Of a DNA stretch of 64,000 nucleotides, positions 1-64,000 are shown piece by piece. The notes beneath the pieces are model-generated. The model searched no databases and was not told the DNA's origin. It was given only the letters and a program-made list of their open reading frames with translations. Numbering within the stretch: position 1 is the stretch's first letter; the number at the start of each line of letters is the position of its first letter. Made by a program: the position numbers and the translations under genes. The stretch is from Xiphophorus maculatus (Eukaryota > Chordata > Actinopteri > Cyprinodontiformes > Poeciliidae): positions 1-64,000 of the forward strand of contig NC_036448.1 in NCBI RefSeq assembly GCF_002775205.1. The letters are read 5' to 3'.

Positions 1-310
1 TTCCACGCATGCGGACAACGCTGGAGGGCAAAAAGACCATTCTTTAACATGTCATCCATGGCAGCGCTGCCGCGGTAGAATAATTCTGTTAACTTAATCA
101 AACTTGGAGATGTAGCTATTATTAATTCCGTGCTGTGCTCCACAGCAAAGGGAAAAACCATTAAAGTACAACTAGAAACGAAGGACCCTAACTGACAACA
201 ACGCCACAAAAGAAAAAAAACACTAAAATATTTCCCACACAAAGAGCAGAACATTCAGTCTGTTGCAGTAGTGTGGTTTTAGGCGTAATGTTTATTTTGC
301 GACTATATTT
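1..310. repeat. dispersed repeat, copy 1 (partner at 51.49-51.77 kb)
   Basis: This stretch matches 51487-51770 in the same orientation with scattered substitutions and small indels. Shared blocks include the GTAGAATAATTC region, TCGTGCTGTGCTCCAC-like and CACAAAGAGCAGAACATTC, and the match runs on into the GGTTTTAGGC region. No coding potential is convincing. The family is not recognised, and the left end is cut by the window edge. Confidence 0.6.
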
Positions 311-334
311 ATATAGTCGTAAAATATACTGTAA

Positions 335-645
335 GTGGTTGGACTTGGTGTTCCTTCACCGGGACGCGGGTCACCGGGACCCCACTCTGGAGCCAGGCCT
401 GGAGGTGGGGCACAATGGCGAGCGCCTGGTGGCTGGGCTTTTACCCATGGAGCCCAGCCGAGCTCAGCCCAAAGAGGAGACATGGGTCCCCCCTCCCATG
501 GGACAACCACCTGTGGGCCAAAGGGATCAGGTGCAGAGTGGGATGGGTGGTGGCTGAGGGAGGGTGCCCTGGCGGTCCGATCCTTGGTTGCAGAAGCTGG
601 CTCTTGGGACGTGGAATGTCACCTCTCTGGTGGGGAACATACATG
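335..645 (+). mobile_element. 5' fragment of an RTE/Rex3-like non-LTR retrotransposon
   Basis: This is a GC-rich island in AT-rich surroundings. Its last part reads LALGTWNVTSLVGN, the way the endonuclease (EEP fold) domain of RTE-type LINEs begins (TWNVTSL). From memory, the upstream GC-rich text with repeated CCATGG segments resembles the 5' region of a common teleost LINE. Homology stops at about 640, before any catalytic endonuclease residues, so this is a dead fragment. The clade call is tentative. Confidence 0.5.
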
Positions 646-1551
646 TAATGAAATATTATATTTTTAAATAAACATTTTATGTGATTAAAGTAAACAATTA
701 TATAATCAGACATTTTGCAGTAAACATTTAATGTAACAATCAAACCAGATGAAAGAGCCCATCTTTAAATGTTTAATGTGTAATTAAACAGTTCAGAGTA
801 AACAATAAAGGTGACACTTTAAGTAAATATTTGTTGTATTTAACATATTTTTGGTAAGAAGTGAACATGTAATGAAATAGATCCTGTCCTAGAATTTTAT
901 GTAATTGAACATTGCAGGTAACAAATGTGATGATCATCTGAGGTAATACATTTGATGAAAAATCAATTTTAAACTTTTTTTAAAATATGAAATTAGTTAA
1001 AAAATAAAAAAGGGGTCAAAATGTAATAAAGATGAGCGTACTTCATCTACAGTCCAGTAGTACAATTTCACACTGATTTTGGGTTAATGAAGCACACGAT
1101 TTGGAAACTATTGAAGAAAACATTTAATATTAAAATTATTTAAAGTATTGAATATGACTTCAAATTTTAATAGAGGATAGTGTTCTTGTGTAATAGCATG
1201 AATTATCACTTTTTTGTATCAGTTGTATCACCAGGCAAGGCATTTATTTACAGGAGTGTTTGGTTCGGAAATTGACTGTCCCCGAATCTCCGAGAGCTTG
1301 AGGAGGGAGCGCTAGAGAACAGCTGGCCGGAATTAGCGTTCATAAATCGGATCAACCTTGAGCTAAACGCCCCTTACTCCGCGGAGCACGAAAATCCAAT
1401 ATCCAACTTGAAATCAACTTTGATGTGGTTGGTAGCACAATGAAAACGCCGGAATAAAGTTTGTTTTGATCCGTGGTCTCAAAAAAGGCGTCGAGCGACT
1501 GCGCGAGACTTAAACGTAACACGAAGTGACGTCAGTTCCAAAGTTCTATAG
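646..1551. other. AT-rich intergenic stretch, nothing recognised
   Basis: Low-complexity AT-rich DNA up to about 1250, then a more balanced segment (1260-1550) with several CpGs. I find no ORF, TIR pair or splice structure that I can defend. Confidence 0.4.
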
Positions 1552-2957
1552 CAGGGGTGTCAAACTCAATTTCACCAAGGGCCACTTCAGCATATTGGCC
1601 ACCCTTAACGGGCCACATTGACGGTATAAATCAGGAATGCCCAAGTGCAGTCCTCCAGACTGCAACTTTTAGATGCGTCCCTGCTAAAACATACCCCAGA
1701 CAAAAAGTTGACTTCCCTCATTAGCAGCAACTCAGTTCTGTAGAGGCCTATGAATGAGTCAATGATGCAGGTGTGTTAGAGAAAGAACGCATCTAAAGTT
1801 GCAGAGTGATTGGTCTGGAAAACTAGACTTGGGCAACCCTAGCATAAATGTATGAAAATACAATGTTAAAAATAAATTAAACAACACCTTATATTGTTAA
1901 ATAACTGATTTTATGTGTTCATGTTTTAAATATTACATTTGAGTTTGCATGGATGTAAAATTACAATATTTTTAAACTAAGCAGTTAAAAATATGCTCAG
2001 TATTTGTAAACTGCTCAGCTAAACTTTGCTCTTTAGCTTGTTGATGTTTCAGTTTTATTTGCTGGGAAAATTAATCTTTGTCTGCTTTAAAGATAAGCAG
2101 ACAAAGAATAAAAACACGTTTTGATATTAACTCTCAACTTCATTCACAAAACTTTTTCGTTATTTATTACACAACGAACATGTATTTCACATAAGAACAA
2201 AACAATTAGGTGATGTTGCCTGTCCTTGAACACAAAGCTGATCCCTCTTCAGCCTGTCACCAACTCACACACATCCTCATTGTGATGTGTTCTGTAAATA
2301 AACACAAAACAAAACACAAGCAAAATCAATAAACTATATACATATTCCAGTATACTGAGTTTTGGTTTTACATTCATTTTATTTAAATTTAGTTTGTTCG
2401 TACTTACCAATGTTTTCTGGCCGGATGTCTGGCACCGTTTTCCCCTGGTCAGTTCGTCGATGTTAGTTCTTGCGCTGAGGAAATCCGCAAAACGGCGTGT
2501 AGGTTTTCGTCAGTAATGCGCGATCTGTGCTTGGTCTTGTTTAAATTCATTTTTGAAAACATCTGTTCGCACAGATAGGTGCTTACAAACATGGACAAAA
2601 CACGAGCTGCATGGAGTCGAAGCTGTGGCATCAACTCAGGGGGCAGGAGACGGTAAAAGTCCTCGATTGAAACATCACGGGACTTCGCTCTTTAGCTTGT
2701 CGATGTTTCAGTTTTATTCGCTGGGAAAATTAATAATCAGCTTGAGGTGACTCTGCTGCACTCTAGTGGCGAGAAGCCATAATGTTGGCTGGTAACAATC
2801 GGAAGGCCTTATGGGAGATGTAGTTTGTAGTCAATTCGTGCTCAAACCCTATTTTAAGTCAATCAATGGGGCTGTAAAACGGTGGTGGGGGAGAGGGCCA
2901 CATAAAATGACATAGCGGGCCACATGTGGCCCGCGGGCCTTGAGTTTGACACATGTG
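1552..2957 (-). mobile_element. hAT (Charlie-like) element, copy A, with transposase C-terminal remnant
   Basis: The terminal inverted repeats are CAGGGGTGTCAAACTC at the left and its imperfect complement (GAGTTTGACACATGTG) at the right. The flanking 8-bp duplication is TTCTATAG/CTCTATAG (7 of 8). The element is 1406 bp. On the minus strand, 2634-2449 encodes a hAT dimerisation segment ([37 protein letters not shown]) like the C-terminus of GTF2IRD2/Charlie-type transposases. The catalytic core is absent, so the element is non-autonomous. A second hAT-like repeat is nested near 1637-1845. Copy B at 53489-54898 is nearly the same sequence in opposite orientation. Confidence 0.85.
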
Positions 2958-2965
2958 CTCTATAG

Positions 2966-3928
2966 GTTTAGTTGAGAGCAGCTCAAACAAACACCGAGAC
3001 AGTGTCCAGAGCGCTTGCAGCTCCAAAATAATACAATCATGTACCTGAAACAGAAAACCTATTAACTATGAATTCAGTGAAAATGAATTAAAATCTAAAT
3101 AGCAGGTAGCTTACCCAGGAGTGGAAACACAGCCTACCCAGGCGGGGTGCGGATCAGCAGGTGAGGACTAAGATGGTAGCCGAAACAACCACCAGCAGCA
3201 GCCAGTAACGCCAGCAGAGCAATGCTGCAGAAACACACGGCAGGTGTAGCACCCAAGAACCAACGACAAGCCCAGCCACACAACACAAGCCAACATGACA
3301 CGTAATGGGAAAAACAAAGACACATGCACCTTGCAGTGGCCTGCTCAACTTTAAAGCAATATGCCCTGCCCATCAATCAACGGTGCGCTTATGGCCGCAC
3401 CTGGTGCGCAGAGTGGTGAGGGTGGAACACCATCCCACCACATATGCATTAATCCTTTTATTAGATTGTCCTAAGTTTTTAAAAAATATTTTAAATAGAG
3501 AGGTGTTTGTAAGAATAAAACAGTATCAGACAGGGCAAAAAGGGTTTTATTTCATTAAATTAAACAGACATCTACAAATACGGATCACCGCAACTCTTTT
3601 TTGCGTATTAATATGTTGTATGACAGACTTTATCAAATGCAACGCAGCCACAATGTGTCCACCGAACTGCGCAGCTCACTGTCCACCTGAAATGGTAGGA
3701 TATGCTTAATATACACTAATATTACACTGCTAATACACAACTTCAATCCCACATAGTATCGCTACCAACATCTATTTAGCAAAGTTAACTAAACAAAACA
3801 AACAGTATAATTAAACTAAAATATTTTAAAATATAGGGGCGAAATAGCCCACAAAACTGTGCATTTTGTCCTGATTAACAAAATGCAACCACCAACCGCC
3901 AAACATTGACTTGTTTAGAGTAGTAACT
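2966..3928. other. intergenic, unrecognised repeat-like sequence
   Basis: A segment at about 3120-3450 is less AT-rich than its surroundings and supports a 134-codon open frame, but that frame has low complexity and matches no family I know. It may be an old retroelement piece. The remainder is AT-rich without features. Confidence 0.3.
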
Positions 3929-4302
3929 GTCGTGATTTCAGTTTCTCTGTGTGTTTATTTTGAGTTCCTGTGTCTCTGAGTCTCCGTGTTGTCCTGTCTC
4001 CTCTTGATTAGTTCCCAGGTGTGTCTCGTTCCCTGATTACCTCCTGTGTATTTAGTGTCACCTGTGTCTTTGTCGGGTCCTCGTCTCATTTGGCGTCTAG
4101 TCTCTGTCATCTGTGTGCCAGTCCGTCGTCTCATCCTTTGTGTTGTCGGTTGCTACCGGCGTCCCCTGGCTTCCGCTCGGGCGTGCTGCCCGGTATTCTG
4201 GACATCATTGGACTGTGAAATTCTGGATATTCATTATTAAAACCATCTTACTCGTCTCATCCCGGGCCTGCTGCGTTTCCCTCACCATCTTCCACCACCA
4301 CA
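3929..4302 (+). repeat. probable solo LTR or LTR-like retroelement tail
   Basis: This is a pyrimidine-rich segment (TGTCGTGATTTC to CCACCACCA) with a TATA-like GTGTATTTAGTG, a downstream ATTAAAA and a TG...CA outline, as in fish Gypsy-type LTRs. No target duplication is clear because the next repeat abuts it. It could instead be a LINE 3' tail. Confidence 0.35.
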
Positions 4303-4303
4303 T

Positions 4304-4625
4304 TGTAACGCTTGGGTTGTGTTTAAGGAAGGAGAGGAGGCGGCAGCCTCGCCAGGGCGATCAAAAATGCACAACCACACTGGTACTGGGAATTCCACAG
4401 TGTTGTCTTTTAATAAACACACTCTTCACCAACCTTACAAGCCCGGTTGAACGGCTGCTATATTATCAGACATGAAAATTAGCAGTCCAAACAACCCGTA
4501 ACATTACTAAAGAAAGCGAACACGTCCGTCTAGCACGTTTCCAAGTACGCAGTGGCGCATACATGTGACGTCATTAGCAATACTAGAGTATCTTAAAGAG
4601 ACACTACACAATTACGGCGGTTACA
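4304..4625 (+). repeat. LTR-like repeat, copy 1 (partner at 16254)
   Basis: It starts TGTAACGCTTGGGTTGTG and ends CGGTTACA, with an internal AATAAA near the middle, which suits a short solo LTR. It is colinear with 16254-16599; that partner is somewhat longer and has a GCGC duplication on both sides. No clear duplication flanks copy 1. Confidence 0.6.
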
Positions 4626-5020
4626 TCATGACAGTAACAACATTTCAGATGACAAACTAAAGCCATTTATAAATATATTTACAAGTAACCTTTCATGTAG
4701 TGATGTTACGTGATGTACCGAGGCTTCGAGGCGTGTGTCGAGTAATGGAGGGAGCGTTTCCGTAAAGCTCGTATCGAAGCTTGCTTCATTTAGGGGAGGA
4801 GCCGAAAACGATGACGTCGGAAGCCTCGCTGCCCTGCTGTACCACGTGACTGCTTCGGGAAGTGGCTCAGAGTTTGGCGCGGGGTTTGACAGCTTTAGAA
4901 ACCCCACAGGCTCCATTCAAAATGTGGGTTGTTGTAGGCGAGTTGCGGTCAGTTGAGAGAGTGGATAGAGTTTTGATAGTTTGGATAGCAGAGTTTGGAT
5001 AGTGGTTATTTACGTACGTA

Positions 5021-5074
5021 CGGACGGACGGACGGACGGACGGACGGACGGACGGATGGACGGATGGATAGATG

Positions 5075-5122
<48 letters not shown>
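5021..5122. repeat. compound microsatellite (CGGA)n-(TAGA)n
   Basis: About 10 CGGA units are followed by mixed GATG/GATA and a run of about 15 TAGA units. It lies inside the 4698-5880 hAT, upstream of the BED-finger start codon. Confidence 0.95.
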
Positions 5123-5123
<1 letters not shown>

Positions 5124-5158
5124 GAGATTTAGGAGCGCGAGGACAGGATAGGAGTAGG

Positions 5159-5356
5159 ATGGAGCCGACGAGAAAGAGGAGGATTTCCCTTATGTGGGAA
5201 CATTTTGATTTGATAAGCCCTAACAAGGTAGATGCAGATGCATTAGGTTTGCTTATGAGGAACTGTATTTTTCACTGTTTCTTAATTTCTGTAAAGGTGA
5301 GGTGTTTATTGTGCTCCAAGGAGTTGGGGTACAATAATAACACCTCATCCATGTAG
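5159..5356 (+). pseudogene. BED zinc-finger N-terminus of a hAT transposase (two exons)
   Basis: Exon 1 (from ATG 5159) reads MEPTRKRRISLMWEHFDL then ISPNK and meets a GT (AACAAG|GTAGAT, about 5228). The intervening part ends TCTGTAAAG (about 5296), after which the frame continues VRCLLCSKELGYNNNTSSM. Joined, this gives the BED pattern WEHF...CxxC, the DNA-binding module at the start of ZBED/hAT transposases. Translation stops right after NTSSM, before the His pair that completes the finger, so it is truncated. It could be read straight through or spliced. Confidence 0.65.
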
Positions 5357-5974
5357 TGTCAAAAAAGAGAAATCGTTTGAAACCAAAAACTGTGGAGAAA
5401 TTGTTGTTTCTTAATAAAAATGCATGAAATCATCCAAGTTACACAAGCATTAGCCTATTCACTACCCCCTCCCTAGTTCCACAAGCACTTTCACTGTCCT
5501 CTGCCTTATTAAGCCCATGTCATTTTTCTAGAGTCACAGAAAAACATTATTACACAACATGTCATATCACATGACACTACTATTTTGGGAATAATTACAC
5601 ACAGAGAATACATTCAAACAATATTTTATTATACACATATGTGTATACATAATTTATGTAGACAAATGATTTCATCCTACACCTTTTGTGAAGTCATTCC
5701 CAAGAGCCATAATAGACAAAAATTCAATGCATCACACGTGTTAAGATACAGCTGGCTGTGATTATACACCTGGCCAGTAGGTGGTTTCGTGTACACATGG
5801 AGCTTCAAGAAATGAACCCTTTCTCGAACCAGTTGGCTCAAGTGGTTCAATGCCCATGAGGCTTCATCTCACCATCACTACTTTCATGTAAACTGAAAAC
5901 ATTAAGTAATACAGCAGCTTAATGAAAGCCAGGTATGAAATAAATTAAATACATACTTACCAAAAGGGAGCAAT

Positions 5975-8010
5975 CTCATGCCGTGATATGAACTGTAAAG
6001 ACCCTCAACATGGTATTGAGTTATGTACTCTGTATGAGAATGTTGTGAAATCCCTTCTTATCTCAAGTAAGCCACTGCATAAAACCATCTTGCATAGCAC
6101 CAAGCCGGGTTGGAACGACTATGTAAAAGAACATCATGCAGAGGCCAGAAGGGCTTTTAAAGCATGGGCCGATGCAGGTAAACAGAGACATGGCCCCTTG
6201 TTTGAATACAAAAAACAAGCAAATGCTAATTTTAAACATTTTTTAAGATTCATAAGGAGACGTGAAAATACTATGAGGTCTGACTCTCTTGCTAGAAAGT
6301 TAGGAAATAATAATGTTAAGGACTTTTGGAAAGAAATAAAGAAAGTAAATAACTGTAAAACGTCACTTCCATCTACTATTGATGGTGTTACTGGTGTAAA
6401 AGAAATCACTCAGTTATGGAAAGAGCACTACAGTGCGCTGTTTAATTGTGTCAAAAGTGACATTTCTGACATAGGAAGCATTCACAGTAATGAGAATGTG
6501 ATTGTATCCCCACAAGAAATATATCATATAATTATGACACTGAAAGACAATAAGGCCTGTGGGATGGATAACATATCCACTGAGCATTTGAAAAATGCAA
6601 GTAAAAAACTCTGTGCATTACTTTCTATGTGTTTCACTGGCTGTCTAGTACATGGTCTGCTACCTAAATCAATGTTATCTGTCATTCTGGTACCCATTAT
6701 TAAAGACAAAGCGGGTAAGATTAGCTCCTTGGAGAATTACCGACCCATAGCTTTAGCTAGTAGTTTGTCGAAAGTTTTTGAAAGAGTCCTTCTAAATAGG
6801 CTGGAAGAGTTTCTTTTGACCTCTGATAATCAATTCGGTTTTAAACCCAAACATGGTACAGACATGTGTATTTTTGTGCTACAGGAGATTTTAGATTTGT
6901 ATAATTTGCGCAACACCACAGTATTTATGTGTTTTATTGATGCTTCTAAAGCATTTGATCGCGTGAATCATCAAAAATTGTTCTGCAAGTTAGAAAGCAG
7001 AGGTGTACCCAAATATCTAATTAGAATAATGGTCTATTGGTATGGTCATCAACTAATGTATGTCAAATGGGGTAACTCATTGTCTGACTCGTTTAATGTT
7101 GGTAACGGAGTAAGGCAGGGAAGTATATTGTCCCCTTACCTTTTTAACATCTATATGGATGAACTATCAAAGCGCCTGAATTGTTGTAAAACAGGCTGTG
7201 TAGTTGGTGACCGCACAATCAATCACATAATGTATGCGGATGATTTGGTAATCTTATGCCCATATAGTGCTGGCCTTCAACAATTACTAAGGGTCTGCTC
7301 CCAATATGGATGTGATTTTGATGTCAAATATAACGCTAAGAAAAGCAATGTCATGAAGTAGAGCAGATAAGCATCTGATAACCCCTGACTTCTCTTTATC
7401 TGGCATTGTCCTCAATATATGCAATGAAATTAAATATCTGGGACATTACATAACTGATGATCTATCTGATGATCGTGACATTTGTAGGCAGTATTGCATG
7501 ATGTATGCACAGGCTAATATTTTGATCAGAAAGTTTGGTATGTGTTCATCCTCTGTGAAGGTAGCTCTTTTTAAAGTTTTTTGTACTTCATTTTACACAG
7601 CCCATCTATGGCGAAGATATAAAAAAAAGTAGCCTGCACAAACTTTATGTGGCATACAATGATGGCCTGAGGCTCCTACTCAAAGTGCCTAGATGGAGCA
7701 GTGCCAGCCACATGTTTGCACATAACGCTGTTCCCACATGTGCAGCTGCGCTCAGGAATCTCATGTATAAATGTATGTGTAGATTACCCGTGTCAATAAT
7801 ATAATATAATATATAATATATAATAGCAATTTTAGTAAACCCTGTTTTTAGTACAGCGAGATTTTTCTCAAGATTGTGGAAACATTGGCGTCATCATTTA
7901 TTTGTGGCTCAGTGACTGTCATGTTTCTTTTTTGTTTTTTCTTTTCTTTTTGTTTTACTATGGACCTCTTTTGTGTCTGAAATAAAGATTGATTGATTGA
8001 TTGATTAAAT
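5975..8010 (+). mobile_element. 5'-truncated LINE with (GATT)n tail
   Basis: A reverse-transcriptase reading frame (5988-7361) is followed in another frame (about 7365-7800) by the usual C-terminal text (NEIKYLGHYITDDL, LHKLYVAYNDGLRLLLKVP). The 3' end has AATAAA followed by GATTGATTGATTGATT, a simple-repeat tail typical of several fish LINE clades. No endonuclease remains, so this is a 5'-truncated dead copy. Clade (Nimb/CR1/Rex1 group) is uncertain. Confidence 0.8.
5988..7361 (+). pseudogene. LINE reverse transcriptase domain, truncated
   Basis: The 457-residue open frame contains the RT blocks in order: NKACGMDNISTEHLKNA (about residue 190), LENYRPIALASSLSKVFER (about 250), NQFGFKPKHGTD, CFIDASKAFDRVNH (first catalytic Asp), NGVRQGSILSPYLFNIYMD, and the active site MYADDLV. 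The N-terminus lacks the endonuclease and the frame breaks after KKSNVMK. C-terminal LINE text continues downstream in another frame. It would have copied LINE RNA at the target site; this copy cannot be autonomous. Confidence 0.85.
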
Positions 8011-8321
8011 AAAGCTTACCGTAATCTTCGATTAAATAAAACACATGAAACAAAACTTCCACAGGTAGGTCAGAAGGAAGAGGTCAGAAGGTAGGTCCAT
8101 AGGAAATCTGCTGAGTAAGCAGTATGTGACGTAGCATCGAGGTGCGCATGCCCATTACCACAAGGTAGGATGGATTCATGGGTAGCACAGATAAACAGAA
8201 CACCTGTTCTCAAGACGTACTTGCACGCCATCGCCCCCTGCATCACAGAAAACGATGGGTCTCCCGCTCTAGCGGTAGTCCTTCTCTCTCTGTCCTCACT
8301 AAAAAACTACTTTCGCCTCTG
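8011..8321. other. intergenic, nothing recognised
   Basis: No convincing ORF or element ends are seen between the LINE tail and the next hAT target duplication. Confidence 0.4.
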
Positions 8322-8329
8322 GTAATAAG

Positions 8330-9028
8330 CAGGGTTGGTCCAAGCCTCCATGGGGCCCTAAGCCAAATTTGCTTTTGGGGCCCTCTATTTCTGCTAACAC
8401 TGTGGATTGCTGGAATCAACAGTTAGACGATTAAATCATTCCCACATGCAATAAGTTTATTCCATCAGAGATGCAATAAACTTATTGCATCTCTGATGGT
8501 GCTGTTTGCATTATACCCTATGCAACCCCAAAGAAGGGTATAATGATTTCTGGGTTAATTTGGGGGCTGATTATGTGAAGCCCATTTTATCCACTGATCT
8601 TATTTTCATCAGCAAAGGTTTAAAAATCAGCCTCTTTCCCCTTCTACTCTGCAGTGAGAGGTTTGACTGACAGACAGGCCCACCTGGTCAGGTCTGCACA
8701 TTTACAGCTAACAACATTCACCCCACTGTTGCCAACTCAGTGACTTTGTTGCTACATTTAGCAACATTTCAGACCAAAAAATTGTTATCAGCCAAAATCA
8801 AGAGCAATTTATTTTTTTTCTTTTTGTCCATAAAATAATGATTTCTACATACATTATCAAATATATTACTGTAAAAACAAATAACTTCATGATGAAATTG
8901 TGTGTTTTTGTTATTATAATGACAGAAATCATTTCTAAAAAAAAAATTCAGCTCTACTTAGGGGGCCCCTTGGTGGCCCTGGGGCCCTAAGAGACTGCTT
9001 AGTTTGCATATGCCTTGGGCCGGCCCTG
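8330..9028. mobile_element. non-autonomous hAT (CAGGG...CCCTG family)
   Basis: The left end CAGGGTTGGTCCAAGCC and right end CTTGGGCCGGCCCTG are imperfect inverted repeats. An exact 8-bp duplication GTAATAAG occurs on both sides (8322-8329 and 9029-9036). The element is 699 bp and non-coding. GGGGCCC-rich segments lie near both ends. Related ends are seen near 47741, 48090, 48840 and 55013. Confidence 0.85.
8446..8499. repeat. two interlocked perfect hairpins
   Basis: 8462-8499 is an 18-bp perfect inverted repeat with a 2-nt loop. Its right arm also pairs with an upstream segment: 8446-8461 is the exact complement of 8475-8490. The two overlapping palindromes sit inside the 8330-9028 hAT. Confidence 0.9.
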
Positions 9029-9261
9029 GTAATAAGTATGTTCATGAAAGAACATACTAATTTAATTAGAAATTTAAATAAGAATACGAGTAAATTTTTT
9101 ATTTACTTGTACAAGAATCCCCATTTTTGGGGATCTTTGGGGATTCCAAGATGATCCCCAAAGATCATCTGGGGATATCATTTTTAGGTTTTAGCAGTAT
9201 TTTTTTATATATATATAAGAACGGGTATTTTATAGTAAATGAAGCATCTGATCCATACTCC

Positions 9262-9330
9262 AATCTGGAAGGTGGCGGTAATGCACCTTAAGATGTTTGC
9301 CAACCGCCATAAAAATAGAAGAAGACAAAC
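9262..9330. repeat. short palindromic repeat upstream of ARPC5
   Basis: The segment has AAGGTGGCGGTAATGCACC followed by TTGCCAACCGCCATAAAA, with GGCGGT/ACCGCC as complementary ends, then AGAAGAAG. From memory this motif recurs in many teleost genomic sequences near transcribed DNA. Here it ends about 140 bp before the ARPC5 start codon and may lie in the promoter or 5' UTR. Confidence 0.5.
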
Positions 9331-9461
9331 AAGGCGGAAGTGTTCTGATGAGGAAGTAGTGTTTTGTACATCAGAAACTGTTTGGGTCCTCTTTGGCCAG
9401 AAAGGGTATTTTTTTCCTTCCCTAACATTATATTTGCGCTGCTGCCTCCGTTTCATCCAGA

Positions 9462-12400
9462 ATGTCTAAGAACACCGTTTCTGACCGCTTCAGGAAAGTA
9501 GATGTAGATGAATACGACGAAAACAAGTTTGTGGACGAGGAGGACGGCGGCGAGAACCAAGGAGGTCCAGACGAAGCAGAAGTGGAATCCCTTCTTAGAC
9601 AATATCCTTTGAGGTGATTTAACGACTTTGGTGGGGTTAACTGGGAGTGGTTAAAGCAATGAGGTGTCCCGCAGGAAGAAGCTCGGGTGTCCGTCAGCAT
9701 GTAACAGTGTTCAGTTTGTTAGACTTTTGTGAGGCGGTGTTTCCGGCTGAAAGGGACAAGAGGGTGTGGTTCCCGCACACTTCTACCACATTCTTTTACT
9801 ATTTTCTCAGCATGTTGTCCGTTGTTTCCGTTTGATTTAACATTCTCTGTGAAGTTGATAGATAAACTTTAGTTACAGAAAATAATTAAACAAGTTAACC
9901 TGTTCCTGCTCGGAATTCAATATACATATATATATATATATAAACAAACCCTTCAGACATTTTAGTCACTTTAAACAGGACGTGACAAAATTATTCAGGT
10001 GAGTAAACGGTTCTCATTCTGAGCTGATTGAATTTTGTTTACTGCAGCTTCATGACGTTCAAGAATAAGCTATGATGATCTTTACCATATAAGGTGATCA
10101 TCCTGTTCTACTTTGTTCCTCTCATGCTCCGGCTGGTGTATTTCTTGTCTCTGTGATTCTTGACTAATCCTTGCAAAGGGAACATGACTGGAGCTCTCCA
10201 TGCTGTACTGAAGAACCCTCCAATCAATACCAAGAACCAGAATGCTAAGGTATGAACATCTGACATGCCTCTGCTCCCCTTCTGTGATCACTTGTGTTTT
10301 GCCCTACAGCTGCCTGAACACGGAGCATGGTAGCACTGGTTAGGTCTTTGCTCTGCAGGATGAAGACACATCAGAGAAGATTTTAACAAACTGAACTCAT
10401 TTAGCACCTGCTCATAAATCAGAGGTGGCATCTGTGATACTGTGCACTCTGCTGTCTACCAGAGCAGTGATGTATTACAGGTCATCCACCTGACAAATGT
10501 GAAGCTCATAAATTTCAAAAAACTCTGAGCTTGATTCTTGTTCAAACAGAACATCTATGCATAACCTTAATGCTAGGTGGAACGCTGAGGAAAATCAGTG
10601 CTCTGTGCCATCTGTATCTAGACATCTATGAACAACTGGTATTGACAACTTGAGAAAAACATTATTCTTATGTCCTGGCATGGAATGAAGTCTCATTCAT
10701 TCCATGTAAGTTATAATCAAAACATGACATTTTTTATTTATTTATTTACATTTTTAATTTAACCCCACCCCCATTTGTAGTTAAATTTGGAATTTCAACT
10801 CCAAATGACCTTTAGTGTAAATATTTCAACTTAAGTAGTTTTCACCACATGTGAGCTCAAAATCCAACATGGCTGCTGTGCATATCAAACTTGATAGATG
10901 CCGTAAAAACACAGCTTTTAACTGTTATGTAATCTTTTTCTAACTGGCTGGTAATGCCTGCCTACCCCCCTCTCTGTCTGTGTGGCAGGAACGAGCGGAG
11001 TTGCTGGTGGTCAAAGTTCTTAGCAGTTTTAAGAGTAGTGACATAGAAAAAGCTGTGGGCTCACTGGACAAAGCAGGAGTAGACCTGCTGATGAAATACA
11101 TCTACAGAGGCTTTGAGAAACCATCTGACAACAGTAGCGCTGTCCTGCTGCAGTGGCATGAAAAGGTAAGGTGTGTGTATGTGTGTATATATCTCAACAC
11201 AGATTAGTATGGGAACTCGTAGATTCATTACATTAGAAGTCTATGGTATTCTGGAAGCCCAGGCATACAGTGCCTTGCGAAAGTATTCAGCCCCCTTGAA
11301 CTTTTGCCGCTTTTCAAACATAAAGATCTAAAAGTTTTATTGTGAAAAATCAACAATAAGTGGGACACAATTGTGAGGTGGAAAGAAATTTATTGGATAT
11401 TTAAGTGTTTTTTAGCAAGCTGTAATCGCAGCAAAAGGTGGCGCTACAAAGTATTAACACAAGGGGCTGAATAATATTGCACGCCCCCCCTTCGGCAAGG
11501 GGCCAAATATTATTCAGCCCCCTTGCGTTAGTACTCTGTAGCGCCACCTTTTGCTGTGATTACCGCTGCATGTCGCTTGGGGTATGTCTCTATTAGTTTT
11601 GCACATTGAAAGACTGAAATTTTTGCCCATTCTTCCTTGCAAAACAGCTGGAGCTCTGTGAGGTTGGAAGGAGAGCCCTTGTGAACAGCAGTTTTCAGCT
11701 CTTTCCACAGATTTTCGATTGCATTCAGGTCTGGACTTTGACTTGGCCATTCTAACACCAGGATTTGTTTATTGGTGAACCATTCCATTGTAGATTTTGC
11801 TTTATGTTTGGGATCATTGTCTTGTTGGAAGGTAAATCTCCATCCTAGTCAACAAGTTAATACTCACATTTCTTACATAAAAATTACAAGTTGGAATGTG
11901 AGAGGTCTTCGGAATCAAACTAAACTGAAACCGGTTATAAACAGGATTAAGCAACTTAAATCGAAGATAATTTTTCTTCAAGAAACACATTTAACAAATT
12001 GTGAGATAAAGTCTGTTAAAAATAGATGGCCGGTCCAGGTGATATATGCATCATATGATAATTATGCAAGAGGCGTAATTATTTTGATCCATAAAAGCAT
12101 ACCATTCCAAATTGTAAGAACAATAAAAGATTCAGCTGGTAGGTATGTAATTGTCCAGGGTAATATTTTCTCATTTACTTTAAATTTAGTGAGTTTATAT
12201 GGTCCAAATGAAAATAAGCCAACATTTTTTGAAGACCTGTTTCTTACTATATCTACTCTTAAAGGACTGTATGTAATTGGAGGAGATTTTAACTGCACTT
12301 TATACCCAAATATTGATCGATCAATTGGCCCAGATGCTTATAAAAAGCAAACTAGAAAATTAATAAGTCAATATATATTGGATATCAACTTGGTGGAAGT

Positions 12401-15400
12401 GTGGAGAGAACAAAATTCTGATAAAATAGAATTCTCTTGTCACTCGAGTATACACAAGTCCTGCTCACGTATAGACTATTTCCTTGTTTCAAGAGAACTT
12501 TTATCAATGATCAAACAATGTCAGTATGACAGCATAGTGATCAGTGATCATGCACCTATCTCACTGAATATTCACATAGAAAACTTGGTGCATAATTCAC
12601 CTTGTTGGCGGTTTCAAGCAAAATGGCTACAAGATCAAAATTTTGTCAGATTGATAGGGGAGAAGATAGATACTTATTTTGAATTAAATACGGGTCAGAC
12701 TTCCGCCTCAGTGAGATGGGAAGGATTCAAAGCATATATTCAAGGTGAAATTCTTAGCTATACAAGTACAAAAAACAAACAAAAGAAGCGAATGGAAATT
12801 TTGAATAAACAAATAAAATTCTTGGAATTAGACTTAAATACCAATGATGACCAAACAAAGCAGAGTAAATTGTTACATTTGAGAACTGAATATAATAAAT
12901 TATCTTATGAAGCAGCAGCAAAAAGTTTAATGTGGTTAAAAGAATCTTATTATGACCAAGGCGAGAAAGCTGGGAAATTATTGGCGTGGAGAATTAAGAA
13001 AATACAAAGTGAAAGAGCAATTAATAGTATAAAGACCCCTTCTGGTAGGGTAACAGTAGATCCAGCTGAAATTAACGATAGCTTTAGGCAATTTTATGTA
13101 AATCTATATAAATCGGAGTGCCACCACGCTTCGGAAGAACAAGATATGTTCTTAGATCAACTTCAGTTTCAGACACTTACAGAAGAGACAAAAAAGGAAT
13201 TGGATACAAATTTAACGATTGAAGAAATATCACAGGCCATACAAAGTATCAGCAGTGGTAAAGCTCCTGGGCCAGACTGTTTCCCTATTGAATTCTACAA
13301 AACCTTTAAAGAAAAACTTATAACCCCGCTCTTTAATATGTATGAAGAAGCATTTAGAAGTGAAGTTTTCCCACCTACTTTGAGACATGCAATGATCACA
13401 CTGATGTTAAAGGCTGGTAAACCCCCTGAGGAGTGCTCCTCATTTAGACCAATCAGTCTGATGGGGGTGGGCACTAAAATACTTTGCAAAGTTTTAGCAA
13501 ACAGACTGGACCCCTTTATCTCGTATTTAGTTCATAATGATCAAAATGGCTTTATACCAAAATGTCAAGGGTTTCACAATATAAGAAGAGTCCTAAATAT
13601 AATTCATGAGAAATTTGACGCTAAAGATACTGCTTTATTATCACTTGATGCCCATCAGCATAGAATAGAATTGATAGAATTGAATGGTCATATCTATTTA
13701 ACGTTCTTCCGAGGTATGGATTTGGTTGCAATTTCCTCAAATGGGTATAGTTTTTTTTGACAAGCTTGTCCATTAGCATCCCAAATTTAATGCAACAAAT
13801 AGAGTTGTTTGGTCAGTTTTCTGGCTACAAAATAAATGATTCAAAGTCCTCTATTCTATTTTTGAACAGGGATGAAAGACTGAACCCGGTTATACAAATC
13901 CCCTTTATCAATGCAAGAGAGGGATTTGTGTACCTTGGTGTTAAGATCACCTCAGACATTAAAACAATTGTATCAGCAAACTATGATCCTCTGGTCAGTG
14001 AAGTAAACGAGTCACTGAATAATAGGATGATGATGCCCATATCAATGATTGGGCGAATAAATGTGATTAAAATGAATATATTGCCAAAGTTTTTGTATCT
14101 TTTTCAGACAATTCCTTTGCCTCTTCCAAAACAATTTTTTGATGGTTTAAATGGTATTTTCAGTAGATTTATTTGGAATAATAAAAAACCTAGATTAAGA
14201 CTTCGCCTGTTGTACCTGCCATATGAGAGAGGGGGGTTGCAACTTCCTAACCTTAAATTGTATTATTGGTCCGCCCAGCTACGTTCAGCTATGTTTTACT
14301 TCTCAACCGAATCACCCCCAGCATGGATAAAAATTGAACAATTAATAACAAACCTTAGATTAAATCTGTATTTGTATTCCGCAAGACCAAAGCAACTGAT
14401 AAAAATGACAAAAAATCCCTTTCTGAAAAACACAATTGATGTTTGGTATAGGACCCATGAATATATTGGAGATACCCCTTCCATTTCCTCTTTCTCACCC
14501 ATCTGGGGGAACAGATATTTTAAGACAGGGACAGCTGATGGAGGTTTCAAAATCTGGGCAAATAAAGGTGTACAGAAACTGGCAGATCTTTATAAGGATG
14601 ACAGGCTTCTTACATTTGAGCAGTTATGCCAAATATATAGCATTCCAAAGAAACACTTTTATAAGTATTTACAAATTAAACATTTTATTATGTCAAAACA
14701 TAAAACGATTGAATCCAAACCACCACTATCATACCTAGAGAATATTGTGCTAGGAAATTTAGAGAGGAGAGGTCATATTTCTTTATTTTACATAGGTTTA
14801 CTAAGGCACAATGAGGAATCCACTGCAGATAAATTGGATGCATGGAGAGCTGACATCCGAGAGGAGATACAAGTAGCGGACTGGAATACTGCATGCGTAA
14901 AGGCCCAAAAGCAATCAATCAATACCAGCATGAAACTCCTTCAGTACAAGTGGTTGGTGAGAATTTACATAACTCCAGTCACATTGAACCACTGGGCACC
15001 TAACATCCCAGATATCTGCTGTAAATGTTTGGTTGGAAGGGGTACTCTCTTTCACTGTGTATGGGAGTGTCCAAAGTTACAACAATATTGGAACTTGGTT
15101 ACGCAAACTTTGTCAGAGATCGTTGGAGTGAATGTACCTGCTGAGGCCAAAATGTGTGTTTTGGGTATTTATTCAGAGAACTGTGTTTTTAACTCCAGAC
15201 AGTTAAAATTGGTCTTCATGATGCTCTCTGCGCTTTGAACACAACCCTGAGACTGTCACAGAGCAGGTGCATTTGTATAGGGACTTGATTACACACAGGT
15301 GCATTCTATTTATCATAATCAGTCATTTATGACAACATTGGATCATTCAGAGATCCTCACTGAACTTCTGGAGTGAGTTTGCTGCACTGAAAGTAAAGGT

Positions 15401-17597
15401 GCACTTTGCTGTTTTTTATTTGTTAAAAAAGTTTAAAATATCCAATAAATTTTGTTGCATCTCACAATTGTGTCCCACTTGTTGATTCTTCACAAAATAA
15501 TAAAAATTTTAGATCTTTATGTTTGAAGCCTGAAAAGTGGTAAAAGATTGAAAAGTTCAAGGGGGCTGAATACTTTCGCAAGGCACCATAGGTGCCCTCA
15601 GCTTGTCTGCATTGTAAAAGTCTGGTGTTTTAATCACTTTACATTTAATCACTTCAAAATGATCCCACACGGGAAAAGACTTCCTCTAACTTGGACTAAG
15701 AGGACTATGATCCGGATCATGGATCCGGATCATAGTATTCATCCGGTATGATTCATGCCGGTATTCAAAGGACAAAAAGTATCTCCATCAACAAAACCCA
15801 CATACAGTATGTGTCTACATTTTCTCCCTCATAAATACAATTTGGCACATTCACAACCAAACGAAACAAGAACTGTATCAGTCATGTGGTTTTCCTTAAA
15901 GTGATACGTGAACCTACACCAGGGGTCTCAAACTCGCGGCCCGCAGGCCAACTGCGGCCCTCGGGACGATAGTTTGTGGCCCCCGCCTTAATATGAAAGT
16001 TTAAAGTTAGTGCGAGTTTGATATAATTGGCACTTTTCAGAGTTGTGTGCGGAGCTGAACGAACTTACCAGTCACGGTGGAGTATATTGCTCTCGGGGGC
16101 GGGACATCAGCCGGGCCTATTTGCATTTTCTATTTGTCATTATTTGCATGCGGTACATGCGCAATTTCCGCGGCTGCTCCCGCTTCACGTGCTTCGGCAT
16201 CCAGTCTAGACCCGGAAGTTGCTGATCAGTGTAACATAATTAATGTTAGGCGCTGTAACGCTTGGGTTGTGTTTAAGGGAGGAGAGGAGGCAGCAGATTC
16301 GTCAGGACGGTCAAAAACTCACAACCACACTGGTACTGGGAATTCCACAGTGTTGTCCTTTAATAAATACGCTCTTCACCAACCTTACAAAGCCCGGTTG
16401 AACGGCTGCTATATTATCAGACATGAAAATTGAGCAGCGTCCAAACAACCCGTAACATTACTAAAAAGTTAGGGAGCTAACATGTCCGTCTAGCACGTTT
16501 CTCCCACGCTCTCTACCGAGAAGCCGTGGCGCATACTTCTGACATCATTAGCAATACTAGAGTATTTTAAAGAGACACTACACAATTACGGCTGTTACAG
16601 CGCCTGACTATGGCCAAATATGGTAATAGGCAATCAGAAAGGTTCGGCTGAGGAGACCGTGTGTGTGAATGCGGCCCAGCCTCACCCAGACTCTACCTCC
16701 AGCGGCCCCTGGGTAAATTGACTTTGAGACCCCTGACCTACACAGTGTGTCATCTTGTTTGCTTGGTGCATGTGCCAAGGTTGCTGTCGTCTGGGTTAGG
16801 GTTAGGGTCCCCAGGAGAAGGGTGGGAATGGGCTTAAATGCCATCAAATCAATTTGTCTTAGAAGCTATGCATGGTAGTTTCAACATCACAAGCCCAAAT
16901 TCATTGGTGAGTCAATTTCTTGGCCTCATTCAAGACACCAACATGATATCCTGACTGATCCCATGTTCACAAATTCTTTTATTTATTTTTTATTTCATTT
17001 TCTAAACCACCAAGAAATGTCAGTGCTAGACGTGTGCCGATAAATCAGCCCCGATTCCCAGATTTCACTGAACCATTTTGTAGAGAGGAATGTAAATGGA
17101 ATTAAATTTTACCTCAACTGTTACAATATTTGAGGTAAAAATGGATCATACCACTCATTGGGTGGTAGGCTGATGTGATGAACGAAACCTTGATTTTATT
17201 GGTGCATTACCATCTTTTTAAGATGGTCAGCTTAATACGGCAGAACACTATGTATTGCTTTGCTTCAGGGTATTTACGGTACTGTAAATTAAACTAATTT
17301 AACTAGAGGCAATTGTGTGTTTACTGTTTATGAGTACAGAATAAAACCTGTACTCCAAACCAATACTCAATGTAGGTTTGGACTCTCAAATGCTATCAGC
17401 ATTGGGAGGACCAGTTTTTAGAAAACTTGGAATTAAATTGTTGTTCCAGTGAAAACTGCTTAAAACATTTTGGTTATTTGTGCCTACGACAGAATGCTGA
17501 CCCGTTTCTGTTCTCCTTTTGACTGTTTCCTCAGGCTCTGGCAGTGGGGGGGGTTGGCTCCATCGTCCGAGTCCTGACTGCAAGGAAGACTGTCTGA
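9462..17597 (+). CDS. arpc5: ARPC5, actin-related protein 2/3 complex subunit 5
   Basis: This is the 16-kDa subunit of the Arp2/3 complex, which nucleates branched actin filaments in the cytoplasm. Coding exons are 9462-9601, 10177-10249, 10989-11165 and 17535-17597, giving 150 residues against 151 in human. It begins [20 protein letters not shown] and ends [17 protein letters not shown]. The helical core ([23 protein letters not shown]) is intact. Residues such as KNPPINTK and [11 protein letters not shown] favour ARPC5; some positions resemble ARPC5L. The acidic DEEDGG run in exon 1 fixes the start. Introns 2 and 3 are GT-AG; intron 1 is not (see its entry). Intron 3 (6.4 kb) carries a Tc1/LINE composite and a hAT. 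All exon joins keep frame and no internal stop occurs, so the gene looks functional. Confidence 0.95.
9602..10176 (+). other. probable U12-type intron of ARPC5 (AT-AA ends)
   Basis: The intron starts ATATCCTTT, a perfect match to the minor-spliceosome 5' site. A TTCTTGAC branch-site-like motif lies at 10157-10164, with 12 nt between it and the exon. For the frame to read LLRQGNMT across the join, the intron must end in AA (TTGCAA|AGGG) rather than AC or AG. The nearest GT (9615) and the AG at 10177-10178 give a frameshift when combined. AT-AA ends are rare but known for U12 introns; a base variant or error at the last base is the alternative. Confidence 0.7.
11395..11580. repeat. internal inverted repeat in the Tc1-like element
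   Basis: The segment around AGCAAAAGGTGGCGCTACAA (about 11430-11455) is complementary, with mismatches, to TGTAGCGCCACCTTTTGCTG (about 11537-11556). Flanking GGGGCTGAATAATATT and AATATTATTCAGCCCC also pair. The loop lies near 11480-11505. The outer arms match the terminal-repeat text of the same element family, which suggests an internal end duplication. Confidence 0.7.
11528..11788 (-). pseudogene. Tc1 transposase C-terminal fragment
   Basis: 86 residues including [20 protein letters not shown] and ending AKGGATEY. This covers the end of the DDE domain with the last catalytic Glu. The N-terminal DNA-binding domain and both catalytic Asp residues are missing, replaced by LINE sequence at about 11850. 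It cannot be active. Confidence 0.85.
11850..15238 (+). pseudogene. L1/Tx1-type LINE ORF2, deleted in the RT core and at its 3' end
   Basis: The first frame (to 13760) holds an apurinic endonuclease ([41 protein letters not shown]) and the front of the reverse transcriptase ([50 protein letters not shown]). About 100 bp of unrelated text (about 13650-13750) then replaces the RT palm, so FDRV and YADD motifs are absent. The second frame (13757-15238) carries [19 protein letters not shown] and the C-terminal CCxxC-like region to [13 protein letters not shown]. It stops before the usual ORF2 end, with no 3' UTR or A-tail. The annotated frame begins in antisense Tc1 sequence, not at a LINE start. 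Confidence 0.85.
15704..15736. repeat. perfect hairpin, 15-bp arms, 3-nt loop
   Basis: ACTATGATCCGGATC, loop ATG, then the exact complement. It lies in ARPC5 intron 3, just outside the Tc1-like element. Confidence 0.9.
15920..16735. mobile_element. hAT element, copy C, with an LTR-like insert
   Basis: Ends are CAGGGGTCTCAAACTC and GACTTTGAGACCCCTG. An exact 8-bp duplication ACCTACAC is found at 15912-15919 and 16736-16743. The termini are related to copies A and B, but the interior differs. The LTR-like repeat 16254-16599 splits it. No transposase domain is visible in the remaining interior. It lies in ARPC5 intron 3. Confidence 0.85.
16254..16599 (+). repeat. LTR-like repeat, copy 2 (solo)
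   Basis: It starts TGTAACGCTTGGGTTGTG and ends GGCTGTTACA, with GCGC immediately on each side (4-bp duplication), which supports integrase-type insertion. An internal AATAAA is present. It is inserted into hAT copy C, so it is younger than that hAT. Copy 1 is at 4304-4625. Confidence 0.7.
16744..17534 (+). other. remainder of ARPC5 intron 3
   Basis: AT-rich intron sequence. The TGCCGATAAATCAGCC text near 17035 resembles ends of a hAT family also seen at about 36250 and 59300. The 3' end has a pyrimidine tract and CCTCAG acceptor. Nothing else is recognised. Confidence 0.5.
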
Positions 17598-18120
17598 TCC
17601 CCATAATCTGCAGCGTTTGTCCAAGTCATCAGGGCTGGTGTCCTTTTAAGAAACTGGAGCTGTGTGTCTTTCTGATGCATCACTTTGCTTTTTATCTGTT
17701 TTCACTCTTCGATTCAGAAGGTGCTGGCACCTCAAACTGTACTCTGCCAGCAGTACAGAATTTCACTTTTCTTAAACACAAAACGGCACCTTGCTCTGTC
17801 ATCTGATCAGCTACATCACTGAGTCATTCTAACTCACCCCCAGCTATTCCTGTCCTCAACTCTACTCTTCTGTGGGTCTGACTCTTTAAGATGAGAGGAA
17901 TGGAAAAGGTGGACGGATTCTCATTGACACCTTTCCCCTGCCTTTTGCCCAGTGCATGCTGGGACTGAACTTCATTTTACCTCAGATTAGAATGTTTGAG
18001 GTAAACTTTGAACAACTTTCAGTCCTTTATATTCTACTTCTCTCTTCACAAAAACCACTTCCATGTGGCACTATTGTGTAAATGCTTTTTTATATTTGTA
18101 ATAAACAAAATAAAGAGCTA
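17598..18120 (+). other. ARPC5 3' UTR with polyadenylation signals
   Basis: Sequence after the stop is open of repeats and runs to AATAAA at 18100-18105 and AAATAAAG about 10 bp later. These are the first canonical signals downstream of the stop that I see, so the mRNA probably ends near 18120-18140. Confidence 0.6.
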
Positions 18121-18610
18121 CATTTGAATACTGATTGGTCATTTATTGGTCATTAATCCCAATGACTTATAGGGTGGAGCTTTGAGTTTTGACACAAATG
18201 AGAAAAGAAATAGAACCTTTCCTTCATTGAATCTGTCACAAGAAAACCAAATCAGTACATAGTTGTGCAGAGGATGTTTTAACGTTTTATGTTGGACAGA
18301 TGGATAGTTTCTAATTAGCCCTGAGCAGCGAAAGCAATTCTAACAGCAATTGCCTAACAGCAATACAGCAAAGAATTTGTAGCTGTAGTGATGCTGGTAC
18401 ATTCACAAGGTCAATTGGTGACAGCACCTTAGTCCCACACCCTTTAAGCAGGAAGTCACATTTTGGTGCTGGGAATCATCATTCATACAGATGATTCTGT
18501 CTGATGACATACAACATGATGTTGAATTCTACTCTCAACACAGACTAGTGCCTGCAGCATGTGGGCATGGCAGAAGCCGAATTCTATGGAGTGAAAATAG
18601 TGTCAAAAAG

Positions 18611-18770
18611 ATTTGTGTGTGCGTAAAATGATTTGTGCGTGCGTAACAGGATTTGTGCGTGTGTAAAAAGATTTGTGCGTGCGTAACAGCATTTGTGCGT
18701 GTGTAAAAAGATTTGTGCGTGTGTAAAAAGATTTGTGCGTGTGTAAAAAGATTTGTGCGTGCGTAACAGG
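18611..18770 (+). repeat. subterminal 20-bp tandem repeat, left arm (8 units)
   Basis: Units follow ATTTGTGYGTGYGTAAMARG and stand directly head to tail. The right arm has five units (about 23170-23270). Such subterminal arrays often bind the transposase; that role is inference here. Confidence 0.9.
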
Positions 18771-19245
18771 ATTTGTAAACCTTAAAAATAAAATACATGT
18801 TGAAAAAGTACACACTAATCACCTGGTACGCACACACAAAACTGCAGTTACACACAAATCCGGTTACGAGTGCACAACTATTTTTGAGACTCATTTCACG
18901 CCTCGGTGGAAGCTCCAAGATTTGTGTGTAGATGGTGCGTTTACATGCTAGTAAAAGCTGGGACATCTGAGTTTTCTTCGGAACTGTTTCTTTTTTCCAT
19001 AGTTCAATACGTATTTCTCTCTTTACTTGTCTCGTGGCTTAGACATATTTTTGTGAGAGAAAAATACATACGTCATTACACCCACGTCTACTTTTTAATA
19101 CTATAAGATTGTTTATATATGAATCCGCATTTGGGACCTATACAACTGTAATTACTTGGGTAAAAAATTCGACCACTAGGTGGTGGAAGTTTATTCCGCT
19201 CTGACTGGGAAAAGCCTTCATTCAAACTGAGAGAAGAAACAAGAG

Positions 19246-19327
19246 AATGGCGGGTCAGCCCAGTGATCGTGTTCGTGGTCTACCGTCCGAAGTGGATGTG
19301 GTTATTCCGTCAGTTTGTCGAAGAAGG
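19246..19327 (+). CDS. leader exon in left inverted repeat (MAGQPSDRVRGLPSE...)
   Basis: ATG at 19246 opens MAGQPSDRVRGLPSEVDVV, and the frame then runs to a GAAG|GTAATG donor-like site. The first 15 codons are identical to the leader in the right arm on the other strand. The right arm has GAA|GTAAGT as donor; the left arm lacks 4 bp there (GAAGTGGATG), so the left leader reads further. This phase does not join directly to the HECT exon at 19949, so an exon is missing or unrecognised between them. Confidence 0.45.
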
Positions 19328-19948
19328 TAATGTGTCTGCATGAGCATTTTGACAGTATTTATATGTTATTTTGAAAATGACAAAAGACATGTGCATTACA
19401 TACCAGCATATTTCTGCTAATCATGTCTTACAACACAGCACAGATAAATTAGGTACATTAGCAGTATTCATATAAAGTAATTATTTGCATTTGGTGGAAA
19501 AAGGATGCAAAGCCCTTATTAGGTTTCCAAACAGTTTTGTATACCAGTTACAAAAAGACTATGTGGCTATAGAACAGACTTAAAGTAAAATGAGAAGTTG
19601 TCTGGTGTTTACGCTGCACCAAAAATACGATTCAGTTGTATTTGAGAAGGAATGCAATTCACAAAACACATCTTTGAGGACCTTCAACGAATAAATCACA
19701 TTATTATATAGATGCCACAGGAAACATGGTGTTTCTCTTAGTCTATGCTTTGACAGGAGGTCAATCAGTTAACAAGGTAAAAGGTATTCAAATGATTTTG
19801 ATTTTTTAATGATATCACATTTATATGGATCTGTTGCTTATATTTAAAATACTTTTGCCTAAATATCTCAAACGCGACTTTATGAATGATTCAGTTATAC
19901 AGAAAATTCCACATGTATCTAAAACAAATTAATTTATACTTTTCATAG

Positions 19949-20178
19949 CGTCTTTAGACAAACTGCGTGAGCTCCTGAGGTTTTGGGTTGGCTGGGAGGT
20001 CCCTTGCCAAGAGCTGAAGCTTGAAGTTGTCCTGTCAACTGGACCTAACCATATGCCGACGTCTTCAACCTGTAGTGAGCGATTACGGCTACCAAGTCAC
20101 TACACCACCTACCAGGCCCTGTCAGCCGACATGAATGTGTGTCTGAAATCAGTAGAGACAGGCTTTGGTCTTATTTGA
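19949..20178 (+). pseudogene. HECT-type E3 ubiquitin ligase C-terminal exon carried by the transposon
   Basis: After an AG acceptor (TTTCATAG) the frame reads SLDKLRELLRFWVGWEVP, then MPTSSTCSERLRLPSHYTTY and ends CLKSVETGFGLI with a stop. This matches the last ~75 residues of HECT domains as found in G2E3-like fish proteins: FWxGWE, the catalytic Cys in TSSTC, the LRLPxHYTTY block and the GFG ending. In a working HECT protein the Cys accepts ubiquitin from an E2. The rest of the HECT domain (about 270 residues) is not found, so this is probably a remnant of a larger cargo gene. Confidence 0.7.
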
Positions 20179-20594
20179 TAAATATGTATTGATGTTTCAT
20201 TTGTTGAAAAATTGCAGTTCGACATGGCAAGTCAGTTAAAATAGAAAGTAATTTTATTATTAGCCTTGCATTTTTTTTTTTTTTTTTACAAATAATGTCC
20301 ATCAACACAGTCTTGACATGAAGTTGTGTTCCTGAGGTGACTACTAAATGTTTGTCAGGCATCCCTGTTCATCATGTGGTTTTTTGCTGAAATATTCCAC
20401 AAATGTTTGGCATTCAAACATAAAATAATTTTCATGTTTCTGGTGTACATTAAACTTTATAAAGTTAACATTTTTGCCAGCTGGTTCTTTCTCTAGCTTG
20501 TACTTGCTTGTATATTTGTACATGTTTGATGGATTTTTTAAATAAATGGTATTGAAAATGCTGTTCATTACAAACATTTAAATTTAAGTGACAT

Positions 20595-21150
20595 CTAATT
20601 TGTCACAAGTAAAGTTTCCAAATATTGCAGAGTATCCATGTAAATGTCCATGCCACTAGACTCTGAAGGTTGTAGGGGGTCAATGTTTTCACGGAGAAGC
20701 TCCATCTGATCTTCTGTAAGTGGGCTGTCCAACTCTGGTACTCGCAATTCAGCATGTGGATCAGGAACAAGCCCACTTTCCTCCCAGTTTATATGGGGAA
20801 TCTGCAAAACATACATAGCATTATAGCTGGTGGAAAACATTTGTTGTTTCATTTGAAATAACAAAAAAAGACATTCAAGTACCTCTGGGTCAACCACTGA
20901 ATGGCCGATCTGTCCCAGTTCCCACAACTGATTTGGAGTGAGGTTTTGTTCAGTTCTCATTGGGTGATTGTCCCATCCTTGTTTAAATATGTCAAGATTC
21001 ACTTTCAAGCGAGGCAAGAAAACATAATGACAGCAAAACAAGCGAAGAGGATTGCTAAGATCCAAGAGGTTTTCCTCCTCCAGTTGGTGTAGAACATTGT
21101 AGAAAACACATGTGACTCCCATCCACAGATCACGCCACAACCTCTCTATC
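20595..21150 (-). pseudogene. integrase-core transposase, 3' exon
   Basis: An acceptor (TTCACACAG) precedes RIERLWRDLWMGVTCVFY, followed by LDLSNPLRLFCCHYVFLP, FKQGWDNHPMRTEQNLTPNQ LW and an acidic tail ending YLETLLVTN. This is the C-terminal part of the eukaryotic integrase-core proteins seen in fish and corals. The Glu in IERLW is likely the third catalytic residue. Both catalytic Asp residues should lie upstream (21151-22640), but I find no convincing exons for them there, so the gene is probably internally deleted. It converges on the HECT exon. Confidence 0.75.
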
Positions 21151-21378
21151 CTGTGTGAAAGCATATAAAATGTTACTTCTACACACACAGTTGTGGAAAA
21201 AGTGTTTCACCCCATTCTTATTTTGTAGTTTTACATAAGGTTCTTACACTCCAGTGTTAAATAATATCAAAGTAATTTAAAGATTAAAAAGCAAAAACAC
21301 CCCCCAAAAAATCAGTTCTTAACTGAAGTTGTTGGTTAAAGATGCAAGACAAAAATCCCATTTTATATGTAAAAAAAT

Positions 21379-21420
21379 TGCATGATGTGGGTGCACTCTC
21401 CCCTGCACCCACATCATGCA
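21379..21420. repeat. perfect hairpin, 17-bp arms, 8-nt loop
   Basis: TGCATGATGTGGGTGCA at 21379-21395 and its exact complement at 21404-21420. It lies inside the 18.6-23.3 kb transposon, upstream of the integrase exon. Confidence 0.9.
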
Positions 21421-22649
21421 GAGATCAGCGCCCCCAGTCACAACTGAGACGAGGTTGTTCACCTAGGAACACAGCCTCACACATAGGCTAGGATTGCATC
21501 TGTGTGACTGTCCCATTTCATCCGATGTCATAGTAACACTGAATTTCATAAGAAGAACCAACAAAGCCTCACAATTATTGCGACTTGAAAAATAAGACCA
21601 TGGCACTATCAAGCGAAAAATATTTATTTTCAAATTGTTCATATTGTTTAATTACTGTTTAGCAACATACCCACTGATCTTGTTGATCTCTCTCCATTTT
21701 CTTAAATGGAGAGAGCAAGTCCTTCAAAACAGATAAAAATGAATTAAAGAACAGTTTGTTAAAGTTGACCATTACACTGTCAATACAGTAATTTATCATA
21801 AGTTTGACATTATTAGCACTTTTTGGGGACAATAGAAATATAATTTCACTAGATGGCTACAATTACAATTTAGTTAATGTGAAGCACAACTTAACATATT
21901 ATCTGTCCAAAAATGTAAGTCATCACATGGAAGTAATGAGAAATGTGGTTTGCTCATAATGAAGTAACAGAAATATTAATATTTTAAAGATTCAGCCGAG
22001 TTACTACACTTATATTCAGCTGCTTACAAGTGGTTCAGTGTTGGATGAGGTTATATTTTCAAAATTTGAAATATTGATGATCTGCATGAAACTAATATAA
22101 AAAACGGTGCAGATGTATATGTATGGCATAGAATACATTTGTACATTTGTTAAGAGATGTTCTACGTATTTATTTCTGGTACGAAAGCAATGACCATCAT
22201 ATTCCAGGAAGAAATGTAGAGAAGAGTAAATCTTAAGTGATTACAGTAAGATATAAAATATATAGGTGATAGACGAAACATAAGTCTGTAGCAGAACAAA
22301 AAAAAAATTTAAATCAAAAACTACAATTAGTGAGGAGAACTGGGATGAATCCTTCAAATAATAAAAGACGTCACCTAAGCCTACATTATTGTCGGCATCA
22401 TAAAAATAGCTGAGCATGGTGATAAACGTAGACATAGCTGTAATGGGCCAGGAAGATACTGTTTTAAACTGGACCGATGCTAATCGAGGACTAATAGTAG
22501 CTTAGCTAACGTAGACATGAGCTATTGCTAACATAGAAGGGCGAGAACTTTGGGTCGAACTACTTGAAACGTAAAACGTAATCTGAAACAATCTAAAAAA
22601 TACGCATTACAACGGTCAGTAAAACGTGCAAATTTTAACATCCACTTAC

Positions 22650-22694
22650 TTCGGACGGTAGACCACGAACACGATCACTGGGCTGACCCGCCAT
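22650..22694 (-). CDS. leader exon in right inverted repeat (MAGQPSDRVRGLPSE)
   Basis: The 15-codon exon runs from ATG (22694-22692) to GAA|GTAAGT, a strong donor, in phase 0. It probably starts the transposase pre-mRNA that ends with the 20595-21150 exon. Because it is within the inverted repeat, the same leader occurs on the plus strand at 19246. Confidence 0.5.
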
Positions 22695-23302
22695 TCTCTT
22701 GTTTCTTCTCTCAGTTTGAATGAAGGCTTTTCCCAGTCAGAGCGGAATAAACTTCCACCACCTAGTGGTCGAATTTTTTACCCAAGTAATTACAGTTGTA
22801 TAGGTCCCAAATGCGGATTCATATATAAACAATCTTATAGTATTAAAAAGTAGACGTGGGTGTAATGACGTTTGTATTTTTCTCTCACAAAAATATGTCT
22901 AAGCCACGAGACAAGTAAAGAGAGAAATACGTATTGAACTATGGAAAAAAGAAACAGTTCCGAAGAAAACTCAGATGTCCCAGCTTTTACTAGCATGTAA
23001 ACGCACCATCTACACACAAATCTTGGAGCTTCCACCGAGGCGTGAAATGAGTCTCAAAAATAGTTGTGCACTCGTAACCGGATTTGTGTGTAACTGCAGT
23101 TTTGTGTGTGCGTACCAGGTGATTAGTGTGTACTTTTTCAACATGTATTTTATTTTTAAGGTTTACAAATCCTGTTACACACGCACAAATCCTGTTACGC
23201 ATGCACAAATCTTTTTACACATGCACAAATCTTTTTACACACGCACAAATCCTGTTACGCACACACAAATCTTTTTGACACTATTTTCACTCCATAGAAT
23301 TC

Positions 23303-25460
23303 TATGCCGTTTGCATACGGTTGGTTTAATTTGGAAGATGCTAGTGTTATTTAAAGCCAAACTGGATATACATAATTAACTTCTAAAAATTTCAATATTG
23401 GAATTTGACTTCAGAACGCTGGAGAAGAGCGAATATTATTTAATTCAATTCAGAAGATACTGTTTTCTCAAGACAGTCTCATGAAAAAGGTGGTCAGGAT
23501 TGTCCATAACGTTCTTGATTTTATGAAAAATTAGACAATGGACCTTACCAGAGGGGCCGATTTTCATTGGCCCATTCTACATGGTCACGTGCGTGGCCGT
23601 CTCCCGTTAGCCAAGTACAGCATAATGGCAGTACTGATACAACTGATACACCTTGAAGCCTGTCTGCAATACAGTCTTATGTTAGCTAAACAGATCAATA
23701 TGCAATGTGTACTGTATCTGATATACACTAAAGATTTTATTTTAGCAGAAAAGGCTTTGGACTAAACTGTTACTCATGTTAGCCACTCTAGCACCAAGCG
23801 ATCAACCATCGCTGTGTTCAGAGAAGAGCTGATTAATAATCGAGAAATAAATATCAAGCCTGGAAACTTGACATCGTAACGGACTGAATGTTATGTCTTT
23901 AACGTAATCTTTGCTCGTCTTGCGGGGCGCAGGCTTAAACTACATAGAGAGAGTAAAAAGGTACGAGTGGCACCTTGCTCTGTCACCTGTTCGGTTGATC
24001 ACCTGTTCGGGTTATTTTACCTTTGCTGTGGCGCATTACAGCCACTGTAGTTTCTAAATGTTGGACTAATTACCTCGATCGTTTGTGAGTATACGTCATT
24101 CACAACAAACATCAAATAGAACAAATATATTTCATAAAATTTTAACAAACAAATGGCTTCTACCGCGATAATTATGTGAAATTAAATTAATTATATCCCA
24201 ACTTCAGAAGATTTGCCTTTACCTTTATAGAGCTCTTTGGTTCCTCCTATCAGTCTGTAGCTTCTCATATTGAGGTCATCAAACCAAATTTCAGATCTAC
24301 CATAACTGACTGACACCTGCTGGCCTCAGGTTTGCAACCAGCTTGTGACTGAGAAACCAGTAACCTCCTCCCAGATGATGACATGAACTTGTTAGTTCCT
24401 CTGTCCATTGTAGTAGCTGATGTATTGTGAAAATCCGGTGGAAATGATGCACTAATCAAGTCATGTTTACATAGAAACAACGCACCGCGAGGCTTTGTTT
24501 GTGAGACTTGCGGTCACGTGGGTCGGTTGTGGGCGGAGCTTGGTAAGGTCCATGTAAGCCACGCCCACTCAAGATTATTACGTGACTCCTCCCTGCATAT
24601 GATCTAAGCGTTACATTGTATCCACTAACCCCAAATAACCACACATGGCGTGAGACTAAAGGAAGTCCTCACCAATCATCTCACCAGAAAGTGAACGTTA
24701 CTCCATTACATAACTCATCCCACTGTTGTGGAAGCTGCTTTAATGTCTTCAACCATCTAATTCTACACAAAACACACCTTCCCCCTTGATGTCAATGTAT
24801 CAGACTACTGCTGTTTTCCATTAGCACATTATTTTTTTCTGTAGTTTAATTTATTCAAAACCTGATAATTTTCAAGCGATATCCCATTGTAATCCTCCTC
24901 AGACTAATCAGAAATATTTCAAATTTGAATAATTGCTTATTTCAAATAATTTTTAATCCACTTAGTCAGATCATTACTAGTTTTAAATTAGAGAGTATTT
25001 AAAACTAGATTGTTATTAACAACAATCTAAATATATTAAGATTTCCCAGTCGCTATAGATGCTTCCATAGAGAACCATGGAAGACAGTTCTCCATGGCAG
25101 AGGAATGGAAGGACCCACTTCCATTCTTCTGCCATTCATTCAGAAGAATGGATGGCAGAAATGATGCCACACTCTAAAAGATACACAGCAGCAACTTGGA
25201 ACAACCTTTAATGAATGAAATGAGCAGAAATGTTGTGAGGCTGTTCAAACTTTAAACTGGTATTGAATCAAACATTTCTCTAACTAGTTAGGGAAAAGTT
25301 AAGATGACAAAGCCATCTTAACTTGGAATATAGTTAAGATGGCTTTAAGCCTTAATCAGAAAATGAGTCAACATGTGGAATATCTCAGATTTGTATCTAT
25401 CTACCAGTCTCTGCCTTCTCTTAGACAGTAAGCATTAAGTTTTATGTTAAACATACAGAT
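23303..25460. other. intergenic space between ARPC5 and RNF2 3' ends
   Basis: No gene is recognised. A short GC-richer patch (about 24480-24600) has GGTCACGTGGG and GGGCGGAGC motifs that could be a cryptic promoter, but no transcript structure follows. Two perfect hairpins lie at 24977-25008 (12-bp arms) and 25310-25345 (14-bp arms). Confidence 0.45.
25310..25345. repeat. perfect hairpin, 14-bp arms, 8-nt loop
   Basis: AAGCCATCTTAACT and its exact complement. A smaller overlapping palindrome shares the left arm. Confidence 0.9.
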
Positions 25461-25464
25461 GAGA

Positions 25465-28050
25465 TTTTATTGTTCAACCAGAAAAGAACCAGTACAGATG
25501 CACACACAGACACACTGGTACAAATCTAACAAGAATGAAGCACATTTTCTCTTTCATAAAGCACAACAGACAGTTTTCATGAGGGCGGTAACCCTCACGG
25601 GTTCACAGTTGGCACAATAATGGATGAAAATAAAATCTCCACAGTAAGGATCCACTTTCAAGTAGTTTTTCCAGCAGAGAAAAAAAAATCTTCCTTTTTA
25701 GTCTTCAGTCTGAAAGCTCAAAAACAGAATATTACATATTTTCTGTTCCGCAAATATATTTCTGATATCTGTTCTGATATCAGAAACTCACTGTCGCATC
25801 ACACTTTGTGTCTTAACAGACCAGCACTCATAAATATCGGGAGATGTTCGTAAATATCTCCTGATATTTGTGAAAAGGAAAAGCCACCCAGATACATTTT
25901 TTGCAAGAAACAGGCTATGTTGATTTTAAAATTCTACAGTGAAGGGAACTGTTGGGTTACGTACAAAATTCAGGTGTCCTTTAATGTGAAAGGTATAGCA
26001 AAGAGGGCTTCATTTATCCAAGCCCAACTAACTCAAAAATAAAAAGTTCTATGCTCGTAAATGTTGCCTAAAAAAGTTTTCCTAGATTGACAAGTCAAAA
26101 TTAGTATTAGTAATAAAAATACAATCTAGCAACATCTTGTTGCTTTATTTATGAAACTGCATTGTTTTAAGTGTATAACTTGAAATGTATGTGCCTTCAT
26201 TGTGCTCAGATAATTTTAGCATCAGCGCTGAGATTCTTCAAAATTACCTTCCAATGTGCTGAAAAAGTGTTTCCCCAAAACTGCAGTGCTTCCCTGCTCA
26301 TGGTTCTGGAAGGAACTGCCATTTCACAATTTGCCATTTCACTAATTTGTTCTTTCATTTAAGTTCCTTCACTTCCATTTTATGGACTTTTGTACCGTGC
26401 ATTATTGTAACCTATTAATTCCATGAATTATGGTACAATCATTGAAATGATCAACTCTCAACTTGCCAGACATTTTGAAAGCATTGTGGCGCATCCTGTT
26501 GCAATTGATTGTGGTTCAGATTCCTATATGGACCAGCAGACTTGGACCCCCTGCTGGATCTTATTTATTGAAGTCATAACCAGATTTCCTTCTTTGAGCA
26601 AATAAAGAAAATAACTTTAGATCGTTCTTAGATAAGTGGAGAAGTCCCTGTGTCCCTTGCTTTCTGACAAACTAGAATTCTTCTAAATTCTCTTTTTCAA
26701 GAACTTCCTCGAAAAAGGAAATCCTTTATTTCACACAGAATGTTGCTCTGTGAGAACCTTCTGTGTAACTGCTGAACAAACAACAAAAGTTGTGGAAATT
26801 TCTGTGGACAATGAATACTGTAGTGGTCTAACAAAAATACTCCCCAAACCATCCCACCCCTTGAATAATACACACAGCTTCCTCTCTGTTACAAAACATT
26901 TATAAAAAGGATGAGCCGCCACAAAATTTAAAAGACAGTTTGTTTCTATGGCAACAGATCAGCAAAACAGAAAGGAGGACACTCAAACAAGTCAGCCTTT
27001 CCAGATGATAAATATCAAGTCAGACCTCACACATTTGGAATTTCTCAAACTTTACAGTAACATGTAACAAAAGAGGCAAACCAAAATCAATGGAGCTCCA
27101 AATCATTGCTTCAGCAGACCTTGTTTGAATTTTTTTTAGTGTCTTTTAAATTTCCCTCTAGAAAAGTCAAACTCAAGCAAAAATCAAATCCTAAATTTCA
27201 CATCCCAATTATTAAAATTGAGGAACAACTTGTTTTCATGGGTTCTAACTAATCCCATTTCAGATTCTAAATTTTACTCTGAACATTTTAATCATAATAT
27301 GGTTATGGAATAATCTCCTGAGACAGATTCTCCCTAAGAATCTTTTGTCAAGCAGGTCTTTAAGAGGGGACTTCAAGTAGCATATATTCAGAATTCTTTT
27401 TCCAAAGAAAAAAAAATACAGACACTGCAGAAGTAATGTCTGTACTTCTTTTCAAAGTATAGACATTAAATACAGCTAACATGCATCTTGCATGCACATA
27501 TACAATTTGGAAACAGAGTATTTGGATAATTGAGCAGAATTTGTCTCTTCACCAGTTTTTTCTTCCTTTTCCAGGCATGGATCTTAACTGCAGTTTCATA
27601 ATGAGATATGCTCTACCTTCTGGACAAATATGTTTATAGACATGAAAAAATTACCAACACTGCCATGTGTGTCACTGAAAACAAAGTTCACAATATAAGG
27701 GGGAAAGATTTGCAGTAATTTTTTCCCTTTAACATTTAAATCTCCCAATTCAACCAATGCATGAAGCCCATTTTTGGGAAAGCTCTACACTTGCTGTTTG
27801 AGGTGTGATATGCTGTACTGATCTGCTGCTGTCTAACAGGAGACAAAGATTCACAAAATATAAAACAACAATGTTTTTTTCTATTCATAGGAGAGTCCAT
27901 TTGAAATTTTCCCCAAACCCCCTGGTCTCTGTCAGACACACATTCTTCTGCTTGTGTTTGTGTACAGCTGTTTCCATGTCCATCTGTTCACCTCCAACAA
28001 GTGTGTATGTTTATGCAAAAATGGATGGAGTTATGTATTCTTATGTATGT
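25465..28050 (-). other. probable RNF2 3' UTR
   Basis: Non-coding and lacking recognisable transposons, unlike most of the window. On the minus strand, AATAAA occurs at about 26562, 26146 and 25467, all candidate polyadenylation signals. A long 3' UTR would fit vertebrate RNF2. The true end needs transcript data. Confidence 0.4.
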
Positions 28051-31000
28051 TTACTTGTGTTCTTTAGTGGGGGCAAAGTAGAGCTCCATGGGTTTGTTGA
28101 CCTTCCAGTACTTTTCACTGACCAGCTCCAGGGAGAAGGAACCATTCAGAACCTATGAACAGAGTTGAACAGTTAGACATATGATGCACCAGCTCTACCA
28201 CCCGAGACCCCGAACAATACCACATGTCCATTCATGCAGCAACAGTTTCTGAAGAAAGAGCAACCATAACTGGTCCTTGTTGCAGAGAACAAACAAAAAT
28301 TTTTCTAGACTCAAAACAACCAATCCAAACACACTGAGCAAAATTTGAATGGTTTTCCTTTAGGCAGATCACTTTTCATGAAAAGTTTACTATCTTGTTA
28401 CTTTTATTACAGGGGAGGATTTGGTAAGATCACAGGCTTCATGTTCACTGGATACAAAGGAATAAGACCAGGACTGACCTGATGCATGATCAGTTGAAAG
28501 ATCCTAACATAGAATGGGAGGTTGAGGTTGACCATTTTTGTAGTTGATGAAAAATGTCTGTGCTGTGGTCACTAAAGATCACAACAGAGAAATGCATGTT
28601 CTTTTAAAGGGAACATGCATTTCTCTGTTGTGGTCTTTATGTTGTTGTGTGCCATGTATGCCCAACCTAAACCTATTCTGTGTTAGGATCAGGACAACGA
28701 AAGAATATAGCAATATTTAGAATTTGATCTTAAAGAGGTTTCAAACTGTTTTGTTAGAGATGATCCTGAGCATAAGAGTACTCACAGTAAACTGGTTTCC
28801 AGCAGTAGGTATGTAGATAGTGTACTGTTTCTCTGATGCTGCTTCAACGTTAACAGGACTGGCCTCAGCATTTCTTCTCAGTTCCTCCAGAGCCAGCCGG
28901 ACTGCCAGGTATTTAGACAGGTGATCCACAGTGGCGTTACCCGAGGTCTTAATGTAGCGAGGAACAAACTCCACACTGTAAAGACACAGTCAGATCACAA
29001 TTACCAATCAGATGTAAATGTGTTCAGAAGCTTCACCAACTTCAGAAGCTTCAAGCTTCTGTTTTGTGCTGAACACACCTGTTATGACCATCATCCTTCT
29101 CCATCAGGGTGGGGTGTGGCCTAAACACCAGCTCTATTTCACTGGCTCCTCCATCAATCACAGAGTCTCCTCCCCCATTCTCAGCAGCATTGTCCATGTC
29201 CAAACCGCTGTCATCACTAGTCTTGGTGCGCTTAATGCTCGGTCCTGCCTCCTGGGGAACCAATACGAGTTATACCAATACACAAAACACAGCATGTGAC
29301 TGGAGAACATACTGCAACCATTATGCCACAACACATGCCATACATTTAATTCATACGCATTTATTGTTGTACGCCAGGACATACCTGATTACTGTGGACA
29401 GACGCATTGCTACAGTGAGAGGAGTCTCCGTTGTCCTCAGCTCCGCTACCGTTTTCCACTGTGTGCCTCTTGCCACGCTGTAGCCTGACAAGGAGACAAA
29501 CACCTAGTACCCACCATGTAGCATCTCTGTGCTCTGTTTGTCTCAGGGATTGTGTTTACCTGGTCATTGCCTGTATCTTCAGCCCCTCTTCTATGCTGTG
29601 GGACAAAGCCTGCTGATTGTTGTGTTTGCTAATGCGAGCCAAAACTCTCTCCTGGTGGGCTTCATACTCATCTCGGCTGGGATAAATCTTACCTAAAATT
29701 AAACAAGAACCTGTTTAATGTGCTACACTTGGGTGTAGCACCTGTGGAGTTTTGTGCAGCTAATCAGCTGAACTAACACATTTCTCCAGTGTTCCTTATG
29801 TAAATATACACTATAATTCTAACAAGTGTTTGACAATGTGGCAGGTATATAAGGGTATTAGAAAGTTATTTTTTCTCATAAAGTCAGGATTTTAAATAGA
29901 AGTATTAATGGTCATTAATCAAGCTGCTGCACCTTGGGTATCCAGAAACAACTTGGGCTCTTTTGTGAGTTTATTTCCAACTTTTTAAAGTACATGAGCC
30001 TTTGAAGGGTTGATTTACTGAGATTTACTGGTACAATTCAAGTTTACATAACTTGCCTTGTGCATTCAACTTGCAGGATTTGAGAAAAACAAAGTTCTCT
30101 GTTTTAAATGAATAATAGATGTATATTGCAGGCATAATAAATCAATGCATTAAATACAAAATACATATAAAAGGACAAGCTGTTTAGAAAGAAAAAAAAT
30201 CTAACAGGAATGTCAAAAAATAAATGGTTAAATCATTTTATAAACACCTTTAGTTCTACTCAATTAAGATGTGTTATTCAAATAAAATTAAAGATACAAA
30301 GTTGTTTTTCTGTGTGGTTACTTACTAATCAGAGCATCAAAATTGGGGTCAGGACGGAGTGACCTCTTAGAAACAAGCTTCTTACGGCAGGTAGGGCACT
30401 CTTTATTCCTGCAAGGAGATAAGGCCATGCTTCACATCAGAAGTTGGTTGGTCCCAGATGGAGTGGCAATTATCAATCATAGCAATTATTGATAATGGTT
30501 ATGTAATTGTGTAATTTATGTGATCACACCCCACATAAATGATTGATTGATCATTGTGAAAAATCAATTAATCAAGTTTATTTGCAAAGCATATTTCAGC
30601 AACAAGACAGGTCAAAGTGCCTTACATCATAAAAACACAAGAATACAAAGTCATTTAAGTCAACAATTGAGAAAATGAGTAAGCATTACATTTTGCTAAG
30701 TGCCATCATTACACATCAAAATGGTAATTGTTTCATTTATTATGGATCAAAAGCAACTCTAAGCAGTCTAGATTTGAAGAAATTCTGTGTTTCAGCTGTT
30801 TTGTTAAAAAAACCCCAAAAAGCTCAACTCCTGACATATTTAAAGGAGGTGAGAAGCACCCAGGTGCATATCAGACCTTTGAAACCTATATGCACTTTCA
30901 TATCAGCACAAACAGACCTGCTGTGTTTAATTGTTGCCTCAATTAAAATGAAGATTGTGTCTGGTAGGAAGAAATCTCCATGGAGAAATCCACAAACAGT

Positions 31001-34000
31001 TAGATCTGCAAGACAGCTCTGCCGTAGAGCAGAACGAAAATGGAGTAATACTCAACTTCACGTTCATTATGACATCTAGGCCTGTCACGATAGCAAATTT
31101 TGCTCAACGATTAATTGTCTCAAAAATTATTGCGATAAACGATAATATTGTTAGAAGACCTTTTTACACTGATTTAATGGAAATGACGTAATAATGCATG
31201 CGATTTCTTGCCAAAGATAGATACACTTTATTTTCAAAAGAACACTTAACACTTGAGCTGATAAACAAAATAAACAAAACAACCAAAAACAAAAATTAAA
31301 TGAATTCTCAGTCTCCATTAACAAAAACTCACTTGAAAAAAAACTTTTGTCTGTACTCAATACAGACCTTCTCATTGAATTCAATGAGAAGGTGCGTCCA
31401 AACTTTTGGTCTGTACTGTATGTACCGCCAGAGAGCGACAGGACTTTCTTAAAAACGTTCTTTGACACCATTATCTCATTTAGTGAAGGAGTTCTTGTTT
31501 GCGCTGGAGATTGGAACACAATCCTTAATTATGCTCTAGATACAACAAGCTATAAGAAACAAAAAACTGGTAGGTCAAAAGATTTAAATATCCTGATCCG
31601 GGAGATGGGCTTGTTTGATGTCTGGAGGGATCTCCATAATAAAGAAAGAGAATTTACTCATTACTCTCCTGCACACAAAGTCCACTCCAGGATCGATCTG
31701 TTTCTGATGAACACCATTGATAGATCTAAAGTGAAGGAATGCTTAATTGGAACATCTGATATTTCAGACCACAACATTATCTATTCATCCATCAGTTTGT
31801 CTAATAGGCCTAAAACAACATTATGGCGCTTAATATATAGGTATCCTTAATAATGAAACCACAACAAAGGAGATTAGAAAAGAAATAACGGAATGTGTAA
31901 AAGACAATAATAATGGGCAGGTAAATCCCACCTTAGTCTGGGACACGGTCAAAGCAGTAATGAGAGGGAGACTAATTTCTAGAACTGCTTATATTAAAAA
32001 AATAAAAAGATTAAAATACAATGAATTGGAAAAAACATTGAGGGAATTAGAATTAAAACAGCAAATGACTAACAATGGAGAATTTTCAGAACTAATAACA
32101 GAAACTAAAAACAATATAAATGATATGATACTCGAGGAACTTGAGGAAAAATTACGATTCTCCAAACAAACATTTTATGAATCAGGCCAAAAAGCTACAC
32201 GAATCTTAGCTAGGCAACTTCGTAAACACCAATTGAAGCATTCGATTACCAAAATTAGAGAATCCTCAACTGGTAACTTAACCTATGACATGGATAAAAT
32301 ACATAAGACCTTTGAAAATTATTTTTAAAACATTATACTCTACCCCAGAACCAGTTAAAATAACTGCTATTGACAATTATTTGGCAGCTTTGGACCTACC
32401 TTCGCTTGGATTAATCCAAAACGAAGCTTTATCTGCTCCCATTACCCATAAAGAATTAGATACAGTTATTGAACATTTGAAAAGTAATAAGTGCCCAGGT
32501 AGTGATGGGTTTCCAAATGAATGGTACAAGATGTTCAGGAAGGAGCTTTCCCCTGTCCTGCTTGAGTCTTTGAACTGGACATTGAGCAGAGCTGAGATCC
32601 CACCATCTTGGAGAGAGGCTATAATATCTGTCCTCACTAACTAAAGAAGGAACAAATGTTGAATACTGTGAATCATATCGCCCAATCTCAATTCTGAATG
32701 TCGATTATAAAATCTTTACATCAATAATTTCTCGGAGATTGGAGTATTACTTGTTAGATCTAATACACGAAGACCAGACGGGATTCATCAAAGGCCGACA
32801 AACTCAGGACAGCATAAGACGAACATTACATATATTAGATCAAGCCAAAAAGCAGGGCCTCAGCGTAGCATTAGTTAGCCTAGATGCAGAAAAAGCCTTT
32901 GATCGGGTCAACTGGACTTTTTTATATAGTGTACTAGAGCGTCTGGGCTTTAATAATCAGTTTATTAGTTGTTTGAGGTCACTTTATGATGAACCACGGG
33001 CCAGGGTAAAAATCAATGGGCACCTTACAAATAGCTTCCAATTACACAGAGGAACCCGCCATGGATGTTGTCCAAGTCCATCGCTTTTTGCAATATTCAT
33101 TGAACCCTTGGCACAGGCCATTAGAGAGGATGATGGGATAAAAGGTGTCAGCTTTGCAAATATAGAACACAAAATTGGCCTTCTTGCAGATGATATAATC
33201 ACATACCTCCAAAACCCAAATACAACTCTCCTCAAAGTTATGTCAGCGCTAACTGAGTTCGGTCAACTGTCAGGCTATAGTCTAAACATCACAAAAACAC
33301 AAGTTCTGACAATTAACTATTCCCCTAGTAAATCTATAAGAAAAACCTATGGACTTAAGTGGGATGCCAAAAAGCTAAAATACCTAGGAGTACTTATTTC
33401 CCGAGATTTGGATGAGTTATTTAGTTTGAACTTTGGTAATCTTACTGAAACCATAAAAAAAAGACTTGACAGCTTGGGCAAGGTTACTGCTGGATTTCAC
33501 GGCTAGGATGGAAATAGTGAGGATGAATCTGCCTCCTCGTTTTTTATATCTTTTCAAGTCATTGCCTATTAGAATATCTAGCGCACAGTTTCATGTCTGG
33601 GACAGGTTGATCTCAAGATTTATTTGGGCTGGGATAAGACCAAGGATAAAATTTTAAACACTCCAAATTAATAGGGACCAAGGGGATCTGGCCCTTCCAA
33701 ATTTGAGGGAATACTACACTGCCTGACCAAAAAAAAAGTCGCCACCAAAAAATGGTCACACTCTCTAATATTTTGTTGGACCGCCTTTAGCTTTGATTAC
33801 AGCCCGCATTCGCTGTGGCATTGTTTCAATAAGCTTCTGCAGTGTCACAAGATTTATTTCCATCCAGTGTTGCATTAATCTTTCACCAAGATCTTGTATT
33901 GATGATGGGAGAGTCTGACCACTGCGCAAAGCCTTCTCCAGCACATCCCAAAGATTCTCAATGGGGTTAAGGTCTGGACTCTGTGGTGACCAATCCATGT

Positions 34001-37000
34001 GTGAAAAAGATGTCTCATGCTCCCTGAACCACTCTTTCACAATGTGAGCCCGATGAATCCTGGCATTGTCATCTTGGAATATGCCCGTTCCATTTGGGAA
34101 GACAAAATCCATTGATGGAATAACCTGGTCATTCAGTATATTCAGGTAGTCAGCTGACCTCATTCTTTGGGCACACAATGTTGCTGAACCTAGACCTGAC
34201 CAACTGCAGCAACCCCAGATCATAGCACTGCCCCCACAGGCTTGTACAGTAGGCACTAGGCATGATGGGTGCATCACTTCACCTGCCTCTCTTCTTACCC
34301 TGATGCACCCATCACTCTGGAACAGGGTAAATCTGGACTCATCAGACCACATGACCCTCTTCCATTCCTCCAGAGTCCAATCTTTATGCTCCCTAGGAAA
34401 CTGAAGCCTTTTTTTCTGGTTAGCCTTACTGATTAGACGTTTTCTTACGGCTACACAGCTGTTCAATCCCAACCCCTTGAGTTCCCTTCGCATTGTGCGT
34501 GTGGAAATGCTTTTGAGTTCACAATTAAACATACTCCTGAGTTCTGCTGTTGTTTTTCTTCGATTTGATTTGACGAAACGTTTAAGTAATCGCCGATCAC
34601 GATCATTCAGGATTTTTTTCCAACCACATTTCTTCCTGGAAGACGATGGTTTCCCACCATCCTTCCAGTTTTTAATGATGCGTTGGACAGTTCTTAACCC
34701 AATTCTAGTAGTTTCTGCAATCTCCTTAGATGTTTTCTCTGCTTGATGCATGCCAATGATTTGACCCTTCTTAAACAGACTAACGTCTTTTCCACGACCA
34801 CAGGATGTGTCTTTTGCCATGGTTGTTTAAGAAATGAGGAGCTACTCATTGCATCAGCTGGGGTTAAATAACTTGTTGCCAGCTGAAAGATAATCGCCTA
34901 TGCAGTACTTATCCAATAGGAGGCTTGTACCTATTTGCTTAGTTAAATCCAGGTGGCGACTTTTCTTTTTGGCCAGGCAGTGTATTACGCATCTCAGATG
35001 AGAATTATGGTCTGCTGGTGCTCCTCAGAAATGAAGACTGGATGGAGACAGATTGAACTTAGGCAAGGTGGGGTCCAACACCAAACACGACTGAGAGATA
35101 AAATAGTTACAGACAAAAATGGGAATGGTATAGTTGAAGACACGTTGTTAATCTGGAAAGAGGTACAAATTGGCAGATGTCAATGGACTCCTGATGTGGC
35201 CCTTCTGTAACTCAAACTTTCGGCCAGGAGAATGAGATTTCTCTTTTTTAGGCTGGAAAGATAGAGGACTTGTGGCTTTGTGCCAGTTTGTTGAAGGGAA
35301 CACCTTTAAAACATTTGAGCAAATGAAAAGGGGTTATAATCTTGAGAACAGAGATTTATTTAAATATTTTCAGGTAAGACATTTTTACAATACTAAAATA
35401 AAAAAAAGTGTTCCTCCAGAAGGTAATACTATTTTAACATTTTTTACAAATGCTTATACTCACCCCCATGTAAAACTGTTTCTAAACTATATAAAGGGTT
35501 GCAGAAAGATAATGGAAATAACACCTTGAATATTAAGTCTAAATGGGAAAGTGAATTGGGAGTAAAAGTTACAGAGGGTGATTGGCTTTCAATCAACAGA
35601 CATCTACAACAACAGACATCTACCAGTTCTAAAAGATGGAAGGAATTTGGATGGAAGTGCTTAATTAGATACTTTATTACACCTCAAATTACTAGTAGAC
35701 ATAGAGGAGAAGAACAGCAATGTTGGAGACAATGTGGCCATCAGAACGTCAATCACTCTCATGTATTTTGGTCCTGCCCAAAGTTGGCACCTTACTGGGA
35801 TGGAATCTGTCAGACTACCGGGATAATTTTGGGGTATGTCATCCCCAAAGACCCCAAAATTTTTCTGCTGGGGCTGATATCTGGAGAAGTATTTCAAAAA
35901 GAAGATGAGTATCTTTTTAAAGTTCTATCAATTGCAAGCAAAAAAGCTATTACACGCTCTTGGCTAAAGAAACTCCCTCCCCAGCTAGACCATTGGCGGG
36001 AAGTCGTGGAGGAGATTCACTCAATGGAAAAACTGACATATCTTTTACATATAAAAGGACACTCTTACAACAAACGCTGGTCAAATGGCTGTCATACAAG
36101 AACAAGGAAGCATAAATAGATGTAACATCTTGTAATTTTTTTGTTTTTAAATTTATATATGTATCAGTGCCCCAAGTTCTGTGTGTGTTTTATGTTTCAT
36201 TGTAATGAAAAATGTTAAATAAAGAGTATACTTTTTTTTTTTTTTTTTAAATCGGCTGATCACCAATTTCTCAAAATTAAGGAAATTGGCACCGATAAAT
36301 CGGCTGGCCGATATATCGGTGTACCCCCAGTTCTGAGTGATGTTCTCTGATGAAAGTCAATTCACACTGAGCTGAAATGATGGCCGCCAATGATGTTGGA
36401 GACGTCAAGGAGAATGATGTGCATCAGCCACCCTTGGTGGGCAGGTGAGTCTAGTCAATACAGACCTGACTTGCACTCTGAATAGCACAATGCCTCAGTG
36501 TTCTAGTCCCTGACCCTCAGTTAGTATGGTAAATATTAAAAGTTAGTATGACAGTGACAGAAAAAGACTGAAAGTAGGTCTGACTTATTGGGAATGGTAG
36601 CCAGGGAACAGACATTTCTCTCTATAAATAACATGGAGGTGGTGTTTGTGAACATCAAAGACATCTTAAAAAGCACAATAAACACAAGACAAGCCATTAG
36701 AAGATAAAGAAGATGGGCCTACTTCAGTATTAAAGAACAAGCAGGAGGCTCAGATAAGAACTGCTGTATCTATATTTCAAAAGTAGAAATGTAGATACAG
36801 TAGTTTAAACCAGGACATGAACGTAGCCGCCCTAAAAAAAACAAAACAAAAAAAAAACTTACCCAGATCTCAAAGCTGTGATGATACAATCAGCGCAGAA
36901 GCGGTGCAGACATTCTTTGGTTGTCATCGTGTTTTTCAACATGTCCAGACAGATAGGACACATAAGTTCACTGTGTAAGGACCTGGGTGACACAGCTATC

Positions 37001-40000
37001 TCCAGTCCGTCTGTTATTGCCTCCTGAGACAGACAAAAATTCAGAGGTAGGTTAGAGCACACTAATGTTTTCTGAGTGAATGCATTCTCTCAGGATACAA
37101 CATCCTCCTTCCACTTTTCAAAAACAGGATTGTTACTTTAACTGGTCCCTTTAAAGTGACCTATAGATTTGTGTGTGCTTTGTATTTGATACATTGTCAG
37201 AACCATTTTTCTAACATATACTACATTGTGTGGACCGCCTGCTCCTTATGTTGCCAAAAGGCTACAAAAAGAAGTATTTTTGCTTGTGGTAGGTTTAGGA
37301 CATAGGAGTATGTGTGTGTGATTGCATAGTTGTTTATTTTGTATCTATGATGGCCTGGCAACCTGACCAGGTGTACCCTGCCTTTCACCCACTAACTACT
37401 GTTAGTGGGTGAAAGTTAGTGGGTGCCTTTCACCCACTAACAGGGGGATGCTGAGATTACTTTCTGGGCCGTTTGGTCGAAAGTAAACTTTACACGTTAA
37501 ATGAACAACAATACCAGTTTAGACTTTGAGCTACTTGCTAAAACTGTATTGTGTAACATTAAAACATGCTGCAAGTGTATCGATGGCAGCTCTTCGTCTT
37601 CTCTTCAGTGTTTTTATTAGCTTCTTGGCGCAGCTCCCGCTCCTGCTAATGGTAGCTTCACCGCATCAGTTCAGCGTTAACACCGGCTGATGACGTTGCT
37701 GTGATTCACTTGTCTGATGTCTGTCAAATATTTTATGTTTTATTGAGGATTTTTGTACATATGTTTTGGCAGTGCTGTGAACATGTCAAAGCAAAAAGTG
37801 TTTTATTGGCTGTCTGGATGCTGTCCGCTTCAATGGAAGGACAATGGACATGTAATTACATGTATATAAACATGTAATTACTAAAATCACAATACTCTCA
37901 CTGTGTATCCCTCAGAAAAATGAACCAATTTAAATAAAGAAATCCCTCTATGGGTGATACCACAATAGAGAGCGTTTACTTTATAGCGTTAACATCGGTG
38001 TTGTAAATGATCCGGTATGAAACGGTAGTAACACAGCAATTTTGAATTTTAATCATCAGAATACCGGGATTTTTTCAGTTGTTTTAAAAGGTTTACGTAA
38101 GTCTGCTTTTCTCCATCAATATGCTTCCCGACCACTCCGCACCAGAAGGGGGTAAAAAAAAAACCACGACACGCACGTTGAGCAAACCTCTGAAACAGGA
38201 GTATCGTGACATAGAATGGAGCAACAAACTAGATGTGAATCAGGATCAGAGAATTCGGCGCCGAACAGTGAAAAGTCAATCATATTGACACATGTGAAAC
38301 ACATGATGATTAAGCGGCGCAGCAGGTGACGAGTGAAGATTACTGGTGGTGAACGTCAATATCGATAAAATAAACCTAGCAACAAGAAAGAAACTAAAGA
38401 AGACATAATAAACCAAGAGAGGATAATACTAATCCTGCCGTGTTTCTAAAACTAAATGGAAATTAATGAAGAACAAAATGCAAGAATAAACTAAGAAACT
38501 AAAGTAAATACAGAGGAATAAACTGGTATGGCAAGACCTTTCAAGCAATAATTAATACAGGGGACTACATGGCAAGAACAGACTCTGTTTTAAGATAAAA
38601 GGTAAGATAATATTGTTGAAGTGCCATGGGTTTGTTGAGAGCACATCTAGTAATAAGAAGAAATATATTTTACAGACGATAACAGTAAAGACCATATCAT
38701 TTATTTATGTTTTTAATTAGATTAGATTTTTTTTTCTTCAGTATTATTTTTCATGTCAGTGTTAATGCCATGAGGCTGATGACTCCATGATACTTTTAAC
38801 TCATGCTTGACTAAGAACAAGCATTGTTCTTTGTAATTTCTGTCCAGTAAAAGTATTAATCTATAAATCAATAGACAGGTAAAGATATAATCAGTGTTTC
38901 TGTCTCATATTTGTGTGGCATTAAAAGGATCTGGAACTTTTGTTTTTCCACTGAAAGCACTGGTTTGCTCAGTAAATGCCATGTGGGTGAAATTTTATAG
39001 ATTATACTCTGATGTCCCATTCTCCTGAAGGCAGCACAGAGCTGCTCCACCAGAAACTCACAGAAACATTAAAGAGAAGAAGAGTTCTGATTGATATAGT
39101 TGCAGTTCTATCCGTGTTTTAATTTTACAGAGCACTGTCTTTTGCAAATAGTTCAAAGTTAAAACTGGGATTGTTGTACATCTTTTATCTGGTCATTTTG
39201 TGCAATATTTAACAACTAACATAAGAAAATGGCTCAGAACAAGAATATTTTTTCCACTTTGGCTACTGACAGGCCTACCAATTTTAAGTTGAATGTTCAT
39301 TGCATTTTTCGTAGATGCCTATAAAAATAATTTCTATTCACATGGCTTTTTTCTTCCCTGGATAATTATTTTTGATGATAAATATAGAAACAACCATAAA
39401 AATCTAAACATCAACAATAGAATAGAATAGAATTCAACCTTATTGTCATTGCACTGTCACAAGTACCAGCAACGAGATGTAGTTTGGATCTATCCAGAAG
39501 TGCTCTACGAGATATAAATATTTATTTACAGATGTACAAGACTATGTATGTATGGACTACAAGGGGTTATAGCAAAGAGATATAGATATTGTGTATAAAT
39601 ATAAATATGGGATCTATATGCACAGATTATACAGAATAAACAAGAATGTTAGGGAATGGATTATATATGTATATAATATAATACAAGATAAATAATGGCT
39701 AGGCCTGTCACGATAGCAAATTTTGCTGAGCGATTAATTGTCTCAAAAAATTATTGCGATAAACGATAATATTGTCTGAAGACCTTTTTACACTGATTTA
39801 ATAGAAATGACGTAATAATGCATGTGATTTCCTGCCAAAGATAGATACACTTTATTTTCAAAAGAATATTTAACACTGGAGCTGATAAACTAAATAAACA
39901 AAACAACCAAAAACAAAATGGATTCTCAGTCTCCATTAACAAAAAATGTACTTGATAAAAACTAAACAACATAAAGCCAAAGTGGAAATAAATACTGCAT

Positions 40001-41772
40001 TCAACCAAAAGAGTGCAGATTATGAAGTCTGTATATTATGTTGCCCTTCAGTAATAATTAGATTTAAATAGAGAAGATGGGCACATCGACTACCTGATGC
40101 AATAATTCACACTACATGACTTTTGCTCCTATTTTTCCCCATACAACAATCTTAGACCTTTGGTCTTTCTAAGATTGTGTGGTGTGTTATGGTAGATCCT
40201 CGTTGCCGCTCTGATCTAAATCAGGGGTTTTTCCCCACTGGGAGCTTTAACTCAGCCTGTTGAATGTGACAGGTAGCCAATCAGAAAGCGCGGATTCTCC
40301 TCTGTGTTTTCTGAGGGGAAATTATGTCGGGGAATCCCAAACAGGTGACACGGCGCAACCTGAAGTCCAGCTGACGTGGAAACAACATTAATGTTTATTC
40401 AACATGCAAAGAATATAGAAATGACAAGAGGAGGAGTTGGAGCGAAATTGCTACCGCAGTTGATAAACCCGGTAACTTTTCAGCTGTTCTTCGTTAACGT
40501 GACGTAAATAGGTTCTAATGATTTTCATTCAGTCAGGACTTTACGCTGACACTAGCCACATGCATTGCAGGTAGATTGTAGTAATGCATTGATTAATACC
40601 TGGTTTTAAAATTAGTTCACTGGACTTGTAGCCATTATTTTGTGCCCATTGTTGGACACCACACGGCAGGAACAAACCCGATCAAACCCTTATATCTAGG
40701 ATTTCTGTCGGCTAATGTGTGGTCTGTCAGGTTTTGAAAATGGGCCGACAATCGGCTGACAGCTCTAAGATCGTGTTGTCTGCGCTGGGCTTTACACTAA
40801 GGAAATGAGGAAGGAGGGTCAGTGGAGAGCACCGGAGTTGAGCCTTTTTTCATTCGGTGTCATCAACAGAAAGAGAAAAAGGTCGGAAGAGACGATAATG
40901 CCGATAATTGAAATGACGTCGATAGTTTTAATTTATCGTACGATTAATCGATTTATCGTTTATCGCGACAGGCCTAATAATGGCAGATAAAATTTACAGA
41001 TTGTATGTGTGTATAAAGAAAATAGTGATAGTAATATTAATAATAAAATAATATTCAGTGCAAAGTAGGGGTTGAACCAATTAGTCGACTAGTCGACTAG
41101 TCGACTCTAGGACGTCTCGCGAGTTTTTACATTTCATGTCGACTAGTCGCAGTCATGTGATTGCCGGTGGTGACAGCCTGTGCTGATCTGACAGCACAGT
41201 ATACGTCACAAGACAGAAGAAAAATAAGTTAATACATTAGTTTAAATGATATGTAGATGGATGCATATTTGTGGTTTTACAGTGTTTTTAAAAGGAGATG
41301 GAGTTGCAGCTGCAGTCCACTACAAAACACGAGGCGTCTAAAACTCGCCCCCTTCCCGCTAAGGATGTCACTTAGCCGGCTCGCGAGTGTCTTTGTCACG
41401 ACGATCTAACTAATACATTATGATGTTATGTTGCTGATTAAATAAAGATCTGTGGTAATGACAGCTGCTGATTAAATAAAAGCCTGTAGTTGGTAATGAC
41501 AGTGTATACTTGTCTGACATATATATAGCCGTGAGTTCGTGCTAAGAATGACACTTCGTGCTTAGAAGTGTCATCAGATCAGCTGTCAGAAGTGTATGAC
41601 ACTCTGACAGCTGATCTGACAGAACACTGGCTAAAAAATGGCGTCTTCAAAACAGATCGAGGACAAAACCCGCATCTTGTCAAACAGGTAGAAATTACTG
41701 GGTCCTTGTATGACAATGTGCTCTTAGCGAACTCTTAGCGAAGAGAATATTGACAGCGAGTGAACTTTATTT

Positions 41773-41811
<39 letters not shown>

Positions 41812-44800
41812 CCCCCGTGCCACCTCTTTTTATTGTTTTTACATGCCATCTAAAAGATGTGCGTTTCCTTTTGAATGTTGGTTTCCCAGCAACTTATTAT
41901 TTATCATAAACTATCCCGATGTTTTGTTGTTTCACTTGTTGCTGTTCTGTGTAAATGCCGTATTTTTCCGTGAAAACGGGTAATAAAGCCTGTACGTTAC
42001 TCCAAAGCTTTGCGTCTTGCGTTGCCATGACGTCACAACGACTAGTCAACTCGACATCGACTCGACTTTTATCATGTTGACGTTGACTAGAAAATATTTT
42101 AAATCGTTCAATCTGCTGAGTCAGCAGAGCTTCCTGCCGCGCATCGGGCGGAGGAGAAGCAGGTGGTTTCGTTGAATTCAGCTGTAACCAAACGGGATCC
42201 GTTCATAACAAGTTCGGCTTGTGATGTTCCAAAAGCACCATGTAGTCAGTGTGATAATTTGACTCCTATAGTAACTATCCAGAGATCATCAGCATCAGCC
42301 GGTGTTTAGAAAAAAAAAGTCAGACCCGACTTTGTGCAACAAACTTTTCCCCGCTGCTCACGAAGAATCTCCATAATAGACTTAGTAAAAGCAGGAGAAG
42401 GGGAGAGTGTGTGTGTATGTGTGTGTGTGTGGGGGGGGGGCAATATTTGCCGTGAAAATAGCTAATAAAGCCTCCAAGTAGTTGTGAAGGGTTTTTGCGC
42501 TTACGTCACTATGACGTCACCGCGACTAGTCGACATCGACTCGACTATTATCATGATGTAGTCGACCTTAAAAAATATGTAGTCGTTCAACCCCTAGTGC
42601 AAAGTAGCCTACATCTTCTTTGATAGGAGTGGTGAGGGACCTGGATAATGAATAGGGGGGCACTGGCCCAAAAGAGGTTGAGAAACACTGCATTAACTGC
42701 TGGAGATGGGCACCAATGTCCATAACTGCCTGGATTAACAATAACAAAATGAAACATTAAATGGTGCATAAACCAAAATCCTTATACAAGCAATAAAAGT
42801 CATGTCAAATATTGCAGATATGCAACATATAATTCTCTCCTTTTAAAATGGCAGATAGTTTCTCAAGTCTTCAGAGGATCACCACCATCAGGGTGTTTTT
42901 ATTCAAACCTGGTTGTGCAGACATTAGACCCACCAATTACCAGGGGCCTGAAAACTGCATACGACACTTTCCATGTAAAGGTTCTGATTTATAAAACACA
43001 AACTTGACGTGAAAATGTGTGGTCCCTTAAGCCAACCTAATATATGCAGAACATACAAGCTTGTTTCGGAAATAGGACAAAAATGGCGACACAGATTGTG
43101 AGGTCGGGAATTGAAGCCTCACTGCATCATGATTCCTTCAGATCTTTAACTACATATTAAACGTTAACCATAGATAAACTTTATCATAAGCATTTAAAAA
43201 TACAGTGTGGTATATGCTTGCACTGGTGAGTCACAGCTATAAATGAGGACTGTCAAATAAACAAAAAAGGTCTGTAAGGCAGCCTCAGCCTAAATCCTAA
43301 ACCAATGTCTGCACAACATTTAAATGTTTCATTTAACGTCTTACTATCACAATCCTCTCCCTGATGATCACCACTATGAGAGGTACCATAGTTTTATTTT
43401 ATTTTTTATCACTGATTAAGCAAAATTATGACAAGATGTGACGCATTCAAAGTGATTCTTCAAAACATCTAAATACAGTGAACCCTCGCTATAACGCGAT
43501 TCACCTTTCACGGTCTTGCTTCTTCACGAATTTGCATCGTGCATTGTGTTCTGCATTCTGATTGGCTAAACAGTCTCTCCGCTTCTTCTCTACCTGTGTG
43601 TCGATAACGTTGCGGTTAAATATGTACACGTATGTAAAACAGCGTGCCAAATTTAAGTTTGCAAATTCTCTTGCAATTTCAAGTTTCTCTAAAACCCATA
43701 ATGTCAACAAAACGTTCTGCACCGACACAGGCACTTGCGGTCGGGCCCAAAAGGCAGAGAAAGATGCTAAAAAGAGCGACAACAACTACCGATAACTATG
43801 TTCTTCTCTCGAAAAAACACACCTGCACCGCAATCTTTAGAAGAAAAAAAACGCTATAGAACGGAGTCAGGATGCAGCGGCTCAGTCAGAAGAGCAGTGA
43901 AATACACGCGAGTCACAATTTGTCCTACTGTACTTTGCATTTTTTTTCATAATCATTTTTCATTTTCTCCCGTTCTAATCCAATGACTCGGGTCGCGGTG
44001 TTGATCTCCGCAATTTAAAGCCTTCAGTTCGTATTGATGATTAAAATTATTATTTTACGGGCGTGCCGTGGTGGCGTAGTGGTTAGCGCGACCCATATTT
44101 GGAGGTCTTCAGTCCTCAACGCGGCCGTCGCGGGTTCGACTCCCGGACCCGACGATATTTGCCGCATGTCTTCCTCCCTCTCTTTCCCATTTTCCTGTCA
44201 GCCTACTGTCATATAAGGGACACTAGAGCCCACAAAAGACCCCCTGGAGGGGTAAAAAAAATTTTTAAATATTATTTTACAGTACAGTAGTCATTTGTAA
44301 AAAAACATCAACAAAAAACCGTTTATACAGTTCTTTTATTTGTTAAACAAATGCTTGGCCCTGTAAAAAGGTTTTGTTCTTTGGTATTTCATTGTATAAT
44401 AATTGTAAAAAAACAAAACAAAGGTTACTACTTCACGGATATCGCAGGTTCTTTTTGGAACGTAACCCCCGCGAAAAACGAGGGTTCACTGTACCGCTGT
44501 GACATCCGCATGTAAAGCATCAGTGCTGATGGAAGAACCAGGAGGGAACTTGTTCAGGGTTCATCGAGCTCTTCTGCCTCATAATGACTGGCTAATAAGA
44601 CTATTTAGATTCCCTAAAGTTTTACTCTTGGATATCTGTGCTGGACTGGGCCCAGTATTGAAGAGATCGACCCACCAGAACCACGCCATTCCTGTACAAT
44701 TACAGGTGGTGTGGGGTTCCTAGCAATCGGCTCCTACCTGCACAAATTAGCAGGAAGGTATGTGTTTGACTTAGGCATGGGCAGTATAAATTTATGACAG

Positions 44801-45192
44801 TATAATAACCTTAGACAAAAATATCACGGTTTTGTGGTGTCACAGTATTGTCATTACAGCTCTAAAATGTGTCATTTTGTATTTTTTTTAGCGTGTCTTC
44901 ATATGAAGGCATAGTCACGTTGCTCCTTAATTGATAGTCCTTTATAAGCAAAGTCTAGAATATGCCACACCCCTTAACTGGGGTGGCATAAGATTGCAGT
45001 GCTGTTTGGGGAGATGATCACCTTTTTGCATTTATGATACGTTTCAATAAAAAAAAACAAAAAAAACTGACAGATATATGCAAAGTGATCTTGGTGAGAG
45101 TTTACCTGTGGTGTTCTCTGTAGTTCATAGAGACTTAGTTCCCAAGTCTTGCTGAGGGACTGGACCCCATTCGTCTGCAGTGTCTGAGTCAT
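28051..45192 (-). CDS. rnf2: RNF2 (RING1B), PRC1 E3 ubiquitin ligase
   Basis: Catalytic RING subunit of Polycomb repressive complex 1, which mono-ubiquitinates histone H2A in the nucleus. Coding exons in transcript order: 45192-45106, 37023-36863, 30408-30326, 29692-29560, 29484-29385, 29251-29079, 28975-28786, 28152-28051. They join in frame to 342 residues (human 336). The N-terminus reads [20 protein letters not shown]. The RING follows ([20 protein letters not shown], then [20 protein letters not shown]) with the C3HC4 ligands present. A Ser/Asn-rich linker contains [15 protein letters not shown]. The C-terminal RAWUL domain includes [34 protein letters not shown] and a FAPTKEHK end. All junctions are GT-AG. 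Introns 1 and 2 have grown by transposon insertion. The start matches vertebrate RNF2, in spite of a 5' extension in the open frame. Confidence 0.96.
28573..28639. repeat. long hairpin in RNF2 intron, 29-bp arms
   Basis: 28573-28601 and 28611-28639 are complementary with one mismatch, around a 9-nt loop. The core is AACAGAGAAATGCATGTTC. It lies in the last intron of RNF2. Confidence 0.9.
30550..31075 (+). mobile_element. LINE fragments (3'-tail piece and Rex1-like coding piece)
   Basis: Around 30530-30660 an ATTGATTGATCA-like run adjoins text (TTTATTTGCAAAGCATATTT) that looks like a fish LINE 3' tail on the minus strand. From about 30950 the plus strand reads [22 protein letters not shown] and QLHVHYDI, as in the linker between endonuclease and RT of Rex1/CR1-type LINEs. 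Both pieces are short and non-functional. They lie in RNF2 intron 2. Confidence 0.55.
31077..31345 (+). mobile_element. left-end fragment of the 39.7-kb hAT family
   Basis: TAGGCCTGTCACGATAGC and the following ~260 bp match the left part of the hAT at 39700-40976 with small indels. The right part is missing; the sequence switches to LINE-related text near 31366. Confidence 0.75.
31366..31393. repeat. 28-bp perfect palindrome, no loop
   Basis: ACCTTCTCATTGAA is immediately followed by its exact complement. It stands at the junction of the hAT fragment with Tc1-end-like text and the LINE. Confidence 0.9.
33717..34982 (-). mobile_element. intact Tc1/mariner transposon (DD36E, Incomer-like)
   Basis: 1266 bp with short inverted ends: CACTGCCTGACCAAAAAAAA at the left, and GGTGGCGACTTTTC...GGCCAGGCAGTG at the right, sharing the CGCCACC block. 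TA flanks both sides (33715-33716 and 34983-34984). It encodes one uninterrupted transposase. Size and spacing recall the Incomer (DD36E) family as I remember it. It is inserted in an older, decayed LINE, so it is clearly younger. Confidence 0.9.
33765..34820 (-). CDS. Tc1/mariner transposase, full length, apparently intact
   Basis: 351 residues from ATG 34820-34818. The N-terminal paired-like region has two helix-turn-helix parts ([31 protein letters not shown]). A basic stretch ([11 protein letters not shown]) lies between them. The DDE catalytic residues are visible: Asp in VMWSDESRF, Asp in FQDDNARIH, and Glu in [12 protein letters not shown] count 36 residues between the second Asp and the Glu, so it is DD36E rather than the DD34E of classic Tc1. 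A glycine-rich box ([11 protein letters not shown]) lies between the Asp residues, and the end AKGGPTKY is usual for the group. Cut-and-paste transposition at TA is the family's activity; whether this copy is expressed is unknown. Confidence 0.92.
36236..36330. repeat. hAT-family end fragment (ATCGGC...GGTGTACCCCC)
   Basis: The AAATCGGCTG...ATATCGGTGTACCCCC text is shared, with variation, by 48560-48660 and 59281-59355, where it ends GGTGCACCCCTA. It looks like a transposon terminus with TAGGGGTGCACCGAT ends. No pair or duplication is found here. Confidence 0.5.
37024..39417 (-). other. RNF2 intron 1 (3' part), no defined element
   Basis: AT-rich intron. A hairpin with 15-bp arms and 4-nt loop is at 37382-37415, its motif repeated again just downstream (to about 37441). 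The 38100-38340 part is less AT-rich but not recognised. Confidence 0.4.
37382..37441. repeat. hairpin with a third copy of the arm
   Basis: CTTTCACCCACTAAC (37382-37396), loop TACT, then its exact complement (37401-37415). A further TTAGTGGGTG and CTTTCACCCACTAAC follow, so the arm occurs in alternating orientation. Confidence 0.9.
39700..40976. mobile_element. hAT element (TAGGCCTGTCACGATA ends)
   Basis: Ends are TAGGCCTGTCACGATA and TATCGCGACAGGCCTA. An exact 8-bp duplication ATAATGGC flanks it (39692-39699 and 40977-40984). The element is 1277 bp, without a recognisable transposase frame. A fragment of the same family lies at 31077. Confidence 0.88.
41575..41618. repeat. perfect hairpin, 16-bp arms, 12-nt loop
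   Basis: CAGATCAGCTGTCAGA and its exact complement; a smaller hairpin (ATGACACTTC/GAAGTGTCAT) lies just upstream. Confidence 0.9.
41774..41809. repeat. poly-C homopolymer, 36 nt
   Basis: An uninterrupted run of C inside the 41066-42596 hAT. Length is likely to be unreliable in an assembly. Confidence 0.9.
42661..43473 (-). other. RNF2 intron 1, small hAT-end remnant then nothing recognised
   Basis: AGGTTGAGAAACACTG at about 42673 resembles the CAGTGTTTCTCAACC end of old hATs. No partner end is found. The rest has no features I can support. Confidence 0.35.
43476..44491. mobile_element. pogo/Tigger-like element with a SINE inside
   Basis: Ends CAGTGAACCCTCGCTATA and AAAACGAGGGTTCACTG are inverted repeats of the Tigger kind, with TA on both sides (43474-43475 and 44492-44493). 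A plus-strand stretch from about 43700 reads [23 protein letters not shown], like the basic N-terminus of pogo-type transposases, then decays. The SINE at 44060-44270 was inserted later. Confidence 0.8.
44060..44270 (+). repeat. tRNA-derived SINE, copy 1
   Basis: The head has pol III promoter elements: A-box-like GTGGCGTAGTGGTTAGCGCG (about 44070-44090) and B-box GGGTTCGACTCCCG (44132-44145). The tRNA-like 5' end is followed by an unrelated body (CATGTCTTCCTCCCTCTC, CCTACTGTCATATAAGGGAC) and an A-rich end. Copy 2 at 55282-55470 is on the other strand. It is not a functional tRNA: the acceptor stem does not close and no plausible anticodon arm forms. Confidence 0.8.
44494..45105 (-). other. 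RNF2 intron 1, proximal part
   Basis: Intron sequence next to the first coding exon's donor. No element ends or hairpins of note. Confidence 0.4.
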
Positions 45193-45749
45193 GGCTGCAA
45201 CACTGAAACACAAAAACAAATGCACACTAAACGGACTAAAATAGAGGAGGCTTCTGTTTTATCTTACAGGAGCATTACTCATGCCTCATCCCAGGAAAAT
45301 TAGACCTTCCAATGAGAGAACTGCTCTCCAGGTTCTCCCTCAGCTAACTTTTTCAGCCACCTAATTTTTGAGCAAATAAATGACAGAGTGGCTAACCTTG
45401 TAATGCAACGTTGTACAATCATGATGGCAGTGGCATGATCATCTGAAGCTGATGTGGACAAGATAAGCCAGGTTTGGTCTTTCTCAAAGAATGGATCCTA
45501 GTTTACTTACAAATGGAAAAATAAAATGGCCCAGACTGAATTCAAAACACAAGCATGTCAGATCTTCCTCATCAATATTATGTGGTTTTTGAGGTTTATA
45601 GAAATAAAGAAAGGCCGATGACCCAATTGAATGTCTCTAAACATCAGAGTAGAAATCAACAATACATTGAGGAGGAACTGTAGGTTCTACCTGAAAACAG
45701 TCTTCAGCACTGAGAGACATCATACATGAGTTAATGACTGGGTCACATA

Positions 45750-47080
45750 CAGGGGCGCTGTCAGGAAACTTGGGCCCCATGACAAAAAATTAAATTGGGC
45801 CCCCTGCTGTTACAATTTCTTGAGTCTATTTGACCCATAAAAAGCGACACAATTTTAAAGGCATGTAACTGCCTTGCTTTCTTGTCATGACAGTTTGTTA
45901 TGAGACAGATAATCTGTGAAAAAATTAATCTCCTCCAGCTTCCTCTCTGACCTACAATTGACAGCTAAGGATTGTGATTTAGAGCACTACCTCCTGCCTC
46001 TGATTGGTTGTTTCTAGAGAGCACTGGTAGAAGGCAGAGGAATTAAATTATTCTCAGATAATATTTCAACATATTGAGAGTCTTAACAAATATGTGTTTT
46101 TTGTTAATAAAAGTTACATACTGCAGCTTTAATTTCACTTATGAGGGGACAGGTCAGAAGGGACGTGGCAACAGATATCTGTAATTTAAATGCAAGCTAA
46201 GACAGGATTATCTGGACTGACAAGAGGCTGTTTTTTATTATAATCTTATAAAGATTGTTTGAATTTCTGTCACAAATATATTGTTTTATTGTGTAATTGT
46301 AAAAAGAGCAGTGAGAGGAAAAATCTACAGACTCCCTGGAATGATGCTAACCAGCTCGTCACTGAACACAGTGTTCCTCACCTTTTTCACTGGGACAGAG
46401 GGAGGGATTATTCTGATACGGGGTTAGAGCTGCTGCTGACTGACTCATCTGTTAAGTGTGGTAAAAGGTACAGGTGCAACTTAAATATATGAATATGTTG
46501 GTAGATTTTTTTCCCTTCGTTCTTTAAATGCTAGTGAAATGGCGGGCAAACAGTCTGTAGCTAAGCTAACTATCCTAAAATGGTTGATATTCTCAGTCTA
46601 CTCACCTCTTGAAGAAAGACTGGGTTACAAATTGACACTCTTGTTTTTTCTCTTTCTCTTTTTGAAAACCTGACTATTATTTTTCTTAGCAGCATAGTAA
46701 CTGCCACAGTCATTCTTGTCTTCTACTGACTGCTGTTGAACATCATCACCGTCAAGTGCGCCAAGCAGGAACGAACCATTCCATGCAGATCCAGGGGATG
46801 TTCAGTGTAAATATGCATGTGTGCGCTTTAGTTTTTGAGTGGTAACATTTATTTTTTACTGATAAAAACAATTTTAAAAACAATATAATTAATTTTGTAA
46901 TTGACAGGCCCCAATGTGTTTTCTATTTCTTTGAAGAAAAAAAAATATATAAATATATATATATATATTTATATATTCTTCCAGTAACATATACCCCTAT
47001 ATATATATAGGGGTAGGGAACCCTGTCGGTCAGGGGCCCTTGGAATTGTCCTAACTTTTCCCCCCTTTACAGCGCGCCTG
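45750..47080. mobile_element. hAT-like element (CAGGGGCGCTGT ends)
   Basis: Left end CAGGGGCGCTGTCAGGAAA, right end CCCTTTACAGCGCGCCTG. The flanking 8 bp are GTCACATA and GTCATATA (7 of 8). 1331 bp, GGGCCCC-rich near both ends, no transposase frame. Confidence 0.7.
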
Positions 47081-47462
47081 GTCATATATTCCTAGAAGAG
47101 CGCTTCCTTCTCATACTGCAGGTTTGTAGCATTTCTAAAAGTACAATGGGAGGCAGATCCTTCAGGGTCCTCTCCTGTGGATCCAGTTTCCAGTTCTAGT
47201 CCATGAGAAAGAGACACTCTGAATAAGATTTTAAGACTTAAGACATACGATTTTTTTATCCGTCATTATGTTTCTAGAACATAACAAAATTGGAGTGGTA
47301 CCCTCAGTGATAAATAGATAGATAAATAAATAAAGTCTTAATCTTTAAAAGTTTGTATCTCTTAAGACAAGAATTAAAACTTTCCTTTTTGATAAAGTTA
47401 ATAGTTAGACTAGCTTAGGATATCTTGAACTATTTCTGTAGTTATGCTGCTATAGACTAATC

Positions 47463-48098
47463 AGGGTTTCCCCCGGAAAACTTGCTAAGCCCAGTGGTTG
47501 GGGCACCAAGGTGGTCAACCGTGTTTTTGTGTTAAAAGATGTTAAGTTGACAGAAAATGTAAAATATTATTGGGTAATTATGTTACTGGAAGACATTGCC
47601 AATAATACTTAAACTCACAACTATAGAATCTTACCAATAACAAATAAAAAATACAATTAAAATACATAATTATTTGCACTTAAATCTAAATTAAATCATT
47701 AGTTAGTGGATCTAAAAACACGATGTAAAGCTGATCACATTTAGAACCGGCCCAAGGCATAAATGAACTAAGAGAATACATCAATGCTGTTAAATTTGAT
47801 TTCATGGTTTCAGCATGTATAAATTAAAAGATTTTAAATTGTTCTAACATTTAAATTTAAGATTTTAAGGAGCTGGCAATTTTACTTTGTAAAAGAGACA
47901 CTCTGATTAAGAGTGTCTCTTTTTCAGAACAACCTATGAAGAACCTTCATAGATTGTTTTGTTTACCCTTTAGCTATTTGTTCACAAATTCATGGTGAAA
48001 TGCTGTTAGTGCTGCAGATATTCTCAACAGGAAGAGGGGCCCCTAAATCAAATTCTGCTCAATGCCTCATTCAACATTGGACCGGCCCTGCAGGATGA
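47463..48098. mobile_element. overlapping hAT-type fragments
   Basis: CAGGGTTTCCCCCGG at 47463 looks like a hAT left end. GAACCGGCCCAAGGCATAAA (about 47741) and GGACCGGCCCTG (about 48079-48090) look like the two ends of a CCGGCCC-type element related to 8330-9028. Target duplications are not clear. A hairpin with 14-bp arms is inside (47891-47924). Confidence 0.45.
47891..47924. repeat. perfect hairpin, 14-bp arms
   Basis: AAAAGAGACACTCT, a 6-nt loop region, and the complement AGAGTGTCTCTTTT (47911 onward, allowing one shared base). Confidence 0.85.
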
Positions 48099-50778
48099 GC
48101 TAGGACTGCTGCACTGCGCATCTCTGCTGCGCCGATGAAGAGGTACAAACCGAAGATTTAATTTATGTGGTTTTAGTAGCTCTTCTATTTCGTGTCTATT
48201 GAGTTTTTAATAAGCGTCACAGGCACTGCTTTGGTTGCCTGAGCTTTATGGAACGAATTTTTCTGATCTTCGCGCAGCAACTGTGCCTTCAAGTATACAA
48301 AGCATTTGATATGAATTGTGTTGCTGCAAAAAAATAAAATATAATAAAAACAAACCAGCATGCTGCGCTAGTCATGAGGTGAGAGTGAAAGATCCTCCAC
48401 GGGTTGAACTACTGGTCCATAACGCACCGGCTAACTGGGAACTCGTACGTTATAAAACGCAGACAGAGTCAGCTTGTGGAAACATAAACGCACATGCCGC
48501 ATATAATGTTTTGTTCACAAAGAAGTATCCTTCTCACAGCATGCTCAACGCACAGATCAGTGGATAAGATTGGCTTTACATGTAAGTATCAGCCAATCAC
48601 AGATCTCCCAAAATTAAGGAAATTGGCGCAAATTGGCCAATAAATGTATCCTATATTATACAAGCATATAGAATATTATGTAAACATCACTGTCAGAGAT
48701 GCAAAAAGTTTATACTAGGTGTGTGAATGATCTAATGATCAGACTGTTGATTGCATCCAGTCCACATCATTAGCAGAAATAAAGGGCCCCAAAACCAAAT
48801 TTTGCTTATGGTCCCAGGAGGCGTGGGCGGGCCCTGATAAGTATTTTAAGCCTGGCGGGCCACCAGGCTTTATTTGGGCCCCCACCAGTCTAAGGATTGC
48901 TTATTTATTTGAGTTTTTAAAAAAATGTTTGCATTTTGTCAGACATTATAGTCGGTATTCAAGCATTAATCTTCCAATAACACATAATTATCACGTAATA
49001 TTTTCAAATTTCCTGTCAACTTTAAAGCACTGGGAAAAGGAAGAGGAGGCTAAAGTTTTTCACAGATTGTCTGTCTCATGACTGTTATGACAGAGACAGT
49101 TTTAACAAATATGTAAAAAATATATAGATATTTTCATAAAAGTCACAATGCAGCTTTAATAACCTCACAATGTTTGGGAAAGTATTTTTAGCCTGCTGTA
49201 ATTACTCTATTGCATTCTGCTTAGACAGGTTGATACCCATTTAATAATAGTGATATGGCAGATAACTAACATTTACAGATGTCATTCATTCTGAATACAT
49301 CTGTATACACATGCACTTTTATTCCTACACTTTAGATGCAATGTAAATGTGACCGCAATATCTTCATTGCTTCTCTGCTTCAGTTACACCACATAATCCT
49401 GTGCTGCATCACTATCACTATAATATGAGTGAACACTGGCCAATGCTGATATATTGTGCATCCTTAATAATTGTTATGGATAAAATGATTCTGTCTTTCC
49501 TCTGTCTCTTTTCTCTGCTAACATGCACATTGCTGCATGCTTACATAACCATATCACTATTATATCAGTATTATATACTGGAGACAGTCACACTTAAAAA
49601 ATTTAACTTATTAACAAAATGAAACTGATTAACACTAGCCTTTAGAGAGGGCAGAAAATGAGGAGAAGATAAAAGCAGAACTCGCTCTACAATTTTTGCT
49701 TTGCTTGCTGTCATCCTTAAGGTGTGCTGAATGGAGCCCAGCACTGGTCAGTGAATGTAACTCTGTATCTGGTCCATTTGTATGACTTGTAACATTGGAT
49801 CATTTTCCGCATTAAAGCCTGTTTTACACTTAATCAAATCTCATTATTTCTCAAAGTAATGACACAGAGGTTTTGGTCGGTCCCGAGACTGGTAAACAAA
49901 CCTGGGTGGTGCACAGAGGAAAAAATGGGTGCACTACAACATATTAAATACCCATTGTGATACATAGAATTAAATGTTTGATAATGATACAATAATGATA
50001 CTGTTATTTATTGTAATTGAATTGGTGCAAATTAAGAGACATTTCTGAAATATTTACGAGTTTTCCAAAGTTGAAACTGTTGTCAGATGTGGGAGAGTGG
50101 ATTGTTAGGGTTGTTGTTTGCACAGGGTGCCAAACCTGCTAGGACAAAATGCTTCCCATCATTTTATTCCCATCTAGTTATGAATTTATGAACTTTGAAA
50201 ATAATTGACCTAAGATCCACTAAAAGTAGCTATTTCATATCGTTTATCGGACGCCGTACACCAACCTGAATGTGGGTGAATAAGATCTGTGCAGACTAGT
50301 GGAGATGTGTGACCATGCTGCCACACATGTGACAGACTGAAGAACAAAGTCTTGGTAGTAGTTTTCAACACCTCACGAATCTGACAGATTTGTAAGTTAG
50401 ACAAAAGGAGAGATATAAATGATGCTTTCTCTCTCATTTTATCTGTCGATGTCAACAATTAAAATCCCAGGAGCTCTAATCGCTGGTTGAAATATAAGGA
50501 TATGCAGACGTCGGCCTGTTGATATCTTAATCCAAAAAACAACATAAATCCAGTTTATATGGCGCATTCATTCTGATTTTTTTAAAAGAGATAGTCCAAG
50601 CGCACAAATTTCAGGAGAGGCTTTAGAGTTCGGCTAAAGCTAACTAGCATCCAGCTCCAGATGATGCTGTGGCTGTTCTTCGGAACGTTAAAACTGAATG
50701 GGAACAAAACAAGCCTGAGATGGGGAAAAGCGCAAATGTTCTGTTTTAACTCAGTCTAAAGAGCGCAAGAAGATGTAC
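48099..50778 (-). other. distal RNF2 5' intron, fragments only
   Basis: Holds a hAT-end fragment (about 48560-48660) and GGGCCC-rich fragments near 48780-48900 related to the 8330 family. The rest is AT-rich with no supported gene. Confidence 0.4.
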
Positions 50779-50940
50779 CTTGAATTGAGGTCCTTGGTGT
50801 AAGGAAGAAGTCGTGGGTGTAATGTGACAGAAAGAAAACAACAGAGAAAAGAGGCTCTCGATGATACCCCGCATGTCTGCACTGCGGGTTTCAAACGTCA
50901 TTTTAGAGTTTTATACAGATAAGAACTCGTTCCAGAAGCG
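50779..50940 (-). promoter_or_regulatory. possible RNF2 non-coding first exon and promoter
   Basis: On the minus strand a pyrimidine-rich leader ends TCAATTCAAG|GTACAT, a usable donor at 50779. The RNF2 start codon exon has an acceptor just upstream (TTTCAG|TGTTGCAGCC, exon start 45202), so a non-coding first exon must exist at higher coordinates; human RNF2 also begins with one. No TATA box is evident. The exact exon is a guess. Confidence 0.3.
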
Positions 50941-51141
50941 TGGTTCATCTGAGAATTCGGATACTAAATAAAGATTCCTCCAAACTGTATAAAATATTAT
51001 TGTTCATGTACTTACATGTTCAGTTGTAAGAACGGCCTGATGTAGCCAAACGCGTTAAGGTGAAAGCAATATGGCTGAAAGGATACAAGCGATGCACTCT
51101 GGGAAATGAAGGCCATGAATATCCACCGATAGCACAGCTAA

Positions 51142-51486
<345 letters not shown>

Positions 51487-51775
51487 ATGCATAGCCGCGC
51501 TGCCGTAGAATAATTCCGTTAACTCAATCAAACGTGGACATGTAGATATTAATTTCGTGCTGTGCTCCACAAAAAATGGAGAAACCGTTAAAGTACAACT
51601 CAAAACCACTTCTTTCTAGCGCTCTGTATCAGCGCAGCTGCGCGCAGGCTCGTTGCCATAGCAACCAAAAACGCTACAAAAAAACCCCTCAAATATTTCT
51701 CACACAAAGAGCAGAACATTCAGTCTGTTGCTGTAGTATGGTTTTAGGCTTGATGCTTATTTTGCGATTATTAAT
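51487..51775. repeat. dispersed repeat, copy 2 (partner at 1-310)
   Basis: Same orientation as positions 1-300, sharing GTAGAATAATTC, CACAAAGAGCAGAACATTC and GGTTTTAGGC blocks. This copy has extra GC-rich text (CAGCGCAGCTGCGCGCAGG) in the middle. Family unknown. Confidence 0.6.
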
Positions 51776-52367
51776 AAGTGATTGCTGTGGTAAGAGGAGA
51801 AAACTATAAATATATCGCTGCACTTGACTATATGGCTAGCTCGATGTTACTGTCTCTTACTCTGCAGTTGTGGAGTCACAATGTCTGGGATCATGAGCGC
51901 CCCCTGCCATGAGGCAAGAAAACTGCCTTCCTCACCTCTAATCTGTTCTCTGCCGTTTATGATCGCTCCTCAGCACAGGAAACACGTTACACACAGTTTG
52001 TGACAAAAAACACTGTACATTATATACATAAGCTAAATTATGGAAAATCAGTTCATATATTAAATGTTTTTTAGTCATTTTATTGGCGACCTACAGACAG
52101 GAGGAACATGCTCCCATAGAGTGGCAGCCTTACAGTTAGCGAGAGGTTGCGCAATCCCAGGAGAGGATCAGCTCGCTGCTGCCTCACCAGCTGCGCTTCC
52201 GAGACTTTGAATGGGAAAATGGGAAAATTCAGCGATTTTGAAGAAAAAATAATCAGAATTGGTTAAGCTAAATGAAAAATAGGTACTTTATGGTACAAAC
52301 CACAGGGTGAAAATAGCAAGATACATTTTTTTATCATTGTATGTAATTTTTCCATGATGACATGTAT

Positions 52368-52373
<6 letters not shown>

Positions 52374-52439
<66 letters not shown>

Positions 52440-52456
52440 TGTATGTATACATATAC

Positions 52457-52512
<56 letters not shown>
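52374..52512. repeat. microsatellite block (TA)n ... (CA)n
   Basis: (TA)n to 52438, a mixed spacer, then (AC)24 to 52512. It has replaced or invaded the 5' side of the adjacent Tc1 copy. Confidence 0.95.
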
Positions 52513-52514
<2 letters not shown>

Positions 52515-52544
52515 CTACACATGCATACATACATGGTCATCGTT

Positions 52545-53480
52545 GGTCATCCAAAGAAGATGAGTGCACGTGTTCAGCGTCACATTGAAATGCTGTCTTT
52601 GAAAGACAGGTGCAGGAGTGCTATCAGCATTGCTGCAGAGATTGAAGAGGTGGGAGGTCAGCATGTCAGTGCTCAGACCATACGCTGCACATTACATCAG
52701 ACAGGTCTGCATGGCTGTCACCCCAGAAGGAAGCTTCTTCTGAAGTCTGCACACAAGAAATCCCGCAAACAGTTTGCTGAAGACATGTCAACAAAGGACA
52801 TGGATTACTGGAATCATGTCCTGTGGTCTGATGAGACCAAGATTAATTAGTTTGGATCAGATGGTCTCGAGCATGTGTGGCTGCAATCAGGTGAGGAGTA
52901 CAAAGATAAGTGTTTGATGCCTACAATCAAACATGGTGGTGGGAATGCCATGGTCTGGGACTGCAGGAGTGCAGCAAGTGTTGGGGAGTAACATTTCATG
53001 AATTCCAATATGTACCGTGAACTACTGAAGCAGAGCATAATCCCCTCCCTCTCAAAACTGAATCACAGGACAGTGTTCCAGCACGATAACGACCTCAAAC
53101 ACACTTCTAAGACGAGCACTGCTTTATTAAAGAGGCTGCAGGTAAAGGTGACGGACTGGCCAAGCATGTCAGCAGACCTAAACCCAATAGAACATCTTTG
53201 GAGCATCCTCAAGCGGAAGGTGGAGGAGCGCAAAGTCTTGAATAGCTGCCAGCTCCTTGATGTCGTCATCAAGAGTGGATAAGCATTTCAATGGCAACCT
53301 GTGAAGCTGTGGTGAACTCCTTGCCCAGGAGAGTTAAGGTAGTACTGATAAGTAATGATGGCCACACAAAATATTGACACTTAAGGAGCTTTCACTAACG
53401 GGTGTATTCACTTTTGTTGCTGGCGGTTTAGACTTATATTTTTTATTGATGTCCCAAGTGCGTTTTTGCGCTCTGCTTCA
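52545..53480 (+). mobile_element. degenerate Tc1-like element
   Basis: Transposase remnants run from about 52560 to 53283. The text CACTTTTGTTGCTGGCGGTTTAGAC near 53410 resembles the 3' end of common fish Tc1 elements. The left end is not found, being lost next to the (CA)n tract. hAT copy B is inserted in or beside its 3' end. Confidence 0.75.
52558..53283 (+). pseudogene. Tc1 transposase with two internal stops
   Basis: MSARVQRHIEMLSLKDRCRS and QTIRCTLHQTGLHGCHPRRK give the HTH part, then HVLWSDETKIN (first Asp) before a stop at about 52848. LMPTIKHGGGNAMVWDC is the glycine box, followed by another stop about 52990. [12 protein letters not shown] (second Asp) and [17 protein letters not shown] (Glu) follow, with 34 residues between (DD34E). 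It is a classic Tc1-type transposase inactivated by point changes. Confidence 0.88.
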
Positions 53481-53488
53481 CCTTAACC

Positions 53489-54898
53489 CACATGTGTCAA
53501 ACTCAAGGCCCGCGGGCCACATGTGGCCCGCTATGTCATTTTATGCGGCCCTCTCCCCCACCACCGTTTTACAGCCCCGTTGATTGACTTAAAATAGGGT
53601 TTGAGCACGAATTGACTACAAACTACATCTCCCATAATGCCTTCCGATTGTTACCAGCCAACATTACGGCTTCTCGCCACTAGAGTGCAGCAGAGTCACC
53701 TCAAGCTGATTATTAATTTTCCCAGCGAATAAAACTGAAACATCGACAAGCTAAAGAGCGAAGTCCCGTGATGTTTCAATCGAGGACTTTTACCGTCTCC
53801 TGCCCCCTGAGTTGATGCCACAGCTTCGACTCCATGCAGCTCGTGTTTTGTCCATGTTTGTAAGCACCTATCTGTGCGAACAGATGTTTTCAAAAATGAA
53901 TTTAAACAAGACCAAGCACAGATCGCGCATTACTGACGAAGACCTACACGCCGTTTTGCGGATTTCCTCAGCACAAGAACTAACATCAGCTGACGAACTG
54001 ACCAGGGGAAAACGGTGCCAGACATCCGGCCAGAAAACATTGGTAAGTACGAACAAACTAAATTTAAATAAAATGAATGTAAAACCAAAACTCAGTATAC
54101 TGGAATATGTATATAGTTTATTGATTTTGCTTGTGTTTTGTTTTGTGTTTATTTACAGAACACATCACAATGAGGATGTGTGTGAGTTGGTGACAGGCTG
54201 AAGAGGGATCAGCTTTGTGTTCAAGGACAGGCAACATCACCTAATTGTTTTGTTCTTATGTGAAATACATGTTCGTTGTGTAATAAATAACGAAAAAGTT
54301 TTGTGAATGAAGTTGAGAGTTAATATCAAAACGTGTTTTTATTCTTTGTCTGCTTATCTTTAAAGCAGACAAAGATTAATTTTCCCAGCAAATAAAACTG
54401 AAACATCAACAAACTAAAGAGCAAAGTTTAGCTGAGCAGTTTACAAATACTGAGCATATTTTTAACTGCTTAGTTTAAAAATATTGTAATTTTACATCCA
54501 TGCAAACTCAAATGTAATATTTAAAACTTGAACACATAAAATCAGTTATTTAACAATATAAGGTGTTGTTTAATTTATTTTTAACATTGTATTTTCATAC
54601 ATTTATGCTAGGGTTGCCCAAGTCTAGTTTTCCAGACCAATCACTCTGCAACTTTAGATGCGTTCTTTCTCTAACACACCTGTATCATTGACTAATTCAT
54701 AGGCCTCTACAGAACTGAGTTGCTGCTAATGAGGGAAGTCAACTTTTTGTCTGGGGTATGTTTTAGCAGGGACGCATCTAAAAGTTGCAGTCTGGAGGAC
54801 TGCACTTGGGCATTCCTGATTTATACCGTCAATGTGGCCCGTTAAGGGTGGCCAATATGCTGAAGTGGCCCTTGGTGAAATTGAGTTTGACACCCCTG
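53489..54898 (+). mobile_element. hAT (Charlie-like) element, copy B, inverted partner of copy A
   Basis: Left end CACATGTGTCAAACTC, right end GAGTTTGACACCCCTG, with exact 8-bp duplication CCTTAACC (53481-53488 and 54899-54906). It is 1410 bp and nearly identical to the complement of 1552-2957, including the nested hAT-like repeat (about 54612-54810). Confidence 0.9.
53812..54183 (+). pseudogene. hAT transposase C-terminus, two exons
   Basis: [20 protein letters not shown] then [20 protein letters not shown] and [17 protein letters not shown] form the hAT dimerisation region. A strong donor follows (ACATTG|GTAAGT, about 54040), and an acceptor TTTACAG precedes AACACATCACAATGA at about 54158. 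Spliced, it would end QKTLNTSQ. The catalytic RNase H-like part is missing, so it cannot transpose itself, but it retains a dimerisation interface. Confidence 0.75.
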
Positions 54899-55008
54899 CC
54901 TTAACCTAACATTGCTACCAGGCGGGTTCGCACCGCAGCCTACAGGATACGATGGAGGTGAGCATCCAGCAGGAAGATGTGCAGCGGAGCAGCTCTAGCT
55001 CTTCATAC

Positions 55009-55281
55009 AGGGCCGGTCTAAGGTAACATGGGGCAGAATCTGATTTTAGGCGCCCTTCCTACTAAGAACATCATCATCACTAATAGTGTTTAAATATAGA
55101 TTTAGAGGGGACCAAGGTTAATTGGCTGAGCTTAAAATAAATCACTGATTATTGGCTAATTTTTGCTGTGATGTATTTGTGAACAAACCTAGCTCAAACA
55201 CAAAGATTACAGATAACACCATATTGTAGCCATGGTAACAAAACAATCAAACTATCAAGATGATTCTTTGCACTTTTTTTT
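55009..55281. other. CAGGGCCGGTCTAAGG hAT-type fragment and spacer
   Basis: The text at about 55010 looks like a left end of the CCGGCCC hAT group. A possible right end (GCACAACCCTG) occurs near 55818, but the outer 8 bp do not match, so I do not call a complete element. Confidence 0.35.
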
Positions 55282-55475
55282 TCCTTTTTACCTTTGTGGG
55301 CTCTAGTGTCCCTTATACGACAGTAGGCTGACAGGAAACTGGGAAGGAGAGGGGGGAAGACATGCGGCAAATATCGTCGGGTCCGGGAGTCGAACCCGCG
55401 ACGGCCGCGTCGAGGACTGAAGACCTCCAAATATGGGTCGCGCTAACCACTATGCCACCACGGCACGCCCGATTC
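55282..55475 (-). repeat. tRNA-derived SINE, copy 2
   Basis: The complement matches 44060-44270 closely, including A-box and B-box (here CGGGAGTCGAACCC on the plus strand at about 55385). The A/T-rich end is at the left (TTTTTTTTCCTTTTT). Confidence 0.8.
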
Positions 55476-56145
55476 TTTGCACTTTTACAAAGTAAACTTC
55501 CTAATTAAATCCTAAATGTACAATCAATTTTTTTTCTCTGCTAAACATGTACGATTTAATAGCATTGTCATTCTCAATAAATTAATGCTAAATTTTTAGA
55601 TCTATGGTCTATGTTACAAAATGTCTGGAGGCGCCTGCCAGCAGCTACTGAGTGTTCTTTGCCTTGATATCGTTCAGTCTTCCCAATACTCGCACTTTAC
55701 AGCCTTATATTTTGATTACTATGGGTTGTTGCCACGTTGTATGATGTTTTAACATCTTGTTCAATGTGCTCCTTTTTAACTTTGAGCCCCTGCCCCTCCA
55801 AAGACCTCTGCACAACCCTGGTCTTTAGCCCAACGTCACTTATTCTTCTTTAAATGTTTTGTCATTTTTTAAAGAAAGCGGTCAGAATTTCTCCTGTGGG
55901 CACCCCACAGTGATAGTGCAAACCATGCATGGAGAACTCAGTACTTCACATGGCTGTCAATTGATGAGACATTTGAAGCCAGCTTCGAGGCATGTACCAA
56001 GTAAAAAAAAAAAGGGTGGAGGGGGTGTAAAGTCCCGCTTCGACGATTGTGTCGTGGCAACAAACGCTGCCTCACATTGTATGGGTCACGTGATTGCTTA
56101 ATTTTGCTTGTCGGTTTTCAAAATAAAAACGTAACAAGCTTCATG
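55476..56145. other. intergenic, nothing firmly recognised
   Basis: A poly-A run followed by GGTGGAGGGGG lies at about 56003. No supported coding sequence. Confidence 0.35.
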
Positions 56146-56153
56146 GGTTATAG

Positions 56154-56363
56154 CAGGGTTGGGCAACTCCAGGCCTCAAGGGCCACTGTCCTGCAACCTT
56201 TAGATGTTTCTCCACTTCAACACTTCTGAGTCAAATAATGAGGTTATTAGCAGGACTCTAAAGAACTTGACTGCACTTAGGAGGTGATTCGATTGAAGCC
56301 TGATGGCCCAGGGAGACATAAGAGTTGCAGCACACCGGCGAGGACCTGGATTGCCCACCTCTG
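56154..56363. mobile_element. 210-bp hAT MITE
   Basis: Ends CAGGGTTGGGCAACTCCAG and CTGGATTGCCCACCTCTG. Flanks GGTTATAG and GGTTATTG (7 of 8). Non-coding. Ends of the same sort are nested in hAT copies A and B. Confidence 0.8.
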
Positions 56364-56371
56364 GGTTATTG

Positions 56372-57900
56372 TATTTGTTCGCCCATCAGAGGAGAGTATT
56401 TGTTTTCGGCAGTGACTGAAATAAAAGGAATATTGACCAACATATTTGATGTGTATTAATGATTTTGATGATGGCACTCATCAAAACGTAATGTTTGATA
56501 CTGGTTTTCTCAATTGTTGATTATGGTGTATTTGATGACTTTATATTTTTGTGTTTTTCTAATGTTTTTATAACTTTGTTGCTGAAATGTTGTGCACAAA
56601 TAAGCTTGATTGAAATGGAGGCAGCAATAAAAAAATCTCTGAAATCTGGGAATACTTTGAGATGATCATTCACAAGATTCTTAAATAAAAATAATTAACC
56701 CCTTTCACCTAAAAAATTCTCACCTTCTGGAAATGTCCACTATTATTTTGAGCAGCAAAGATATATCAGTCTTGCACAGCAGAAACAGACTTAAAGCTGT
56801 TTGAAGAGTAAAATCCTGTCCTGGTGAGTAAAAATGTAAGGGATAAGATCAGAGAGAAAACTAGAAATAAAAAAAGAGGAGTTTTGAAGAATTCCAGTTT
56901 TTCAGGAGGCAAATCAAAACTCAAAGAATACTGACCGCCCCAACAAGCACCGCATTCCCAATACACTAAAACAAATGTCTTTATTGCCAAATCTGTTTGT
57001 GACATGAAAGAAAACAGCCACCGACAGTCAAGATATACAGTACCAGGATTAGTTTGGCTACAAATCATTTTAATAACTAAACAAGATTACAGTTAAATAG
57101 GATTTAATTCACAATATTGCGTTTACTAATTTTTTGAAGTATGTCTATTTGAGTGACAAGGCTGCCACAGTTTCAGCAGCATATGTCACTAGTGAGGAAT
57201 GAATGAACCACCGAGTAATGAGCCTTTGATCAAAGCAATGGGCTGGAAGCTTCATTGCTTCACAAGACTTCATTTGACCTTTGCCTTTTCTTTCAACAGC
57301 TCAGATATTTAAAAACGCCAACTGTAATTATCAATACACACATTTTAGTCTTATAACAGTTTATTCAGCATGTTTCTATCTAGTTTACAGTTAACAACAC
57401 TGAGCATCCAGATGTATGCAACAGCAGTATACATCTACAGCATCCAGCAGTTCTCCATAGAAACCCTTGAATATAGTCTATGATTACGTGTGGTTTAAAT
57501 GTGTCACTGTTAGAGAAAAGTTACAGTACATGCACTGCACAACTTCATGAAATAGACACTGTATGTGGTCACACAACAGCAGAAGAGTGTATAAATTTTC
57601 TGAAATGTTAACACCATAACGGTTTAGCCTTTTAAAACGTCTCAGTGTGGAAGAACATAGAGAGAACATTAGCTAAGCTCTCCATAGGGACATTCAACAA
57701 TAGAATCACAGTTTTCATAAAACATGAAGGCTGATAACAACAGATAATAATAATAACAACAGACATCGATTTTTTATACTACTCAGGCTATTTACGTTTT
57801 AATTTAACTCAATTTGTTAAAATTATTTTCCTAAAATACACAAGAAATTAGACAAAAAAGTACAGCTTCCATCACCAGGTTAGAAGACTTAAGATAACAA
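56372..57900. other. intergenic, left of AGL 3' end
   Basis: AT-rich DNA without recognised genes or element pairs. An AATAAA on the minus strand at about 56972 is too distant to assign. Confidence 0.4.
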
Positions 57901-57910
57901 TTCTAGATCC

Positions 57911-58579
57911 TTTATTAGCAGATGGTACCCAGTTCCACAGTGTTTAGTTAGCAGAGCTATCTTGCGCTTTAACATCGCAAACACCTGACCTGATCTGATG
58001 GAGGTCTCAGGTTAGTACCATCATGATTCAATTAAACATCCTGAACATATAGCAAAAGTAAGAATTCAGGAGTAAACAGCATTCACTGAAGCTAGGAGCA
58101 CTAGGAACACTGTTCCTTTTGAGGAACATGTACAGTTCCTAAAAAGGAACCAAAATTGTTTTTAGCTGTTGGGTCCTGAGTTCTCATTAAATTAAGCCTT
58201 TACTATAGTAATAATCAGCTGGTCTAGTGTGTGTTGGTCTGAACGGTACGTGTTCAACACAGCCCAGGTGCTTTCCAGTGTTACCTCTGTCTAAATTTTT
58301 ATTAACGTGGCAACCAGTGAAAACCTTTTTACATTTTGAGATCAACTGGATCAAAATGGCATTTTGTTGATTCCTTAAACAGGGCCAGAGAGAGGGAAAA
58401 AAAGGCGTTAACCTTAAAATGCTTTGATACAATAACCTGGTTACCTTACAATACTTGTTTTGGAAAACTTGGCTGACGATGTCATTGATCCTTGGATTCT
58501 TTGGGGATACTACAAGAAAGTTTTGTGATGACAGAAAATGAGTCAGAGGAGGGGAGTGGCTCACAGGTTCATGGGATCT
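57911..58579 (-). other. probable AGL 3' UTR
   Basis: Downstream of the AGL stop on the minus strand. The first canonical AATAAA I see is at 57916-57911. Confidence 0.4.
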
Positions 58580-60858
58580 CTACAGATCATGGAGCACCTC
58601 CAGCACAGTAGCCAGAGACCAGGCCTGGGTCTCACAGCTGAAGGGACAATGCTGGCCATTCTCATTGGTCAGCTCTGGTAAGCCTTTCCATAGAGACCTG
58701 AGGCAGCACAGGATGAAACAACTAATAATGTAAACCACATACAATATGATGAGGGGTGAATAATATTGGACTAGAATAAAAACCTGAAGATGGAAATTGA
58801 AAACTATTACCTCTCCAAGTGGGTATAATGTCGTGACAGAACATTTTTCACTAGAATGACGGTCTTGGAGTAGGCCTCCTCCCCTAACTTCTTGGCAAAG
58901 TAGAGCTTAGCACGGAGAAAATAGCCAACAGGCCACAGCCACTCCTGTCAACAAAGATCCAGTTCTAAGTGCTGCTGCTGTTGGACTGCTTTTGTCTGTC
59001 GTCTCTTTTAAATACTCTCCATCATCTGCCTTTAAATACTTCAAATTAAATAAATCAAAAAAGAAACACTCTATAGCGAGAAAATAAGCACATTTTCAAT
59101 TAAAAAAAGCTTTCTGCTGCTAAACTATTGAATAAATTGACAAATGAGCACAACAACAAATACATTTGTTGTTTTAAATGTTATTTAGGTTATTCAACCA
59201 TCAGATTGGCACAAAGTGTGTTTATACCCAGAATTCAGATAGCTATAAAAGTGTGTTTATAGCTATCTTTATAAAAACCACATGTAAGTATCGGCCAATC
59301 ACAGATCTCCCAAAATTGATAAATCGGCTGGTTGATAAATTGGTGCACCCCTAAATACAAATGTTCTGCCTAGAACCTTTGTATTCTTTTGTGTAAATGC
59401 AACTAATTGCGTTAAAATTTTCAACACATTAAAATCAATATAATTTAATAAAAATTAACGTGTTAAAATCCCGGTGTTAGATATTATATTGATTTGCTTG
59501 GATAACAGTAGAATTTTTGTTGGTATCACAAAAAAACTAAACCATGATTTGATCCTTTTCTTTCTTATCTCTTACTTGCATCAGCCCAACAGATAAACAT
59601 TTTAAAATTTCTTCAATTTGGCAACATGGATTGATATTTGTATTTTCAATTGATGTAACTGGATCATTAATCATTTAATGAACATAACAATGTAGATTGA
59701 TATATTGTTACATTATTACAGTAATTCATGCAAGTACTACAGAGTGTATTTACACCATATAGGACATTGACATATTTTTCAGCAAGCTTCCGTTTCTAAA
59801 TTCAAATCCTATTGCTCTCAAGTAATATTCTTCGTTTGTGAGAAAACTAATCATTGTTGATTATTTGTAAATTAGATTCTGCAAAATGAACTGAAAGAAA
59901 CAAGGTAATTTTGTTTCTTTCTGTGAGTTTATTGAAACTTTTCAATTGAGTTCCTGTAATGAACTTTTCAATGTGTGGGTACAAACACTGCAGTAGAGGG
60001 TTCGCTTACTTACAGGTCCTTGGTGGTAGTTAAAGCCCTTGGCCAGGTTGTAGTTGTCGCTGTCCAGTGCATTATTGTAAACACCACAGTAGACCATGTC
60101 ACTATGGAAACACAGACACTGTCAAACACCATACCCAACAGAATCAGACAAAAAAAAGAAGCAATTTTTATGCCGGCTTCCATAACTTAATCTAAAAATT
60201 AACATGAATCCAGTGGCTATACAATGAAATAAATGTTTGAGGTCTTTGAATAGAAAAAGAAGCCTTACTCTGGGTCAAGAGTTTTCATTCCCAGTGGTCC
60301 CAAGAGTTTCTTCTGAGCTATTTCCAAAGCCTTCCATGCTCTTTCTAACGTGAACAGCTCTGGAGCCTGTCACACAAACACAGTAGGTCTTCACTAACTG
60401 ATGATACTTTTACAAACCAAAAAGTGGAAGATGAACACTGCTTTTGCATACCACCACCATTGCGATGGTGAAGTTGGGCCTCAGCTGGTAGTCACACCAG
60501 GGATTGGAAGCTCCATAACTATCTTTATAAATTCCCTTTTTATGCACCAAATCAGGGTGCTTCTCATTGGGGTCCTGTGAGTCCCCAGACACCCAGAATT
60601 CAACTTCAAAGGACTGCTGAAGCTGCTTGTTCCACTCAGTGTACAAGATGAACACATCTGTTCCTGTGACAGAACAAAGAATTTTACCTAGGTGATTAGT
60701 AGGAACAAGCAGAGCATTTGATATGTGGAGACATTATTTCCTTACCATCTCTAAGCACCTTAACTCCATCATAGGGGAACAGTTCTTTAGACTGCAGCTC
60801 CACAAGCCAACGTACTGCTGATTTACTCAGACCAACGATCTCCACCGCCGCGCCGTCT
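58580..60858 (-). CDS. agl: AGL, glycogen debranching enzyme, C-terminal part (5' part outside)
   Basis: AGL is a cytoplasmic enzyme with 4-alpha-glucanotransferase and amylo-alpha-1,6-glucosidase activities, which removes glycogen branch points. Six exons are visible in transcript order: 60858-60746, 60663-60452, 60366-60269, 60101-60014, 58944-58811, 58697-58580. They read [40 protein letters not shown] and NFTIAMVV, then the [20 protein letters not shown] and [20 protein letters not shown] blocks, ending [14 protein letters not shown] and TAG. This is the glucosidase domain at the protein's C-terminus, matching vertebrate AGL closely. All joins are GT-AG and in frame. The first ~1300 residues lie beyond 64000. 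No breaks are seen in these exons. Confidence 0.95.
58945..60013 (-). other. AGL intron with hAT-end fragment
   Basis: Contains a hairpin (59237-59268, 13-bp arms) and a terminal fragment of the TAGGGGTGCACCGAT hAT family (59281-59355). The remainder is AT-rich. Confidence 0.5.
59237..59268. repeat. perfect hairpin, 13-bp arms
   Basis: AGATAGCTATAAA, 6-nt loop, exact complement. It abuts the hAT-end fragment at 59281. Confidence 0.9.
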
Positions 60859-61384
60859 CTGCGAAAACAATAAAACACACCAAGTCAACAAGGGAGCAAG
60901 TATCCTGGTTTTTATTCTTGAGTACAATTACAATTAATTACAAAGCTGTTCGTTTTATGCTTCAGTTTATTCAATAAGCTGGCTGTTAAATTGATTATTA
61001 AAAAAAATCCACCAACATTTCCAAACAAACAAGGAAGATGCATTTACTGCATTCTAAAACAAATGTTTTACGGTCAAGAAGTGTCATATTTGATAATTGT
61101 ATATTACATATTGTAAATTGTATTGCTTTATGAAAAATTAATTGCTAAATGGTCTTGGTTATGAATTAGTTGTTTATTAAATGAACCTCAGAATTTTTCT
61201 AAAACCAGATGAACTCCGTGGATGGATCAGTATAAAATAGGTTCCCTCACTGCTAGTTCAATGTAAGCAACAAGAAAGGGCAGGAGAACCTGGAAAAATA
61301 AATGCATAATTGTGAACAAGTTTTCATTGTGTTTTAACTTAAAAATTTTTAAAAACTACATCATGATAGGCTTATATTTCCACT

Positions 61385-62254
61385 ATTTTGGAGTTTCTTC
61401 GGTCTCTCCTTGATAAGGGCAACTCTCCTTCGACGCTTAAGGTATATGTGGCGGCTATATCATCTAGTCATGCTGACATTGATGGATGTACACTGGGAAG
61501 CCACAATCTGGTTTCCTTTTTTGCATGGTGCTTGTAGACTGCACCTGCCAATGGTTACGCGAGCACCAGTTTGGGACCTGTCTTTGGTCGTCGGTACTCT
61601 GTGCCACCCTCCATTTGATCCTTTGGTTCAGCCAGACCTCAAATGGTTGTCATGCAAGACTGCTTTTTTGTTGGCTATTGTCTCAGCTAAGAGGGTCAGT
61701 GAGCTACATGCTCTTTCTGTCAGCCCATCATGTCTCAGATGGAGTTCAGATGGCTCTGGAGTTACCTTGTGGTCAAACCCGGCGTTTGTCCCTAGAGTGT
61801 TTTCTCATTCTCATTGAAACTGAGATTGGCGCGTTTTCAGCCTACGCCAGGGGAAGCTGGTGATAGTTCTGAGTCACTGTGCCCAGTGAGGGTACTGGAG
61901 GCACATATTGCAGCCACTGCTGCTATAAGACGCTCAGACCAGCTGTTGTGTTATGGGGGCCCTAGATTAGGTTGTCCTCTGTCCAAACAGCGTCTCTCCC
62001 ATTGGATTGTGGATGTCATCTGCCACGCCTACCCTGCAGGGCGCTGCCCCCAGCCAGTCGGTGTGAAGGCACACTCTACCAGGAGCGTTTCCACTTCCAG
62101 GTCAGCCTTGAGAGGAGTTCCACTGGAAGCTCTATGTGCTGCTGCATCATGGGCTTCTCTGGGCACGTTCACTAGATTTTACAATGTGAATGTGGCCTCC
62201 TCCCATCCTCTGGACCAGGTCCTTTTACAAGGGTCCTCTGGGCCTTCTCAGTGA
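61385..62254 (+). pseudogene. DIRS tyrosine recombinase, frameshifted
   Basis: Three frames join the domain: FLRSLLDKGNSPSTLKVYVA A (about 61390-61550), then VTRAPVWDLSLVVGTLCHPP and SAKRVSELHALSVSPSCLRW (first Arg), then after about 61815 LSHWIVDVICHAYPAG, VGVKAHSTRSVSTSRSAL (HxxR) and FTRFYNVNVAS (nucleophile Tyr). The R-HxxR-Y set is intact, but at least two frameshifts separate it. DIRS elements use this recombinase to integrate circular DNA; this copy is dead. Confidence 0.82.
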
Positions 62255-62382
62255 GGTATGTGCTCGGGATTCCTTGTGACATCACTGGTATTAGTCATTC
62301 AGTGCTTTCAGCACCGCTCTCTGGCGGTCAGTAGGGATGAAATAGAAGGAAAGTTACGTATGTAACTACGGTTCTATGAAAA
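61385..62382 (+). mobile_element. DIRS-type retrotransposon 3' part (tyrosine recombinase)
   Basis: Recombinase-like frames run to 62254. The end TGAAATAGAAGGAAAGTTACG TATGTAACTACGG is, from memory, the typical tail of fish DIRS elements. The RT/RNase H part is absent. It lies in an AGL intron. Confidence 0.75.
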
Positions 62383-62535
62383 CATTGTGCTTGGTCCCAG
62401 TACCAAAAAAGATACTTCCAAAAACACTGAACAACTATATACCCATAGCTCTGACCTCTCACATTATGAAGGTTATGGAGAGGCTGGTTCTAGTACATCT
62501 GAGGTCACAGGTGGATGCAGCCCAAAACCCTCTCT

Positions 62536-62565
62536 AGTTTGCATACCAATAATGGTATGCAAACT
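62536..62565. repeat. perfect hairpin, 13-bp arms, 4-nt loop
   Basis: AGTTTGCATACCA, loop ATAA, exact complement. It interrupts the RT text of the Rex1 LINE, where FAYQ would be expected, so it arose after insertion of the LINE. Confidence 0.9.
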
Positions 62566-63054
62566 GCAGCAATTACAGTATACACCTGTTGCAGAGGGCA
62601 TATTTCCCCCTTGACAGACCTGACACCATTGTCCACATCCTTTTCTTTGCCTTTCCATCAGCCTTCAACACCATCCAGCAAGGATAATTGAGCAATAAGT
62701 TGGCTAAAATGGACATAGATGCATCACTCATCACCTGGATCATTGACTATCTGACAACCAGACTTCAGTATGCAAGATTACAGAGATGCAAGTCAGACCG
62801 CGGGTTTGCGCTGTTGATATGTAACATTGGAGCAGGGAACTGTGCTGTCTCCCTTTCTATTCACCACCTACACTGCGGACTTTAAGTACCCTTCCAAACT
62901 GTACCATCGGCCAAAGTACTGAGACGACAAGGCTATCATGGGTTGTGTGGAAGGGGGACAGGAGGTGCAGCACAGGACATTTCTGGACAATTTTGTGACG
63001 AGGTCCAGAGAGAACCAACTCCTGCTTAATGTAAACAAGACCAAGGAAATTGTT

Positions 63055-63548
63055 GGAAAAATTATTATCTAAGTTCATTTACTTATGAGTTTATTTTAAA
63101 GGTTATGTTTTCATATTATTATTCTGTGTGTTGTTTACTTGGCTAGTTTCTTTTGTGGTACATTATTAACTGTTTTGGATGTTTGCTTGGGGGTTAGAAA
63201 CGTTTACACATTCCTGTGTTATCAGCTGCCTCTGAAGCTGATTTATAACTGTCAGCCTTGTGCCCTTGTAAGGGCATGCCCACAGAAGGTTCCAGAACAT
63301 CCTGTGGTAGAGGTCTTTGATCAACTGTTACAATGTGAATGTGACACATTCACATTGTGCCACATTCACACATTGTGTGACTGTGTGAAAAAGCCCAACC
63401 TCTTTCCTTGTATTCATAATAAAAGGCTGTTGGGGACTGAGAGCCGGCGAAGTTGACCCCAGACAGTGTTTGACAGCGGTTCTCCGCGTCTGGCTCTGCT
63501 CCCCTCTTCTGCAGAAAAGCAATTTATGTCTCTGGTCGATTTCTTGCA
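63055..63548. repeat. insertion in the Rex1 LINE, possibly a solo LTR
   Basis: It splits the LINE between KEIV and the next block. GTTG stands at both limits. AATAAAAGGCTGTTGGGGAC (about 63418-63436) looks like an LTR polyadenylation region. I cannot fix TG/CA ends, so the class is uncertain. A hairpin with 14-bp arms and a 1-nt loop is at 63330-63358. Confidence 0.45.
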
Positions 63549-63840
63549 GGTTGGGAACCAAAATAGACCCAACAGAAATGGTTGTCAGTTTCTGCAATAA
63601 GAAATCACATTTGCTCCCAATCTCCATCTCAGGGGCAGATGTGGAGCAGCCTCAATCTTACAAGTACCTTGGTGTTACCTTAGACTGGAAGATGCAGTGA
63701 ACTACAAACACTCATGTGCTGTACAAAAAGGCCATGAGCAGAAGCTCAGGGTTTTTTAACATCTACAGTAGGATGCTCTTCATGTTCTATCAATCATCAG
63801 TGGCTAGTTCCATCTTCAATGCAGTGGTGTACTGAGCAAT

Positions 63841-64000
63841 ATGTGTGTGTCTTAGGACTATTACGGCTAATTGTTATTTATTATTGTTGTTTGTTTATTC
63901 TTATTACTTTCTTTATTTATTTTGATTTGTATTGTGTACGACATACTGACATACTCTGCCTCTCGTCCCAAATATTCGCTGGAGATAGGCACCAGAATCC
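63841..64000. other. AT-rich end with a repeat fragment
   Basis: The last ~30 bases (CGCTGGAGATAGGCACCAG) resemble the end of a widespread fish LINE/SINE tail. It is cut by the window edge. Confidence 0.35.

Follow-up and report, generated by a model that had tools for sequence, protein, structure and literature searches.

Can the two inverted ends of a DNA transposon serve as the first coding exons of two different genes? This question is raised by an element in the first 64,000 nucleotides of Xiphophorus maculatus contig NC_036448.1 (the window). An earlier note on this DNA proposed that the terminal inverted repeats (TIRs) of the element are twin first exons for a transposase and a convergent HECT gene, and that the proteins thereby share an N-terminus. 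Transposon ends are normally transposase binding sites and sometimes act as promoters. If the proposal is right, DNA transposon ends would also serve as coding starts for two different genes.

The window element and its two leaders

We found that positions 18585-23296 of the window are a 4,712-bp element with long, near-identical inverted arms and the ends TATGG..CCATA (Table 1). The two-arm, twin-leader anatomy described earlier was confirmed. The arms align without gaps over 629 nt (18665-19293 / 22648-23276) and are 99% complementary, and the leader is the same in both. Differences affect 9 of the 629 nt, and 8 of these 9 fall in the array of 20-bp repeats. The outermost 48 nt of the arms, including the flanking GAATTC, are identical. 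Dating of the copy by arm divergence was dropped because the arms may already have differed when it inserted.

Table 1. Features of the element, in window coordinates.
Feature	Position	Strand	Basis or remark
Left target-site duplication, GAATTC	18579..18584	.	Palindromic, so that its length is ambiguous in the window copy; duplications of 6 bp in relatives
Left terminal inverted repeat, starts TATGG	18585..19293	+	Arm comparison
Subterminal array, 20-bp units, 8.6 copies	18605..18776	+	Left arm
Left leader, 15 codons, MAGQPSDRVRGLPSE	19247..19291	+	Identical to right-arm leader
Tail remnant of HECT exon 14, joined directly to left leader; donor GTAATG at 19327	19292..19326	+	By-eye comparison
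HECT gene last exon, TC motif	19949..20178	+	Profile match, exon model of C6 relative
Last transposase exon (exon 7)	20595..20803	-	Comparison with full-length relative
Transposase exon 6, motif IERLWRD	20881..21150	-	Profile match, full-length relative
Right terminal inverted repeat, ends CCATA	22648..23296	-	Arm comparison
Right leader, MAGQPSDRVRGLPSE; donor GTAAGT at 22649-22644	22650..22694	-	Identical to left-arm leader
Subterminal array, 20-bp units, about 5-6 copies	23165..23281	-	Right arm
Right target-site duplication, GAATTC	23297..23302	.	Sequence read

Fragments of both genes survive between the arms. Pfam matches are to rva_4 (PF24764, an integrase core) at 20595-21206(-) (E 1.5e-26) and to the HECT C-terminus at 19933-20178(+) (E 1.6e-8). 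The single integrase-core exon described earlier at 20595-21150 is indeed integrase core, but it is two exons with a 77-bp intron between them, a split set by comparison with a full-length relative. The TC motif in the last HECT exon lies where HECT ligases carry the catalytic cysteine, and we take the E of IERLWRD to be the E of the DDE triad.

Each leader has 15 codons with the ATG counted in, not an ATG plus 15 codons as first described. The clean GTAAGT donor of the right leader was seen as reported. The left leader had been said to head towards a HECT C-terminus; a HECT exon is present, but the TIR-type donor is absent and the tail of exon 14 is fused to the leader. Read in the HECT frame (WMWLFRQFVEEG), this tail resembles by eye the end of exon 14 in a full-length relative (GYLKQFIANG). 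In translation, the left leader spliced to 19949 is off the HECT frame and reaches a stop after 33 aa; the first transposase exon to survive is exon 6, and the right leader continued into it is out of frame and stops immediately. Both genes of the window copy are dead, with both leader-exon chains out of frame, and the idea that this copy makes transposase or HECT protein is not supported.

A full-length relative with two convergent genes

The same genome contains a full-length relative of 13,142 bp (G000:C6:7421697-7434838; the C6 copy). Its ends are also TATGG..CCATA, its TIRs are 1,062 bp and 100% identical, and its target-site duplication (TSD) is CTCGTT. In our hand-drawn exon models, in which all introns are GT..AG, it carries a transposase gene of 7 exons (480 aa) and, convergent with it, a HECT gene of 15 exons (692 aa), both with an open frame. 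Our first HECT model lost frame at exon 11, and an alternative GT donor was chosen to keep it; the donor of HECT exon 2 (GTTCAA) is weak. The transposase matches Pfam rva_4 over positions 2-183 of 194 (E 2e-73), and the HECT protein matches HECT over positions 35-305 of 306 (E 1.7e-12). G2E3 has PHD/RING-like N-terminal fingers; the 692-aa protein gave no Pfam match other than HECT at E up to 0.1, a search that divergent fingers could escape. Nothing convincing was found for this protein among PDB sequences (best E 0.71).

The TIR exon of the C6 copy encodes MEANANPT and is followed by the donor GTGAGT. This donor and the acceptors of both exons 2 are all phase 0. Met is absent from HECT exon 2, and transposase exon 2 has its first Met at codon 22. 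The earlier note had named full-length relatives without the HECT gene or the leader as grounds for refutation; the one relative read whole has both. The open frames and in-phase joins of the relatives support the proposal of twin first exons.

We consider it probable, on sequence grounds, that the TIR is a promoter and start-exon module feeding convergent transposase and HECT genes, and that the window copy is a deleted derivative. The window element would be non-autonomous and doubly deleted, and would belong to an IS3EU-type lineage of DNA transposons. Each long TIR of its fuller relatives contains a presumed promoter and a short coding exon whose start codon has a strong context, together with a 5' splice site and, after it, the opening stretch of intron 1. 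The left and right TIRs would drive transcription of two convergent genes, one for a DDE transposase and one for a HECT-domain protein, and each gene would acquire its start codon when the TIR exon is spliced on. The TIR would thus be a portable promoter-plus-start module that is used twice and stays identical because the element needs its ends to match. The sequences themselves establish the anatomy, the open frames, the phases, the TSDs and the recurrence of the layout in two families; we infer that the TIR promoters fire, that splicing follows the models and that both proteins are produced. As a guess, the HECT protein might ubiquitylate the transposase, or else host factors for silencing or repair.

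CpG content also counts in favor of the module. Its observed/expected ratio around the leader is 1.17 in the C6 copy and 0.93 in the window copy, and 0.39 and 0.42, respectively, in the interior. Counting against it, the C6 interior is also CpG-high at about 4201-4900, 10101-10500 and 11601-12200, and CpG is 0 in the outermost 300 bp of that copy.

We scanned both strands of the C6 copy for [AG]nnATGG followed by 15 nt or more of open frame and a phase-0 GTRAGT. There were exactly two matches, the two TIR leaders. This motif was picked post hoc, with the leaders already known; one match arose by chance in 19 of 2000 Markov-simulated C6 TIRs and in 34 of 2000 simulated window TIRs. Two left leaders escape it, that of the window element and that of an element on C21 with T as the -3 base.

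These results bear on an alternative in which the leader is part of the transposase gene alone, the other end copied it as the TIRs lengthened, and the HECT gene starts elsewhere. About 1 kb separates the right TIR from HECT exon 2, space in which another first exon could hide. However, the scan found no further ATG and donor of that form, and the Met-less HECT exon 2 has an acceptor in phase with the TIR donor, a fit that is repeated in a second family (below). For the transposase, a start without splicing is conceivable, from an in-frame ATG about 10 codons upstream of the exon-2 acceptor and within the pyrimidine tract (ORF 4491-5240).

The same layout in two families

The TIRs of the window and C6 families have no detectable similarity to each other, yet the layout is the same. 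All 10 C6-family arms examined contain the leader (6 of them are from three near-identical elements). In the window family, leader, HECT exon 2 and exon 4 joined in silico are open over both joins in all three places read (L009, L016 and L018, possibly duplicates). An intact transposase exon 2 was not recovered for this family; the candidate, L011 on C19, is degraded. In all 15 places with matches to both genes no more than 5 kb apart (paired by hand), the order is convergent.

Two observations favor the alternative of a transposase-only leader: an in-frame ATG is present within window-family HECT exon 2 itself (NMAHAL), and both arms of L019 and of the C21 copy (L009/L010) carry transposase-side sequence, as expected if one end can be copied onto the other. 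Weighed against the phase fit in both families, a copied, transposase-only leader seems improbable to us.

The leader might instead be a 5' UTR exon, with its ATG unused and translation starting downstream. Between the two families the leader peptides are wholly different, and leaders in decayed copies carry replacement changes, both consistent with a non-coding exon. Transposase matches that extend to the beginning of exon 2 start at residue 8 or 9 in 25 of 25 places; from this it follows only that leader and exon 2 are not contiguous. On the other hand, the start context is strong, phase-0 frames open into three exon-2 acceptors, and the one insertion among C6-family arms, of 3 nt, keeps the frame. 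We regard an untranslated leader as unlikely.

A common N-terminus for co-targeting or mixed complexes, as the earlier note suggested, fared worse. Both proteins of one element would begin with an identical run of 8 or 15 residues, but such a tag is very short and is not conserved between families (MAGQPSDRVRGLPSE versus MEANANPT). We favor a portable promoter, start and donor module because the leader peptides are unrelated while leader position, phase and start context persist. A tag that sends both proteins to one place or complex is compatible with the start module but not needed by it, and we think it very improbable.

The 12.5-kb C21 copy was rejected as an intact element; it has a Ty3/gypsy-like insertion and no convincing match to the window HECT or transposase exons. 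We read two of the six distant rva_4 places (38-44% identity), C21:1041897 (L036) and C7:332612 (L054), and rejected both as a third intact family; they are decayed. The stretches read there (10 kb and 5 kb, respectively) yielded no HECT gene, and no TIRs were found for L036. At C2:25094552 (L053), HECT and transposase fragments remain tail-to-tail, with no TIRs within its 10 kb. Searching viral and prokaryotic contigs by pattern gave no confirmed relatives of transposase exon 6.

Comparison with known transposons

The arms, GAATTC flanks and ends of the window element fit what would be expected of IS3EU. In the parts of the reports consulted, the IS3EU / GingerRoot superfamily has 6-bp TSDs, TA..TA ends and an IS3-like DDE transposase (PMC10045372, PMC12730594), and fungal families have the termini TAYGG..CCRTA (PMC12730594). 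The elements here share the 6-bp TSDs (GAATTC, palindromic and so ambiguous, in the window; in three relatives, CTCGTT and TGTGTT exactly and CCTGAC with one extra C) and the termini. By Pfam the transposase is a candidate IS3-type enzyme; it matches rva_4 (E 2e-73), and HTH_21 scores 25.0 bits, under its cut-off of 28.1.

In fungal TET+ IS3EU families the transposase and alpha-kinase genes are oppositely oriented, going by the consulted parts of PMC10045372 and PMC12730594. The likeness to the fungal elements with TET/JBP and alpha-kinase is enzyme cargo alongside a transposase; the cargo differs, and their TIRs are given in the consulted part only as longer than 30 bp (PMC12730594). The second gene here is a HECT-domain gene, by its domain match and the TC motif in the last exon of both window copy and relative, and each of the two genes has a start exon of matching phase in the long TIRs. 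HECT does not occur anywhere in PMC10045372 or PMC12730594, and a common TIR exon is not mentioned in their consulted parts. We found no report of IS3EU with HECT in the open-licence literature, and no description of the twin TIR-start layout among the matches listed. Going by that literature, a HECT ubiquitin-ligase-like gene would be an addition to IS3EU cargo.

The start module, if real, would be a simple rule that explains how transposase and cargo are co-expressed, how cargo is captured and why derivatives with internal deletions retain spliceable ends. A bolder version is that the TIR start exon turns these elements into plug-in vehicles, in which any captured gene fragment with a phase-0 acceptor beside an end gains promoter, start codon and donor in one step. 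We hold this to be doubtful; if true, it could explain the unrelated enzyme cargo of IS3EU elements (HECT here, alpha-kinase and TET/JBP in fungi).

Maize MuDR is the nearest precedent, although its TIRs are not known to hold a common coding first exon. The transposase here matches rva_4, and no Mutator family was among the 13 Pfam families listed at E up to 0.1; a MURA-type transposase was not found. MuDR TIRs are ~215 bp, and a common coding first exon is not described in the consulted part of PMC3440606. Like the elements described here, MuDR has two convergent genes, mudrA and mudrB, and its promoters lie in the TIRs, as we presume for ours, with transcription starting in or just inside them (PMC3440606, consulted part).

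The window element and its decay

The element, which fitted the IS3EU superfamily of DNA transposons, is 4,712 bp long, with TATGG reading inward at both ends and GAATTC on both flanks. Its arms are near-identical, as the earlier note had described; in our comparison they agree at 99% across 629 ungapped nt, and each carries the same leader, a short ATG-started coding exon of 15 codons. Eight of the nine differences between the arms lie inside an array of 20-bp units (see table), and one lies elsewhere. These subterminal units, more numerous in some other arms (e.g., in L014, a stretch matching the left arm), are possible transposase binding sites. Between the arms are a HECT C-terminal exon on the plus strand and exons for the integrase core (Pfam rva_4) on the minus strand, so the two genes are convergent.

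Compared to the full-length relative on contig C6, the window HECT gene lacks exons 2-13 and most of exon 14, and the leftover exon 14 tail is joined straight onto the left leader. Phase 1 is required by the last HECT exon but the fusion ends in phase 2, so the leader frame yields a 33-aa peptide. On the right side, transposase exons 2-5 are missing, and the leader (phase 0) is out of frame with exon 6 (phase 2). That the leader feeds both genes in this copy is not supported by its frames. Judged from its sequence, the window copy is broken. L011, a related stretch that retains part of transposase exon 2 and exons 3-7, carries the same left deletion, which is thus common to two copies. Elsewhere in the window, open frames resembling those of other mobile elements were recognized by eye (see table).

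Coordinates of the element, its relatives and other features
Feature	Location	Remarks
Element	window 18585-23296	
20-bp array, left	window 18605-18776	8.6 copies; consensus AAAAAGATTTGTGCGTGCGT
20-bp array, right	window 23165-23281	about 5-6 copies; same consensus
C6 copy	C6:7421697-7434838	full-length relative
L011	C19:27747952	left-hand type with HECT exon
L019	C2:491787-493998	2.2 kb
L009/L010	C21:19129540-19142018	12.5 kb; window family; TIRs about 955 bp
Short C6-family derivatives	C20:16891676-16896086; C13:22034168-22038650; C23:30312877-30317318	4.4-4.5 kb
C6-family exon-2 fragments	C11:12154972-12196360	five, one strand
rva_4 places with nearby HECT match	window; C19; C6 (twice); C7:6705796; C2:25094552	
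Extra transposase/HECT pairs	C7:28525995; C7:941730; C15; C20; C23; C5; C16:5025122; C13 (two)	within 5 kb
LINE endonuclease/reverse transcriptase-like long frames	window 11742-15238; 31257-33506; 5949-7361	by eye
Tc1-like transposase-looking frame	window 33765-34826 (-)	353 aa; by eye
Tyrosine recombinase-looking frames, DIRS/Crypton type	window 61353-62254 (+)	by eye

Leader and reading frames in a full-length relative

A full-length copy with both frames open in our models, of the kind that the earlier note had sought, does occur. A search with the window transposase exons located a second family (65% identity), and we read one member, the C6 copy, whole (13,142 bp). Its TIRs are 1,062 bp long and 100% identical, with the TSD CTCGTT. 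We modeled a transposase gene of 7 exons (480 open codons; rva_4, 2-183 of 194 positions, E 2e-73) and, on the opposite strand, a HECT gene of 15 exons (692 open codons; HECT, 35-305 of 306, E 1.7e-12). The initial HECT model lost frame at exon 11, and the donor was shifted to a different GT.

The leader in the C6 TIRs (GGCGACC-ATG-GAG..ACG|GTGAGT), 521 bp from the end, encodes MEANANPT. The exon-2 acceptors of both genes are in phase 0 and follow pyrimidine-rich tracts. HECT exon 2 contains no Met, and the first Met of transposase exon 2 is at codon 22; an in-frame ATG lies about ten codons upstream of the transposase acceptor, within the pyrimidine tract. In the window family, HECT 5' exons are retained in L009, L016 and L018 (C21 and C47), and in each of them the frame running from the leader through exon 2 to exon 4 stays open at the two joins; the three copies may have arisen from one another by duplication. 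The phase therefore fits in 3/3 testable gene starts of the four in the two families (C6 transposase, C6 HECT and window-family HECT). Alignments reaching the start of transposase exon 2 (n = 25) began at residue 9 in 24 cases and at residue 8 in one, none earlier. Such starts fit a first exon distinct from exon 2, but would also be expected if the leader were outside the protein.

We scanned both strands of the C6 element for ATGs in strong context whose frame stays open as far as a phase-0 GTRAGT, a motif picked after the fact, and the only matches were the two TIR leaders. The motif arose by chance in 19/2000 (C6) and 34/2000 (window) simulated TIRs. In the window and C21 elements the scan recovered the right leader and missed the left, because the donor is lost (window) or the -3 base is T (C21).

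CpG observed/expected around the leader was 1.17 (C6) and 0.93 (window), compared to 0.39 and 0.42 in the element interiors. Along the C6 copy it was high across the middle of both TIRs and at three interior stretches, and 0 in the first 300 bp. We take this enrichment as only a hint of a promoter.

Conservation and gene pairing among copies

Blastn between the window element and the C6 copy gave one match, inside transposase exon 6, two further short matches at chance level (E 0.06 and 0.8), and no TIR-to-TIR match. The TIRs of both families contain a short open exon that has its ATG in strong context and is followed by a donor. All ten C6-family arms examined, out of 43 arm matches, had the leader, as MEANANPT in six (three near-identical elements) and MEATANPT in four, one with an in-frame 3-nt insertion.

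The window left arm had at least 70 matches in the 704-Mb genome that holds the window, which we judge to be fish-like (101 contigs; 40/101 candidates scored). Among 20 stretches fetched, an arm continues into sequence from the window's transposase side in 14, and one, L011, is of the left-hand type seen in the window, HECT exon included. In L019 and in the C21 copy (L009/L010), each of the two arms continues into transposase-side sequence. The leader was present in 16/20 by ungapped matching (≤8 mismatches), which indel-bearing copies would escape; in 15 of these GTAAGT comes next, and in the remaining one, L011, it is the fused HECT tail. Inserted in the C21 copy is a Ty3/gypsy-like sequence with H2C2 and rve domains and direct repeats of about 800 bp at 94%.

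The window transposase exons identified 20 separate rva_4 places, six with a HECT match nearby, and the full transposase query added nine pairs. Gene order was convergent in 15/15 pairs, matched by hand from match lists. Among the places that lack a HECT match are fragments of the C6 family and the distant relatives at 38-44% identity (two of six read, both decayed). We therefore assign the pairing, as far as these matches indicate, to this clade and do not extend it to IS3EU as a whole.

In the short derivatives on C20, C13 and C23, the last HECT exon adjoins one TIR and transposase exon 2 the other. These are internal deletions shaped unlike that of the window, again sparing the TIRs. Neighboring exon-2 fragments on C11 lie about 10.9 kb apart in three successive intervals and 8.2 kb apart in the last, a spacing suggestive of tandem duplication.

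A proposed shared TIR module and known systems

Our results are best read, with good though not full confidence, as a portable module of promoter, start and donor that sits in both TIRs and on which both the transposase and HECT genes would draw. Position, phase and start context of the leader are kept in both families but its peptide is not conserved, which argues that the shared N-terminal tag, linked in the earlier note to possible co-targeting or mixed complexes, is probably not what the arrangement serves. As targets of the HECT protein one can only guess at host silencing or repair factors, or at the transposase.

We found no report of IS3EU with HECT in the open-licence papers searched (a database entry may exist in Repbase Reports, outside this search), and, among the papers listed, no description of a coding exon shared by both TIRs. 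In excerpts of the cited papers, repeat candidates from hybrid Cottus fish matched, among others, the ubiquitin ligase G2E3 (PMC5638112), and may represent related cargo. IS3EU elements are described with TA..TA termini and usually 6-bp TSDs (PMC10045372). Fungal IS3EU ends are TAYGG..CCRTA, and the fungal TET+ families carry oppositely oriented transposase and alpha-kinase genes (PMC12730594). MuDR, as excerpted, has convergent genes with TIR promoters and starts in or just inside the TIRs (PMC3440606).
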